This document shows, piece after piece, positions 1 to 64,000 of a stretch of DNA of 64,000 nucleotides (its first letter is position 1; every line of letters starts with the position of its first letter). Both the position numbers and the translations under genes were made by a program. Under the pieces are notes generated by a model, which saw only the letters and a list, made by a program, of their open reading frames with translations, ran no database searches and was not told the origin of the DNA. The DNA is taken from NCBI GenBank assembly GCA_021234155.1, contig JAJEKV010000041.1, forward strand, positions 8,254,917 to 8,318,916, in the 5' to 3' direction. The stretch comes from Isoetes taiwanensis (taxonomy: Eukaryota > Streptophyta > Lycopodiopsida > Isoetales > Isoetaceae).

Positions 1-240
1 AGGTGACATGTACGCATGGCGTGGCAGTATAATATACGTATTTGGACCGTATATTATGTTGGAACGTCACAATCTCCCCACCTTGAATTGATGTTTGTCC
101 TCAGCATCATGTGTCTCCCCTCCTTGGAAACCTGCATGATCCCTGCAACACATTCCGTGCATGCAATTTTATATCGCAATTACCCCAAGGTAATATTTAT
201 GTTGAAATTTTATAATCACATCACTTGTTCCATAACATAC

Positions 241-1064
241 TGATACGGAGTCATAGTCCGTATCATAGCACGGGGGAGTGGTCCACGGCGGCAGGGTTAT
301 GGGGGCATGGCAAAATATGGCAAAGTTGTGGAACTATGGCAAGGTTGTGATATCTAGGATGGGGTCGAGAACCATTGGTTGGAGAGATATCAAAGGGAAT
401 CAATGATCAAGCAAAAGGGGCGGACTATTTTGCACAAAAAGGCCATAGATAATATCCATATGATAAGTCATATAATCTAATTAAAGGCAAGGAGATATTT
501 TGAGAAAAAGGCAACTGCATGCTAAAAAAGGCTAAAATCGCAGAGAGATCTATAAATGGAACTGAAACTTCAGTTAGACATATCTCCGCAACCAGAGCTA
601 TGAGTGAGGCAATCTTTACCTCGTTGGAACCGGCACGGAGTCTAGTTTCCGAATTGGGGCGGAATATCTGGTTCATCCGTACGAGGGAGTAATGGCTGAA
701 AAGGTGACAGGGGATCACAAATTACTGCCATAGCGACTTCACAGATCTGCAATTGCTTTTGTGATGTGTGGCTACGTGGAGTAGCTAGACTAGCCTGGAG
801 GGCCAATAAGCCAGATATTGTCTTTGCCCAATGGTCTACGAGGAATAGCCAGATATTCTTTGCTTATGGTCTACGTGGAGTAGCTAGAGATTGTTTGCTG
901 AGTCAGTTGCCATTTGCACTGCCATAACCTTGTGGACCCGGTTGGGTGGTTAAACGTGCTCATCAATGTATTTATCTGATATATATGATGTTCTTGGATC
1001 TTGATCTTCAAATAAGATGCTGTTGTTCAGTAGTTTAGCTTCCCATAAACAATGAATTGTATCA
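241..1064 (+). repeat. 5' LTR of C1
   Basis: 824 bp. The first 25 bases form a hairpin (TGATACGGA pairing with TCCGTATCA around a 7-base loop). The LTR holds hairpins with loop GTGGA at 771-785 (GCTAC/GTAGC) and 871-883 (CTAC/GTAG), plus a decayed one near 836-850. Confidence 0.93.
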
Positions 1065-1066
1065 AG

Positions 1067-1078
1067 TGGTATCAGAGC
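1067..1078 (+). promoter_or_regulatory. Primer-binding site of C1 (initiator-Met tRNA)
   Basis: TGGTATCAGAGC lies two bases after the LTR end. This is the sequence complementary to the 3' end of plant initiator-Met tRNA and the usual reverse-transcription primer site of chromoviruses. Confidence 0.93.
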
Positions 1079-1808
1079 GGAAGTTTACGATTCTTTTGGG
1101 AATCTATGGGCTATGGAAACATCACGGGGATTTGAATTCCTACTTTGGATTTGAATCAAGAAGACGGAACTAGTAGTGGTATTATACTCTAAGGCTGCGA
1201 CACACCAAGAATCTTGCAAGTTTGTGCTGCAAGTACAGTTGGGTTGAACTTCGTCAAAAAGTGTGTTGGGGTCAAGTATTTGAGTGAACTGGTGAATCCT
1301 TGGCGAATCCTTGGAGCGTGGCTTCCAAGTAAGAAGGATTTGACGACTACTGCTGCAAGTGAAGCTGGGGTATCAGTAGCAGATAAAATTCGATGCTTTC
1401 GTGGAGAATGCTCGAAGCGTATAGGGACCGACTTGTTGACAACGAGTTTGGATTATTGGGGAAATTTCTATGATTCATTGGGGGGATTATGGAATAAAAG
1501 CATCTTGCTTGGGATTGCAGAGTCAGATCGTGGTGATCTGAGAGGCCGGTTGGCCGTGGTATAAATATTTGATTTGAAGTCATATTAACACTTGACCTTA
1601 ATTGCAGGTTTGCTTAGTGATAAGCACTGGGAGGGCGTGGGAGGGAACTTTACGGACAAGCTGTCAAGGGTATGGATGCTAAAATTTGGATGCGGAATCT
1701 CAAATTGTTTCCTATGGACAGACTTATGGGTAAAGTTCGTAAGTTGATTTTCTTTATGCGGAATAGAGAATAAGAATTTTATTTCTTGTGTGTACCCATG
1801 GTGGATTG

Positions 1809-1993
1809 GTATCGTGGAGATACAATCAAGTAGTACCGCGGAGGTACGAAAGATAATAAAGCACCGTGGAGGTGCAAGGATATATCGTACTGCGGAAGTA
1901 CGCGGATATCCATAACTGCTTCTAGAGTTTTGCGGGGATTAAAAGAATGGGGACGTGGAGGTTCCAAATGGGTATAAGGTACTGTGGAAGTAC
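1809..1993 (+). other. Hairpin array of C1 with constant GYGGA loops
   Basis: Six short hairpins in the internal region: 1809-1823 GTATC/GATAC, 1833-1847 GTACC/GGTAC, 1861-1875 GCACC/GGTGC, 1887-1901 GTACT/AGTAC, 1950-1965 GGGAC/GTTCC, and 1979-1993 GTACT/AGTAC. All but the fifth have a five-base loop GTGGA or GCGGA; the fifth has GTGGAG. Stem bases differ between units but pairing is kept by paired changes, such as GTACC/GGTAC against GCACC/GGTGC. This pattern suggests selection on structure in RNA or single-stranded DNA. Confidence 0.85.
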
Positions 1994-2131
1994 AATAACT
2001 TATATAACCATTCTTGAGTTCGCAGGGTCTAGGAACTCCCAGGTGTACGTTGAACATGGGACAATCGCCTTGAGAAGGGATGGACCAAATTGGAACGTAC
2101 TCGGACGATCTCTTTTTGAGAAGGGATGGAC

Positions 2132-2949
2132 TGATACGGAGTCATAGTCCGTATCATAGCACGGGGGAGTGGTCCACGGCGGCAGGGTTATGGGGGCATG
2201 GCAAAATATGGCAAAGTTGTGGAACTATGGCAAGGTTGTGATATCTAGGATGGGGTCGAGAACCATTGGTTGGAGAGATATCAAAGGGAATCAATGATCA
2301 AGCAAAAGGGGCAGATTATTTTGCACAAAAAGGCCATAGATAATATCCATATGATGATCTAATTAAAGGCAATGAGATATTTTGAGAAAAAGGCAACTGC
2401 ATGCTAAAAAAGGCTAAAGTCGCAGAGAGATCTATAAATGGAACCGAAACTTCAGTTAGACATATCTCTGCAACCAGAGCTCCGAGTGAGGCGATCTTTA
2501 CCTCGTTGGAACCGGCACGGAGTCTAATTTCCTAATTGGGGCGGAACATATCCTAGTTCATCCGTATGAGGGAGTAATGGCCAAAAAGGTGACAGGGGGT
2601 CACAAATTACTGCCATAGCGACTTCACAGATCTGCAATTGCTTTTGTGATGTGTGGCTACATGGAGTAGCTAGAGTAGCCTGGAGGGCCAATAAGCCAGA
2701 TATTGTCTTTGCCCAATGGTCTACGCGGAGTAGCCAGATATTCTTTGCTTATGGTCTATGCGGAGTAGCTAGAGATTGTTTGCTGAGTAAGTTGCCATTT
2801 GCACTGCCATAATCTTGTGGACCCGGTTGGGTGGTTAAACGTGCTCATCAATGTATTTATCTGATATATATGATGTTCTTGGATCTTGATCTTCAAATAA
2901 GATGCTGTTATTCAGTAGTTTAGCTTCCCATAAACAATGAATTGTATCA
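2132..2949 (+). repeat. 3' LTR of C1
   Basis: 818 bp, nearly identical to 241-1064, ending TTGTATCA and followed by the target duplication CATAC. Confidence 0.93.
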
Positions 2950-3544
2950 CATACTATAGTAAGGTGATCTCTCAACCCTTACATTATCATTTAATATTCA
3001 CAAAATTTTATGGTTTGCACAATTATCATTAACAGACTTTTCAAAATTCTATCATTTGAGGTCCGTTTGGTCTCCTTGCAACACATTATGACAAAACATG
3101 TGTTGTAAGTCTTTGCAGTGTGACCCTCCTGCCGCTAAACACTCCTATTGGCCTGCAGGTCCAACACTACGTTAGTACATATTTATTTATTATAAAGTTG
3201 GTTATTAGGGAACCACCCGTTCAATTACACTTAATTAACTATATGGATGCAAGACTAATCTCCAGCATAGGAAGATGATGTTTCTTCCATCTTGGCCGTG
3301 GAGACAGCGCCCAATCATGCCTAAGATGATCACTCATGCCTACACCTTTCGTCGCCCTTGGCGTGAAGGATGGCGTCCTCCCCATAGTAGGCATTGACTA
3401 TCAATGCATGACTAAATGACCTCTTATCTCTCAATTTCTAAATGACCTCTTATCTCTCAATTTCATCCACTTTCGTGGTGACGGGTGTAGACTTCTTGAT
3501 CTAGCTCACACTCATCTATCGGTTCAGTGTCGACTGACGAGTCG

Positions 3545-4185
3545 ACTCTTGCATTGCTCTATGAATTGGAGGTAGTGCTTCTCCAACGTAGCGTCTTCCA
3601 CAAGCAAGTGCATCCATTTCACTAGGTATTAGAGAAATTGGGATCTTCTTGTTTTCTTGTAGGACCTGTCAAGAAGAACCTCTGGAACGATCTCGAGTTG
3701 GTCGTCCCTCATTTCCAGTAACTCTCTTGTCTCCAATACTTTCTCTGGATTAGGAGTGTGCCTCTTTAGGAGACTTACATAGAAGACCCTATGGATTTTG
3801 AGATGTGCTGGCAGATCCAACTTGTAGGATTGGTTACCTACTCTTTTGGTTATCCTAAATGGCCCAGCCCATCTTGGAGCAAGTTTCTTACAATTGCCGA
3901 TGCGGAGTTTCGCTTGCTTGACTTTGATCTTCAGTCACACGTTGTCCCCTACTTGGAACTCTCTTACTGTTATGTGTTTATCGGCTCACTCTTCTGCCGG
4001 CTTCTTGCTGCTAGAAGATAAGCTCTCCCTTCGCATCCCATGGAGTCGAAAGATTTCCTTTGTGAACAACGCGGCAGTATCCAACGCCGTATCAGTGGTC
4101 ATGCATGGCACAAAATGCGCCCATTTTGACAAATTATCCATTACTGCCATTAAGGCGTCCTTGCCCCGTATGGTTCTTGGGAGCC
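3545..4185 (-). pseudogene. Integrase and chromodomain remnant of A2
   Basis: Minus-strand reading shows integrase fragments (about 4020-4185), then the GPY/F-type end of integrase (…HLKIHRVFYVSLLK… near 3780) and a chromodomain (…DQLEIVPEVLL… near 3690). The middle of the catalytic core is deleted at about 4000-4030, exactly as in the A1 copy, so the deletion predates the duplication. Chromodomains at the integrase C-terminus define chromoviruses and can bind methylated histone H3. A further short deletion removes the WVLQSD stretch present in A1 at about 12150. It cannot encode a working integrase. Confidence 0.8.
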
Positions 4186-4637
4186 GATATGGACCCCATC
4201 TTCCTCATGGAAACATGGAAGTATGCTGGACATAGACTACCCGACTTACCAGATTGTCATCGCTACTCCGTCTTCAACGAATGCACAAGAAAGCGGGGAC
4301 ATGGAGGGGTCGCCTGCTACTACCGGACAGCCCTGGCATAGTCAGTTTTCCTGTGCAAAACAGACAAATATAGCAGGCACCTGTGGGTGCGCGTGCAGAA
4401 TTGTAGTGATAGGCCTCTCCTTGTGGAGACCTGCTACTTCCCACATGCCGAGAGTAACTTCTATCATAACCATCTGGGCGTGGATAGGTTGGAGCCCTAT
4501 ATCGATCTATACGATGACATACAACAGCACAAGCAGGAGGGTATTTTCATGCTCGTTGGAGACTTCAATGCCCGCACCGGCACAGAATAGCCGATGATAT
4601 TTGGCCCCCTGATAGATGATGTGTTGCAATTGAGCCC
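4183..4637 (+). pseudogene. LINE endonuclease (EEP family) fragment
   Basis: One plus-strand frame runs from about 4186 to 4637 with two in-frame TAG codons (4339-4341 and 4588-4590). It reads like the apurinic-endonuclease domain at the start of a LINE ORF2: an ETW motif, then RKRGHGGVACYYR, then FMLVGDFNARTG, where GDFNARTG is the characteristic endonuclease motif. Both ends are missing. The left edge abuts the family-A fragment with a few ambiguous bases. The right edge is where the B1 LTR starts, so B1 appears to have inserted into this LINE. The matching other half is not visible at the far side of B1, because that LTR end is truncated. Confidence 0.85.
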
Positions 4638-5021
4638 TGTGATGCTCCTTGAATCTATACGATGTTCCCATCATATAAATTCCCCTCCCATGGCGACTAC
4701 ATCACTATCGGAGGGCCCTCTGTCTAACACGGACTACTTGGGATGGCCAAGCATCCGGGCGAGGAACACGGAGGTGTCATTCGTCCTACTTCCTCTATGG
4801 GAATCCTATACAGCGGACATACATGTTAGGACATAGCAATCATGCTCAAAATAATATACCACCACGAAGGGTGGCCCATCCATCATCATCAACTAAATGA
4901 CAATACAAGCACAAGATAACATAAATAATAATACATCATAACAAGGGCTCTACCCTAGGCTCAGACTCCATGGGGTCAACTGATGGTCAGGGCCGCAAGA
5001 TTTCAGCAGAAGGAAGTATAA
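4638..5021 (-). repeat. B1 3' LTR, terminal part
   Basis: Matches 32316-32690 and continues at 22598 beyond the A1 insertion. The terminal bases on the plus strand are TGTGATGCTCC. The A1 target duplication TATAA is at 5017-5021. Confidence 0.85.
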
Positions 5022-8000
5022 TGTGACATCCCCTACTTTGTCTACGATGCTCCCATCGTATTGGAAGACGGAGTTCATCCCCCTGGCAGCCAAGCTGACA
5101 GAGGCCGTCCACCTGACACTAATCCTTTAGCAAGGGATCGATGAGGAAGAATGGACGAGTCATTTGTCCCGTCTTCCCTCAGGACCGTCCTAGCTGCGGA
5201 CACGTAAATAAACGTAAGCACATGACATCAGATGCAAACAGAGCCACCTTGAAGTGTGGCTATACCATAGCATACATGTTTAAATACATCAACAACATCA
5301 TCTATACCATAGCATACATGTTTAAATACATCAACAACATCATCATCATATGGGAGATCCTACCCAGGGCTCAGACTTCATGGTATGGACTGATGGCTTG
5401 GGTCTCCAAAAGCCATTGCAGACAGAATTTATGAGAGTAGATTGGGCTGGCATAGGAACATGGCTATTGGGAAGTACTCTCCATCCGCCCCTCCCGTGCA
5501 CACTTTGTAGAATAGGTTAAAGAGCCTTGGGACTAGACCGTAGCCTGCAGTGTGCGTAGCCAAAGGGGCTACTACTGGGTTTCATCTCCCCAGCCCCGAT
5601 GAGGCAAAAAGGGGATCACCCCCTCCAGACGCATGCATGCCCATCACAGCAGCTAGAGGGCCACTGACCGTCTTCGACTTGAACCTCATTAAAGGTGACT
5701 CATCACCCAAGAGGTGTCAAGCTCATGCCTTGCCCACACGAAGTGGCAAGCCATTAAGCCTAGCCCACTAAGATCCCTGGTAGGCTTTACACATCATAGG
5801 GATTAGTCTGTAATGGGACAAGTCCTCCTTATTCCACCGGTCTAGCCCCGCCACTCACAACCAAGCAGGCTCTTGTAGACAGGCCGCATTAATTGGGAAT
5901 TAATGAGGCTATCTAGATACATCTACTACTGAAGGTTTCAGGGTCTCTACCCCCCTTCCCAATACACAGGAGTGCGCATAGAATAGAACATCATCATCAA
6001 AGAACTGAAATACTGAATAATATCTAATCTATCTTTGCTGCCATGATTTGGCAGCATAGAAGAGCAAATGGCATTTCATAACAATGGCTAATGATTTGAT
6101 GAAATATATGCATGGACCAAGACAACTCAAGAGCTCGAGCTGAAGAACCAAGTAAGGACTTTCATTTGAAGCATCACAAGAAGGGATTTAAGGTGAAAAG
6201 GTCAACGTCACACAAGGAGGAAGGAAAGGTCAACTCAAGGAAGCTTTATGACAATATCAAGATAAGAAGACCCCTTTGAAGTAAGATGTTCATTCAAGTT
6301 TAAATTCTTGGGCATTAATCATGTTGGGAGCACCCTTTGCCTCTATTTCCTTCATTTCACTTGCCTCCACCCCTATGCATATCCCACCATGGGTCAAAAC
6401 TCTTTCGCTAGTCAAGAACTTCTCACACATCCTCAAAACAACCTCCATTTGCTTGAAGCACAAAAAAATCCATGCAAAGTTGACCTACCATTAGTCAAAG
6501 TGGCTTATTCTCTCTCTAAGTCAAAAAGAGTGAGAAGGAACTTACATCTTCAATGTCAAATTGCATGGACAAAAATAAGCTCAAAACATGGTTTAGACCA
6601 TTGCTCAAATTCACATTTGATGAACTTGCCATGCCACATCATCATCCACTTCACCAAATTTGTCCACCTCATCACACATCATTTTTTTCATCTCACAAAG
6701 TTTTTGACTAGGGGAAAAGTTTTGCCAAATCACCACACGCCACGTCATCCTATGCCACATCATCCTTGGATTGCCCACATGTACCCCATACTCACCCCAT
6801 GTCTAAACTCCTAGTTCATGCCATTCGAAAAGAAAAATATGTGCAAGCGAATCTTTTCCTAAGAAATTCTCCCATAGGTTGGAGCATCTAAGAGATTCCA
6901 TGCAGCACAAAAAGATTCCCTGGTAGATCATGTTGTTGCCCTAAAATTTGGCTCCCAAGGGAGTGTGCCCAACATTTGGAAATTGCAAACACAATATTTT
7001 CTTATGCACCCCTTTACCTTAGCATTATGCTCTCTGACCTAAAAGGGTCAGGCCAAGATCCAATCTCTCTGAGAGATCTGGCCTATTAATCACGAACCTT
7101 AACCTCCATTCTGTCTCCTTATGCCCCAAGAAACACCATAGCACGCATGAGCTAGAGCCAAACAAACTCAAAATGCCAAGAAGATGCCGGAAAGGAGAAG
7201 ATAAAAAGGGGAAATTATTTGGAAACAAGGGCCGGCTTCTGTGCGAAAGATTTGACCTCTGTGACTGCAAGTGGAACGGATTTACAGAACATGAACGGAG
7301 AATGACATGCCTTGCATGAAATACCTGAATATTTGATGCAAATTACTTGAATGTGTACCTTCATCTGATTACTTTCGATCATGTGCCCAAGACTCTCAGC
7401 TTGGGAATTTATGTTCCTATTCTGTGATGTTTCAATGAAAGAAAATTTGAGCTTGGTAAGCATTGTCTATATTTGATAACTAAAAGCATAAAGAAGCAAA
7501 TCAATGATTTCAATTCGATTAATTAGCCCATAAGTAAACGTGTATCTCGAGAATTAGACACTAACAGAAAAATAAAACATTGTGGTGTTGTGTTTTCTTT
7601 AGGAAAAATCTATTTGCTTGTCTCAGAATTTGAAGTTGCTATTTCTTACCAAAAATCTTTGTAACAAAAAGGGAAAGACCAGATCTCAAAAAGGAAGTTT
7701 ATGCACCTAGTTTGCAGAGCCATCAGAGAGTATACCAATTGACAAAACTTGAAAAGACATTCTGCTCATAGACTTGCAAAAAGTAGCTCTTGGGTTGGGA
7801 TATTGACCCAAAATTGACTCAGTCATTGTGATCAAATGCCCATAGCTACCCTAAAGATTTCCCAGCAGGCTTTTGTAGGCAAATCTAGCACCCTGTCTAG
7901 TGTCCAATGAAATTGATTGCATGGAGAAAAGCCCATAGGACCATATAAGAGAAGTGTTTTGCTGTGACAGACTTTTTTCTGTTTTGGGAAACTGAACTGT

Positions 8001-8663
8001 CTTGGTTGTTTGAGCAATTTCACTGCAGTATTCTCTCACAGATTGGTTGCCTATAGCAACCTGGAGGTTCTACACCATTGAGGTTGAGGGATTGCCAGGA
8101 ATATCCTCAACAATCTTACCTAAGATACATGGTTAGGTTCCTTAGTTAATGCTTGTGATCTTAGGATCTATAAGGCTGCTAAGACTGATCTAACATGCTA
8201 TCCCAGCTCATTGCCGGACTAAAAGTCGGCATTGCACAACGGAATCACAAGTTACCTGATCCCTGGCTTGCTCCTGTTCCTCGAATCGCGTCCATGCCTT
8301 CGCTTGGGTTGAAGGCAGCTGTTCCTGGGAGATCTATTGTGCAAAGGTGGCTTGGCAGCACCTGGCAATGTGAACTAGCAGCTTGGCTTGGTCGGAATTG
8401 CCCAAGGAAGCCAAAATGCGAAAATGGTTCCCCTTTTGTTCCTTTTACATGACCTTTTAGGTTTAGGTTAGAAAGGACAAATGGGGTTTTGCCATGAGGC
8501 AAAGGGGTTTAATTGCATATGTTTAATAGATATGTGCAACATACGAGGTTGCCCCCTAGGCGCAACCCTTTACGGCTCTCAAGTACTTGTCAAGGTGACA
8601 TGTACGCATGGCGTGGCAGTATAATATACGTATTTGGACCATATATTATGTTGGAACGTCACA
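5022..8663 (-). repeat. A1 3' LTR, split by an insert
   Basis: Matches 21085-22592 outside 6035-8112. The minus strand starts TGTGACGTTCC at 8663 and ends at 5022. A 38-bp tandem duplication with TACATGTTTAAATACATC lies at about 5264-5345. Confidence 0.9.
6035..8112. mobile_element. 2.08-kb insert of unknown class in the A1 3' LTR
   Basis: Absent from the other family-A LTRs in the window (21085-22592 and 45047-46160), which are continuous across this site. Flanked by ATCT at 6031-6034 and 8113-8116, which may be a 4-bp target duplication. The left end opens with a small palindrome (TGCTGCC/GGCAGCA) and the right end has TTGAGG and CCTCAA arms. I see no LTRs, long terminal inverted repeats or transposase. 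The longest ORF (6308-6814, 168 codons) is rich in His, Pro and Leu, resembles nothing I know, and is probably chance. Confidence 0.65.
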
Positions 8664-8831
8664 ATCTCCCCACCTTGAATTGATGTTTGTCCTCAGCATC
8701 ATGTGTCTCCCCTCCTTGGAAACCTGCATGATCCCTGCAACAGATTCCGTGCATGCAATTTTATATCGCAATTACCCCAGGTAATATTTATGTTGAAATT
8801 TTATAATCACATCACTTGTTCCATAACATAC

Positions 8832-9656
8832 TGATACGGAGTCATAGTCCGTATCATAGCACGGGGGAGTGGTCCACGGCGGCAGGGTTATGGGGGCATG
8901 GCAAAATATGGCAAAGTTGTGGAACTATGGCAAGGTTGTGATATCTAGGATGGGGTCGAGAACCATTGGTTAGAGAGATATCAAAGGGAATCAATGATCA
9001 AGCAAAAGGGGCGGACTATTTTGCACAAAAAAGCCATAGATAATATCCATATGATAAGTCATATAATCTAATTAAAGGCAAGGAGATATTTTGAGAAAAA
9101 GGCAACTGCATGCGAAAAAAGGCTAAAGTCGCAGAGAGATCTATAAATGGAACTGAAACTTCAGTTAGACATATCTCTGCAACCAGAGCTCTGAGTGAGG
9201 CGATCTTTACCTCTTTGGAACCGGCACGGAGTCTAGTTTCCGAATTGGGCGGAACATATCCTAGTTCATCCGTATGAGGAGTAATAATCGAAAAGGTGAC
9301 AGGGGGTCACAAATTACTGCCATAGCGACTTCACAGATCTGCAATTGCTTTTGTGATGTGTGGCTACGTGGAGTAGCTAGACTAGCCTGGAGGGCCAATA
9401 AGCCAGATATTGTCTTTGCCCAATGGTCTACGCGGAGTAGCCAGATATTCTTTGCTTATGGTCTAAGCGGAGTAGCTAGAGATTGTTTGCTGAGTTAGTT
9501 GCCATTTGCACTGCCATAACTTTGTGGACCCGATTGGGTGGTTAAACGTGCTCATCAATGTATTTATCTGATATATATGATGTTCTTGGATCTTGATCTT
9601 CAAATAAGATGCTGTTGTTCAGTAGTTTAGCTTCCCATAAACAATGAATTGTATCA
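8832..9656 (+). repeat. 5' LTR of C2
   Basis: 825 bp, starting TGATACGGAG and ending TTGTATCA, followed by AG and TGGTATCAGAGC (initiator-Met tRNA primer site). Confidence 0.92.
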
Positions 9657-10371
9657 AGTGGTATCAGAGCGGAAGTTTACGATTCTTTTGGGAATCTATG
9701 GGCTATGGAAACATCACGGGGATTTGAATTCCTACTTTGGATTTGAATCAAGAAGATGGAACTAGTGGTGCTATTATACTCTAAGGCTGCAACACACCAA
9801 GAATCTTGCAAGTTTGTGCTGCAAGTACAGTTGGGTTGAACTTCGTCAAAAAGTGTGTTGGGGTCAAGTATTAGAGTGAACTGGCGAATCCTTGGCGAAT
9901 CCTTGGAGCGTGGCTTCCAAGTAAGAAGGATTTGACGACTACTATCAGTAGCAGATAAAATTCGGTGCTTTCGTGGAGAATGCTCGAAGCGTATAGGGAC
10001 CGACTTGTTGAGAACGAGTTTGGATTATTGGAAAAATTTCTATGATTCATTGGGGGGATTATGGAATAAAAGCATCTTGCTTGGGATTGCAGAGTCAGAT
10101 CGTGGTGATCTGAGAGGCCGGTTGGCCGTCGTATAAATATTTGATTTGGAAGTCATACTAACACTTGACCTTAATTGCAGGTTTGCTTAGTGATAAGCAC
10201 TGGGAGGGAACTTTACGGACAAGCTGTCAAGAGTATGGATGCTAAAATTTGGATGCGGAATCTCAAATTGTTTCCTATGGACAGACTTATGGGTAAAGTT
10301 CGTAAGTTGATTTTCTTTATGCGGAATAGAGAATAAGAATTTTATTTCTTGTGTGTACCCATGGTGGATTG

Positions 10372-10572
10372 GTATCATGGAGATACTGTATCGTGGAGAT
10401 ACAATCAAGTAGTACCGCGGAGGTACGAAAGATAATAAAGCACCGTGGAGGTGCAAGGATATATCGTACTGCGGAAGTACGCGGATATCCATAACTGCTT
10501 CTAGAGTTTTGCAGGGATTAAAAGAATGTGGATGTGGAGGTTCCAAATGGGTATAAGGTACTGTGGAAGTAC
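10372..10572 (+). other. Hairpin array of C2 with GYGGA loops
   Basis: Same array as in C1, with one additional unit at its start: GTATC/GATAC appears twice, with loops ATGGA and GTGGA, where C1 has one. It is followed by GTACC/GGTAC, GCACC/GGTGC, GTACT/AGTAC, a weaker unit and GTACT/AGTAC. Unit number therefore varies between copies. Confidence 0.82.
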
Positions 10573-10720
10573 AATAACTTATATAACCATTCTTGAGTTC
10601 GCAGGGTCTAGGAACTCCCACGTGTACGTTGAACATGGGACAATCGCCTTGAGAAGGGATGGACCAAATTGGAACGTACTCGGACGATCGCGGACGATCT
10701 CTTTTTGAGAAGGGATGGAC

Positions 10721-11546
10721 TGATACGGAGTCATAGTCCGTATCATAGCACGGGGGAGTGGTCCACGGCGGCAGGGTTATGGGGGCATGGCAAAATATGG
10801 CAAAGTTGTGGAACTATGGCAAGGTTGTGATATCTAGGATGGGGTCGAGAACCACTGGTTGGAGAGATATCAAAGGGAATCAATGATCAAGCAAAAGGGG
10901 CGGATTATTTTGCACAAAAAGGCCATAGATAATATCCATATGATAAGTCATATAATCTAATTAAAGGCAAGGAGATATTTTGAGAAAAAGGCAACTGCAT
11001 GCTAAAAAAGGCTAAAGTCGCAGAGAGATCTATAAATGGAACCAAAACTTCAGTTAGATATATCTCCACAACTAGAGCTCCAGTGAGGCGATCTTTACCT
11101 CTTTGGAACCGGCACAGAGTCTAGTTTCCGAATTGGGGTGGAACATATCCTAGTTCATCCGTATGAGAGAGTAATGGCCGAAAAGGTGACAGGGGGTCAC
11201 AAATTACTGCCATAGCGACTTCACAGATCTACAATTGCTTTTGTGATGTGTGGCTACGTGGAGTAGCTAGACTAGCCTGGAGGGCCAATAAGCCAGATAT
11301 TGTCTTTGCCCAATGGTCTACGCGGAGTAGCCAGATATTCTTTGCTTATGGTCTACGCGGAGTAGCTAGAGATTGTTTGCTGAGTCAGTTGCCATTTGCA
11401 CTGCCATAACCTTGTGGACCCGGTTGGGTGGTTAAACGTGCTCATCAATGTATTTATCTGATATACATGATGTTCTTGGATCTTGATCTTCAAATAAGAT
11501 GCTGTTATTCAGTAGTTTAGCTTCCCATAAACAATGAATTGTATCA
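10721..11546 (+). repeat. 3' LTR of C2
   Basis: 826 bp. Preceded by the purine-rich GAGAAGGGATGGAC and followed by the target duplication CATAC. Confidence 0.92.
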
Positions 11547-12094
11547 CATACTATAGTAAGGTGATCTCTCAACCCTTACATTATCATTTAATATTCACAA
11601 CGGTTTGCACAATTATCATTAACAGACTTTTCAAAATTCTATCATTTGAGGTCCGTTTGGTCTCCTTGCAACACATTATGACAAAACATGTGTTGTAAGT
11701 CTTTGCAGTGTGACCCTCCTGCCGCTAGACACTCCTATTGGCCTGCAGGTCCAACACTACGTTAGTACATATTTATTTATTATAAAGTTGGTTATTAGGG
11801 AACCACTCGTTCAATTACACTTAATTAACTATATGGATGCAAGACTAATCTCCCAGCGTAGGAAGATGATGTTTCTTCCATCTTGGCCGTGGAGACAGCG
11901 CCCAATCATGCCTAAGATGATCACTCATGCCTACACCTTTCGTCGCCCTTGGCGTGAAGGATGGCGTCCTCCCCATAGTAGGCATTGACTATCAATGCAT
12001 GACTAAATGACCTCTTATCTCTCAATTTCATCTACTTTCGTGGTGACGGGAGTAGACTTCTTGATCTAGCTCACACTCATCTATCGGTTCGCTG

Positions 12095-12776
12095 TCGACT
12101 GACGAGTCGACTCTTGCATTGCTCTATGAATTGGAGGTAGTGCTTCTCCAAATCTGATTGTAGTACCCACGTAGCGTCTTCCACAAGCAAGTGTATCCAT
12201 TTCACTAGGTATTAGAGAAATTGAGATCTTCTTGTTTTCTTGTAGGACCTGTCAAGAAGAACCTCTGGAACGATCTCGAGTTGGTCGTCCCTCTTCCTCT
12301 GGATTAGGAGTGTGCCTCTTCAGGAGACTTACATAGAAGACCCTATGGATTTTGAGATGTGGTGGCAGATCCAACTTGTAGGATTGGTTACCTACTCTTT
12401 TGGTTATCCTAAATGGCCCAGCCCATCTTGGAGCAAGTTTCTTACAATTGCAGATGCGGAGTTTCGCTTGCTTGACTTTGATCTTCAGTCACATGTTGTC
12501 CCCTACTTGGAACTCTCTTACTGTTATGTGTTTATCAGCTCACTCTTCTGCCGGCTTCTTGCTGCTAGAAGATAAGCTCTCCCTTCGCATCCCATGGAGT
12601 CGAAAGATTTCCTTTGTGAACAACACGGCAGTATCCAACGCCGTATCAGTGGTCGTGCATGGCATAAAATGCGCCCATTTTGACAAATTGTCCATTACTG
12701 CCATTAAGGCGTCCTTGCCCCTTATGGTTCTTGGGAGCCCTATGCTTATTACTTCCCATTTGGCATTTGGCACTGG
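12095..12776 (-). pseudogene. A1 integrase 3' part and chromodomain
   Basis: Continuation of A1 pol downstream of the D insertion. The minus strand shows the start of the integrase core (…PNAKWEVI… then GLPRTIRG), with the stretch holding the first catalytic Asp (MDF in B2) missing, then LFTKEIFRLHGM, and a jump to the C-terminal part (…HLKIHRVFY…). The rest of the DDE core is deleted. The chromodomain follows at about 12350-12095 and ends …EDATWVLQSDLEKHY…, more complete than in A2. It retains the chromodomain but cannot encode an active integrase. Confidence 0.8.
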
Positions 12777-12781
12777 CAATG

Positions 12782-13367
12782 TGTTACGGCACAAGCTCGG
12801 GGGAGCGGCTCAGAGGATTTGCAGAGATGAACACAGAGGCAAAGGTGTCAGTCATCATTTTGAAATCTAGATGTGTCGCGGAGTTAAAGGAAGAAGCTAT
12901 TTTAATATAAAAGGCCATGCTTGCTAAAAAAGGCTAAAGTCGCAGAGAGATCTATAAATAGAACAGAAACTTCAGTTGGACATATCTCCGCAATCAGAGC
13001 TCCGATTGAAGCGACTTTTATCTCGTTGGAACCGGCTCGGAGTCTAGTTTCCGAATTGGGGCGCACATTCCGTAGTTCATCTGGACGAGAGAGTAATGGC
13101 CAAAAAGATGACGAGGGGTCACAAAATACTGCGGTAGCGACATCAGAGTTTTGTAACCAAGTCTTTATGATCCATAGTTGATCCCAGAGAAGTTGTTCAG
13201 TTGAACAACAGAATTCTCAGTTTTGGGAAGAGCCACAAAGATCCTTTGCAGTGTTCGCAAATCTGAGCCCGGTTGGGTGGTGAATTTGTGCCAAAAGATC
13301 CTGTTCCCAGGTTGTTTTGATTAGCAGTGTTTGATAGTTTTGCAGGTAGAAAAGACGGTTCGTATCA
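12782..13367 (+). repeat. 5' LTR of D
   Basis: 586 bp, the same length as the 3' LTR and with few differences, so the insertion is fairly recent. Confidence 0.95.
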
Positions 13368-13369
13368 AG

Positions 13370-13381
13370 TGGTATCAGAGC
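13370..13381 (+). promoter_or_regulatory. Primer-binding site of D (initiator-Met tRNA)
   Basis: TGGTATCAGAGC two bases after the LTR end. Confidence 0.93.
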
Positions 13382-13888
13382 ATAAGTTGATCTTGTTAAA
13401 ATAATCCTGCATTCAGCCTTTAACATGTTTCGAGATTTTGTTTTAGCCAATCCGATGTCACCGGATGACTAGAGAGCTTCCAGAGAGGTTAATCGGTTGG
13501 TTTGACAGACTCTCAGAGAAGGAAGGAAGAAATTGTTGTTGTTCTTGATGCAGGGAAAGTAGAAAGGACAAGAGACGAAAAAGATTGTCCTGAGCAGCTG
13601 GAGTTTAGAAGATATTGAGCAAGAAAAATGTTCTTTGCAAATGATCAGAAAGATCCATCCAAGTTGACAAGGAGAAGGCAGAGGCCTAAGAGATTGAGGG
13701 CGAACCAGATTGGCCGTCTGAAAGATAAGTAAATTAAACAAGTTTGTGTGTGCTTATGATTGCTAGTTTAACTGAGCATAGTTTTGATTTGAGTTAAGGA
13801 AGGAGTTCTTTTTCAAATGAATGTTGCTCTAGAGTTTAGAAGGGGACAACTGTGACTGCAGCACAGAAGCCAGACCCTTAGAATTGTA

Positions 13889-14286
13889 AGGCAGATGGTA
13901 AGTTTACCAGCCTAGAAGAAATCCTTTCAAAGCAGATAGTCAGGTGACTAGCTTAGAAAGAAAGGTGGTTCAAGAAATCCTTTCAAAGCAGATAGTCAGG
14001 TGACTAGCTTAGAAAGAAAGGTGGTTATTCCAGCAAAGCGGATAGTCAGTTGACTAGCTTTGGGAAAAGGTGGACCTTCCTGCAAGGCAGATGATCGAGT
14101 TCGATCAGTCTTGAGACGGGAAGGGGAGATATTATTCCTGCAAGGCAGATGATCGAGTTCGATCAGTCTTGAGACAGGAAGAAAATAAATTATTTCTGCA
14201 AGACAGATGATCGAGGACGACCAGTCTTGAGACGGGAAGGAATTGATAAGACCCGCAAGGCAGATGATCGAGGACGATCAGTCTTG
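13889..14286 (+). other. Eight-unit covarying hairpin array in D
   Basis: Units at 13889-13913, 13930-13954, 13986-14010, 14035-14061, 14083-14113, 14141-14171, 14199-14229 and 14256-14286. Each has an outer stem, a one-sided three-base bulge AGA (GGA in unit 4), an inner stem, and a loop of GT, GG or AGGA. Outer stems are AGGC/GCCT, AAGC/GCTT, AAAGC/GCTTT, CAAGGC/GTCTTG and CAAGAC/GTCTTG. Inner stems are TGGTAA/TTACCA, TAGTCA/TGACTA, TGATCGA/TCGATCA and TGATCG/CGATCA. Stems change in pairs while the bulge stays. Unit 7 has one mismatch. The last unit lies directly before the polypurine tract. Confidence 0.88.
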
Positions 14287-14300
14287 AGACGGGGAGGAAT

Positions 14301-14886
14301 TGTTACGGCACAAGCTCGGGGGAGCGGCTTAGAGGATTTGCAGAGATGAACACAGAGGCAAAGGTGTTAGTCATCATTTTGAAATCTAGATGTGTCGCGG
14401 AGTTAAAGGAAGAAGCTATTTTAATATAAAAGGCCATGCTTGCTAAAAAAGGCTAAAGTCGCAGAGAGATCTATAAATAGAACAGAAACTTCAGTTGGAC
14501 ATATCTCCGCAACCAGAGCTCTGATTGAAGCGACTTTTATCTTTTGGAACCGGCTCGGAGTCTAGTTTCCGAATTGGGGCGGCACATTCCGTAGTTCATC
14601 CGGATGAGAGAGTAATGGCCAAAAAGGTGACGAGGGGTCACAAAATACTGCAGTAGCGACATCAGAGTTTTGTAACCAAGTCTTTATGATCCACAGTTGA
14701 TCCCAGAGAAGTTGTTCAGTTGAATAACAGAATTCTCAGTTTTGGGAAGAGCCACAAAGATCCTTTGCAGTGTTCGCAAATCTGAGCCCAGTTGGGTGGT
14801 GAATTTGTGCCAAAAGATCATGTTCCCAGGTTGTTTTGATTAACAGTGTTTGATAGTTTTGCAGGTAGAAAAGACGGTTCGTATCA
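14301..14886 (+). repeat. 3' LTR of D
   Basis: 586 bp, starting TGTTACGGCA and ending TTCGTATCA, followed by the target duplication CAATG. Confidence 0.95.
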
Positions 14887-14891
14887 CAATG

Positions 14892-16683
14892 GGACCAACA
14901 CTCCTGGAATTCGAAGTTGCTCTGTCTTCGTCTGCTGATATAGCTGACATTCTTGAATGTACCTGGCTATCTGCTTCTTCATGCTGGGCGAATAGTAGCT
15001 ACTTCTTATCTTGAAGTAGGTTTTCATAAAACCTGCATGGCCGGCTATTGGGCTATTGTGCATATCATGGAAGTATTAACTTCCGGATTCTGGATGACTT
15101 TGGTACACACAATTTGTTCTTCTGGTATAATAGATTGCCTTCCTTCGTAAAATGCTTGAAGGTTTTCCTCTCTTTGTCCGTTCTTGCCTTCTTCTATCTT
15201 CTTGCCAAACTCACTGGTGAGTGTTGATATGGCATTGCAATAGGCTCTCGTCATCAAGGGGTGCCTTGAGAGCGCATCCGCAACTACGTTGAGCTTGCCT
15301 GGCTTGTACACGATAACAAAATCGTACTCCTCCAGGAACTCCATCCATCTCCTTTGTCTCAAATTGAGATGTGGTTGGGTGAAGACACGCTGTAGACTTT
15401 GATGGTCCGTATCTAATTGGAATTTCCTTCCCAATAGATAATGCCTCCATATTCTCAATGCTCTCACTACTGCTAGCAACTCCTGGTCGTGGGTTGGGTA
15501 ACGCGTTTCGGCTGTCGTTCATCTTCCTTGAATCATATGCTACCACCCTCTCCTCCTGCATTAAGATCGCTCCTGTTGCAATCTTGCTAGCATCGGTTGC
15601 CACCAACTTATCTTTCTCCGGGTCGGGCAATATTAAGACTGGGGCAGTCGTTAAAGCTTCCTTCAATGTCTCAAATACTGCATGGGCCTTCCTTTGCCAA
15701 TGATTCACCCAATCTTTTATCTTCTCCACTTTGGTGAGGTCCGTTAGCGATGCTGCTACCTTTGCAAAGTTCCTTATGAACTTTCTGTAGTAGCCTGCTA
15801 GGCCGAGGAAGCTCCTCACTTCATGGATATTATTCGGTGCTGGCCAATCAATTACCGCTTCAATCTTCGCAGGTTCAGTAGAAATCCCTTCCGTTGTGAT
15901 CACATACTCTACCCTTTCTGTCGCAAAGTGACACTTGGATAGCTTTGCATAAAGCTGATGTCTCCTCAACTTTTCAAGTACTTTCCTCAAGTATTGGGCA
16001 TGCTCTTCCAAGGATTTGTTGTAGACTAGAATGTCATCAGAGAATACTATGATGAATGTGTCTAGAAACTCGCTGAAAATGTCGTTCATGAGCCTCATGA
16101 ATGTTGCTGGAGCATTGGATAACCCAAATGGCATTACTGTGAACTCGTAGTGGCCATATCTCGTCCTGAATGCAGTCTTATGGATGTCTCCTTCCTTGAT
16201 TCTAATCTGGTGGTAGCCTGACCTCAAGTCTATCTTGGAGAAAACCTTCACTTCCTGCAGTTGGTCCATCAAATCATCTGATCGAGGTAGTGCATACTTG
16301 TTCTTGATGGTATGCTTGTTCAATTGACGATAGTCAATGCACATTCTGAGACTTCCATCGTTCTTATTGACAAAAAGGATTGGCGCTCCAAATGGAGAGA
16401 CGCTAGGTCTGGTCTAGCAACTCTTGCAATTGCTTCTTCAATTCGTCAACTCCTGCGGTGACATTATGTAGGGTGCCTTGCTTGTTGGCTTCATGCCTGG
16501 CTCAAGTGCTATTTCACACTCGACTCCCCGGTAAGGTGGAAGTTGCTTGATTTCATCTGGGAACAAATCATGGAATTCCTTCACTAGCTTGGCTACTGGC
16601 TTTGGTAGCTTGCTCAATGCTTTGGCCCCCTTGTCTTCCTTTGTTTCTGGCTCCTCAACTTCGAGCTTGAAGACATAGGCCAC
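14892..16683 (-). pseudogene. A1 RT, RNase H and integrase zinc region
   Basis: Minus-strand Ty3/gypsy pol. About 16683-16440 is the protease-RT linker (…[14 protein letters not shown]). RT runs from about 16400 with [20 protein letters not shown] and the catalytic FSDDIL (about 16060). The RT thumb follows (…[11 protein letters not shown]…), then RNase H (VATDASK, later [17 protein letters not shown]). The integrase zinc region lies at about 14900-15070 (…[19 protein letters not shown]… CQLYQQTK; one zinc Cys appears changed to Tyr). A frameshift near 15490 falls in RNase H and another near 15150 before the zinc region. Element D interrupts the gene at 14886. It is inactive. Confidence 0.9.
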
Positions 16684-17320
16684 TTGCTCCTTCGGGTGAC
16701 CACTTTACCTGTTATCTCAATGATTTTGCCATCTGGCATCATTAAGGTGACTTTCCGCTTCCAACAATCAATCACAGCTCCAGCCAGGCAAAGGTATTTC
16801 ATGCCTATGGTCAAGTCATACTTGCCGATGTTCATCACTTCTGCTCCCATTCCAAAGTTGATACCTGGCAAGTCTATATCAAAGTTGATCCTCTTTCCTA
16901 TTGTATGTCGGATTGCCCCACTTGCCAACATAATGGGCCTAGGCTTGGACTTCAAAGGCTTCGGCTTCAACATCTCTACCATCCTTGGCAAAGCAAAATT
17001 ATGGGTGCTCCCCGTGTCTATCAACACTATGAGGGATTTGGCTTTGACTTTCCCAATCATTGAGATGACCCGGTATTGACTCTCGGCATTCTTAGAGTCA
17101 ATGGCGGCAAAGATGTGGCACTCATCCTGGATGTAGTCGCAAGCATCTTCTTCTCGATCTCGGGGGGTGTCTCCCATCCTCCTAGCTCTGCTAGCGCCGC
17201 ATTCATCACAAAGGGGCAGTTGTGTGTCCAATGTCCTGGCTGGAAGCACCTGAAACACAACTGCTTTTCAATACATTTTTGCATCTTCTCCTTCGGAATG
17301 GACTGCAAAAACTGCTTCAC
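16614..17320 (-). pseudogene. A1 Gag zinc knuckle and aspartic protease
   Basis: The CCHC zinc knuckle CFRCFQPGHWTHNC is read at about 17260-17210. After a frameshift near 17150, the protease active site [18 protein letters not shown] is read at about 17010-16960, with the flap and C-terminal part to 16614. The knuckle binds RNA in Gag; the protease matures Gag-Pol. The second frameshift and the upstream one near 17320 show decay. Confidence 0.88.
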
Positions 17321-18375
17321 TGCTTTGGATAGTTTGAACCTCCCTCTTGCTCTTTGTTCCTGAAACTGACCTGCTTCTTGTCCTGTTTGCCAAAATTTGC
17401 ATTCCCTTGCTTTCCATAGTTTGCATTGTACTGAGGTCTAGCAGCTGCCGTGGCGTATAGCTTCCCATAACTTTCTCTTTGTCCTGATAGTACTGATGCT
17501 TCTGTCCATTACCTTGGGGACCTGTTCCTTGTAAGCTCACGGCCTTAGACTCTGCTTTTGACACTGTTTTGGGGTTTATAGCTCTTACAAGCTTCCTGAT
17601 CTCCTCATTCAAGCCTTCAATGTATCCCTCTACTGCATGTCTTTCGCTCAATTTTGGCACATAGAGCCTCAGTCTCATAAACTCTTCGGTGTACTTCTGG
17701 ACCGTCTTATTGTCCTGCTCCAACCTGTAAAACTATTGCATCATATGGAACTTGTGTTCCCTTGGCACGTAATGATGCTTAAATGCCTTGGACAACTTTT
17801 TGAATTTGCAGTTGTCTCTGCTTAACCCATGGGCTTTTGTATAGCCTTTCCACCAAATTTTGGCCACTCCCTTGAGGTTGGCTGTCGCTACCCTGCCCTT
17901 GTCCTTATCTTTCATACTATGAGCATTTCCGTATTCTCTCATTTCATCCAACCAAGCCTCGGCTTCTATCCCTGACCTGTTGTCTCTTGGGAACTGTTCC
18001 AGCTTCCTGACTTTCCACACATTGCTCAGTGCGGAGTCGACTTTCTTCTGGTAGTCAGCTTCAATCCTTCTCCTATCACGGTTGGGACCCTCATGGCAGT
18101 CCTGCCGATCGTTGTCCTGCTCCGCAGATTCGGAGTCGGAACTAGAGTTGGAGGAATTCGTGCTAGGGAATCTCTTCTTTGCCTTGTCCGTGCAAGGCTC
18201 CTATCTCGTGGATATCGGATCTCATTTGAGATATCTCCTCGTTTGGGTTTGCTGCCTCGAACTCTTGGAACAGGTTCCTTGGTTGAAATTGTCTTGCAAA
18301 TGTTTGCTCTTTCTGAGGTTGTCGATCTTGTTCTATATTCCTAGGTGCTCTAGCTGCATACACATTAGATTGCAC
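17268..18375 (-). pseudogene. A1 Gag (capsid region)
   Basis: The minus strand reads a Ty3/gypsy Gag core: IWWKGYTKAHGLSRDNCK and FKHHYVPREHK (about 17860-17740), then [20 protein letters not shown]. One in-frame TAG at about 17730-17732 divides the core. The N-terminal part (18375-18163) is in another frame. Gag forms the virus-like particle. The region lines up with B2 Gag at 52790-53200. Confidence 0.85.
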
Positions 18376-18534
18376 TCTTATGATTAGCTTTTATTTGTTA
18401 TTGCATTGGTTGTTTGATGACATAGTTGTGGGGACAAAATATATCAAAGAACATTCATAATGCCATCAATTATATTCATAAGGTACAATATTTTTACAAT
18501 CAATAATAGAAAGAAAAAAAGTTTTAATCTATTC

Positions 18535-19299
18535 TTAGAATCTTCGATATGCTGGGCTGTCTTCTAAGAACAACTTTATTTGGGATGTATCGACTGTTCG
18601 TCCCAAGTTCCTAAGAATGTTGGTGGGCGTACCACCTTGAAGTGTCGTTACCAGGTCTTTGACTCTTCTATCCGATGTATAGGCCGCAGTGACGACCAAC
18701 CTGTCCTTACGTCTGAATGGGACTGCGAACTCGAAGACGCTCAAGGCTATTGACCTCTTGACCAGGATGATATGGTCGATGTTTGGAGGCATCCGAGCAT
18801 GCCTACCAAATCCCGAGAGGGCACTAAGCATGAACATTCCTTCTTCCCGTGGGCTGAACTGGCAGTGTATGCCTTCTATCCTTCCGTCGGTGAGGAGTGG
18901 AAGGTGAAACCTGAGGGCATTATCATGTCCTCCCTCTGCTGCCTCTTCTGCAGTTCTGATCCCGGCCCTGTGGCTTTCGGAGTACTCATCCACTGATACC
19001 GCTATCAAACCCCTATAGTCTGCAAACATGGACCTGGAAGAGGTCAAGTTGATGCTGCCTCTTTCTAGCACGGCTGGCGCGGCTGATGAGGTGTTGGACA
19101 AGAGCGCGCTTGTTGTCTTTCCCCTGATACCCATCCATTCCTGAATGGCTATAAATTCCTCCTCTGAGGGCAGCTCTTGTTGCATCATCATTTGTCGAAC
19201 GCCGCTGTAAGCTTCAATCGGATGATGACTGTCCAGTTTAAGTGTGGGCTTCCCTGATGCTGATGAGGAAGTCTTGCATCTCTCGGTCGATGAAGTCAT
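18535..19299 (-). CDS. A1 accessory ORF3, function unknown
   Basis: 254 codons open on the minus strand, between the 5' LTR and gag. No known domain is recognised. The middle segment (LSALSGFGRHARMP … ILVKRSIAL) aligns with ORF3 of family B (LRALSTLAGHKKLP … VLVRRDLAL in B2), and the end (TSDRRVKDL … FLEDSPAYRRF) aligns with the end of the F remnant near 62080-62215. Conservation in three families suggests a real accessory protein. No membrane segment or signal peptide is evident. The start at 19299 is the first ATG; a longer N-terminus linked to ORF2 cannot be excluded. Confidence 0.65.
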   Translation of the reverse strand: MTSSTERCKTSSSASGKPTLKLDSHHPIEAYSGVRQMMMQQELPSEEEFIAIQEWMGIRGKTTSALLSNTSSAAPAVLERGSINLTSSRSMFADYRGLIAVSVDEYSESHRAGIRTAEEAAEGGHDNALRFHLPLLTDGRIEGIHCQFSPREEGMFMLSALSGFGRHARMPPNIDHIILVKRSIALSVFEFAVPFRRKDRLVVTAAYTSDRRVKDLVTTLQGGTPTNILRNLGRTVDTSQIKLFLEDSPAYRRF

Positions 19300-19338
19300 C
19301 GAGATCGGGCTGTTGGCATAGAAGATGCAGGAGTTCGT

Positions 19339-19690
19339 CTATCCTGTAGCCTCTCTGCACTCCGAGAGATTCATTATGTCGTGCAAATCATCTACTCTTG
19401 GCCTTCGATGATGACCGGGATTAGACTGGTGATGCCTAACCAAGTGGAGGGCTGTCCTTGTTATCCTCAAACCTTCGTCGAAGCCCTGAAGGTCTTCTTC
19501 TGCTTGTTGCCATTCTTGTATGGAGTCGAGGAACCTTGTCCTTCCTATGCCTTTTCCTCTTGCTCTTGACCCTTCATACTCCAGGAGCAACTGTTCTTCT
19601 GCAGCTCTTGGAATCAGAAGTCTGTAGCTCCTCTGGAAGTGTCGAATCTCCGAGCGTCCTTTGCAAAGTATGAATTCGACTTCCTCTTCA
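19339..19690 (-). pseudogene. A1 fused remnant: H3-like first helix joined to ORF2
   Basis: Minus-strand reading near 19640-19590 gives SEIRHFQRSYRLLIPRA, which looks like the alpha-N helix of a CENH3-type histone. What follows aligns with the middle of F ORF2 (about 61200-61350) rather than the histone core, and in another frame there is SLIPVIIEGQE, matching the ORF2 motif of B2 (ALPVIYHQGQEYLLL). I infer a deletion that removed the histone core and the ORF2 N-terminus. The histone assignment rests on about 15 residues plus synteny with F and B. Confidence 0.5.
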
Positions 19691-19697
19691 TTGGCTT

Positions 19698-20480
19698 CTA
19701 TGGTGGTACGGGTCTCTCTAGGGACGGCTTCAAAGTGTTCTCTCTTGTTGGCCTTCCTCCTTCCATGTACGTCACCTTGTTCGCTTCGTAATACTTTGAA
19801 TATGCCTCGTACATCTTCATGTACTCCTGGTACTCCCTCAACTTCTTCTTGTTCTCCCGCTCATGCTTGAGTACGTAAGACTCCTGTGCCGGCTTGACCT
19901 TCTTGGGATCTCTTGATGGTTTTGGCCATTTTGAGTAGGGAGGTAGTGCTGCAGCTTCTTCATTGTCGGGATTGGAAGGTCCTGATCCTTCTGTTGGGCG
20001 GGGAATTCTCCACGCCTCATCGTCCGACTCCGTCTCTGATGAAGATGGTGGCCTACCGGGCTCCCGCTCCGTTATTGTAATCCCTTTACTCGGTGTTGTC
20101 TTTGTTTTCCTCCGGGCTTTCTTTGGCAATTCTGGGTTCTTCCCTTTGGCCTCTTTCTGCCTCTTGCGCTCCTCCTTTTCTGCAAGTCTCTTCCTCTTTG
20201 CTGCCTTCTTCATCTTGTCGACTTTCCTTTGTCCACCTGCCAACCTCTCTGTTTCCGTGGGGTCCTCCTCATTCTCCTTCTCTTGCCTATTGCCCTTATT
20301 CTCTGGGTTTTCTTGGTTATCAGGGTCCTATTGTTGTTCTTCTTGGTCCTGATGCTGCTCGTCATCCTCCTGAGTGTCTAGGTTTGGGTTTAGATTTTCT
20401 TCGTCTCTGGCTCGCTCTCGAGCCCCCCTCGCCTTTTGTTCTGCTACAAGAACCAGGACGCTTGTCGATCTGTCTGGCAT
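19698..20480 (-). pseudogene. A1 accessory ORF1, charged coiled-coil-like protein
   Basis: Minus-strand frame from ATG at 20480 (MPDRSTSVLVLVAEQKARGA) to a stop at 19698, 261 codons with one in-frame TAG at 20328-20330. Very rich in Lys, Glu and Arg (…KRKRLAEKEERKRQKEAKGK…), then a region KLREYQEYMKMYEAYSKYYE that aligns with F near 59490-59570. It occupies the place of ORF1 in family B, upstream of the histone-like segment. Its charge suggests nucleic-acid binding; this is inference. Confidence 0.6.
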
Positions 20481-21072
20481 AACCACTCAAGCAGTTTGTT
20501 GGTGCGGGCCATACTTTGAAATAAGTCGATCACCTACTGAGTGCCTAGAAATAGCCTTCTTGGTCGGAGAGCAGCAAGCTAGAGGAGTATGGTGAAATGA
20601 AGAATAAGGGTCTAATTATAGGTCTGGGAGTTTTAGGGTTTCAACCTGCAATTTTATGTTATGCCATTATGTAAAACATTCGTGTTTGCTAGATTAAGAC
20701 ATCAGGTTCTTTCAGACAAACAGTACTGCTACCACTCACACAGTGCGTGAGAAGCACTTTCAAAACTTTTGAAAAGGCCCTTGCATCTTTTTAGGTCAAA
20801 ATTGGTCAAACATTCACAGTGCGCGAGAGCCTTATTTGAAAATGCCTTGGGCGCACTCTGTGAGAGGTTGCTCCCTAACGGCCAGAATTTTTCATGGTTT
20901 CTACTATGTCTTCCTTTATTAACATTATTCGACTTTATTGTTCTAAAGATTGGAATTTTTTTTTTCTAATTTTCGAGGTTCATGCTTGGATTGTTGTTCC
21001 CAAGGCTGAAGGTCTACTGTTAGTCCTATCAGGGAAATGGTCAGTGCCCGATCTTGGTCTACCAAGATCATG

Positions 21073-21084
21073 GCTCGGATACCA
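21073..21084 (-). promoter_or_regulatory. Primer-binding site of A1
   Basis: The minus strand reads TGGTATCCGAGC, the initiator-Met tRNA site with one change. Confidence 0.85.
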
Positions 21085-22592
21085 CTTGACGTTCCCCACT
21101 TCGTCTACGATGATCCCATCGTATTGGAAGGCAGAGTTCATCCCTCTAGCAGCCAAGTTGACAGAGGCCGTCCACCTGACACCAATCCTTTAGCAAGGGA
21201 CCGATGAGGAAGAATAGACGGGTCATTTGTCACGTCTTCCCTCGGGACTGTCCTAGCTACGGAAGCGTAAATAAACATAAGTATATGACATCAGATGCAA
21301 CGAGAGCAACCTCGAAGAGTGGCTATACCATAGCATGCATGTTTAAACACATTAACAACATCATCATCACATGGGAGATACCCAAGACTCAGACTCCAAG
21401 GTATGGACTGAGGGCTTGGGTCCCCAAAAGCCATTGCAGACAGAATTCATGAGAGTGAATTGGGCTAGCATAGGAACATGGCTATTAGGAAGTCCTTTCC
21501 ATCCGCCCACTTTGCAGAATAGGTTGAAGAGTCTTGGGACTGGACCGTAGCCTGCAGGGTGCGTAGCCAAAGGGGCTACTACTGAGTTTCATCTCCCCAG
21601 CCCCGATGAGGGAGAAAGGGGATCACCCCAAGGCATGCATGCCCATCACAGCGGCTAGAGGGCCACTGACTGTCTTCGACTTGAACCTCATTGAAGGTGA
21701 CTCATCACCAAGAGGTGTCGAGCTCATTCCTTGCCCACATGCAGTGGCAAGCCATTAAGCCTAGCCTGCTAAGATCCCTGGTAGGCTTTACACACCAGAG
21801 GGATCAGTCTGTAATGGGACAAGTCCTTATTCAACCGATCTAACCCCGCCACACACAACCAGGTGGACTATTGTACACAGACCGCATTAATTGGGAATTA
21901 ATGAGGCTATCTAGATACATCTAGTACTGAAGGTTTCAGGGTCTCTACCCCCCTTCCCAATACACAGGAATGCACATAGAATAGAACATCATCATCAAAG
22001 TACTGAAATACTGAATATACCTAATCTATCTTACCTAACATACATGGTTAGGTTCCTTAGTTAAGGCTTGTGATCTTAGGATCTACAAGGCTGCTAAGAC
22101 TGATCTAACATGCTATCCCAGCTTATTGCCGGGCTAAAAGTCAGCATTGCACAACAGAATCATAGGTTACCTGATCCCTGTCTTGTTCCTGCTCCTCGAA
22201 TCGCGTCCATGCCTTTGTTTAGATTGAAGGCAGCTGTTCCTGGGAGATCTGTTGTGCAAAGGCAGCTTGGTGGCGCCTGGCAATGCGAACTAGCAGCTTG
22301 GCTTGGTCGAAACGGCCCAAGGAAGCCAAAATGCGAAAATGGAAAAGGTTTAAAGTTTTTCCTTTTGTTTCTTTTACATGACCTTTTAGGTTTAGGTTAG
22401 AAAGGACAAATGGGATTTTTCCATGAGGCAAAGGGGTTCAAGTGCATATGTTTAATAGACATGTGCAACATACGAGGTTGCCCCCTAGGCGCAACCCCTT
22501 ATGGCTCTCAAGTACTTGTCAAGGTGACATGTACGCATGGCGTGGCAATATAATATATGTATTCGGACCGTATATTATGCTAGAACGTCACA
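21085..22592 (-). repeat. A1 5' LTR
   Basis: 1,508 bp. The minus strand starts TGTGACGTTC at 22592. The target duplication TATAA follows at 22593-22597. Confidence 0.92.
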
Positions 22593-22597
22593 TATAA

Positions 22598-23734
22598 CAT
22601 GGCCTTGGCTGGCATAGAACAGTGGCTAGGGTAGTCCACTCCATCCGCCCCTCCTGTGCACACTTTGCAGATAGGCTGAAACATGTTATGATGTGATTGT
22701 AGTCTTCCGGAGATGAAATCTCATGGAATCACCCTATGAGACTACTCCAGGTTGCATCTCCCCAGTCCAATGAGGCAGGTCAGGGAGACGTCCCCTCCCC
22801 GAGCACAATGGATCCCTAGGTGTGCTAGAGAATACGTGCCACCTCGGTGCACTCATCCTTACCCATCGTTAACCCCCCCAAAATCCATGGGCCGCTAAGC
22901 ATCGAGGGTTTCCTATAGGCACGAGCCCAGGACGTCCATATAGGCACGTTTCCTACGACCAGGAGGTGTCAGACCCATACCCGGCCCCAACGCGAGGACC
23001 GACTATAAGCCTAGCACACTGTAGGTGTCCTGTAGCCACCCTAGGCAAGACCCCACCCCCGTTTCACCATTATACCCGTTATCTGGTGCTGAAGCATCCA
23101 CAGCCAGGTGAGCTCTTGTGCACAGATTGCAATTACTGGATCTTAAGGGTTCTAGCTAGAAACATCTCTACTTCTAGGAAGCTTTCAGACCTCTACCCTC
23201 CCTTTAACCCCAGACACACGAGAGGAACAGAAAAAGAGAGCATAATCACAATCAAAATATCCATCACATCATAGTAACATATAAGAGAGAAATTAACCCT
23301 TCCATCTAATCAAAGAAGTGTTAGCTGAAGCACAAACTATCTAGGGACTAACCGGTCTCTTGGCTGGAGCCATCACGAAAGCCTTTTATTCTTCAAGTCT
23401 AGTTACAGCAGCTATCGACTCCTCCTTCCTCCACTCTCCCCAAATTGATTTGGGGCAGAAATGGGGGTAGGACCCCAATTTGCCCTCTAAACTTGGCAAG
23501 TCCCCCTTGGCCAATCGATTTGGGCCAGGTGGCACTGCCTATTGGTTGACTTTAGCTAATTAATAACCTAACTAGTCTAATTAGATTAATTATCCCCTAA
23601 TATTTTAGTATAGCTAAAGAAAACCCTTTTAGGTTAGCCCAAGTTAGCCCCTATTGACCCCGAAGGTCTAATTAAAACTTGGTGACGTGTCATATACGGT
23701 ATATATATACCATATAAATACCTGGAATGTCACA
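22598..23734 (-). repeat. B1 3' LTR, upstream part
   Basis: The minus strand starts TGTGACATTCC at 23734. A polypurine tract (CCAAGGGGGGAGAA) lies at 23735-23748, and an AGGA-loop hairpin (TAATG…CATTA arms) at 23751-23770. Confidence 0.88.
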
Positions 23735-23770
23735 TTCTCCCCCCTTGGAATAATGTTGTCCTCAGCATTA

Positions 23771-24323
23771 AGGTTAGTTTAGTTAGAAGGAAAACAATTA
23801 AGTTATAAAAGATAACTCTATTTGCTGAAATAATACAGGGTTACATATGGTTTTTATAGGACGAAGTCCTTTAACAGTAAACATGAAATACCATATCCAC
23901 AAACTTAGATAGGAGCACACATAACAGCCAAATAACAAGAGATGGCCCCAAACTGATGCCTAGGATCTTTTGCAGTACGTGAGTACACGCTACTGGCCTG
24001 CAGAATTACAGTACATCAGTACTTACAAAATAATTTTAAGTAGTGTGGTTGAAGGGACCACCCCCTTAAAAAAAATAGGGACTCCTACCATTCCTAAGGC
24101 TGGCATGTCGTCTCGGCGTAAGGAATGGCCATATTCCCATTATAGCCATAGACGGATGCGTCCTATCATGAATGCCTATATGCCCAGTTCCCCATCTAGG
24201 ATGCATGTAACCCAACCCCGGAAATGATCCCTGTAGGATGAACTCTCATATGATCCCTGCCGGACTCATAATATGATGCTTACCATTAGGGTTGGAGTTG
24301 ATCGCATCCTGAATGGTTCAGCC
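23771..24323 (-). other. B1 spacer between pol and 3' LTR
   Basis: About 550 bp without a recognisable coding signal. It corresponds to the position where family A carries the C element. Confidence 0.6.
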
Positions 24324-25430
24324 CTAGCATTCTCGCATAAAGTCCAGGTAAGTCTTATCCAAATCCGCTTCAAGAACCCAGGTTGCATCTTCTGTCGGTA
24401 AGTGCCTCCACTTAACCAAATACTGCAAGATTTGAGTTCTCCGGGTTTGCTTATATGCAAGATCAAGGAGAGCTTCAGGCACAATCTCCAATTGATCTTC
24501 CATCATTTCGAGAAGTGTCGCCATGTCAAGAATCTCTTCTGGATCGGGTTTATACTTCTTGAGAAGACCCACATGGAAGACTTTGTGGACCTTCAAATGT
24601 GTGGGTAGATTCAACCGGTAGGCTTGAGAACCTATCCTCTCAATTATCTCAAAAGGTCCCCCATCTAGGTGCAAGCTTCTTACAATTGCCAATTTTGAGT
24701 TTGGCTTGCTTCACCTTAATCTTTAGTCATAGGACTCACCAACTTGAAATTCTTGTGGTGTCCGATGTCGGTCGGCAAGGCTCTGTTGCCGGGCTCTAGC
24801 AACTGACAAATACCCTCGAACTTCTTCGACTAGGGCTTGTATATTTGTAAGCAGTTGTTGAGACACTTCCACCTTGGAAACTGGATTATGCCACGTGTCT
24901 GGAGTAAGGCATTGATAACCATAATTGATCATAAAAGGAGACATTCTTGAAGACTCCTGCCTAGTCCTGTTGTAGGCAAACTCTACTAAATGGATATAGT
25001 CTGCCCATTGGGATTGCTTCTTCCTGACCTCGATTATGCAATTGGTACGCTCTGTTTGGCCATCGGTCTGTGGGTGGTAAGTTGTGCTCATTGCAAGCTT
25101 AGTTTGAATAGTGCTAAAGAGATCCTTCCAAAAGGCACTAACAAACTTAGGATCCCGATCCGATATAATGTTATGGGATATCCCATGAAGGCGAAACACC
25201 TCTTTTGTGAACAACAAGGCAGTACACAATGCAATGTCTGTGGTCCGGCATGGCAAGAAGTGTACCATTTTAGAAAGCTTGTCGACCACTACCATCAAGG
25301 CATCAAAGCCCCTTAAAGTGCATGAAAGCCCCACGATGAAATCCATGGTAATAACTTCCCATTTTGCATTTAGCACATCTAAGGGTTGCAATTCCCCTGG
25401 GATGCACAGCTGTTCGAAGATGATGCTCAT
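24324..25430 (-). pseudogene. B1 integrase core and chromodomain
   Basis: Minus-strand integrase core: [13 protein letters not shown] (first Asp), ISDRDPKFVSAFWK (second Asp), HPQTDGQTERTN (region of the catalytic Glu), to about 24723. After a frameshift, the GPY/F end and a chromodomain: HLKVHKVFHVGLL, QLEIVPEAL, ILQYLVKWRHLPTEDATWV, ending at 24324. The chromodomain is the best preserved in the window. The upstream zinc region is missing because of the deletion near 25430. Confidence 0.9.
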
Positions 25431-25910
25431 AATCCTCTAAGGTTTTGCTGTATGTGAGGATATCATCGAAGAAAATGATGACAAAGTCATCAAGATACTC
25501 GCAAAAAACATCGTTCATCAACCTCATGAATGTGGCAAGAGCATTAGTTAGCCCAAATGGCATAACAGTGAACTCGTAATTCCCATAGCGTGTCCAGATG
25601 TGAACTTATGGATGTCATCCTCCTTAATTCTTATCTGGTGATATCTTGAGCGAAGATCAATCCTTATGAAATACTTAGCTCCTTGTAATTGATCCATCAA
25701 GTCATCAGCACACGATAAGGCATACCGATTCTTGATCGTGTGCTTGTTCAGTTGCATGTAATCAATGCACATCCTTAAAGTTCTTTACGAACAAAATAGG
25801 GGCACCAAAGGGTGATACACTTGGCTGGATGAACCCTAACTTAAGAAGCTCTTGCAACTACTTCTTAGGCTCCATTAATTCAGGTATACTCATTCTGTAT
25901 GGGGCCTTAC
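25431..25910 (-). pseudogene. B1 reverse transcriptase, palm part
   Basis: Minus-strand RT motifs [19 protein letters not shown] (about 25770) and, after a frameshift near 25560, [20 protein letters not shown] and [19 protein letters not shown]. The reading stops at a junction with the integrase (RT to …PGELQPLD…), so RT thumb, RNase H and the zinc region are deleted. Confidence 0.88.
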
Positions 25911-26099
25911 TGGTAGGCTTAGTGCCTGGTTCTAAGGTAATTTCACAATCCACGCCATTAAGGTGGCAACCTATGAATCTCATCTGGAAAGAGGTCGTGG
26001 TATTCTCGAAGAACGGCTGCTATAGCCTGAGGCAAGCTGTCAATAACTTCCTCCTGTTTAGATATGGCATCTACTGATGAAAGCCTAATAATACAAGCA

Positions 26100-26640
26100 A
26101 CCTGATACTTCTTGATGGCTTTATCCAACTGACGCAATGAAATATATTACATAATTGGAATAACTAGTTTACCTGCTATGGTTATCCAAGATTCATTAGC
26201 TGCATTAAAGGTGGCGTCTCGCTTTCACAATCAATGTTTGCCTTTGCAACAGCCAAGAATTCCATACCCACAATAAGGTCATAATGGCTAATATTCATGA
26301 TATCGGCCCCTAGAGCAACGGGTGCTCCTGGCAACTGAATATTCAAATTGATGCATCGACCTTGTGTATGGCGTACGACCCCACTAGCCAACGTGACTGG
26401 ACGTGGCTTTGACTTCAAGGGAGTCAGTTATAAAGCTTCTAGGTGAGGCAGTGCGTACTACCCGTGTCCATAAGAATGATAAAGCATTTACGATCTACTT
26501 GGCTAACTGTGGATATGATAGAAGGTTGACTACCTGCTTGACCTGTCTCAATTGCGGCATAAATATGAGACTCACCTTGTATATAGTCTGGTGCCTCGTC
26601 ATCAGCAACGTTCTTTGATTCAATTGGGCCTATGACATCC
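26100..26640 (-). pseudogene. B1 aspartic protease region
   Basis: The minus strand reads [18 protein letters not shown] and [20 protein letters not shown], the protease C-terminal half as in B2 (53800-53950). The active-site DTG segment near 26470 is blurred by frameshifts. Confidence 0.75.
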
Positions 26641-27560
26641 TTTCAATATACTTCTTCAAGAGCAGCTTGGGCGGCCTGGGTAATGTATGGGCATTATTGC
26701 ATACGATGTCCCAGACGGAAGCATCGATAACAGGCTTTGTCTCTTCGTAACTGCTCACGAGCCTCCCTTCGAATTGCCTGAAGAATATCTCGGACAGCTC
26801 CCATGATACTAGCAAACTTATCTGGGACCGTAAAGGAAACTTTCTTATCTTGTTTTTGATACCCAGCTGACAACGGAGTCCGAGGCTAGGTGAGCGTCTC
26901 CGATATGGTGTATAGCTCATGTTTTGACCAAGAGAGGCGTGGTGGCTGGTACTTAGGAGTGTCCTTCTCCAAGCTAAGAGTCTTAGCTTCAGCTTCTGCT
27001 ACTGTTTTAGGATCAATGGCTCGAACCATCTTCCTGAGAGTAGGGGATAACCCCTCAATATACCCCTCAACTGCCCTGCATTCATTTATCGAGGAACATA
27101 CAATCATAACCTCATGAACTCATCCGTGTATGCTTAAACTGTCATATTCTTTTGTTCCAGGCGGTAAAAAGTTTGAATTTATTGGCAGCGATGAGCTTTG
27201 GAAAACATAGTGAGATTTGAAAGCTTTGGCGAAAATCTTGTATTGGCACCTGCCTCGAGTCAGTCCGTGAGAGCGAGCATATCCCTTCCACCAAATGCGG
27301 GCTGACCCTGTGAAGTTAGTGGTAGCAACCTTGCCGATATCCTTTTCTGTCATTCCATAGGATTTGCCGAACTCATGCATCTCATCTACCCACGATTCGG
27401 CATCCACACCCGACCTGCTCTTACCCGAGAACTGAGCCAATTTACAGTTCTTTTAAATGCTGGTAATGGCAGAGTCTACGGTTTTCTGGTAATCCTTCTT
27501 TTTGGATTTTGCATAATCATCTGCTGACTCAGAGGATTCCGATAACTCGAACGATTCAGA
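26641..27560 (-). pseudogene. B1 Gag
   Basis: Minus-strand Gag core: [34 protein letters not shown] (27440-27120), then [20 protein letters not shown] (27107-26886) and a decayed zinc knuckle CYRCFRLGH at about 26690-26740. Frameshifts separate the parts. Confidence 0.82.
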
Positions 27561-27953
27561 ATTGGCATCAGATGATGAACTGCTCCGTGTACGCTTTGAG
27601 TGGGTGGATGTAGCTGGAATAGGTACTGGTGCAGGTGGTGGTGGCTGCTAATTTGCTATAGCGGGAATCTCAGGGCCATACTCCTGCGGTGCTGGTGGTG
27701 GGTTATTACGAAGTACATAAGCTTGGAGCTCAGTAAGCTGACGCTTTATAAGTATGAGCTCCTATTGTGGAGTGAGACGACCAGGTTGCACGGGTGTCGC
27801 CCATGGAGGGGGACGTGCACCGTCTAAAATATAGAGAAGATTGAGATAAGCACCACGTTGAAGCATTGTCATAATAACACCATTAAGACAGACAACACTT
27901 AATATTAGAGTAGAGGTCACTGTTCAAACGGACAACCGAATATAAAATTTTAT

Positions 27954-28310
27954 TTACACAAGATGTTTATACATAAGTATAATCAACTGGAGATGTAATG
28001 GATTCAGTATCGAAGGAAGGGTACTATCCCTTACTGTCCACAGTAAATTATACTTGTGCCAAGCTTGGAGGATGATATCCTGATACTCCATAGTCGGGCT
28101 TATGATCAAGAGATTGAACAAATTGTTCATTGCTCGATAAAGTTCCCAAAGGTGATCATCCACATCGAAGAGTGCTTCCTCGTATGTGTTATCCCAATAG
28201 GACCAACTCCTTCGTATAGTGCGTCGCAAGTTATGGATGGCTTTATCTCGAAGCAGCGTGACAATCTTCCACCCCTTAGTGGTGTAATGTGGCACATTCA
28301 TCCCTGTAAT
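27954..28310 (-). CDS. B1 accessory ORF4, function unknown
   Basis: Small helical-looking protein (115 codons from 28301). The segment DDHLWELYRAMNNLFNLL, then IISPTMEYQDIILQAW, matches ORF4 of B2 (DHLWQIFYALRRLFNLL; IISPTLDYQSVIVQAW). Unknown family. Conserved between two diverged copies despite decay elsewhere. Confidence 0.55.
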   Translation of the reverse strand: MTGMNVPHYTTKGWKIVTLLRDKAIHNLRRTIRRSWSYWDNTYEEALFDVDDHLWELYRAMNNLFNLLIISPTMEYQDIILQAWHKYNLLWTVRDSTLPSILNPLHLQLIILMYKHLV

Positions 28311-28471
28311 AGACCCCGTAATAGATGCAGAATCAATAACTTATACTCTATGCACAAGAATTCATTAAAGAGAGAGACAATCAATATAAAAACATCCAAA
28401 ATTTATATTAAAAATGGCATACAAATGCCTATATAAAAAATACATATGTCGTAATGACCGAAGGCCATACA

Positions 28472-28985
28472 CTATAATGCAAAAGAGCCATATTCAGGAA
28501 CTAGGTTCTGCATCATAGTCCATTGGCATAGGAGGTAGAGGTAACTGACGATATCGAAGTAAAGTAACTCCGGGGCTGATGGTGCGGGCCGCGAGGGAAG
28601 CAATCTCCGGAGGATAAGCCGTACGAAGTCCCGCCGCACGAGCACATAGGTGAATGTGCGATATGGGAGCTTCTTATGGCCTGCCAAGGTGGACAACGCG
28701 AGGAGGGCCCACCATGATGCTTCTGCCTCTGGGGCTAGGTCACGTGCCACAAAGAGGACCTGCCCCTGCTTAAAAGCTGAAAGGAAGAAGCGCATAAGGT
28801 GGTTTCCCAAAGCACTAACCTCTGGGGTAATAGAGGTAGCTACCTCCTTGTCGAGGTCCATTGTGACCGTCTCCTCTTTGAGTTCTTGCTTCTCTTCCTT
28901 CAGACGATCCTTGTTGTTATAGAGATCCTCGCCTTCTTCATCAGATTCCAAAGGGATATCCACTATGTTAATGTTTGGGACGTGG
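28472..28985 (-). CDS. B1 accessory ORF3, function unknown
   Basis: 163 codons from 28963, probably a few more upstream. An acidic N-terminus (ESDEEGEDLYNN) is followed by LGNHLMRFFLSAFKQGQVLF and LAGHKKLPYRTFTYVLVRRD, matching B2 ORF3 closely. One base missing near 28985 relative to B2 removes the likely ATG. Confidence 0.6.
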
Positions 28986-29204
28986 GGTCCATAGCAATAA
29001 AAGCTTCCTCAGGTGGCTGGGATGGTGGCTCTAGCCTCAAGTGGGTGTCAGCTGGCTCGATGGTCTCCTCATGGAACTGGAGCAATTGCTGTACTTCGGG
29101 TGGGAGCTCGGCTGGTGTAAAGTCGATGAAGTCATCCATGCAGTACTCAGCGAGCTCATATAATATGTGTGCCTTCCTCTTGGATTTAAGTCAGCAACCA
29201 CGTG

Positions 29205-30267
29205 TTACGTCTCCAATAGGAGGTATTCCTGCCCCCGATGATGGATGACCGGGAGGGCATCCAAGCCAGTAAGTCGCGCCCCTTGATCTCGGTGTAGGGG
29301 CATCTGTTCTGCTAGCTGCCTCCACCGAACGAAGTCATCCTCTCGAATGTACTCGTCATCATCGTCATCACAGAGGACGGGCGCTTTGCCCTTCTCTGAT
29401 GGCAAAGTTTCGTCATCGACGTACTGATCCATGAGTATAGCCAGCGCAAAGTTCACTTCAAAGTACTGCTGGCCCTCATGCATCAAGATGGACGGATTCC
29501 TATCCCATTTGAGCTTCCCCGTGAGAATATTAGAGGCATGAGAGTTGCCTCCCAATATCTCTCTCACAATAGCCTTCTCTAAGTAAAGCTGGGGTGGATT
29601 TCCTATGAGGATACAGAGGGGTACCATCTCCTAGGTATAAAACTCAAGGAAAGCTGCATAATTAGAGTGCGTCTGCATGTTGGTGATAAGGTCCACCTTT
29701 TGGAGCAAAAAGGGCTGAAGGAGGTCGAATGGGATGTAACGGGCCCATGGTATACCGCTCGAGTATCCGAACCTTGAATGTACCTGTGGGGCGTTCCCGA
29801 GACACCGGCATAAATGGGTAGAAGCGACTACCCATAAACGTCTAGATGGTTTTGCCTAGTTGAATAAGGGCATGTCGGTTAGGAACGTTACAGTTGGTAT
29901 CAGAGCAAGTCTCGAGTTCGAGTCTCCATGGGTGCCTATATGCATGGGTAATTTGCAAAGACTTGGTAATCATTGTGACATGGCATGACATAGACATGGT
30001 ATAGTCTTGGATGCTCGAGGACGAGCATAGTTCTAGTGGGAGAGACTGTAACGGGCCCATGGTAGACCGCTCGAGTATTCGAACCTTGAATGTGCCTGTG
30101 GGGCGTTCCCGAGACACCGGCATAAATGGGTAGAAGCGACTACTCATAAACGTCTAGACGATTTTGCCCAGTTGGTTAAGGGCATGTCGGTTAGGAACGT
30201 TACATGGGACTTGAGGATCCCAGTGTTCTCCATCTTGGTACCATTGGAGGAGGTTAGGGGTCTCCAT
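29205..30267 (-). pseudogene. B1 accessory ORF2, interrupted by a TRIM
   Basis: The minus strand starts at ATG 30267 with METPNLLQWYQDGEHWDPQV, is broken at 30204/29735 by the 470-bp TRIM, and resumes with FDLLQPFLLQKVDLITNM. The main part 29627-29205 has LYLEKAIVREILGG, LAILMDQYVDDETLP and LDALPVIHHRGQEYLLL. It aligns along its length with B2 ORF2. No known domain is recognised. Confidence 0.75.
29735..30204 (+). mobile_element. TRIM (470-bp miniature LTR retrotransposon)
   Basis: Two 158-bp LTRs (29735-29892 and 30047-30204), beginning TGTAACGGGC and ending GGAACGTTACA. Primer site TGGTATCAGAGC at 29895-29906, purine tract AGTGGGAGAGAC at 30035-30046, and 5-bp target duplication TGGGA at 29730-29734 and 30205-30209. 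The 154-bp internal region has no coding capacity but holds two hairpins: CTCGA/TCGAG with loop GT near 29909-29920, and ATGCTCG/CGAGCAT with loop AGGA at 30011-30028. It is inserted in B1 ORF2 in the opposite orientation. Confidence 0.96.
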
Positions 30268-30481
30268 TGCAGAGGCGAGTCGTGGAAGAGGAGCAAGAAG
30301 CAAGAGGAGCAAAGAAGAGTGTATTTTAGTTTAAACTTTTTGTGCTGACGTCAGCGTCAGTCATTGATAATATTTAAATAGATACTTTATTTTTCACAAA
30401 AGAAATCGGGCAGTCAAATTTTCTTATATTTCTATACAAAATTTGTACAAGGAAATGCTTGACAAGCAAGCTATTATTATG

Positions 30482-31800
30482 GTCTCCTTGAATCCTTCGG
30501 GCGAGAGCCAAATCCTTGGTGACCCTCTTGGCATGAATAGGCTAGGGATTGGCATCCCCAAAAAGGGCTACCAGGTAATCTCCGGTGGCCTCCTGTAAGG
30601 GGAGCATAGCAAAAGTCTGGTGAACCGAAGATCGATCCGGTAGTCTTGTGCTATCTCTCGGACCAAGCACTGGAAGGGGAGCTTCCATAGTAGAAGCCCA
30701 GTTGTATTTTAGTACTTTCGAATCTCCCTCAACGCCATGATGCCATGCCTGTACTGATGCAGCTTCTTTGGCTGCGTCGGCTTCTTGGGTAGGATCTTGC
30801 CCCCTGACACCAACCGAGATTGGGCTGCATCCACTCGGTCCTGCCGACGGGCGGAGCTCGTGGCCTTTTCGATGCCCCCAAGTGTCTTAAGCTTCTCCTT
30901 GTAGGCACCCCCTGTCTTATGGGCGGTAGCCTTTCGCCTCTGTTTCACAATAGGGGTCTCAGTCTGGTCGGGAGCCCGCTATGTATTCTGCTCTAGATTT
31001 GGTTGGGGTTTCTGCTGATCTTGATTTTGCTTGGCAAGCTCCTTTGCTTGCCGTTGCTGCTCGGCCCACTCTACCTCGTGCTGCGCAGGATAGGCAGCTC
31101 CCATGCGCTCTTCCACCTCTGCAAGGCGGCGAGCAGTGATCCTTCTCAACAGCTCAGCATGATACTTGTCTGGCCTGGCCTGCATATCTAGCTGAATGGC
31201 TATCAGGTAATCCACCATGAGGTATGACGGGACTTCACCCCAAGCAAAACTCTGGGTGGCCTCATCATACTGGTATGAGGGAAGGTCAAAGGGGTTCCCA
31301 TTTATGATGGCTCTCCCATCCCCCAGGTAGACGTACTCTTTACTCCTGACCTTTAGGCCTTCCCTCTCTATCTCCCGGGTGTCATCCCCTCGGGCAAGTT
31401 TTCTAATCCTCTCGGCCTCTACCCGAATGGCCTCATCCTCGGGAACTTCCACATACGAGGGAGGATAAAACTTGACTAGCATGAGGACTTGGTCAGGCAG
31501 TTTTACTAATGTGTAGGGTTTCCGTAGGAGGTTGAGTTTTAGCAGAAAGCGCTCGGACAAATGGAAAATAGGATAAGGGATCCTATGTCTGGCTACAAAC
31601 CGTTGCACGAGCTCGATCAAGAGTAGCTCCACCTTGTCGGGGTCGCTAGCAAGTTGTTCACCGAGCTCGGCAAATATCTGTGGCACACTAAGGTTACCGT
31701 AACCAAGGGTACCGTGGGTATGAGCGAGGGGGCAAGCTTTTTCTCCGACAGCTATGGCAGACGGGCGAGGCGAGGTGCTAGGCGCAAAAATAAAAACCAA
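30482..31800 (-). pseudogene. B1 ORF1 with C-terminal histone H3 domain
   Basis: Minus-strand frame from about 31800, first protein of the element after the 5' LTR. The N-terminal 270 residues are unknown and charged (…RIPYPIFHLSERFLLKLN…). After one in-frame TAG (30979-30981) the frame continues with a basic tail (ATAHKTGGAYKEKLKTLGG) and then the H3 fold: HGIMALREIRKY (alpha-N), [20 protein letters not shown] (alpha-1), [18 protein letters not shown] (alpha-2), IHAKRVT and [11 protein letters not shown] (alpha-3), down to about 30482. Decay: a TAA where B2 has Gln, a 2-base insertion after DLRF, a stop in loop 2, and loss of three residues after RVT. Histone H3 forms the nucleosome core with H4. 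Here it is an element-encoded fusion. Confidence 0.88.
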
Positions 31801-32302
31801 AAAAAGTAACCGTCACTTTATCTTAAAATTCAATTTTTTTTTCAAAAACCTTTTTTTTTATAAAAGATATATATGGCAGAAATACGCGTTTTTATACGGA
31901 TGTGCCGCTAGCAAAATACACGTTTCTTTTTTTATTCTAAGATGCCAAAATGAAAGCGGCGCACTCTGTGCTTGCCCCCTCCTGTTGCCATTTTGATGCC
32001 GGGTGCTGGTGCTCTAGGGTAATTGGACCATGCCCGACACGTTGGTGCAAAAATCACACATATCCGAGTTACCTAGAGAAAGTTATGGCCCTTGAAAGCA
32101 AGAGTCCTCTTTTCTCCACAACTTAATATACTGACCCTACTAATTTACACCCTCCTACCTAACTAGTTTAGTCCTCCCATAACTAGGCCAACACACATAC
32201 TAACTATGGAATTGGGATAGTTTAACCTAAGACGAAGTCTCGTACAACCAACCAATCTAACGAGTTAAACTATGGCTAGTGCAATGATTTGGTCAAGCGA
32301 AA

Positions 32303-32314
32303 TATCTGATACCA
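32303..32314 (-). promoter_or_regulatory. Primer-binding site of B1 (decayed)
   Basis: The minus strand reads TGGTATCAGATA next to the LTR end, the initiator-Met site with end changes. Confidence 0.8.
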
Positions 32315-32315
32315 C

Positions 32316-33930
32316 TGCGATGCTCCCTGAATCTATACAATGCTCCCATTGTATAAATATAGGAATTCCCCTCCCGTAGCATGGAAGGGCCCTCCGTCTA
32401 ACTCGGACTACTAGCGTCCGGGCGAGGAACACGGAGGTGTCATTCATCCCACGTCCCCTATGGGAATCCTATACATCGGAAGCCTACATACATGTTAACA
32501 CACAGCAATCATGCTCAAAATAATATACCACCACGAAGGGTGGCCCATCCATCATCATCAACTAAATGACAATACAAGCACAAGATAACATAAATAATAC
32601 ATCATGGGATCAGATTGGGCTCAGACTCCATGGGGTCAACCGACGGTCAGGGTCGCAAGATATCAGCAGACGAAAGTATAACATGGCGATGGTTGGCATA
32701 AAACAGTGGCTAAGGTAGTCCACTCCATCCGCCCCTCTTGTGCACACTTTGCCGATAGGCTGAAACATGTTATGGCGTGATTGTAGCCTTCCTGAGATGC
32801 AATCTCATGGAATCACCCTATGAGACTACTCTAGGTTGCATCTTCCCGGTCCGATGAGGCAGATCAGGGAGGTGTCCCCTCCCCGAGCACAATGGATCCC
32901 TGAGTGTGCTAGAGAATACCTGCCATCTCGGTGCACATGCATCCGTACGACTTTAACCCCCCAAAATCCATAGGCCGCTAGGCGCATCCATCGAGCCCAG
33001 GACGTCCATATAGGTACATTTCCTGTGGCCCAGGACGTGTCGGACCCATACCCGGCCCCAACGCGAGGACTGACTATAAGCCTAGCACACTGTAGTTTCA
33101 CCATTGTACCCGTTATCTGGTGCTGAATCATGATATAGCATCCACAGCCAGGTGGACTCTTGTGCACATGCCGCAATTACTGGGTCTTAAGGGTTCTAGC
33201 TAGAAACATCTCTACTCTAGGAAGCTTTCATGTCTCTACCCTCCCTTTAACCCCCGACGCACAAGAGGAACAGAAAAAGAGAACACAATCACAATCAAAG
33301 TATCCATCATCATCATAATAACATATAAAAGAGAAATTGACCCTTTCATCTAATCAAAGAAGTGTTAGCTGAAGCACAAACTATCTAGGGACTAATCGGT
33401 CTCTTGGGTGGAGCCATTGTCACAAAAAACTTCCATTCTTCAAGCTGGTCACAGTAGCTAGTGGCTCCTCCTTCCTCCACTCTCTCCAAATCGATTTGAA
33501 ATTTGCCCACTAAACTTGGCAAGTCCCGGGGGAATCCACCTTCTTTATATGGGATATGCCATCTGCATGCATAGGGTAGTTCAAAAACCCCTAGTATACG
33601 TGTTCCTGATAAGCAAATTTGACCCCTTTTCGTATGGTTTCATAACTAGAAAAACATCCAAAGACCTCTATGACCCCTAGTATACATACGGAAAAGGATA
33701 AAAAAATTGGCCCCTCTCATTAATGCACGTGGTTTTGACAGGTTCCACAAGGTGACGCCCCCTTGGGCAAGTCCCCCTTAGCCAATCGATTTGGGCCAGG
33801 TGGCACTGCCCTATTGGTTGACTTTAGTTAATTAATAACCTAACTAGTCGAATTAGATTAATTATCCCCTGATATTTTAGTATAGCTAAAGAAAACCCTT
33901 TTAGGTTAGCCCAAGTTATCTTGACCCCTA
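32316..33930 (-). repeat. B1 5' LTR (outer end missing)
   Basis: Matches the split 3' LTR (4638-5021 plus 22598-23734) but lacks roughly the first 120-160 bases, ending near 33930 in unrelated sequence. It contains a 235-bp insert at 33528-33762. Confidence 0.85.
33528..33762. mobile_element. MITE-like 235-bp insert in the B1 5' LTR
   Basis: Absent from the 3' LTR copy. It begins GGGGGAATCCACCTT and ends with the inverse AAGGTGACGCCCCC. The flanking TTGGCAAGTCCC and TTGGGCAAGTCCC look like a 9-12 bp target duplication, as made by Mutator-like transposons. Confidence 0.6.
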
Positions 33931-34130
33931 AGACCCTATTTCTCGTCATCCCCTATTCGTCATTTTTTAGTTGAAATCCCCATGTTCTAAATTGCAATCC
34001 CCTTATTACTCCCTCATTACCCCTAGTACCCCATTTCTTCTCATCCCCCATTTTTTATTTTTTACAGAAAATCCCCATGTTTTAAATTGTTTTAAATTGC
34101 AATCCCCTTGTTACTCCCTTAGTACCCCTA
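33931..34130. repeat. Two degenerate tandem units, C- and T-rich
   Basis: About 33945-34032 and 34033-34130 share ATCCCC…TTTTTTA…AAATCCCCATGTT…AAATTGCAATCCCCTT. No gene seen. Confidence 0.6.
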
Positions 34131-34910
34131 ACACAGAACTAGAATCCCCTTCTCCTCAACAAATTGTCCTTTGCTTGTTAATCCCCTATTTTTAAAAGGA
34201 GGATATGGGCATCATTTTTTGTGTGTAAGGATATATTTTTGTTGAGTAAATTTTTTGGCAAGTGATCAAACATCGATATAGTCTCTCAAACTTTGGTGCG
34301 GATGTCTTGTATTTGATGTGTGGAAGCCCAATAACCCTCTGGAATTGGACCGAAAATCGAGACCAACCAATCCCAGAAAGCAACAATATCTTAGTTGAGG
34401 TCAACGCCACCCCCAAAATCGGAGCCAATAAAGCCACCGATCAAAATAATGAAAGACCTCACAACTAAGATGATGGCACGCATTCGACCTATTTTACAAA
34501 CTTCATTGATCCTACAAACTTCATTTTCCATGTCGTCCCCATTCTTGTATACGAAATGATCGTTGTTCGTTCCAATAAATGACGACTCATAAATAAAAAT
34601 ACAATCGTATTTGAAAAGATGCCCACTTCCAGTAATAATATACAAGACGGCGTTCGTAACAAATATGTAGCAATGCGTTGCTTTAACCAATTTCCTATAC
34701 AGTCCGAGCCTGCAAAAGGAAGAAATATCAAAAATAACCACCCAGATGCTCATTTGTAAGAAAACGCATGTGTGAAGAGCCTATTCCTAACCAAGCCTAG
34801 ACATACCTGTTGTCTGAACTGCTTAGCAGTTCCATTAAGAGGGTGTGAGTGGTTAGAGTTCTGAGGACGAATACAACACTATTAGTCTTCTGTTATATAA
34901 AAGCTGCCGA
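34131..34910. other. FCA 3' flank, no gene seen
   Basis: Probably 3' UTR and downstream DNA of the FCA gene on the minus strand. ORFs of 80-120 codons here have no recognisable features. Confidence 0.5.
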
Positions 34911-37900
34911 TCATCTGAACGAAAGCACCTGCTTTGAAGGCACCTGGACAGGATGTTGAACAAGCACAGATGCAGAATATTGCTGCAACCAGCCATTGTT
35001 TAGTCAATCCATTGAGACCAAGTATTACACCGACACACAATAAAAGGCAATTCACTAGGTTTCAAAAATAATGGGTGTAAAGGCAATTCACTAGGTTTCA
35101 AAAATAATGGGTGTTCGAGTAAAACAAAGCATAACTACTATGTTGAAATCCAGAAATTCTGGAACGAAACCACCACATGCAAACCAATTGAATGAACCAG
35201 GACAGGTCATATTCACAGGCTTACCACTTGTCAACTCATGTTTTGCATTACATGATATACGATAGCCCAGATGATCTTTTGATCAGTAACACACCTGAAC
35301 TGATGTTGATGGTTGAGTCGTTGCAGATGGTTGCTTCTGCTGCTGTTGCTGTTGCTCAAGTTTTACGAGCTCATCTGGCTTTTCCCACTGAGAAATAAAA
35401 GAGAAGGGGAAGTCACAACCAACGCCAAATCTGAACAAGCCATTTCATGACTTTTTAATAAACTACCTACCTTGCTCTCTCCAGTAACACTATTGTAATA
35501 ATACTTGTAGCCTTCTGGAGATGCATGCTCTGTCCAGTTACATGTTTGAGACGTGGCAGGAACAGGCTGTGCTGGATGAGACCAAGATGGCTGCCATCAA
35601 AAACAATGCGACTCAGGCAAGAGGGAAAAAAATGAACCCCAATAAGACTGCAGAATCACCTGCTGTTGTAAAGTTTGTGGAAGTGTAACTGCCGAGTACA
35701 TCTGCAGTTAACAACAATTAAGTGCCCAGACCTTGCATTCTGTAATATTACCTTTCAATAGATAACAAACCTGTGGTTGCTGCTGCTGCTGCTGCTGAGA
35801 CCGTGGTTGAGTATGTTGTGACAATTGTTGCAATCCAATTGACTGTTGTGATGACTGCTGTGTCTGACTTAGGTGAAGTGCCTGCTGTTGCATAGGTGCA
35901 GATTGTACTGGAGCAAAATGTTGCTGACTACCTTGAAGGGATGGATACTGTTGGTGTGGTAGCTGTGGATGTGAATATTGTTGTGTAGTTTGAGAATGGG
36001 AGAATTGAGGCTGAGATTGTAATATTGGATATTGTGAACTATGCAATGGCGGTTGTAGCACTGATGTTTGAGTCTGCAATTGGTGTTGTGGCAACTGGCT
36101 TTGTGCCTGTGGATATGCATGGTGTTGCGAGGGCAGCAGCTGCTGGACATAAGGTTGCTGCTGCTGAGAAGTTTGTGTCAGCTGCAGGTAAGGTATTTGC
36201 TGCAATTGGGGGTGTTGAATGGAACCTGTTTGAGCAAAAGGCGGCCCCTGCCTTTGTGATGGTATTTGGAAATATCCCTGTAAGAACTGTCAATAACCTA
36301 TATCTTCATTTGTTGAATGCGCTCAAAGCCATCATTAAAAATAGACTGTTACCTGTGGCTGTGGAATGATACCAGAAATTTGACCAGTCTGGAGACCACC
36401 AAGGTGTTGACTTTGAGAAGGAAAGGAGCCTTGAGAAATTCCATTCAGTGGTCCACCAGAAACATTCTGCAGGATAAAGACAAAAAAGTAAGCACCAGTT
36501 ATGATTAAGTCATCCTTTGTGGCAGTTATATATATGACATATACCAGTTGGACAGGTCCATTGGGAGAAAGGCCTCTTGGCACTATTGCGGACAAAAAAG
36601 GGGCAGCAATGTTTTGAGATGCTGGCCTCAGGCCTGGGACTCCAGCCATAGGGCGCCAAGCTATTGGAGGGGCATGGCCAGGAACTGGTCCAGCAGATCC
36701 AGGTGTGGGTCTGCCCAGAAGAAGAGCAATGTACAAAATGAATATAACATATGAAACATAATGGAGACTTCGTGTGCATACCTTGGACCGCCCAGTCCAA
36801 GCACTGGACGTGGGATAAAACCTGGGCCGCCAAAACCTGGCCCTCCAACCCTGTTACAAAATCCAATCCAAATTAGCTTAAACTTGATAAAAAAAATGTT
36901 TGTGAACATATAACAGACTCTCTAAGCCCAATAATTAATGTGGACAGAAAAATAAAAGAGCAAGCAATAATAACCTTGTATCACCAGCTTTGGGCCTCTT
37001 TGGATCAGCAAAACGGACAGCCAGAGGTTGATCACAGCCCTTTAAGAAGCATGCACAAGGAAGAGGCGTTAACAATAAACAGACTTATACTAATGATAAA
37101 GGTTCCAACAAGTAAACTCACCCTCATGATATAGGTATTATTGAGTTCATTAATAGCTTCTTGAGCCATTTCCCTCGACGGGAACTTCACAAATGCACAA
37201 CCTAAAAATACAAAAATGACACGTTAAGTTGAGGGAAAAAACCCTTTGCACAATGGAAATTTCTACCTCTACTTTGCTTCTGTTCATCTCTCATAATATA
37301 CACATCATCCACGCGCCCAAAAGGAGCAAATATCTAGAGAGAATGCTTTTCAGAATCAATATATGAAAAGATCTTGAATAGGCATTATCAAATGTATTAC
37401 CTCTTCAATCTCTTTTTCGGTGGCTTGCCGATTTAAACAGCCAACAAATAACTTGTGCTCCACTGCACCTACCAACCAATGCCCACATGAGCAGTGACAT
37501 CAGCAACAGGAGGACAAAGCAGAGCTCCTAATGCTCCAAGCAAAATACAAGAAATACAGCTTAAGGATAAGCATAATAATCAGAATTACCAAGACGTTCA
37601 CGTTCTCCATCTGCATATCTTACTTGGACAGGTGCTGTGCCCTGCAAAACCTAAAGAGTAAGCTCTTACTGCAGTTAAGGGCAATGAATTGTAAGCCTTA
37701 TATATACACAACCTACCCCAGGCAACGTTTTTTGGTTATTAAGACCATGAATAGCCCTTTCGGCCTCTTCACGTGAGCCATACTTAATGAAACAACATCC
37801 TGTATGTAGATGACTATTAGGCAACATTCTCTGCATAGTATTATGAATATAGTACAGTTATTGATTAACATGTAACCAAGAATGGCACTTTTAACATCTA

Positions 37901-39753
37901 AAAACAGCCTGTTCATAAGCAACACGTTGATTTGCAAACACTAACATGTGATGACGTTTACATTTCTAACATGCAAATCCAGGATATAATAAAGCAATCA
38001 CAAGGATTCAAAGATATCAGAATGAGCAAAGAAATGATCGATCCTAAAGCATCCACTATTTCGAGTACTTTTCGTGCCTAAGTTCTTTTGCTTTTCTGGG
38101 GTGTTTTTTTTTTTTTTTTTTTTTTTTTACATGAAGCTCAAAGGTAGATGCTTAGAGTTTAGAACTGTGCAATACAAATGATAATAATCCAGAACTTGCA
38201 GTAGCAGAAATACAATATCAATCAGTAATCACTATCCACCAAAGCAAGCATTACTGTTGTGCCAAATTGGTCTTTATTGTCAAATCTAAGAATGGCATTC
38301 ATGTCTTCAAACATAAACCATATCATTCAAAAGCCTTCATTAGCAGAATTACATCTCCAAATAATATCCATTCAGACACCATTGTGTATCAATGCTCCAT
38401 ATGTCCAAAATGTGTATAAATTCACACATCAATGATCACCAGCATTCATTTGCGACGAATCATGTCTGAGAGCACACGATGGTGCCACAGAAGACACATG
38501 AGCAATACTCACTCTAAAAAATTTGTGGTCCGAAAGCACCTGGCAGTCACATGGGCCTGACCACTTTCTGCATTTCGAAACTTGTCCTTCTGAACCTCAC
38601 ACCCAGGTCAAGTAGTCCTAAAGCCTAGGCAGGAACAATTGCTGTTGTCAGCCTTGGGGGCCTTGATGAAGCATTAATCTGTTACAAATGATTGAGCGAG
38701 AGCCGACCCCCTTGATTAGCATGGTTAAACCAAACCAATGCCATTCAGAAATGACAATGAATAGCATCGCCTCGAGTTCCATTCATGCACATACTTAATT
38801 CCATTATAGTGGAAAATAAAAAGCCAAGACTTAAACTGCAGAGGGCCCATCTAACTTCTGCAGAAACTTATAAACCTGGAAACCTAGAAATCAAACCTTC
38901 ACAGCATGACGCTGATCTATCACCCAAAAAGAAAATATGCACTCAGGCAGTCAAATGGTTTATCCATATACCCCTGTATGCACTCTGGAGATATCAATAG
39001 AATTGAGTATTGCATACATTTTCTAACAATGGAAGCAAATGAAGGTGCCCCATGCAACCCATTGCATAAACATAACAATCTACCAGATCCCTCATGTTTA
39101 TAGACTTGTCTTCCTGAACATTTGGCCTCTATCATCAAGCATTGCTCCTAATAGGTGCTCATTATAATCTAACGTGAACAAAGTATAAAGCACCAAAGCA
39201 TGCCTTGTTGTTGCCCGGTTCTTTTATCCTTGATCAGAGCTACCTCAAGTACAGTTCCATATTCGCTAAACAGAGGCCGGACCTGCATTAACACCAGTTA
39301 TATAAATGCTGAATGATAAGCTAAATATGCCCACTTACTTGGTCTTCGGTTATAGTCCTTGGAACAGACCCCACGAAAAGCTTAACAAAATTGCCGCCAT
39401 CTGAATCTATGGAAGAAAACGAGAAATTAAAATAATCTTAGTGATTTCGGCATGCCTGATTATGAAAACTTCAAGGTTGAGAAAACAGGCCGTCGATTAC
39501 CTGCGGCGGCGGTATTGGAAACTGGATTTCCTGCACTATCGCGTTTCTGCCCAGATAAAGGCGCTCCAGCGCTGTTATCTGTTGTTTGTGAAGGCCTAGT
39601 GGCGTTACCATTAAACTGAGGCCTGGGCAAGCCCTGTTGTGGCGACATCGAAGGAGTTTGGGAAGACTGCGATTGGGGCAAAGGCATTGGCATGATTGTC
39701 GAGATTGAAGGCGAGAATAATCTGTGTTGATATTGTTGTGCTAATACTTCCAT
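34911..39753 (-). CDS. FCA: FCA-type RNA-binding protein (two RRMs plus WW domain)
   Basis: Seventeen coding exons: 39753-39501, 39406-39339, 39282-39204, 37799-37717, 37641-37590, 37462-37401, 37333-37267, 37201-37122, 37039-36975, 36850-36782, 36710-36545, 36466-36353, 36277-35771, 35701-35660, 35590-35471, 35387-35295, 34982-34911. Phases agree throughout and give 663 residues. RRM1 is at about 93-170 (KLFVGSVPRTITEDQ, VALIKDKRTGQQQGCCF), RRM2 at about 182-260 (KLFVGCLNRQATEKEIEE, GCAFVKFPSRE, PLAVRFADPKRPK), a Gly/Pro linker at 271-386, a Gln-rich segment at 387-569, and the WW domain at about 586-615 (NWTEHASPEGYKYYYN, second Trp at 610). Plant FCA promotes 3'-end processing and silencing in the nucleus and, in Arabidopsis, flowering via FLC. 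The C-terminus after WW is about 50 residues, shorter than I recall for Arabidopsis. All introns are GT-AG except intron 3 (37800-39203), which has a GC donor. No disabling change was seen. ATG 39753 is the first in frame; Arabidopsis FCA uses an upstream non-AUG start, so a longer N-terminus is possible. Confidence 0.93.
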
Positions 39754-40511
39754 GTGCCGTCCAAGACGGCTACAAGCCGAATCTCTGTCCCCAGTGCTTG
39801 CTTCGGCGACTCATCAACAAGCCCTAAATATGGACATTTCCACAAACATACCTTCGGCGCAATTTTTTTCGCTGTTTCTCAAAGTAACACCCTCACCAGT
39901 TTTTGCGTTGTCCAAGGGGGCAAACCCTAGGAACGTAAAAAAACACTTATTAGGAGGCATTCTGCCGCGTTCACCACTAGCACCGTGCCACGTGGCAGTC
40001 TTGCAAATAAACAAAGTTAACAAAAAAAAAAATTGCTCATACGAGCTTCTACTGCGATGACCCTACATTCCGGAGCATTTACTCAGCATTCTGAAGCATT
40101 TACCCAGCATTTCGAAGCATTTACCCAGCATTCCGACTATTTTTACTACCGGCAGAATGCTTCCTAAGTGTTTCTACTTTATAGGAATGGCAATCTACTT
40201 GCCATTATTGGGATGGAAACAGGGCGACGCGGGGGAGTTTGGCATATACCATGTATATCACGTGTATTATTTCAACGATGCCTTATGTAGAAACCACATA
40301 TATGATATCTTTTTGCGGTGAGCGACATCGTCTTTTTGTGATGAGTGACATAGTAGCAATGTTAATGCGTGCTTTTATCGGCTCCTTCCGTGGGTCCTAT
40401 GGCCAAATTGATTTTCATGGATGTTAAAAATTTTATTTATCTATCTATCTATCTTATTCGGGGTTAGGTTTCAGATATAGTATTCAACTTAAGAAACAGA
40501 AGTATTAGACT
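39754..40511. other. FCA upstream region with short tandem repeats
   Basis: Likely 5' UTR and promoter side of FCA. At about 40072-40135 there are 3-4 tandem copies of a 22-base unit around AGCATTTACCCAGCATT. A (TCTA)n microsatellite is at about 40438-40455. No other gene is seen. Confidence 0.5.
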
Positions 40512-40853
40512 AATATCTTTGGAAATCAAACTATTGAGTTAAACCCCCCCCCAGATCCCCCAGTTGTTTTTGCTGATATTCGTACAGGCGTCCATCGGCA
40601 GGCTCGGACTATTGGATGTCGGTTTCGGGCGATCTAGGCCATCGTTAAGCGCGATTCATTTTTTAGCAAGTTTTAGTTAACTGGTAGTTTCAAATACGAA
40701 ATTAAACCAAAGGTTGTGAAGCGCATTGTGTATAAGTATGGGCTTATATAGTTTGGGATCCTCGCCAACTACTGGACACCCTGTACGAATATCAGTAAAA
40801 ACAACTGGGGGTCTGGGGGGTTTAACTCAATAGTTTGATTTCCAAAGATAGTA
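40512..40853. mobile_element. Foldback MITE-like element
   Basis: Inverted arms of about 80 bp: 40512-40593 (ATATCTTTGGAAATCAAACT…) and 40774-40852 (reverse complement, …AGTTTGATTTCCAAAGATA). Arms are about 90% alike, differing mainly in a C-run. The 180-bp centre has no coding signal. Confidence 0.7.
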
Positions 40854-41144
40854 GATGCGATTTTCAATGGTTTAGTTGTGCGGAATATGTGCAAAAATAG
40901 TACAAACATGTACGAAGTATGTACATAATATGATGTGGATGTGTACGGAATTTTTTTCGACCCCTTCAAGGCCTATAGGTTGTTATGGTTTGCATGCATT
41001 GCACCCAGCATTATGCAGTGGTTGCAATGAAGTGAAACCATTTTCCCACAGCTAGAGATGCATGGTATTAACCTGGAATGCTAATGGACAAGTAGCAAAA
41101 TGCTAAACAATTTGTTACTACTACCATCCACCTAGTTAAATATG

Positions 41145-42527
41145 GCTTTAAAACGGTGCTTCGATCGGCTCCCGAAATTGAGTTCGGGAGCCAGCTGGGT
41201 TCGCCCAAGCGAACCCAGAAAATTCGCCCACGCGAACCCGTGGGATTCGCCCAGGCGAACCCGCCATCTTGACGTGGCGTCTGCGTGGCACTACCTACCG
41301 GGTTCGCCCAAGCGAACCCAAACCCGGGGTTAGCCATGCGTGCGAGATGTCAGGCCAGGTCGTGCCGGATGTCAGCGAGCATTTAATACCCCCCTGCCGG
41401 GTTCGCCCAAGCGAACCCACCGGCGGGGGGCAACACCTGGTCGGCGCCCACGGCGATGGTGGAGCTCGCTGTGCTTCCTCAGTCCCCCAGGCATCCAGTA
41501 TTTTGTGCAGAGTCCGTCAAAAGGGTCATTGATTCAATCCACGCCCATGTCCTTAAGCCCAAATGCTTCGCCTCTGCACCATTCTTTTTCGAAATCCTCT
41601 TTGAAGGACGGCCTTGGCTCCAAGCCAGGCTGCCACAGAGTAATTCCTCAGCCCGATGGTGTTTCTTCCAAAGGAGCTAGAAAGGGCTATAGCAAATGGA
41701 CGCCCGGTGGCACCATTCTTGAAGAAGAACAGCAGCCTAATGCAAAGAAAAGGCAGTTCGGTAAATGGTGTATGGTGTATCTTTTTCAGAAATCTGCACT
41801 GCCTAAGCTTATCTAATCCGATGGGCTAAACTTATACCCAAAGATGAAACAACCCAACAGAGAAAAGATCAGAATTTGGATGGAAAGGCAATCTGAATCA
41901 TACCCATCATCAAATGGGCGCATTCTCTGTTGAAGAGGGCATATGATAATCAGATTCTTTAGCACAAGATGTTCTTGGGCTGTAGGCAAGATTTTTTGCT
42001 GGAGATTCTTTGCTGAAAGAGCTTCTGTAGCCTGAGTTTCTTGAATCCTTGCTTTCTCCAAGCAGAAAAAACAATATCATTCGTTGTATGCTTAATATGG
42101 CACTCATCCTTGAGCGCAGATTCAAAGCTAAGCCTTGCGCTGAAGGTTTTGATCCAAGTCCGGTAGGGATCTACCTCCTTTACATTCTCAGAAATGGAAG
42201 GAAGCTCGGGTTCGCTTTACCTCCTTTACCTGGGGTTTGCCTAAGCGAACCCGGTGGGGTTCCTCCCTGCCACCTGACTCCCTGCCACTTGACACGCTTG
42301 ACTCCCTGCCAACACTTAACCGCAGTTTGGGTTCGCTTGGGCGAACCCGGCAGCAATGCCACGCAGGCGATTGCGCCCGCGAACCATCATGCCACGTCCC
42401 CTGCGGGTTCGCCTGGGCGAATCCGGCGGGTTCGCCTGGGCGAATTTCTGGGGTTCGCTTGGGCGAACCCGCTTGGCATGTTGACTCAATTTCGGGAGCC
42501 AATAAAGTGGGCGGCTTTAAAAGGCTT
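41145..42527. mobile_element. Inverted-repeat element packed with GGTTCGC palindromes
   Basis: Ends are inverted copies of about 90 bp (left: GGCTCCCGAAATTGAG near 41166; right: its complement near 42485-42500). Each side carries about five 18-20 base palindromes of the form GGTTCGC-NNNN-GCGAACC (such as 41197-41216, 41300-41319, 42329-42348, 42452-42471). The 1-kb centre (41450-42180) looks like ordinary gene-type DNA. It may hold captured fragments on both strands (plus: GARKGYSKWTPGGTI; minus: NDIVFSAWRKQGFKKL). I recognise neither. No transposase. Confidence 0.65.
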
Positions 42528-42783
42528 CAAACTTTTTCATTCAGTTGTGCCTATTAACAACCATCACGAAAAGTGCCCTTAAAAAAGAATCGAGTGCCTG
42601 CAAAACTAAGAAAAGAGCCTCGTGATTCTCTAGAAGAACTTTCATTTGTTCATATATCCACAACGGCTAACAGATGAATTGAAAAGTTGTGATGCTTCTT
42701 CAGGAAAATATGTTGGTGCCGGTCTTGCATAGCATCCTGTCAGTTGCTTTAGCAGAATACTTCAATAGAGACTCGTCATCAAC

Positions 42784-42895
42784 CTCGTGCACTTTGGGAG
42801 GACTAACATGATCTGACCATCTCTAAGAGGAAGTTAATTGCACCTTTCGCTTCTGTCACTTCAAAAGAACCATCAATCTCATCAATCACCTTAAA
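42784..42895 (-). pseudogene. Possible CTF18-like (clamp-loader) exon remnant
   Basis: The minus strand reads VIDEIDGSFEVTEAKGAINF, resembling the Walker B region of the CTF18 replication-factor-C-like ATPase. The frame then meets stops, and no other convincing part of the gene was found. Probably a relic or a captured exon. Confidence 0.35.
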
Positions 42896-44297
42896 ATGGA
42901 AGGGATAAATGCCAAGAAGAGGACAAGAAAATGATATTTTCTGGTGAACAAGCATTTGTACATATCAGGCATAGAGTTTTCCATAACACAGTTCATCTAC
43001 ATAACACCAATATTTCTCGCATTAATCTGCAACTCAAATCACAATATTGGTCTAACCATGCTGCAAATACAAGGAAAAAAAAACATGACAAAAAGAGCAG
43101 ATTACCTTCTCATGTGGCCTGTGATGCTGTGAACCAATACTGTTGCTATAAAATCTCCTTGCAGTTTGTGTTCTGGTGGTGCTAGCTTTGACGAGCTTTG
43201 AAAACAAGGTGCAGAAAGCAGTCTGTTCACAAAAGTTAACTCAGCTATTTTAGTTTCTCTTTTTAATGTTAGGGCTTTCTTTTGATGGCAGTTACCTGAA
43301 ATGTTCGATCACGGACATGCTATATCATAATAATCCCAATCATGATGCCCATGCATGCACAAACATCAATGATTTGGAAAGGACTACGCTTGCAGTTCTC
43401 TCAGTTACACATGCCATAAAGATTCAATTGTAATCCCATTCTGGATTGGATGGATGCTGTTCATCCTCTTTCTTGTGATAAGCCGGTAGGATGACTTAAC
43501 ATCAAATACACTGCTGATCTCAAAAATCTTATAAAAACTAGTCTAGTCATGAATTAGCAGACGCACTCCAGAAGTTTCCAAATGGCTTCGTTTAGTAGCC
43601 ATGTGTAGAATTGACTGATCATTGCTAGCATCTATCTAGCATTTATAACATTTCTAGCATCTATCTATATGCACCTCAGGGTAATACGAAGTTTTAGTTG
43701 CAGCAAATGTGCTAGGCTTGCAGCCTCGAACTTGAATTAGTCTGCAGGAGAAGTCTTTGAAAGGGCCTCTAGCTAACTATATCCTCTATTTTTGTGTTGA
43801 GCAGAACAGAACCAACCATTGCATTTGATTATATCTAGTAATAATTCCAACAGTATGGATGATACTAGATGGCTTGCAAAAATTTTACTTCTGAAAATGC
43901 TAGTGCTGCTTCAATTGTATAATTTTTCATCCCTATGCACACAAAGAAACATAACTGTATCCTCTATTTTTATTTTCAGTAGAACAGAACCAACCATTGC
44001 ATTTGTTTATATCTATAATTCCAATAGTATGGATGATACTAGATAGCTTACAAAAAATTTACTTGAGATCTGATCACTTAGTAAGCATGCGAGTGTCTTA
44101 ATGGACTACCACAGTTCCTGGACAACCATTCTATGGTTCAAGGCCATAAATTGTACCCTTGCCAATGTCAGCTAGTTTGCCTATAGCAGCAGACGTCGAC
44201 AAGCACAAATTATAAGCAAAAAACTTCAATATCAACCCCGTAGAAGAAACCAAATGCAAGAAAAGAGGCAAATGAAATTGAAAAACATTACATAAAC
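42896..44297. other. No gene seen
   Basis: AT-rich DNA without convincing ORFs. A short local repeat involving GGATGATACTAGAT and CCAACCATTGCATTTG occurs at about 43813-43870 and 43988-44045. Confidence 0.4.
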
Positions 44298-44339
44298 CTT
44301 TACAACATCACCAAAGGGGGCAACAATCTCATACTTCGT
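44298..44339 (-). pseudogene. Orphan RRM-like exon (42 bp)
   Basis: The minus strand reads TKYEIVAPFGDVVK between a pyrimidine-rich AG acceptor and a GT donor. It resembles the first helix of an RRM (compare FCA exon 7, IFAPFGRVDDVYI). No matching neighbouring exons were found. It could be a missed exon of an RRM gene or a relic. Confidence 0.35.
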
Positions 44340-45046
44340 CTGTAAAAAAACTAGGAAATACTGGTACCTTAAATGCAGGGCATCATCTAAAATATTCAAA
44401 CATCATATGCTATTTGTACTTTGAAATAGTTCTTACTTTTCTCTTATTTTCCTGTGCCTTTATTTTCTATGGCCTCTGGCGTGCCTTTTTCCTAGTTTTT
44501 TTTTTTTTTTTTTTTTTTTTTTTGCGAGTGCAAATGGAGTCTTGAGGATGCAAATGATGCCATTTGTATTCACCAGCATGCAAATTTTTTTTTTCTCTGT
44601 AACATTTTTGGGCATTGTTGCAAATGGCGCTATGCATCCTCAAGGTGCCATTTTTTATTTCAGCTGAATTAGCTTGAGTTGTAATGTAATGCTGAAAATA
44701 CTTCTAATGAAATTGCGAACCTTTGTGTACCATAAACACAAGGATCCCATTGCTTGAGCCATCCCAAAGGCTTTAAGTGAGCACATATCAAATATCATAT
44801 ATTAAGACAATCATACAGCCATGCACAATTACCTGGAATGAACAAATAGTTTAAGCAAGCTATACGTTGAATCAGATCAGGTGAGACATGCTGAAGTCCC
44901 ATGTATGCATTTAGATAGAAGAGAGGCTATGTGGAAATCGAGCTCTAGATTCAAGAAAAGAAAAAAAAAAGATGAAAATTTGCAAATCTAATTGGGCATC
45001 TAGAAATCCTCTCTGGCCCCAATCTGACGGCCTTCTTTGGCTTGAA
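44340..45046. other. No gene seen; long T tract
   Basis: Contains a run of about 27 T at 44496-44523 followed by a weakly repetitive GCAAATG-rich stretch. It could be the tail of a minus-strand retroposon, but no body was recognised. Confidence 0.4.
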
Positions 45047-46160
45047 TGTGACGTTCCAGCATAACATATGGTCCGAATACGTATATTATACTGCCACGTC
45101 ACACATACATATCACCATGACAAGTACTTGAGAGCCGTAAAGAGTTGCGCCTAAGGGGCAACCTCGTATGTTGCACATGTATATTTAAACATACGTAATT
45201 AAACCCCTTTACCAAGTGGCAAAGCCCCATTGGTCCCTTTTAACCTAAAAAGTTCATGTAAAAGGAACAAAAGGGGAAAACCTAAATCTTTTCCATTTTC
45301 GCATTTTGGCTTCCCTGAGCCATTCCGGCCAAGCCAAGCTGCTATTCCGCACTGCCAGACGCCGCCGAGCTGCATTTGCACAATAATTCTCTCAGGAGCA
45401 GCTGTCTTCAGCAAGAAGGAAGGCATGGATGCGATTCGGGGAGCGGGAGCAAGCCAAGAATCAGGTAACCTGCGCCATTGTGCAAAGCCAACTCTTAGCC
45501 CGGCAATGAGCTAGGATAGTATGTTAGATCAGTCTTAGCAGCTTTGTAGATTCTAAGATCACCAGTCGTAACGAATGAACCTAACCATGTATGTTTGGGT
45601 AGATAGATTAGATATTATTCAGTATCTCAGTTCCTTTATGATGATGTTGTTCCATTCTATGCTCTCCTGTGTATGTAGAAAGGGCGGTAGAGGCCCTGAA
45701 CACTTCAGTAGCAGATGATCCTAGATAACCTCATTCATTCCAATTAATGCGGCCCCTGTACAAGAGCGCGCCTAGTTGTGAGTGGCGGGATTAGACCGGT
45801 GGAACAAGGGGGACTTGTCCCATTACTGATTGATCCCTCTGGTGTATAACGCCTACCATGGATCTTAGCGGGCTAGGCTTAATGGTTTGCCATTGCGTGT
45901 GGACAAGGCATGAGCTCGACACCTCGTGGGTGATGTGTCACCTTCAATGAGGTTCAAGTCGAATACGGGCCGTGGCCCTTTAGCCGCCTGTGATGGGCAT
46001 GCATGCCTCTGGAGGGGGTGACTCTCCTCCTGCCTCATCGGGACTGGGGAAATGCAACCTAGCAATAGCCCCTTTGGCTACGTATCCGGCAGGCTACGGT
46101 CCAGTCCCTAGACTCTTCAACCTACTCTGCAAAGTGTGCATGGGAGGGGCGGATGGAGTG
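45047..46160 (+). repeat. Family-A LTR fragment (A3), cut by B2
   Basis: Starts TGTGACGTTCC and follows the A1 LTR through the GCGCC…AGGGGCAACCTCG block and the GGAGGGGCGGATGGAGTG block, where B2 begins at 46161. The remaining third of the LTR is not seen in the window. Confidence 0.85.
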
Positions 46161-47770
46161 TGTGACGTTCCAAGTATTTATACGGTAGATGTATAAATAC
46201 ATTGACACGTCACCCAGTATAGATATGCCACCATGGGGTATGGTAACCTAGGGGGTTGACCTAAAAGGGATTTAATTAGCTATGTTAATTAAAACATTAA
46301 GGATAATAACCTATGATTAAGGAAATTAAGAATAATTAAGCTAATTATGGTTTGGGAAGGCGCCACCTGGCCAAACTCGATTGGCCAGCATGGGGATTAC
46401 TAATTGGAGCCAATAAGGTGGATCACCACCCCCATATCAACCAAAATCGAACCAGTTGAGCGCCCAAGGAGCAGTTGAGTGCCCAAGGACTGTTGCAGAC
46501 TTCACCAAAACCACTGAACAACCACTAGCTGTTGCTGCCACCCTACTTGCAGCACTATGGAAGCGCCCCATGATAACGGTTCCAGCCGAAACACGGGTTA
46601 GTAGTAGTTTAACCTGTGAGCTGTAGGGTAGTACCTTAGTACTCTCTTTTCTGATTGTCTTTGTTGAGATTAACCCTTCTCTGGTAAGTAGGATTACATT
46701 TCAATTATGTATGGTGCTCTGTTAAGGAATTGGTTGATGTATCTATGAACTATTCCGGTAGCTTCCATTAAACAGGGGTTTAAAGGGGGTAGAGACCTCT
46801 GAGCTCATATATGGTAGTATGCTCCTAGATAGAGCCCTGCAAAATTCCCATTAAATGCGGCCTGTGTACAAGAGACCACCGGGTCGTAGATGCTATGGTC
46901 TGGCTTAGCACCAGATAAGGGACACAGTGGTGAAGTGGGGGTGGGGTCTTGCACGAACATAAAAGGCTCCTGAGACTCCTACAGTGGGCTAGGCCACGAT
47001 AGCCGATCCGTGAGGGCCGGGTATGGGTCTGGCACTCCCTGGGTGTAGAGGTGTGATCCGTATGGAGCATCTTGCACTTTGAGTAGATTTAGGGTGAGTA
47101 AGTTGGGTACGGATGCGGGGCTCGCTGATGCGGCACGTATTCTCTAGCTCACCCATGGAACCACTGTGATCCTGGAAGGGGACGCTTCCCTGACCTGCCT
47201 CATCGGACCGGGGTGTCATGAACCCTGGAGCAGACTCACACGGGTGATACCTTGAGTTTGCGACTCCGAAAGGCTATAGCGAAGCCATAGCGTGAATCGA
47301 CCCATCTGCAAAGTGTGCACAGGAGGGGCGGATGGAGTGGACAACCCTAGCCGATGTTCTATGCCAGCCAACGCCATGCCAAGACTCGGTCTGTTGATCT
47401 CTTGAGGCCCAGCCGTTAGTCGATCCTCACTGGAGTCTGAGCCGGGGTAGAACCTGAGGTTTGGGGTGTTTTCTTAGTTTTAGATGCATATTCTGTGCCG
47501 TTGGTATTTGGATGGATGTGCCACCCTTCGTGGTGGTTATTTATATATGATTTATGATGTGTGCTAACCCTTGTATTCATGCTTCCGCGACGTAGGCGCC
47601 CATCGAAGGCGTGGGCCGAATGACACCTCCGTATCCTTCACTCGAGCCTCTCCACGTAGATGGCCCGGGTCAGACGGAGGGCCCTGCCCATGGCAAGATG
47701 GAGTGCCACGGGAGGGGAAAGTCCCCGTATGTATACGGCCGGGGGTCGTATATATTCAGGGAGCGTCACA
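46161..47770 (+). repeat. B2 5' LTR
   Basis: 1,610 bp, TGTGACGTTC…GAGCGTCACA, related throughout to the B1 LTRs. Confidence 0.9.
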
Positions 47771-47771
47771 G

Positions 47772-47783
47772 TGGTATCAGAGC
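47772..47783 (+). promoter_or_regulatory. Primer-binding site of B2 (initiator-Met tRNA)
   Basis: TGGTATCAGAGC one base after the LTR. Confidence 0.92.
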
Positions 47784-48069
47784 CGTGATTTCGGTTGCTC
47801 AAAATCATAGCACTGACCAAACACTAACTCGTTAGTTCGGTAGTTAGGAGGAGGCTAAGTTAGTGTGTTGTTAGTCCTCTTTGATGTTTGGTTTTGTGTT
47901 AGGTTAAAGTAAGAAATTGTAGGTTTAAAGAAGTTAGGGTGACTGGAGGCCCTAAGTTTGGAGGGGTTACAAATTTTTGTAGGTGGTTCAAATGAAGGGG
48001 AAAGTGGTTCCATTGGATCGGGCGTACCCCAAATACCCTAGGACAGTCGTCGCTGGCGGAAAAATGGTC

Positions 48070-48275
48070 AAGGGAAGGCCCGAAAGTCAACTCGGGCGCC
48101 GCTTGATTTTTGTCGCCTTGCAGTCGAGGTGGGAGAGCCAAAAATGCAGTCGGCGCCCGACCGTACCGTCGCGGGTCAACGCGGGCCCGAAAGTCAACCC
48201 GGGCGCCGCTTGCTTTTCGTCGACCCCCAGTCGCGGTGGGAGCGCGTAGAATGCCGTCGGCGCCCGACCGTATGT
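48070..48275 (+). repeat. Tandem ~107-bp GC-rich repeat in the B2 leader
   Basis: Two copies (about 48076-48165 and 48183-48272), each bounded by GGGCGCCG and CGGCGCCC, which can pair as a long hairpin. They lie between the primer site and ORF1, where a packaging or translation signal might sit. Confidence 0.75.
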
Positions 48276-48550
48276 TTCGCGTATTTCTGCCGTATAAATA
48301 TCTTTATAATAAAAAATAAAAAGTTAATAAGAAAATTTTGAAATTTCAAAAGTTAACTGGCCGTTAAAGTTTGTTTATTTCCGCCCTGCCCTCAGCGCCT
48401 TCGCCCGCCGGACCCGACGGCCGCCATAGCCGCCAGATCCGACCTTGCTTCTTCGCCCTAGTTCCTCGCTAACCCCTAGCGCCTTCACTCCTGCTTCCCT
48501 AGCCGCAAGCGCCCTACCGCCTGTTCTTCTAAACCTTAGCGCCATAAGCT

Positions 48551-49791
48551 ATGGCCAACACCAAGAGTGCTCCGGATCCTACCAACCTTACTATAGCCCA
48601 GATCTACGCTTTGATCGCGCGAAATATGGCTACCGACCCTACTGCTAGATGAGCTAGTAAACAGATTTGAGAACAATGATAGGATCCCCTATCCTATTTA
48701 CCATTTCTCGGAGCCATTCTTGATCCGGTGAACCTCTTGACTTCCTTACACCATGGCGAGCAAGCGACTTGGTCATGATGCTGATTAAGTTCTACCCTCC
48801 CGAATGTGAAGGACACACCGAGGAGGAGGACATAAGGGGTGAGGCCGACCGTATCAGAAACTTGGCCAGGGAGGATGACCGCCAAGAGATAGAACGAGCC
48901 GATACGGCGGCTCGGGGTAAGGAGTACCGGTACCTCGGGGATGGACTCGCTGTTATAGATGGCCGGGCGATCGAGATTCCCCCATACCGATGGGATGAGG
49001 ATTCCCGCAGCTTCATATGGGGGGAGATCCCTGATATCAACATAGACTACTTAATAACAATCCAGATTGACATGGCCCAGAGACCCGACCGATACCATGC
49101 TGAACTCCTTCACCGCAGTGTAGCACAACATTACGCTCAGGTTGAAGAAGACCTTAGGAGAGCTCGGGAATTCCGGGAAGAGCAGGAGAGGATAGAACGG
49201 GAGAAAGCGGAGAAAGCCCGACAGGAGCAGCCGGACCAGCAGGGTGCAGGAGCATCCGGGAGTGGGCAGGGCCCAATACCGACCGAGCACACGACCGTTA
49301 AGCACCGGAGGAAGGCCGTGGCCCGGAAATCCGGCAGTCAATACAAGGAAAAACTAAAGACTGTCGGAGCTTTTGGGAAGAACGCGAGCTCCAGTCGGAG
49401 GCAAGAGCGGGTGGACGCGTCCCGACCAGTTGTTAGGGCCAAGACTGTACCTGCAAAAAGGGGGCCGCCTCCAAACCCTGCTCCACAGAGGAAGCCCCAC
49501 CGTTACTGACCCGGCACTGTCGCTTTACGGGAGATCCGTAAGTTTCAGAAGTCGACCCAACTTCTGATACAGAAGCTTCCCTTCCAGAGGTTGCTTCGGG
49601 AGATTGCCCAGGAGTTTAAGACCGACCTCCGCTTCCAGACTTTTGCCATTTTGGCACTCCAAGAGGCTGCGGAGGCCTATTTAGTGGCACTTTTTGGTGA
49701 TGCCAATCTTTGCGCAATCCACGCAAAGAGGGTCACCATCATGCCTAAGGATTTAGCCCTCGCCCGCAGGATTCGGGGGGAGCATCCTTAG
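48551..49791 (+). pseudogene. B2 ORF1 with C-terminal histone H3.3-like domain
   Basis: Starts MANTKSAPDPTNLTIAQIYA at 48551. A frameshift/stop near 48650 separates the N-terminus from the main frame (48769 on). Unknown charged region, then a Lys/Arg/Glu coiled-coil-like stretch (about 49130-49230), a basic tail with AVARKSGSQYKEK, then RKPHRY, a TGA (49507-49509, where H3 has Arg, CGA to TGA), and in the same frame a whole H3 fold: [81 protein letters not shown]. Tyr at H3 position 41 and Leu at 90 are residues of plant H3.3, not H3.1. Loop 1 has normal H3 length, unlike CENH3. Histone H3 pairs with H4 in nucleosomes. The fusion could place the element's protein in chromatin or mimic a tail; that is inference. 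Confidence 0.9.
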
Positions 49792-49996
49792 CATATTTTG
49801 CTGAGTTCCGCATTGTAAATATATTTTTTTGAGATTTAATAAAAACTCTTTGTTTTGTGTTAAGAACCTTTTATTTTGTGATAAATACGAAATTGCTGAC
49901 GTTAGCATAATAAAAAAAAAGGGGTTAAAAGGATCTTCAAAGTTTCATTTCATTTGTCATATCTGTTTTTCTTGCTTCCTCCTCCCTTCTAGCGCC

Positions 49997-50920
49997 ATGG
50001 CAGCCACCGACCTTTTTGCATGGTACGAAGACGGAGAGCATTGGAATCCGCAAGTGCCCTTCGACTTGTTGCGGCCCTTGTTATGCCAGCGCCTAGACCT
50101 CATCACTAATATGTAGCGGCACCCAGATTATGCCGGGTTCTTAGACTTTTACATGGAGGAGATGCTTCCTTTGTGTATTCCTCTTGGGGATCCTCCCCAG
50201 TTGTACCTAGAACGGGAGGTAGTCCGGGATATGTTAGGGGGCGACACCCATGCATATGATGTGATGAAAGGAAAGCTCAGATGGGGCAAACACCTGCCCG
50301 TTATGCAGCATCAGGGGCGACAATATCTCGAAGTCACCTTCGCCTTAGCCATCCTCATGGATCAGTACGTTGAGGATGAGACCTTGCCTGCAGAGAAAGG
50401 CAAACTCCCTGAATCTTCCGAGGAGGGAGAAGATGAGCATATAGGCATGGGTGACTTCACCCGTTGGAAGCAATTGGCAGAGGAGATGCCACCACGAAGG
50501 GAACAAGCTGCGCGCTTTTCAAGGCTAGATGCCCTTCCAGTTATTTATCACCAAGGGCAAGAATATCTTCTCTTGGATGATATCATCTGGACCTATCACA
50601 TGGTGGCCGGATTTAAGCGCCGGCGTAAGGACCATGTGCTCTATGAGCTAGCGGAGTACTGTATGGATGATTTCATCGACTTCGCTCCTATTGAGCTTCC
50701 CCCGGAGGTGCAACAGTTACTCCAGTTCCGCCAGGAGACCATAGAGCCAGCTGAGACTTTGCTACGGCTTCGGGAACTGGTGATGCAGGAACCGGCCTCT
50801 CAGCCCTCACCGGATGCCTTACAGCTATGGGACCTCATGTGCCAAACATTAACATGGTTGAGATTCCTTCCGATTCGGATGAGGAGGGAGAGGATCTATA
50901 CCATAATCCTGCTCATTTGA
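49997..50920 (+). pseudogene. B2 accessory ORF2, function unknown
   Basis: 308 codons from MAATDLFAWYEDGEHWNPQV with a single TAG (50114-50116; B1 has Gln here). Contains LYLEREVVRDMLGG, LAILMDQYVEDETLP, a Glu-rich stretch and LDALPVIYHQGQEYLLLDD. Homologues are in B1, A1 (partial) and F. No known domain, signal or membrane segment. It overlaps ORF3 by about 90 bases in another frame. Confidence 0.75.
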
Positions 50921-51396
50921 AGGAAGAGCAACAGGAACTTAAGGAGGAAGAAGTCCCTATAGACTTAGATAAGGAGGTGGCCACGTCAGAGACCCCGCAA
51001 GGGAAAGTATTGGGAAACCACCTTACTCGTTTCTTCCTTTCAGCTTTTCGACAGGGGCAAGTTCTTTTTATAGCCCGAGATTTAGGGCCAGAGGCTGAAG
51101 CATCATGGTGGACCCTCCGTGCCCTCTCCACATTGGCCGGGCACAAGAAGCTTCCCTATCGTACGTTCACCTATGTACTCGTACGACGGGATCTTGCCCT
51201 GACGGCCTTGGGGCAAGACATTGCACCCTGGATGAGCATGAAGCTCCTTACGGCAGCCCCCTTGGCTGTTGCTTATCCGCCAGAGGTTGCTTCCATCGCG
51301 GCTGCCACGGTAGACCCAAGGGTGACTCTGCTACGACACCGACCGCCGCCACCACCTCCTAGGTCAACTAATGAAGAGGGAGGACCTAGCTCTTAA
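50827..51396 (+). CDS. B2 accessory ORF3, function unknown
   Basis: 189 codons, intact. An acidic start (PSDSDEEGEDLYHNP) is followed by a charged helix, LGNHLTRFFLSAFRQGQVLF, LAGHKKLPYRTFTYVLVRRD and a Pro-rich end. Shared with B1, and in its centre with A1 and F. Start chosen at 50827 because it matches the B1 alignment. Unknown family. Confidence 0.7.
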   Translation: MGPHVPNINMVEIPSDSDEEGEDLYHNPAHLKEEQQELKEEEVPIDLDKEVATSETPQGKVLGNHLTRFFLSAFRQGQVLFIARDLGPEAEASWWTLRALSTLAGHKKLPYRTFTYVLVRRDLALTALGQDIAPWMSMKLLTAAPLAVAYPPEVASIAAATVDPRVTLLRHRPPPPPPRSTNEEGGPSS

Positions 51397-51621
51397 ATAA
51401 TTGTATCACGCATATTGTATTGCATATACATGTAGAATTTTGGATTAGCAACTTCTAGCCATTCTATAGTTATGATATACCATCTTTTTATCAATTGTGA
51501 CTATTGTCTCAAAGAATACAATTGAAATTGTTCTCTTCCATGATGCGTTTTTCTTCTATCTGTTAGAGTTTAGGGCATAACAAAATTGTTCAATGTTCTA
51601 TATTCATTTCTATTGTCTTAC
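51397..51621 (+). other. B2 ORF3-ORF4 gap, possible intron end
   Basis: About 225 AT-rich bases, ending in a pyrimidine-rich stretch and TTACAG before the ORF4 frame. It could be an intron or a plain spacer. Confidence 0.35.
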
Positions 51622-52081
51622 AGAAGAAACACTCGAAGAATATGAGGAGAGGATTACAGACCTGATAAGGAGGGATGACCCCGGGCCGCCCGACTAGGAC
51701 TATGGCCAAAGGTATGGGGAATACCCGGAATGGGACGAAGGTTACGAGATAGAACCCGCGCCACCAGGGGAGCCCTATGATCCAGCTAAAGGCATGGAGA
51801 TAGTTAACATTCTCAGGGAACGAGCCTACGAGGACCTGAAGCAAACTCTTCGCCGCACATGGGACTATTGGGACATGTCAAGGCACGAAGCTTTCGAGGA
51901 CGCCAACGACCACCTGTGGCAAATCTTCTATGCATTAAGGAGGCTTTTCAATCTCCTTATCATTAGCCCAACGCTAGATTACCAATCTGTAATAGTTCAG
52001 GCCTGGGCACGATACAAGCTCGTTAGGGCTGTACGTGAAAGCGTTCGCTACTCGATTTTGTACCCCTTTGCGAACCCCTAG
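51622..52081 (+). pseudogene. B2 accessory ORF4, function unknown
   Basis: The frame runs from about 51622 with an acidic segment, one TAG near 51695, then from 51794 MEIVNILRERAYEDLKQTLR, DHLWQIFYALRRLFNLLIIS, PTLDYQSVIVQAWARYKLV. Predicted mostly helical. Matches B1 ORF4; not recognised elsewhere. Confidence 0.6.
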
Positions 52082-52339
52082 GTCCGGTCTCTTCGGTTTT
52101 GTCTGTTTGATGTATGTGAGTTGAACTTTAAATCTCCAATGTATAATGTCTGTCCTTATACTTAATCTTTGTATCAACCTGTGTTACTATCATTGTACTG
52201 AACTATAATTGAATGACTGTTTTCACCTGTAATAAGGATCTTTGCCATTGTACTTTTTATTCTATTCTTTCTCTAACTGATCCCAAAATGGCATTGTTGT
52301 GAGACCTTATGTCACCAGAAGTCGGCTTATACTTTTTGT

Positions 52340-54787
52340 ATGCTGGATATAGACGGTGCACGCAACGCCGCTTGGCAGACGCCCTCAAGTGCCAGTAGAT
52401 TAACACCTGAACAGGAACTTATGCTAATGAAGAGGCAATTAGGCGAGTTGCAAGCGTATGTGTTGCATGCCAATCCACCCTAGCATATACAAGAAAACGG
52501 ACCAGAGTTACCTCCGCCACCGCCAAGTCCACCTACACAGCAGCCATCTCCACCTGAAACCAGCCCTGTACCTGCACAGAGGGGACCTCGTTCTAAACGT
52601 CGTCGGAGTTCCTCTAGGGATAGCGCCACCTCCTCACAATCAGCCACTTCTGTGTCTTCTGAGTCGTCAGTATCAGCTGGTGACCATGCAAAGCGCCGGG
52701 ATAAGGAATACCGCAAGACGGTTGATACCGCCATAACGAGTATATAAAAGAATAGGAAACTGGCCCAGTTTGATGGGAAATCTAGAGGCGGACTGAATGC
52801 AGAGTCCTGGCTGGACGAAATGAAAGAATTTGGGAAATCCTATGGCGTGACAGAAAAGGATACAGGAAAGGTTGCCACCACGAACCTTACAGGAGCTGCC
52901 CGTATTTGGTGGAAGGGCTATGCTAGAGCCAAGCATCTGGATAGAAGCAGATGCAAGTTTAAGAAGTTTGCTAAAGCTTTTAAGTCGCATTATATGCCCC
53001 GTGCGCACAAATGCCAGCAAATTCAGACCTTCTATAGGTTAGAGCAGAAGGGTATGTCGGTTCAGGCTTACACTGATGAATTTATGCGCCTGAGGCTGTA
53101 TGTACCAGGTATGAATGAAAAGAGGGCGGTGGAGGGCTACATTGAAGGATTGGCCCCATCAATCAAACGAATGGTTAAGGCCATAGACCCGAAATCAGTT
53201 GCGGAGGCAGAGGCTAAAGCATTGAGCCTCGAGGAGGACACACCAAAGAATCAGTATCCGCGTCCTGCCCCATACTCGCAGCCACGGCCGTCCACACCTT
53301 ACAAACCCCGCTCGCCAAGCCCGGGGCCCTCTCAGCAGAACTCTTATGGCCGCCAGGAAAAGAAAGTCACCTTCAGCACGGCCGATAAACAAAACAATGT
53401 CGGTAAGGAAGTTCGGAACCTCTTACAGTCCATTCCTAAAGAGGCCCGAGAACAGCTCCGCCGAGATAAGGCATGCTACAGGTGTATGCGGCCCGAGCAC
53501 TTTATGCACAATTGTCCTTATGTCACACAGACTGCCCAGCTGGCCATGGCCGACCTCGATTGGGACGATCTTGAGTCAACTCTACCTGTCGAGGAGGAGG
53601 CTCCCGAGTACATTCACGGTGTGTCTCATATCCTTGCAGCAATAGAAACCGGCAATGCTGAAAGTCAGCCTGCTGTCATTTCCACCATAGGTCAAGTAGA
53701 CAGCAAGCCTTTTGTAATTCTTATGGATACGGGAAGTACACATAATTTTGCTTCTCCTAGAATGGCCCAGGTCTTACAGCTTGAAATATTGAGGTCCCGA
53801 CCGAGGCCTGTCACTCTAGCCAGTGGTAAGGTCAGACATACTCATGGCCGTCGCATCAATCTCAAGATGCAGTTGCCAGGTGCACCAGTTGCTTTGGGTG
53901 CCGAGTTGATGGATATTGGCAAATACGACCTCATTGTTGGTATGGAATTCTTGGCATCTGCAAAAGCCAACATAGACTGCGAGAAACGGGAAGTTACCTT
54001 CAACGCAGCTAATGGAGCCCGCGTGACTATAAAAGGTGAACCATTCAACCCTATCATGCAGTCTATGTCCATCAGGCAGTTAGATAAAGCTATACGCAAG
54101 GAAAAGCTCCTTTGCGTCATTAGGCTTGCCTCCATTGAGTCAGAAGCTAAACAGAAGCAAGTAATCGATACCTTGCCAGAGGGGATTGCTCATCTTCTCC
54201 GAGAATTCGGTGATCTTTACCCAGATGAAATCCAGAAGCTTCCTCCTTTCAGAGGGGTGGAATGTGAGATAGCTTTAGAGCCAGGTACTAAGCCTACCAG
54301 CAAGGCCCCGTACCGTATGAGCCCCCCAGAATTGGCAGAGCTTAAGAAGCAACTTCAGGAGTTACTAAACCTAGGTTTCATCCGACCTAGTGTTTCGCCT
54401 TTTGGCGCTCCTATTCTTTTTGTTAAGAAAAAGGACGACTCCTTGAGGATGTGCATTGATTATCGGCAACTCAACAAGCATACCATCAAGAATCGCTATG
54501 CCTTGCCTAGAGCAGATGATCTAATGGATCAGTTGCAAGGGGCTAAGTATTTCTCAAAGATTGACCTACGCTCCGGATACCATCAGATAAGGATTAAAGA
54601 GGAGGACATCCACAAATCTGCTTTTCGCACTAGATATGGGCATTATGAGTTTACAATTATGCCTTTTGGATTAACTAATGCCCCAGCAACTTGCATGCGA
54701 TTGATGAATGATGTCTTCCGACAATACTTGGATGATTTTGTTGTTATTTTCTTTGACGACATTCTCATCTATATAGTAAGACCCTAG
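52340..54787 (+). pseudogene. B2 Gag-Pol: Gag, protease, RT palm
   Basis: One frame from ATG 52340 (MLDIDGARNAAWQTP) with two stops: TAG near 52481 and TAA near 52746. It is then open for 655 codons from 52820. Gag core with [14 protein letters not shown] and [20 protein letters not shown]; zinc knuckle [14 protein letters not shown] (about 53475-53516); protease [17 protein letters not shown] (about 53715-53765); [22 protein letters not shown] and FFDDIL (about 54750). A small insertion at about 54775 shifts the frame. Gag and pol are in one frame, with no shift needed between them. Confidence 0.92.
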
Positions 54788-56345
54788 AGGAGCATGAGAA
54801 GCATCTTAGATTGGCCCTACAAAAGCTAAGGCGTCACCATCTCTATGCCAAGTTCTCTAAGTGCAAGTTTGCCACTCCGAAGGTCGATTATTTGGGCCAT
54901 GTCATTTCGGCCGAGGGAATTGCTACAGATCCGGCAAAGATAGAGGCCGTAAAGGAATGGCCTATTCCAGGAAATGTTTCCGAGGTCCGAAGCTTCCTGG
55001 GATTAGCGGGATATTATCGGAAATTTGTAAAGGATTTTGCGAAGATTCCAGCGCCTCTTACAAATCTTACGAAGCAAAAGTGAAGGATTGGATGGAGCAC
55101 TGGAAGGCAAAGGTTCAGGGAAGTTTCCAGCAGCTTAAAGATGCCTTAACGTCAGCACCAGTTCTCACATTGCCCGATCCTGAGAAGGATAAATTAGTGG
55201 CAACGGATGCCAGTAAGATTGCCACCGGTGGAGTCCTAATGCAGGAGGGGAGGGTTATTGCCTATGATTCAAAGAAAATGAACGAGACGGAGCAACGATA
55301 CCCTACCCATGATCAGGAATTGTTAGCCGTCGTCCGTGCTCTGCGGATATGGAAACACTACCTTCTTGGTAGACGATTCCAGTTGGATACGGATCATCAA
55401 AGTCTCCGTTATTTATCCACCCAGCCAAATCTCAACCTCCGTCAGAGAAGATGGATGGAATTTTTGGAGGAATATGATTTTGAGATTATGTATAAGCCTG
55501 GCAAGCACAATGTGGTTGCGGATGCGTTGTCACGCCATCCCTTGGTAATCCGAACCCATTGTAATGCAATTTCTACACTCACCAGTGAGTTTGGAAAGCA
55601 GATAGAACAGGCCTTCGCCACGGATCCTGAGTTCTGTGAAGTTTGGGATAGTTTGGCCAAGGAAGCTCGCACAGATAAGGAGCGGGAAGCCTTTCGTTCG
55701 TATAAGAAAGAGGGCAACTTGTTATATTACAAAGATAAGTTGTGTGTGCCTGAGACTTCGGGAGTGCGTAAGTTAATCCTCCACGACACGCACAACAACC
55801 CTATAGCTGGTCATGCAGGTTTTATGAAGACCTACTTTAAGATTCGCTCCAGCTATTTCTGGCCTTCTATGAAAAAGGACATTGCCAGATACATCAAGCA
55901 GTGTCAGGTGTGTCAGCAAACCAAAGCTGAGCAGTTAAGGACTCCAGGCGAGTTGCAACCCCTGGATGTGCCCAACGCCAAATGGGAAGTGATAACCATG
56001 GATTTCATTGTGGGCCTTCCACGAACTCTCCGGGGATATGATGCCTTAATGGTAGTGGTCGACAAATTGTCGAAAATGGCTCATTTCTTGCCATGTCGTA
56101 CCACAGATACAGCCTTTGATACTGCTCTGCTATTTGCCAAGGAGATCTTCAGATTACACGGAATGCCACGAGTTATTATATCCGACTCGTAAGTGCATTC
56201 TGGAAGGATTTCTTTGCCACCATTCAGACCAAGCTCGCTATGAGTACGGCATATCATCCTCAAACAGATGGTCAGACAGAGCGTACCAATCGCATTATAG
56301 AGGATATGCTAAGAAGTTATGTGTGGAGTAAGCAATCACAATGGG
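54788..56345 (+). pseudogene. B2 Pol: RT thumb, RNase H, integrase (cut by F)
   Basis: RT thumb ([31 protein letters not shown]) to 55083; a frameshift; RNase H ([31 protein letters not shown]); integrase zinc region (HDTHNNPIAGHAG … CQVCQQTK, about 55790-55930); core MDFIVGLP and VIISDS, then a small deletion/frameshift at about 56190 losing the residues after the second Asp, and HPQTDGQTERTNRIIED. F interrupts at 56346, before the GPY/F region and chromodomain. Confidence 0.92.
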
Positions 56346-58050
56346 TGTGACGTTCCAGCACAGTATACGCTCCCAGGACGTATATTGTACTGCCACGTCA
56401 CGCGTACACGCCACCCCGATTGACGTGTACGCCAACGTATAGCCAAGTGGGTAGCCCTAGGGGGCAACTTGCTAAGAATGTGCATTAGTATTAATGTGCA
56501 CATTTTCCAATGTACACATTAATGTGGGCACACATTTCCATGTGGCCACTTGATGCCAAGTGGGCCATACCCATAGGTGCAAGTAATGTGCACATTTTCC
56601 AATGTACACATTCATTAATGTGCACACATTTCCATGTGAGCACATTTGGGTGCACACATTTCCATGTGGGCACATTTGGCCACCTAGCCCTTAAAGGCAA
56701 GTGGGCCCATTACCAATTATCCCACATGCCAAAAGGGGATAATTGGAAACCCTAGCCACCCCCCTTGTCTATATAGGGTAGGAAACCCTAACTAACCTAA
56801 TTTTCGATTTTAGGGTTTTGAGAACTCGTTTTGGGCTGCCTCAACAGCCAAAACCGCATCCCAGACTCTGCTTGGGAGAATTACATCCTTAGTTTCTCGA
56901 GATTCGAGCGTTTCAGCAGGATGGTCGAGCTCAGGTCAGGAGGAGCCTCTCAAGGATCAGGTATTTGGCCAATTAGATAGTCTAAACCCTATTTTAGGCA
57001 TTGAATCAGTAGGTTTAGCCTATTAGATTGGCCATAGCAGCCCTCTAGAACTCTAGATAGCAGATTCTAACTAAAGAACCTAACTCTATGATATAGATTA
57101 GATCTTGTTCTTTAGTTCTTACGTGATGTATATGGATGATGTATCTCTCTGTGAACTCCTTGTATTGGGAAGGGGGTAGAGACCTAAAGCTTGGTAGTTG
57201 ATGCTCCTAGAGTAGCCTCTCTAGCACACTTGTAGATGCGGCACTGTGCACAAGAGCCACACTGGTTGTGGGTGAAGGGGCGACCGGCTTATAAGGAGGT
57301 TCATGTCGACTCTTGAGCGACCCCTACGGTGTGTAAAGGCTCACGGGGGTCTGCGTGACTAGGTCTAATGGCTTGCCCGCTGCGTGTGGGCAAGGCATGG
57401 GCTCGACACTCGTGAGGTGGTGAATATGACCTTCCATTGAGTTCAAGTCGAATACAGGCGTTGGCCCTCTAGTCACCTTGAGTCGAGCATTGTAGATCTC
57501 GGAGGAGAAATCCCTACCGCCCCATCGGGCTGGGAGATGTAACCCGAGGATATAGCCCCCTTGGCTATGCATCCCGTGGGCGTGAGTCAGTCCCAACACT
57601 TTTCAGCCTACTCGCAAAGTGTGCAGGGGAGGGGCGGATGGAGTGGACAACCCTATGCCATGTTTCTTATGCCAAATCCATTGCCATGAATTACATGCGC
57701 AATGAACTCACGGAGACCCAAGCCGTCGGTCATCCCTTTGAGTGCGAGCCTTGGGTAGGATTCCCTATGTGATGTCTTTGATCTTGTCTATGCAGATATA
57801 TGGCGGAGGACCATCCTTAGCGATGGTCATATGATGTTGATGTATGTGCTCTTCGACATGTATGTTTACGCTTCAGCAGCCTAGGTAGGCCCCGAGGGAG
57901 GCGGGGTGCAATGACCCTTCCACTCTTCCCTTTGGAACCCGCCACGGTTGCGGTGACATGTGGAGGGCCTGTATTAGCATGGAGCTGGTATGGGGGATGA
58001 ACTCTGTTTGTATACGGTGAGGGCACCGTATCACGAGAAGGGGCGTCACG
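56346..58050 (+). repeat. F 5' LTR
   Basis: About 1,705 bp, from TGTGACGTTCC to GGCGTCACG. It contains a tandem-repeat patch at 56475-56690 built from AATGTGCACATTTTCC- and GTGCACACATTTCCATGTG-like units. Confidence 0.85.
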
Positions 58051-58051
58051 G

Positions 58052-58063
58052 TGGTATCGAGCT
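58052..58063 (+). promoter_or_regulatory. Primer-binding site of F (decayed)
   Basis: TGGTATCGAGCT just after the LTR, the initiator-Met site with one base lost. Confidence 0.8.
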
Positions 58064-58244
58064 ATGTTCTTGGAGACCAAGAGCAAAGCAAGCGCCATGT
58101 TCCCGATAGCACTAACTTGATAGGATCCTCAAACCTCGAAAAATGAGAAAATTTTTTCATCATTTTGTAGTTATGCTAAGCTAGTAACAGATTAAAAAGA
58201 ATAGAAAGCGTAAAAAGACTAAAATTGATGAGCCAACATCAAAA

Positions 58245-60370
58245 AGTAGGGTGGTCTCACCGTCGCGCCGGAGACGATTTCTACATTTTAGAAATCGGGT
58301 CAAGCAACGTCTTGAACATTCACTGACACCAAAAAAGTTGTAAATTACAATTAAAATATCTTGATAATTCTAAATTTAAGCTAAGAATTAGTAGATTTAG
58401 CATGTTACATGTTAATTTAATAGTGGGCCCCACCATGTCTCACCGTCGGCGCCCGGAGGCGGGTTTCTAGATTCTAGGAATCGGCCGGGTATAGCGCGGT
58501 GAGACCTTGCTTAATTAAGTGTTTTAGATGCCTTAGACAACCCAAAAGGTAGTTTAAAAGTTGACCTAAAATTGGCCCTATAAATAGAACTGGACCCCTC
58601 CCATTTTTCCCCGTTCTTCCCGAGAACTTCGCCGTATTGTCAAAGGCGATCTTTCGGGCGCGTAGCTCCAATCGCGAACCGAAAAATGATGGCCCGCACG
58701 GCAGACTGCAAAGGAAGCCTAGCCGGGAAGCCGGATCCTCCGGCCCGGGCCAGCGCCCGGCCTTGTTCATAGGATTCTTCGGGGAACGCCTTCTCCGCGT
58801 CAGCGGATCTTCGTCGGCGAGGAATCGTGGTCGACAGGCGACCATACTGAGAGATCTTGGAGGACGATCGGCCGGGCGTCATGGCGAGATCCTCAATGAA
58901 ATTGAACGGCAGGAGGCGAGAAAGTGAGAGCGGCCAGGGAGCAACACCAAGGGGACGCCAACCCACGAGGGAGAGGGGAACAAAGAAACCCACCCATAGG
59001 CCAAGAACAACCCTGTGATGAGATCCACCCGCAGGAAGAGCAGTGTAGGAGAGGAGCAGCCACGTAACTCACCCCGAGGAAGAGGCCGATTTAGCACGCC
59101 TCGGGCCCACAAGTAACGGTCAAAGAGCCACGGAGCGTAGGATCAAAGCGGATCGGGGAAGACGCCGGGGGACCTAAGAAGAGGAGGGCCAAGGCCGCCA
59201 AGGTGCAAGAGGAAGCTGGTGAAGGTTGGGAAGAGAGCCGGAAGGTCCGGCCATCAACGAAGCCGCCGGAGGGGAGACCCCGCACCACCACCGACGATTC
59301 GACCAAGACTACGGTCGGGCGCAGACGGGCGAAGCTCTTCAAAGCCCCGGCCAGAGGAAGAGGTGCACGAGCGCGGCCCAAGAGCAGAGGAGGCCGGGCA
59401 GTGTGGCTAAGCCCCCACCATTTCCGACACGCGGGATAGGGTCAAGGCCCCACGGGCCGAGCGGAAGCTCTACGGATAGACCCCCTTAAAGGTCTATGAG
59501 AAGAGAATGAGGGAGCACAACGCATATATATGGCGAAGTGGGAGGCCTACAACACCTATTACCGGGAGCACCGGGTGAGAACGATCGGCGGGCACCGGAT
59601 TTAAGAGCCGGACACTAAAGCCCCCTCCACCAAAACCCAAGGCCCCACGAAAGCACGGGAAGAAGAGGAGCAAGAAGAAAGGGAGGAAGGCAGGGGCACT
59701 CAAGGAGATCCGCCACTTCGAGAAAAGTTACGCTCCCCGATTCCCGTCTTGCCGTTCCAGCCGCACCGTCCTTGAAGTCATTCAAGAATACAACACGGAC
59801 ATCGCTGCGTGATGTGACGAGAGATGTTCTTTGTGTTTGCAAGAGGCTACGAAGCCCACTTGGTGAAACATTTTGAAGATTCAACGCGGCACAACTGATT
59901 GCACGCGAAGAGGGTTACCCTCATGAGGCGGGATATGTATCTTGCCGCAGACACATCAAGGGAGAACGCCCTTGAACCTTGTAAATGACTATAAAATTTT
60001 GTTAATATAAAGAAAAACTTTGCGTAAATAAACTGTCCAAACCGGTTTAGATAGGTCAAGATATCGATCCCTAGCCTTCGTTTTAATTAAATTGGAGTTT
60101 GGAGCAAAATTGAGGCGATGTCTCACACGTCGCCGCCAGGAATGATTTCTACATTTTAGAAATCGGGGAAATAACGGTGAGACCATGCCCAAAAAATGCC
60201 CAAAACAGCTCCAAATCGACCAAGTAAGGGGTCAATTCTGCTAACTTCGATGAGATTAGTAGAATTACAGCCTTAGATCACCTAAATTGAGTAATCCTAG
60301 CCCAATTAGGACCCATGTCTCACACGTCGGCGCCGGAATGATTTCTACATTTTAGAAATCTGGGGCAATA
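58245..60370 (+). repeat. Four dispersed ~70-bp hairpin repeats in F
   Basis: Copies at about 58252-58310, 58436-58505, 60118-60184 and 60313-60384. Each has an outer stem GTCTCACCG/CGGTGAGAC (variably kept), a GGCGCC-rich part and an inner hairpin GATTTCT/AGAAATC with loop ACATTTT. Two lie before ORF1 and two between ORF1 and ORF2. Confidence 0.75.
58600..59985 (+). pseudogene. F ORF1 remnant with CENH3-like histone domain
   Basis: Broken frames of a basic protein. About 59480-59570 (HNAYMAKWEAYNTYYREHR) matches A1 ORF1. A Lys/Pro tail (KAPRKHGKKRSKKKGRKAG, about 59640-59695) leads into ALKEIRHFEKSY (59697-59732), VIQEYNTDI (about 59777-59805), LQEAT and, after a frameshift, AHLVKHFEDSTRHN, HAKRVTLMRRDMYLA (about 59850-59950). 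EIRHF and VTLMRRD are more like CENH3 (EIRHFQ, VTLMRKD in Arabidopsis) than H3 (EIRKYQ, VTIMPKD). Decay makes loop 1 unreadable. The histone identity is fairly safe; the CENH3 link is inference. Confidence 0.65.
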
Positions 60371-60680
60371 GCGATATGAGACCCCGTACCATGTCATCAC
60401 CAAATGATCCCCAAATTGCACAATAGGTTCGGGTTGCTCTCCCTAGCATGCTCAAACTCTAGAAATAGTCTTCAAACTTGCAATTGCATCCCTTAATAGA
60501 TCAGAATTACCTAATATCAGTAAAATCTAGGTCATCCCAAAATTAGGGTTTTCCCCTTTCTATAAATAAGTTCCCCATTTCTCAATTGGCACCCTGCAAA
60601 TTTGCTCCCCCTTTGCTTAGGGCGATCTTTCGGCTCCAGGAGGCTTCGCATCCGTTTGATACTCCCTTCCTTGCTAGATC

Positions 60681-61470
60681 AATGGCCACTGCTGATTTCG
60701 GACGATGGTACAGCGCCAGTGCCCATGCCACTGAGGCAGATGTCAATGACATCTTCCAAGTCTTTGTGAAAGAAATTGACATCAAGCTTATGGCTTGAAC
60801 GCAACCCCCAAACATATAGGCGGTGCTAGCGGAATTTTGGGCTAGGGTAGGACCCTCCCTTGTCCAAGTCCCCCTTGCATAGGATACCGTTTCCCGCCTG
60901 TCCCTTCAAGCGACCTTGGCGATGTCCCCAACATCGCCAAGTACTTGACTAATAAAGCGCAGAGGCTACCTCGATTACATGGTCACGGCCCAGACCGGGA
61001 CCAAGTACTTCTCCGTACCGCCGCCCTAGCCATCCTCTTATCCCACCGGCCGAGAACCCGATGGGGCAACCTCTATCCCTCCGATGGAGGTAGACCCCAT
61101 AGCCGAAAGCGAAGGAAGGGCAAATGCCGCGGTATCAACAAGAACGAGGAAGCAAGAGAAGGCGAAGAAGAGTCGGACGACTAAGGATACACCTGAGCTC
61201 GACTTCGGATGAAGAACGGGCGCCAAGGAGAGCAGGAGCTGATCAACTTTGAGCGAGAGCATGAGGGCATCGAAGTTGCTCCCCCCACTTGGGCTAGGCA
61301 TCACAAGCCTAGCCCCTATCATCATCGATGGAGAGGAGTATCTACTCCTCGGCGACATCCGAACCTCCCCGAATGTAGGGAGAGGGAGCTCGAGTTGGAC
61401 GAACTACTCCACCCCGCGACAGACGGGGCCTGACTGGGCGACTTCATCGTCCAGGGAGCATCGACTTCCC
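60681..61470 (+). pseudogene. F ORF2 remnant
   Basis: Starts MATADFGRWYSASAHATEAD, aligning with the B2 ORF2 start. Broken by stops. Later SLAPIIIDGEEYLLLGDI (about 61310-61360) matches the ORF2 motif of B2 and A1. Confidence 0.6.
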
Positions 61471-61849
61471 CGCTCCAAGTGAGGGAGTCCGACACCTACA
61501 GGGAGACGACCTCCAGACATCCGTGCTTATAGCAAAGATCAGGCAATTGATGGACGAGCCGGAGCTGCCAACAGAAGGAGGAGTTCACCGCCCTCCAAGA
61601 GCAGATGGGGATCCGTGGAAGACCACGAAGTATCCTAATGCCGGGTCCTCCAATATCACCCTTGCCAAAAGGAGAAGGAATCGACCTCGGGAGGCTCGAC
61701 CGCGACAATTGAAGACTACAGTGGAGCTCATAATCGGGTAGAGGTCGACGAAAGTACACGCCGGGCCACAGTGGCTGGAGGCCAAACAAGCGGAGAAACT
61801 TCGCATTACACACAACAACAGTCGCCAGGTACTACTTACCACCGCCGAT

Positions 61850-62220
61850 GGATGGGAGAATAGCGGTAATCCATCGCAAGTTCAAATTCCCCCGAGGCTA
61901 AGAAGGAGTGTTTATGCCGATTGCACTCTCGGGTTTCAAGCGAGGCATGCTCGAATAGCAAAGAATGTCGACTATGCCGCCTTTAGTCAAGAGGGCAATG
62001 GCACTTGACCTCTTCGACCGCCATCCCCACCGGCGTCGGGGAGATTAGCGATGGCTGCGGCCCTTACATCCGACCGCAGGGGTAGAAGACCTGGTGAGAG
62101 CCATCCGGGGAGGCTCGCCCGGCAAGCATCATCGGGGAACTTGGGTCACTCGGTAGGGACGGCCCAAGTTAAGAAGTTTCTTGAAGACAACCCGTCTTAC
62201 CGGCGATTTCAAGAATAGTT
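61850..62220 (+). pseudogene. F ORF3 remnant
   Basis: Readable in pieces: LSGF and the following basic stretch near 61935, GVEDLVRAIRGGSPG near 62085, and FLEDNPSYRRFQE near 62190-62217, aligned with the A1 ORF3 end. Confidence 0.55.
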
Positions 62221-62860
62221 AGACTCTTGATCCCGGAGACTTTTTGTACCTAAAATATTACATGATATATAAACACAATTCCCTTGCACTTTAAATGTTT
62301 TATTGATGTATGTTGCCCCACAATTATACCAACAAACATAAACAATGCAAGAGAACAAATGGAACTAACCATATAGCCATTAATCACTTGTGGATGCAGC
62401 TAGAGGGCTAAGCTTGAGGGGAACGACAAGCTGCGAGACCTTGTAGAAGAGCAAACCCCGCCCGGACCACCCCCGGCAAGGAACCTATTTGAAGATAGGG
62501 AACCCATGACCCCGAGCAGAGATAGCCCGTGATAAGGGCCGGATCCGGAGCGCATAAAGGCACATCGTCCGTCCGCTGTGAGTAGGTTCGGTGGGCAATG
62601 CTCGGTTGCCGCAAGCATCAGCTCTGGAGGGAAGGAAGGGACAAGAAGAGGAGCAAGAGAAGGAGATCCCCAACCGAATCTTTCCGACTCAAGTTCGTGA
62701 TCGTGACCGACTCGAGGGAAGAGGAAGAGCGTGCCCGGGAACCAACAGAGGGAAGGCAGAGGAACACCCCTGAGGGATCTATTAAAGAGATACCTGTGGC
62801 CCCGACTACCGTAAGAAGGTAGATTCCGCGACTGGGCAATGTATGGAAGGCCAGGAATCG
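62221..62860. other. F ORF3-gag interval
   Basis: An AT-rich spacer, then a Lys/Arg/Glu-rich Gag N-terminal-like stretch. Nothing certain. Confidence 0.4.
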
Positions 62861-63610
62861 AACAGTTCGTGGGAGAACAGTCGATTGGAAGCAGAGGCAT
62901 GGTCGGGATGAAATGAGCGAAAGTAATGAAATGCTTATGGTATGAAGGATAAGGACAAAGGCGAGTTGCAACACCCAACTTGAAAGGAGCCGCTCAATTT
63001 GGTGGAAGGGGTATGCAAAGGCACACTGGGCTTAAGCTGTGGATGCTTGTAAGTTAAAGTTTGCTAAAGCCTTCGCGCCATTACGCTCCAAGGGAACATA
63101 AGTCCAAAGATGATGCAAATAGCTTTTACAAAGTTGCAGCAAGGCAACAAATCGGGTTCGTAAATATACGAGGAATTCATGAGGCTAAGGCCGTATATGT
63201 GCCGGGTTGGGAGAGAAGCATGCAAGAGAAAGCTATATCGAGGGGTCAATGAGGAGATCCGCAGCTTGTCAGGAGCAATAAACCCCAGGACAAGATCGGG
63301 CGTAATCCAAGGCTATAAGCTTGCAAGGGTCAGACCTCGGAATAGCTGCACAAGCAAGATTTCGGTGAGAAAGGCAAGGCGACAGGAGCTATAGCCCCGT
63401 GGCCTTGCCCAGTCCAAATTTTAGAACACAATATGGTGGGGAACCAGGGAAGCAGGGCAGGAGAAGAAGCAGTGTCCTTCAAGGACAAGCAGGGAAAGGT
63501 CAAACTACTCCAAAGCGGTGCAATCTTTTTGCAAGCAATGCCCAAGGAAAAGAGGCAGAGTGCATAGAAAAAGCGGTTGTGCCAGGTGCTTCGGCCCGGC
63601 CATAGGACGA
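62861..63610 (+). pseudogene. F Gag remnant
   Basis: KDKDKG and WWKGYAKA-like sequence near 62945-63025, FAPLRSKGT, a GYxxGVNEEI stretch near 63230-63260, and a zinc-knuckle trace CARCFGP at about 63575-63600. Many frameshifts. Confidence 0.65.
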
Positions 63611-63699
63611 CAAAGCGCCTTACCGCCATGAGTGCAGCTCTAGCGAGGAGTTGGGAGATTGGGAAGCCCCGGTGTCCGGATTTTAACGGCGAAAGAGGC

Positions 63700-64000
63700 C
63701 AGCGACTACATTGGTGGTGAGTGTCATATCTTTGCCGCAATAGATCTGAGAGCAAGAGAGCCGGTATAAGGTAATTTCCACAAGAGGGAAGGCTAAAGCT
63801 AAGTCATTCATAGTCTTGATAGACTTCGAGAAGTAGCCATAACTTTGCATCCCCCAGAATGGTTCCGGATGTTGAAGTTGAAGCCGCTAAAGTCAAAGCC
63901 AAGACCCGTTATTTTAGCAAGTGGTAAAGTAAAGGCGGGGCGGACGGGCAAGAGAATTAACCGACATCGACTTGCCGGGGATTAATATCCGGATGGGAGC
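63700..64000 (+). pseudogene. F aspartic protease remnant
   Basis: SFIVLID (about 63805-63828), with the DTG motif destroyed, then PRMVPDVEVEAAKVKAKT-like sequence and INIRMG at the window end. It follows A1 protease residue order. Confidence 0.7.

Follow-up and report, generated by a model that had tools for sequence, protein, structure and literature searches.

Histone H3 cores at the end of the first open reading frame of chromovirus-type retrotransposons in Isoetes taiwanensis

Introduction

Chromoviruses are known to read histones by means of a chromodomain, and the elements described here encode a histone. The question raised by this locus, a 64,000-nucleotide stretch of Isoetes taiwanensis DNA (the window), is whether the histone H3 core found there in an open reading frame upstream of a retrotransposon gag is a stable and functional part of the element, and what it might do for it. 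The capture of domains by plant LTR retrotransposons is regarded as a rare event (PMC9289625).

Results

Layout of element B2 and its H3 core

The features of the element designated B2 were placed in the window as follows.

46161..47770, plus strand, B2 5' LTR, beginning TGTGACGTTCC; limits approximate
47772..47783, plus strand, B2 primer binding site, TGGTATCAGAGC; exact match, placed at the LTR end
48551..49791, plus strand, B2 ORF1: element-specific N-domain, charged spacer, basic linker and C-terminal H3 core
49492..49788, plus strand, B2 H3 core, with KPHRY at its start, a stop at position 42 and RIRGEHP at its end
49997..52081, plus strand, B2 ORF2 region, fast-evolving accessory protein(s), in the order ORF1, ORF2, gag
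52748..56303, plus strand, B2 gag, protease, reverse transcriptase (RT), RNase H and partial integrase, cut at the start of the element C LTR (about 56346)

The primer site search returned 7 matches in the window against 5.3 expected by chance, and the B2 site was accepted because of its exact match and its position at the LTR end, not because of the match count. Ty3_capsid, Retrotrans_gag, RVP_2, RVT_1, RT_RNaseH and Integrase_H2C2 exceeded their Pfam cut-offs in B2, in which a Ty3-type gag and the order protease-RT-RNase H-integrase are present. B2 ORF1 is broken twice, by a change of frame near 48650 and by a TGA (49507-49509) where H3 has R42. Homology to H3 extends from about K37 (KPHRY) through the C-terminus, and the H3 segment lies in the same frame as the upstream open stretch 48724-49506 with the TGA between them, as the sequence-only reading had stated; its derivation of this stop from CGA is not demonstrated, B1 (see below) having AGG there. 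The complete H3 fold claimed for the end of ORF1 was confirmed with the Pfam histone profile PF00125 (49510-49788, plus strand, E=5.5e-38), the region matched a solved plant-type H3.3 chain (E=6.5e-47), and frameshift-aware alignment to H3.3 gave a score of 396 against a maximum of 41 in 40 shuffles. The full core of an H3 histone fold is predicted on this basis.

Neither the ORF1 N-domain nor ORF2 of B2 had a Pfam match, and their AlphaFold models were of low quality (mean pLDDT 54.7 and 37.5, respectively), too poor for a fold search. A protein database search with B2 ORF1 gave 961 candidates, none at E 0.01; the H3 region gave 7812 matches, the best 120 of which were mostly named H3 or uncharacterised; and the gag-RT part gave one distant match (E 1e-20) among 7999 scored. 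ORF1 and ORF2 had no match in viral_contigs, and Rfam returned none at the gathering threshold. AATAAA occurs soon after ORF1 in both B2 (49838-49843) and B1 (30391-30386), and a separate polyadenylated transcript of ORF1 is therefore conceivable.

Element B1 and its kinship with B2

A second element, B1, has the same order of parts on the minus strand.

30479..31812, minus strand, B1 ORF1, with a decayed H3 core at 30753-30479
32303..32314, minus strand, B1 primer binding site, 2 mismatches
24327..24710, minus strand, B1 integrase C-terminus with chromodomain (PF00385, E=6.9e-9)

The chromodomain bears out the assignment of the host element to the chromoviruses; the integrase core (rve) of B1 reached only 1.4e-5, short of its cut-off. 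The B1 H3 core has decayed by two internal stops, one frameshift and a three-codon gap, with another stop upstream of the core. Its frameshift-aware alignment to H3.3 nonetheless scored 252 against a maximum of 40 in 40 shuffles, in agreement with the earlier claim that B1 carries the same fusion at the same place. Relative to Arabidopsis H3.3, B1 and B2 have in common S86T, H87F, G102A, E105G, T107A, I124L, Q125A and R134H, and the lesions seen in their ORF1s have none in common. The eight residues common to both indicate one inherited fusion, older than either copy. Nested in B1 ORF2 is a TRIM-like element (29735-30204) with 158-bp terminal repeats that are 94% identical and a primer site TGGTATCAGAGC at 29895.

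Elements A and C

Two further elements in the window, one of which splits the B1 3' LTR, contain ORF1s with a remnant of H3 (A) or a divergent H3 core (C).

5024..22593, minus strand, element A, nested in the B1 3' LTR with a 5-bp target duplication, TTATA
19579..20512, minus strand, element A ORF1, beginning ATGGCCCGCACC with a 1-bp deletion relative to L062, and with an H3 remnant at 19650-19579
58801..59970, plus strand, element C ORF1, start uncertain, with a decayed, divergent H3 core at 59696-59969

The core of element C, a more distant element, gave alignment scores of 139 with H3.3 and of 102-113 with two CENH3s and CENP-A (maximum of 40 shuffles, 38); its first H3 piece alone was not significant in a PDB search (best E 0.027), the best 60 of the 95 matches all being H3. 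Element A ORF1 ends in a 24-residue H3 piece followed directly by ORF2 material, the rest of H3 being missing. The piece was rejected as significant by itself, with a score of 43 against up to 48 in unrelated 8-9 kb stretches, and it was identified as an H3 remnant by homology to L062, an A-type copy found in the 30 kb adjoining the window and picked without regard to H3. L062 has, in order, ORF1 (62% identical to that of A), a decayed H3 core, ORF2 (71-73%) and gag (77%), which suggests that element A lost the remainder of its H3 by deletion. Comparisons of B-type ORF1 N-domains with those of A and C did not exceed the shuffle maximum (0 of 4). Similarity of ORF2 between types was weak: three of six comparisons exceeded the maximum of 24 shuffles (58, 52 and 60 against 50, 48 and 54), and the other three fell within it.

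Copies in the genome

The assembly (1,658,258,908 bp, 1110 contigs) was searched for histone sequence, yielding 8705 first-look candidates, 150 of which were scored. Fifteen places matched the profile from position 2, in open frames of 139-232 aa, and the eight of these that were read (L001-L008) are ordinary 136-residue H3s of 2 core types; the other 135 begin at profile position 4 or later, past the canonical start. Open frames of at least 300 aa contained 55 of the 150 places, none of them among the 15 canonical ones, so that the further copies for which a whole-genome search had been proposed proved to be many. Internal stops were present in 5 of the 150. A 0.3-Mb interval of contig C1025 (2.98-3.28 Mb), perhaps a host histone cluster, holds four of the 15 canonical matches.

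Forty of the 55 long-frame copies were read (the B-type set) and in every one phmmer placed the H3 core at or near the end of a frame of 331-494 aa; by core sequence the copies form at least three groups. In all five copies followed downstream, ORF1 was succeeded by ORF2 and then gag, and in four by protease-RT. The match to the latter spans only query residues 1-186 in L049 and 1-160 in L052; in L050, gag stops after residue 161 of 284, and protease-RT was looked for downstream and not found. Across this set (L049-L053) the gag pieces are 87-98% identical to that of B2 and the first part of ORF2 45-88%; copies with nearly equal gag therefore carry very different ORF1-ORF2 cassettes, which hints at swapping or rapid diversification of the cassette. 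Among three copies examined with their 3' part, LTR pairs were found in two (L041/L060, 97.2-97.8% identical; L040/L059, 95.4%), and none was found for L010/L058. The L060 chromodomain is 74.5% identical to that of B1, its integrase has a stop, and no chromodomain was found in the 3' stretches L058 and L059.

Matches to the A-type ORF1 reached the H3 end in 32 of the 40 scored; the other eight break off earlier (query positions 732 to 1052), either short of the H3 part or within it. Four random 9-kb stretches contained no H3; one of them, L055, holds a decayed partial A-type RT, upstream of which neither gag nor H3 was recognised. In the decayed L063 and L064 an ORF2-like stretch was present, with H3 not found upstream and gag not found.

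Selection on the H3 core

In the B1-B2 pair, which was found by position and not by H3 and whose ratios include the decay of B1, the H3 core gave pS 0.742, pN 0.149 and pN/pS 0.20 over 86 codons (0.22 with two more codons), with silent sites near saturation. Elsewhere in the same pair pN/pS was 0.22 for protease-RT, 0.16 for RT-integrase, 0.34 for gag, 0.39 for both the N-part and the linker of ORF1, and 0.28, 0.28 and 0.41 for parts of ORF2. The H3 ratio is on a par with that of protease-RT and below those of gag and the ORF1 N-part. Across the 40 B-type copies the median dN/dS of the H3 core was 0.042 (314 pairs), a value biased downward because picking the copies by H3 score lowers dN; the medians for N-domain, spacer and linker were 0.161 (172 pairs), 0.317 (182) and 0.154 (234). 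Mean pN/pS of the core was 0.022-0.064 within the three groups and 0.07-0.17 between groups; host H3 compared with host H3 gave 0.022, and one further pair had no nonsynonymous difference. Thirteen A-type copies, located through DNA similarity to ORF1 in its entirety (12 of 40 fetched, chosen among matches reaching the H3 end), gave dN/dS of 0.166 for the H3 core, 0.488 and 0.295 for upstream regions, and 0.81 and 1.64 for wrong frames. Element C against B2 gave 0.50-0.52, the decay of C included.

The H3 core is under purifying selection. A ratio near 1 across copies, which the sequence-only reading had named as telling against its proposal, is contradicted by the B1-B2, B-type and A-type values, and its view of the fusion as a family trait is upheld, with selection maintaining it. 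Transduction of host genes by plant LTR retrotransposons is documented (PMC7264820), and a captured gene of no use to the element could have been carried along passively; ratios of about 0.02-0.2, silent divergence up to near saturation and an H3 in frame in many copies contradict this account, which we consider extremely improbable, and neutral carriage is excluded as far as the present data reach.

Source of the core

Tyr41 and Leu90 had been taken as signs of an H3.3-type source. Arabidopsis H3.3 has T31, Y41, H87 and L90. Among the 15 canonical host matches, the eight that were read, which represent 2 core types, all have A31, Y41, E77, S or T87, and L90; since they share Y41 and L90 these residues do not mark H3.3 among them, and an H3.3 source is not supported. 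At residue 87, 31 of the 39 B-type fusions have F and the other 8 have H, and the B-type cores are of canonical length.

A first tree placed the CENH3s of Arabidopsis and maize among the fusions (support 0.559), probably through long-branch attraction. A later one grouped A-type cores with CENH3 (UFBoot 84) and set A, B and CENH3 together against host H3 (87), but its branches are long and it was built on some 90 residues with few CENH3 references, so that its grouping of A-type cores with CENH3 may have the same cause. On this tree the A- and B-type cores may derive from one capture or from two. ORF1 could be thought to imitate CENH3, with its MARTK start, long variable tail and divergent core, and so to steer copies to centromeric chromatin. 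The A-type grouping favours such targeting, as does the string EIRHFQxSYxLLIP, which resembles Arabidopsis CENH3; against it stand the possible attraction of long branches, the spread of matches over many contigs, and the two-residue loop-1 insertion, which three CENH3/CENP-A references have and all the cores in the alignment (4 A-type, 14 B-type) lack. The two L062 core pieces, moreover, fit Arabidopsis CENH3 (scores 74 and 127) about as well as they fit host H3 (72 and 127). With no insertion and similar scores the A-type cores were not classed as CENH3, and we regard centromere targeting as improbable. CENH3 shares with the fusions the MARTK start (in A-type and two B-type copies), the long variable tail and, for A-type, a diverged core; the fusions differ in lacking the loop-1 insertion, in being encoded by mobile elements and in their high copy number.

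The N-terminus, the tail and the linker of ORF1

The A-type ORF1 begins MARTKQTAR, which corresponds to H3 residues 1-8 after the initiator Met. The string is exact in L062 and L066 (2 of 13 A-type copies), where it is followed by V at the place of H3 K9; the other 11 have one to four scattered changes or stops, or a 1-bp deletion (L072), and element A has the same start with its 1-bp deletion. When all six frames of the window and of seven stretches were scanned, MARTKQTAR occurred at 6 or more of 9 residues once only, at the ORF1 start codon. Most B-type ORF1s read do not begin in this way (e.g. MPRFK, MEEVK, or MANTK as in L040 and L044); two start MARTKGTK, one of them L041.

The basic linker was compared with the H3 tail. 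None of the B-type linkers (39 correctly cut; L022 was miscut but counted) exceeded shuffles at the 5% level, and the B2 and B1 linkers were equalled by 724 and 371 of 2000 shuffles, or 574 and 132 of 2000 with softer gaps. A hidden H3 tail in the linker, to which B1 with softer gaps came nearest, was accordingly rejected as no better than shuffles, and an N-terminal tail with K4, K9, K14 and K27 is absent, apart from residues 1-8 in A-type. Tail mimicry, as suggested from the window, thus fails for the middle of the tail, where the linkers are at shuffle level, and is reopened by the A-type start, which the sequence-only reading had not mentioned. A motif K[ST]GxxYKxxL recurs well before the core in L026, L031, L040, L042, B1 and B2.

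Given both its MARTKQTAR start and its H3 core, the A-type ORF1 reads as an H3 in which about 300 residues replace most of the tail. The simplest reading would be that a whole H3 was captured and that its tail was later opened by an insert, or replaced except for the first residues; the start may also have arisen by independent mimicry of the H3 N-terminus.

A variant of this kind might be deposited in nucleosomes on new copies and, with the K9-K27 tail replaced, escape H3K9me and H3K27me, the A-type retaining the true K4 N-terminus. Such evasion of silencing would accord with the 39 correctly cut linkers in which the middle of the tail is unrecognisable, with the V in place of K9 in L062 and L066, and with the conserved DNA contacts described below. 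It is harder to reconcile with the different start of most B-type ORF1s read and with the need for one protein in small amounts to outcompete host H3, and we think it unlikely.

Conserved faces of the core and possible function

Core positions were compared with host H3 in 39 of the 40 B-type copies, L022 being excluded as its anchor string was absent. Host-identical residues were found in at least 90% of copies at 71 of 94 positions and, by face, at 9 of 9 of the H3-H3'/ASF1 face, 12 of 15 DNA contacts and 14 of 17 H4-facing hydrophobics, the residues of each face being those that we take, from nucleosome and ASF1 structures, to form it. The host residue is in the minority at positions 60, 64, 86, 87, 89, 101, 102, 104, 105, 107, 124, 134 and 135. 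Such changes affect 8 of the 29 positions from 86 to 114 and 5 of the 65 others (Fisher p=0.02), a region, like the "variant patch", chosen after the changes were seen. It is in residues 86-114 that known H3 variants differ in their choice of chaperone. The pattern has the expected look of a working H3 that appears altered where variants choose their chaperones; the conserved faces would be kept equally under rival uses.

The chromodomains of B1 and L060, compared by eye with HP1, have no aromatic residue at either the first or the third cage site, which is the type II chromodomain pattern of PMC6317226. Reading of H3K9me by the integrase is doubtful with these aromatics missing, so another chromatin contact would be useful to the element.

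ORF1 may be a retrotransposon-encoded H3 variant that has kept its histone fold and acts as a chromatin tether, a proposal whose chances we judge to be evenly balanced. A host H3 would have been captured and most of its N-terminal tail interrupted or replaced by the element-specific region of roughly 300 residues; the core would pair with host H4, be escorted by host chaperones of H3-H4 (ASF1, for instance) and dock on or enter nucleosomes; and the N-terminal part would carry Gag, integrase or the pre-integration complex onto chromatin. Direct observations are the histone fold, its location after the primer site and ahead of ORF2-gag, the many copies and the purifying selection; tethering is what we infer from the fold alone.

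A more far-reaching proposal, tentative and less likely than not, is that the element encodes its own nucleosomal histone, with a true H3 N-terminus (A-type), a complete fold and an element-specific tail region, which would be built into or onto host chromatin and there direct integration or resist silencing, the ORF1-ORF2 cassette being swapped or rapidly diversified between subfamilies with almost equal gag and the core staying fixed. ORF1 might instead never enter nucleosomes and use its binding of H4, ASF1 and importin to carry Gag or the pre-integration complex into the nucleus. The fully conserved ASF1/H3-H3' face and the concentration of changes in 86-114 (p=0.02, region post hoc) would suit such a carrier, yet the DNA-contact arginines, needless for a pure import adapter, are kept as well; we doubt this account. 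The degrees of confidence attached to these uses are not mutually exclusive.

The multi-copy H3 kept by selection makes it directly testable whether an element can supply a nucleosome component, choose a chaperone route or alter chromatin at insertion sites. Nature has also provided in these copies a set of H3 variants whose core faces are constant and whose residues in 86-107 are altered, useful for learning what sets the deposition of H3 variants.

Relation to known systems

Histones are coded by giant viruses and bracoviruses, and histone mimics such as influenza NS1 occur. These share with the present case a mobile or viral genome coding for a histone fold or tail mimic; here the carrier is an LTR retrotransposon and a single H3 is fused to a long N-terminal protein. 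Canonical host H3s (L001-L008) agree with the fusions at the 71 core positions given above, and the fusions differ from them in having most of the tail replaced and in changes at 86, 87, 89, 102, 105, 107, 124 and the C-terminus. With plant Ty3/gypsy chromoviruses these elements have in common the LTRs, tRNA primer site, gag, protease, RT, RNase H, integrase and chromodomain, and they differ from them by extra ORFs between primer site and gag, the first ending in an H3 core.

No histone-bearing retrotransposon was found among the matches listed in the open-licence PMC literature (titles and starts of abstracts). A close parallel is provided by Phalaenopsis Ty3/gypsy elements with an AlkB-type m6A demethylase ORF (PMC9289625), which likewise have a host-type domain in an additional ORF kept through replication; theirs is an RNA-modifying enzyme and not a histone, and the elements are likened by the authors to Ogre elements. 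In the main texts, the word histone is absent from a review of additional ORFs (PMC7264820), occurs once, about chromodomains, in a survey of plant LTR elements (PMC6317226), and is absent from two Isoetes genome papers that report Gypsy elements (PMC8566536, PMC10541799).

Other features of the window

Within a 4.2-kb direct duplication (94%; 1-4185 and 8593-12739) are small LTR elements whose 0.83-kb LTRs stand about 1.1 kb apart, and a similar small LTR element lies at 12782-14886 (586-bp LTRs, 97% identical). Outside the described elements, a long Q/P-rich open frame with no Pfam match, possibly a host exon, occupies 35708-36289 on the minus strand.
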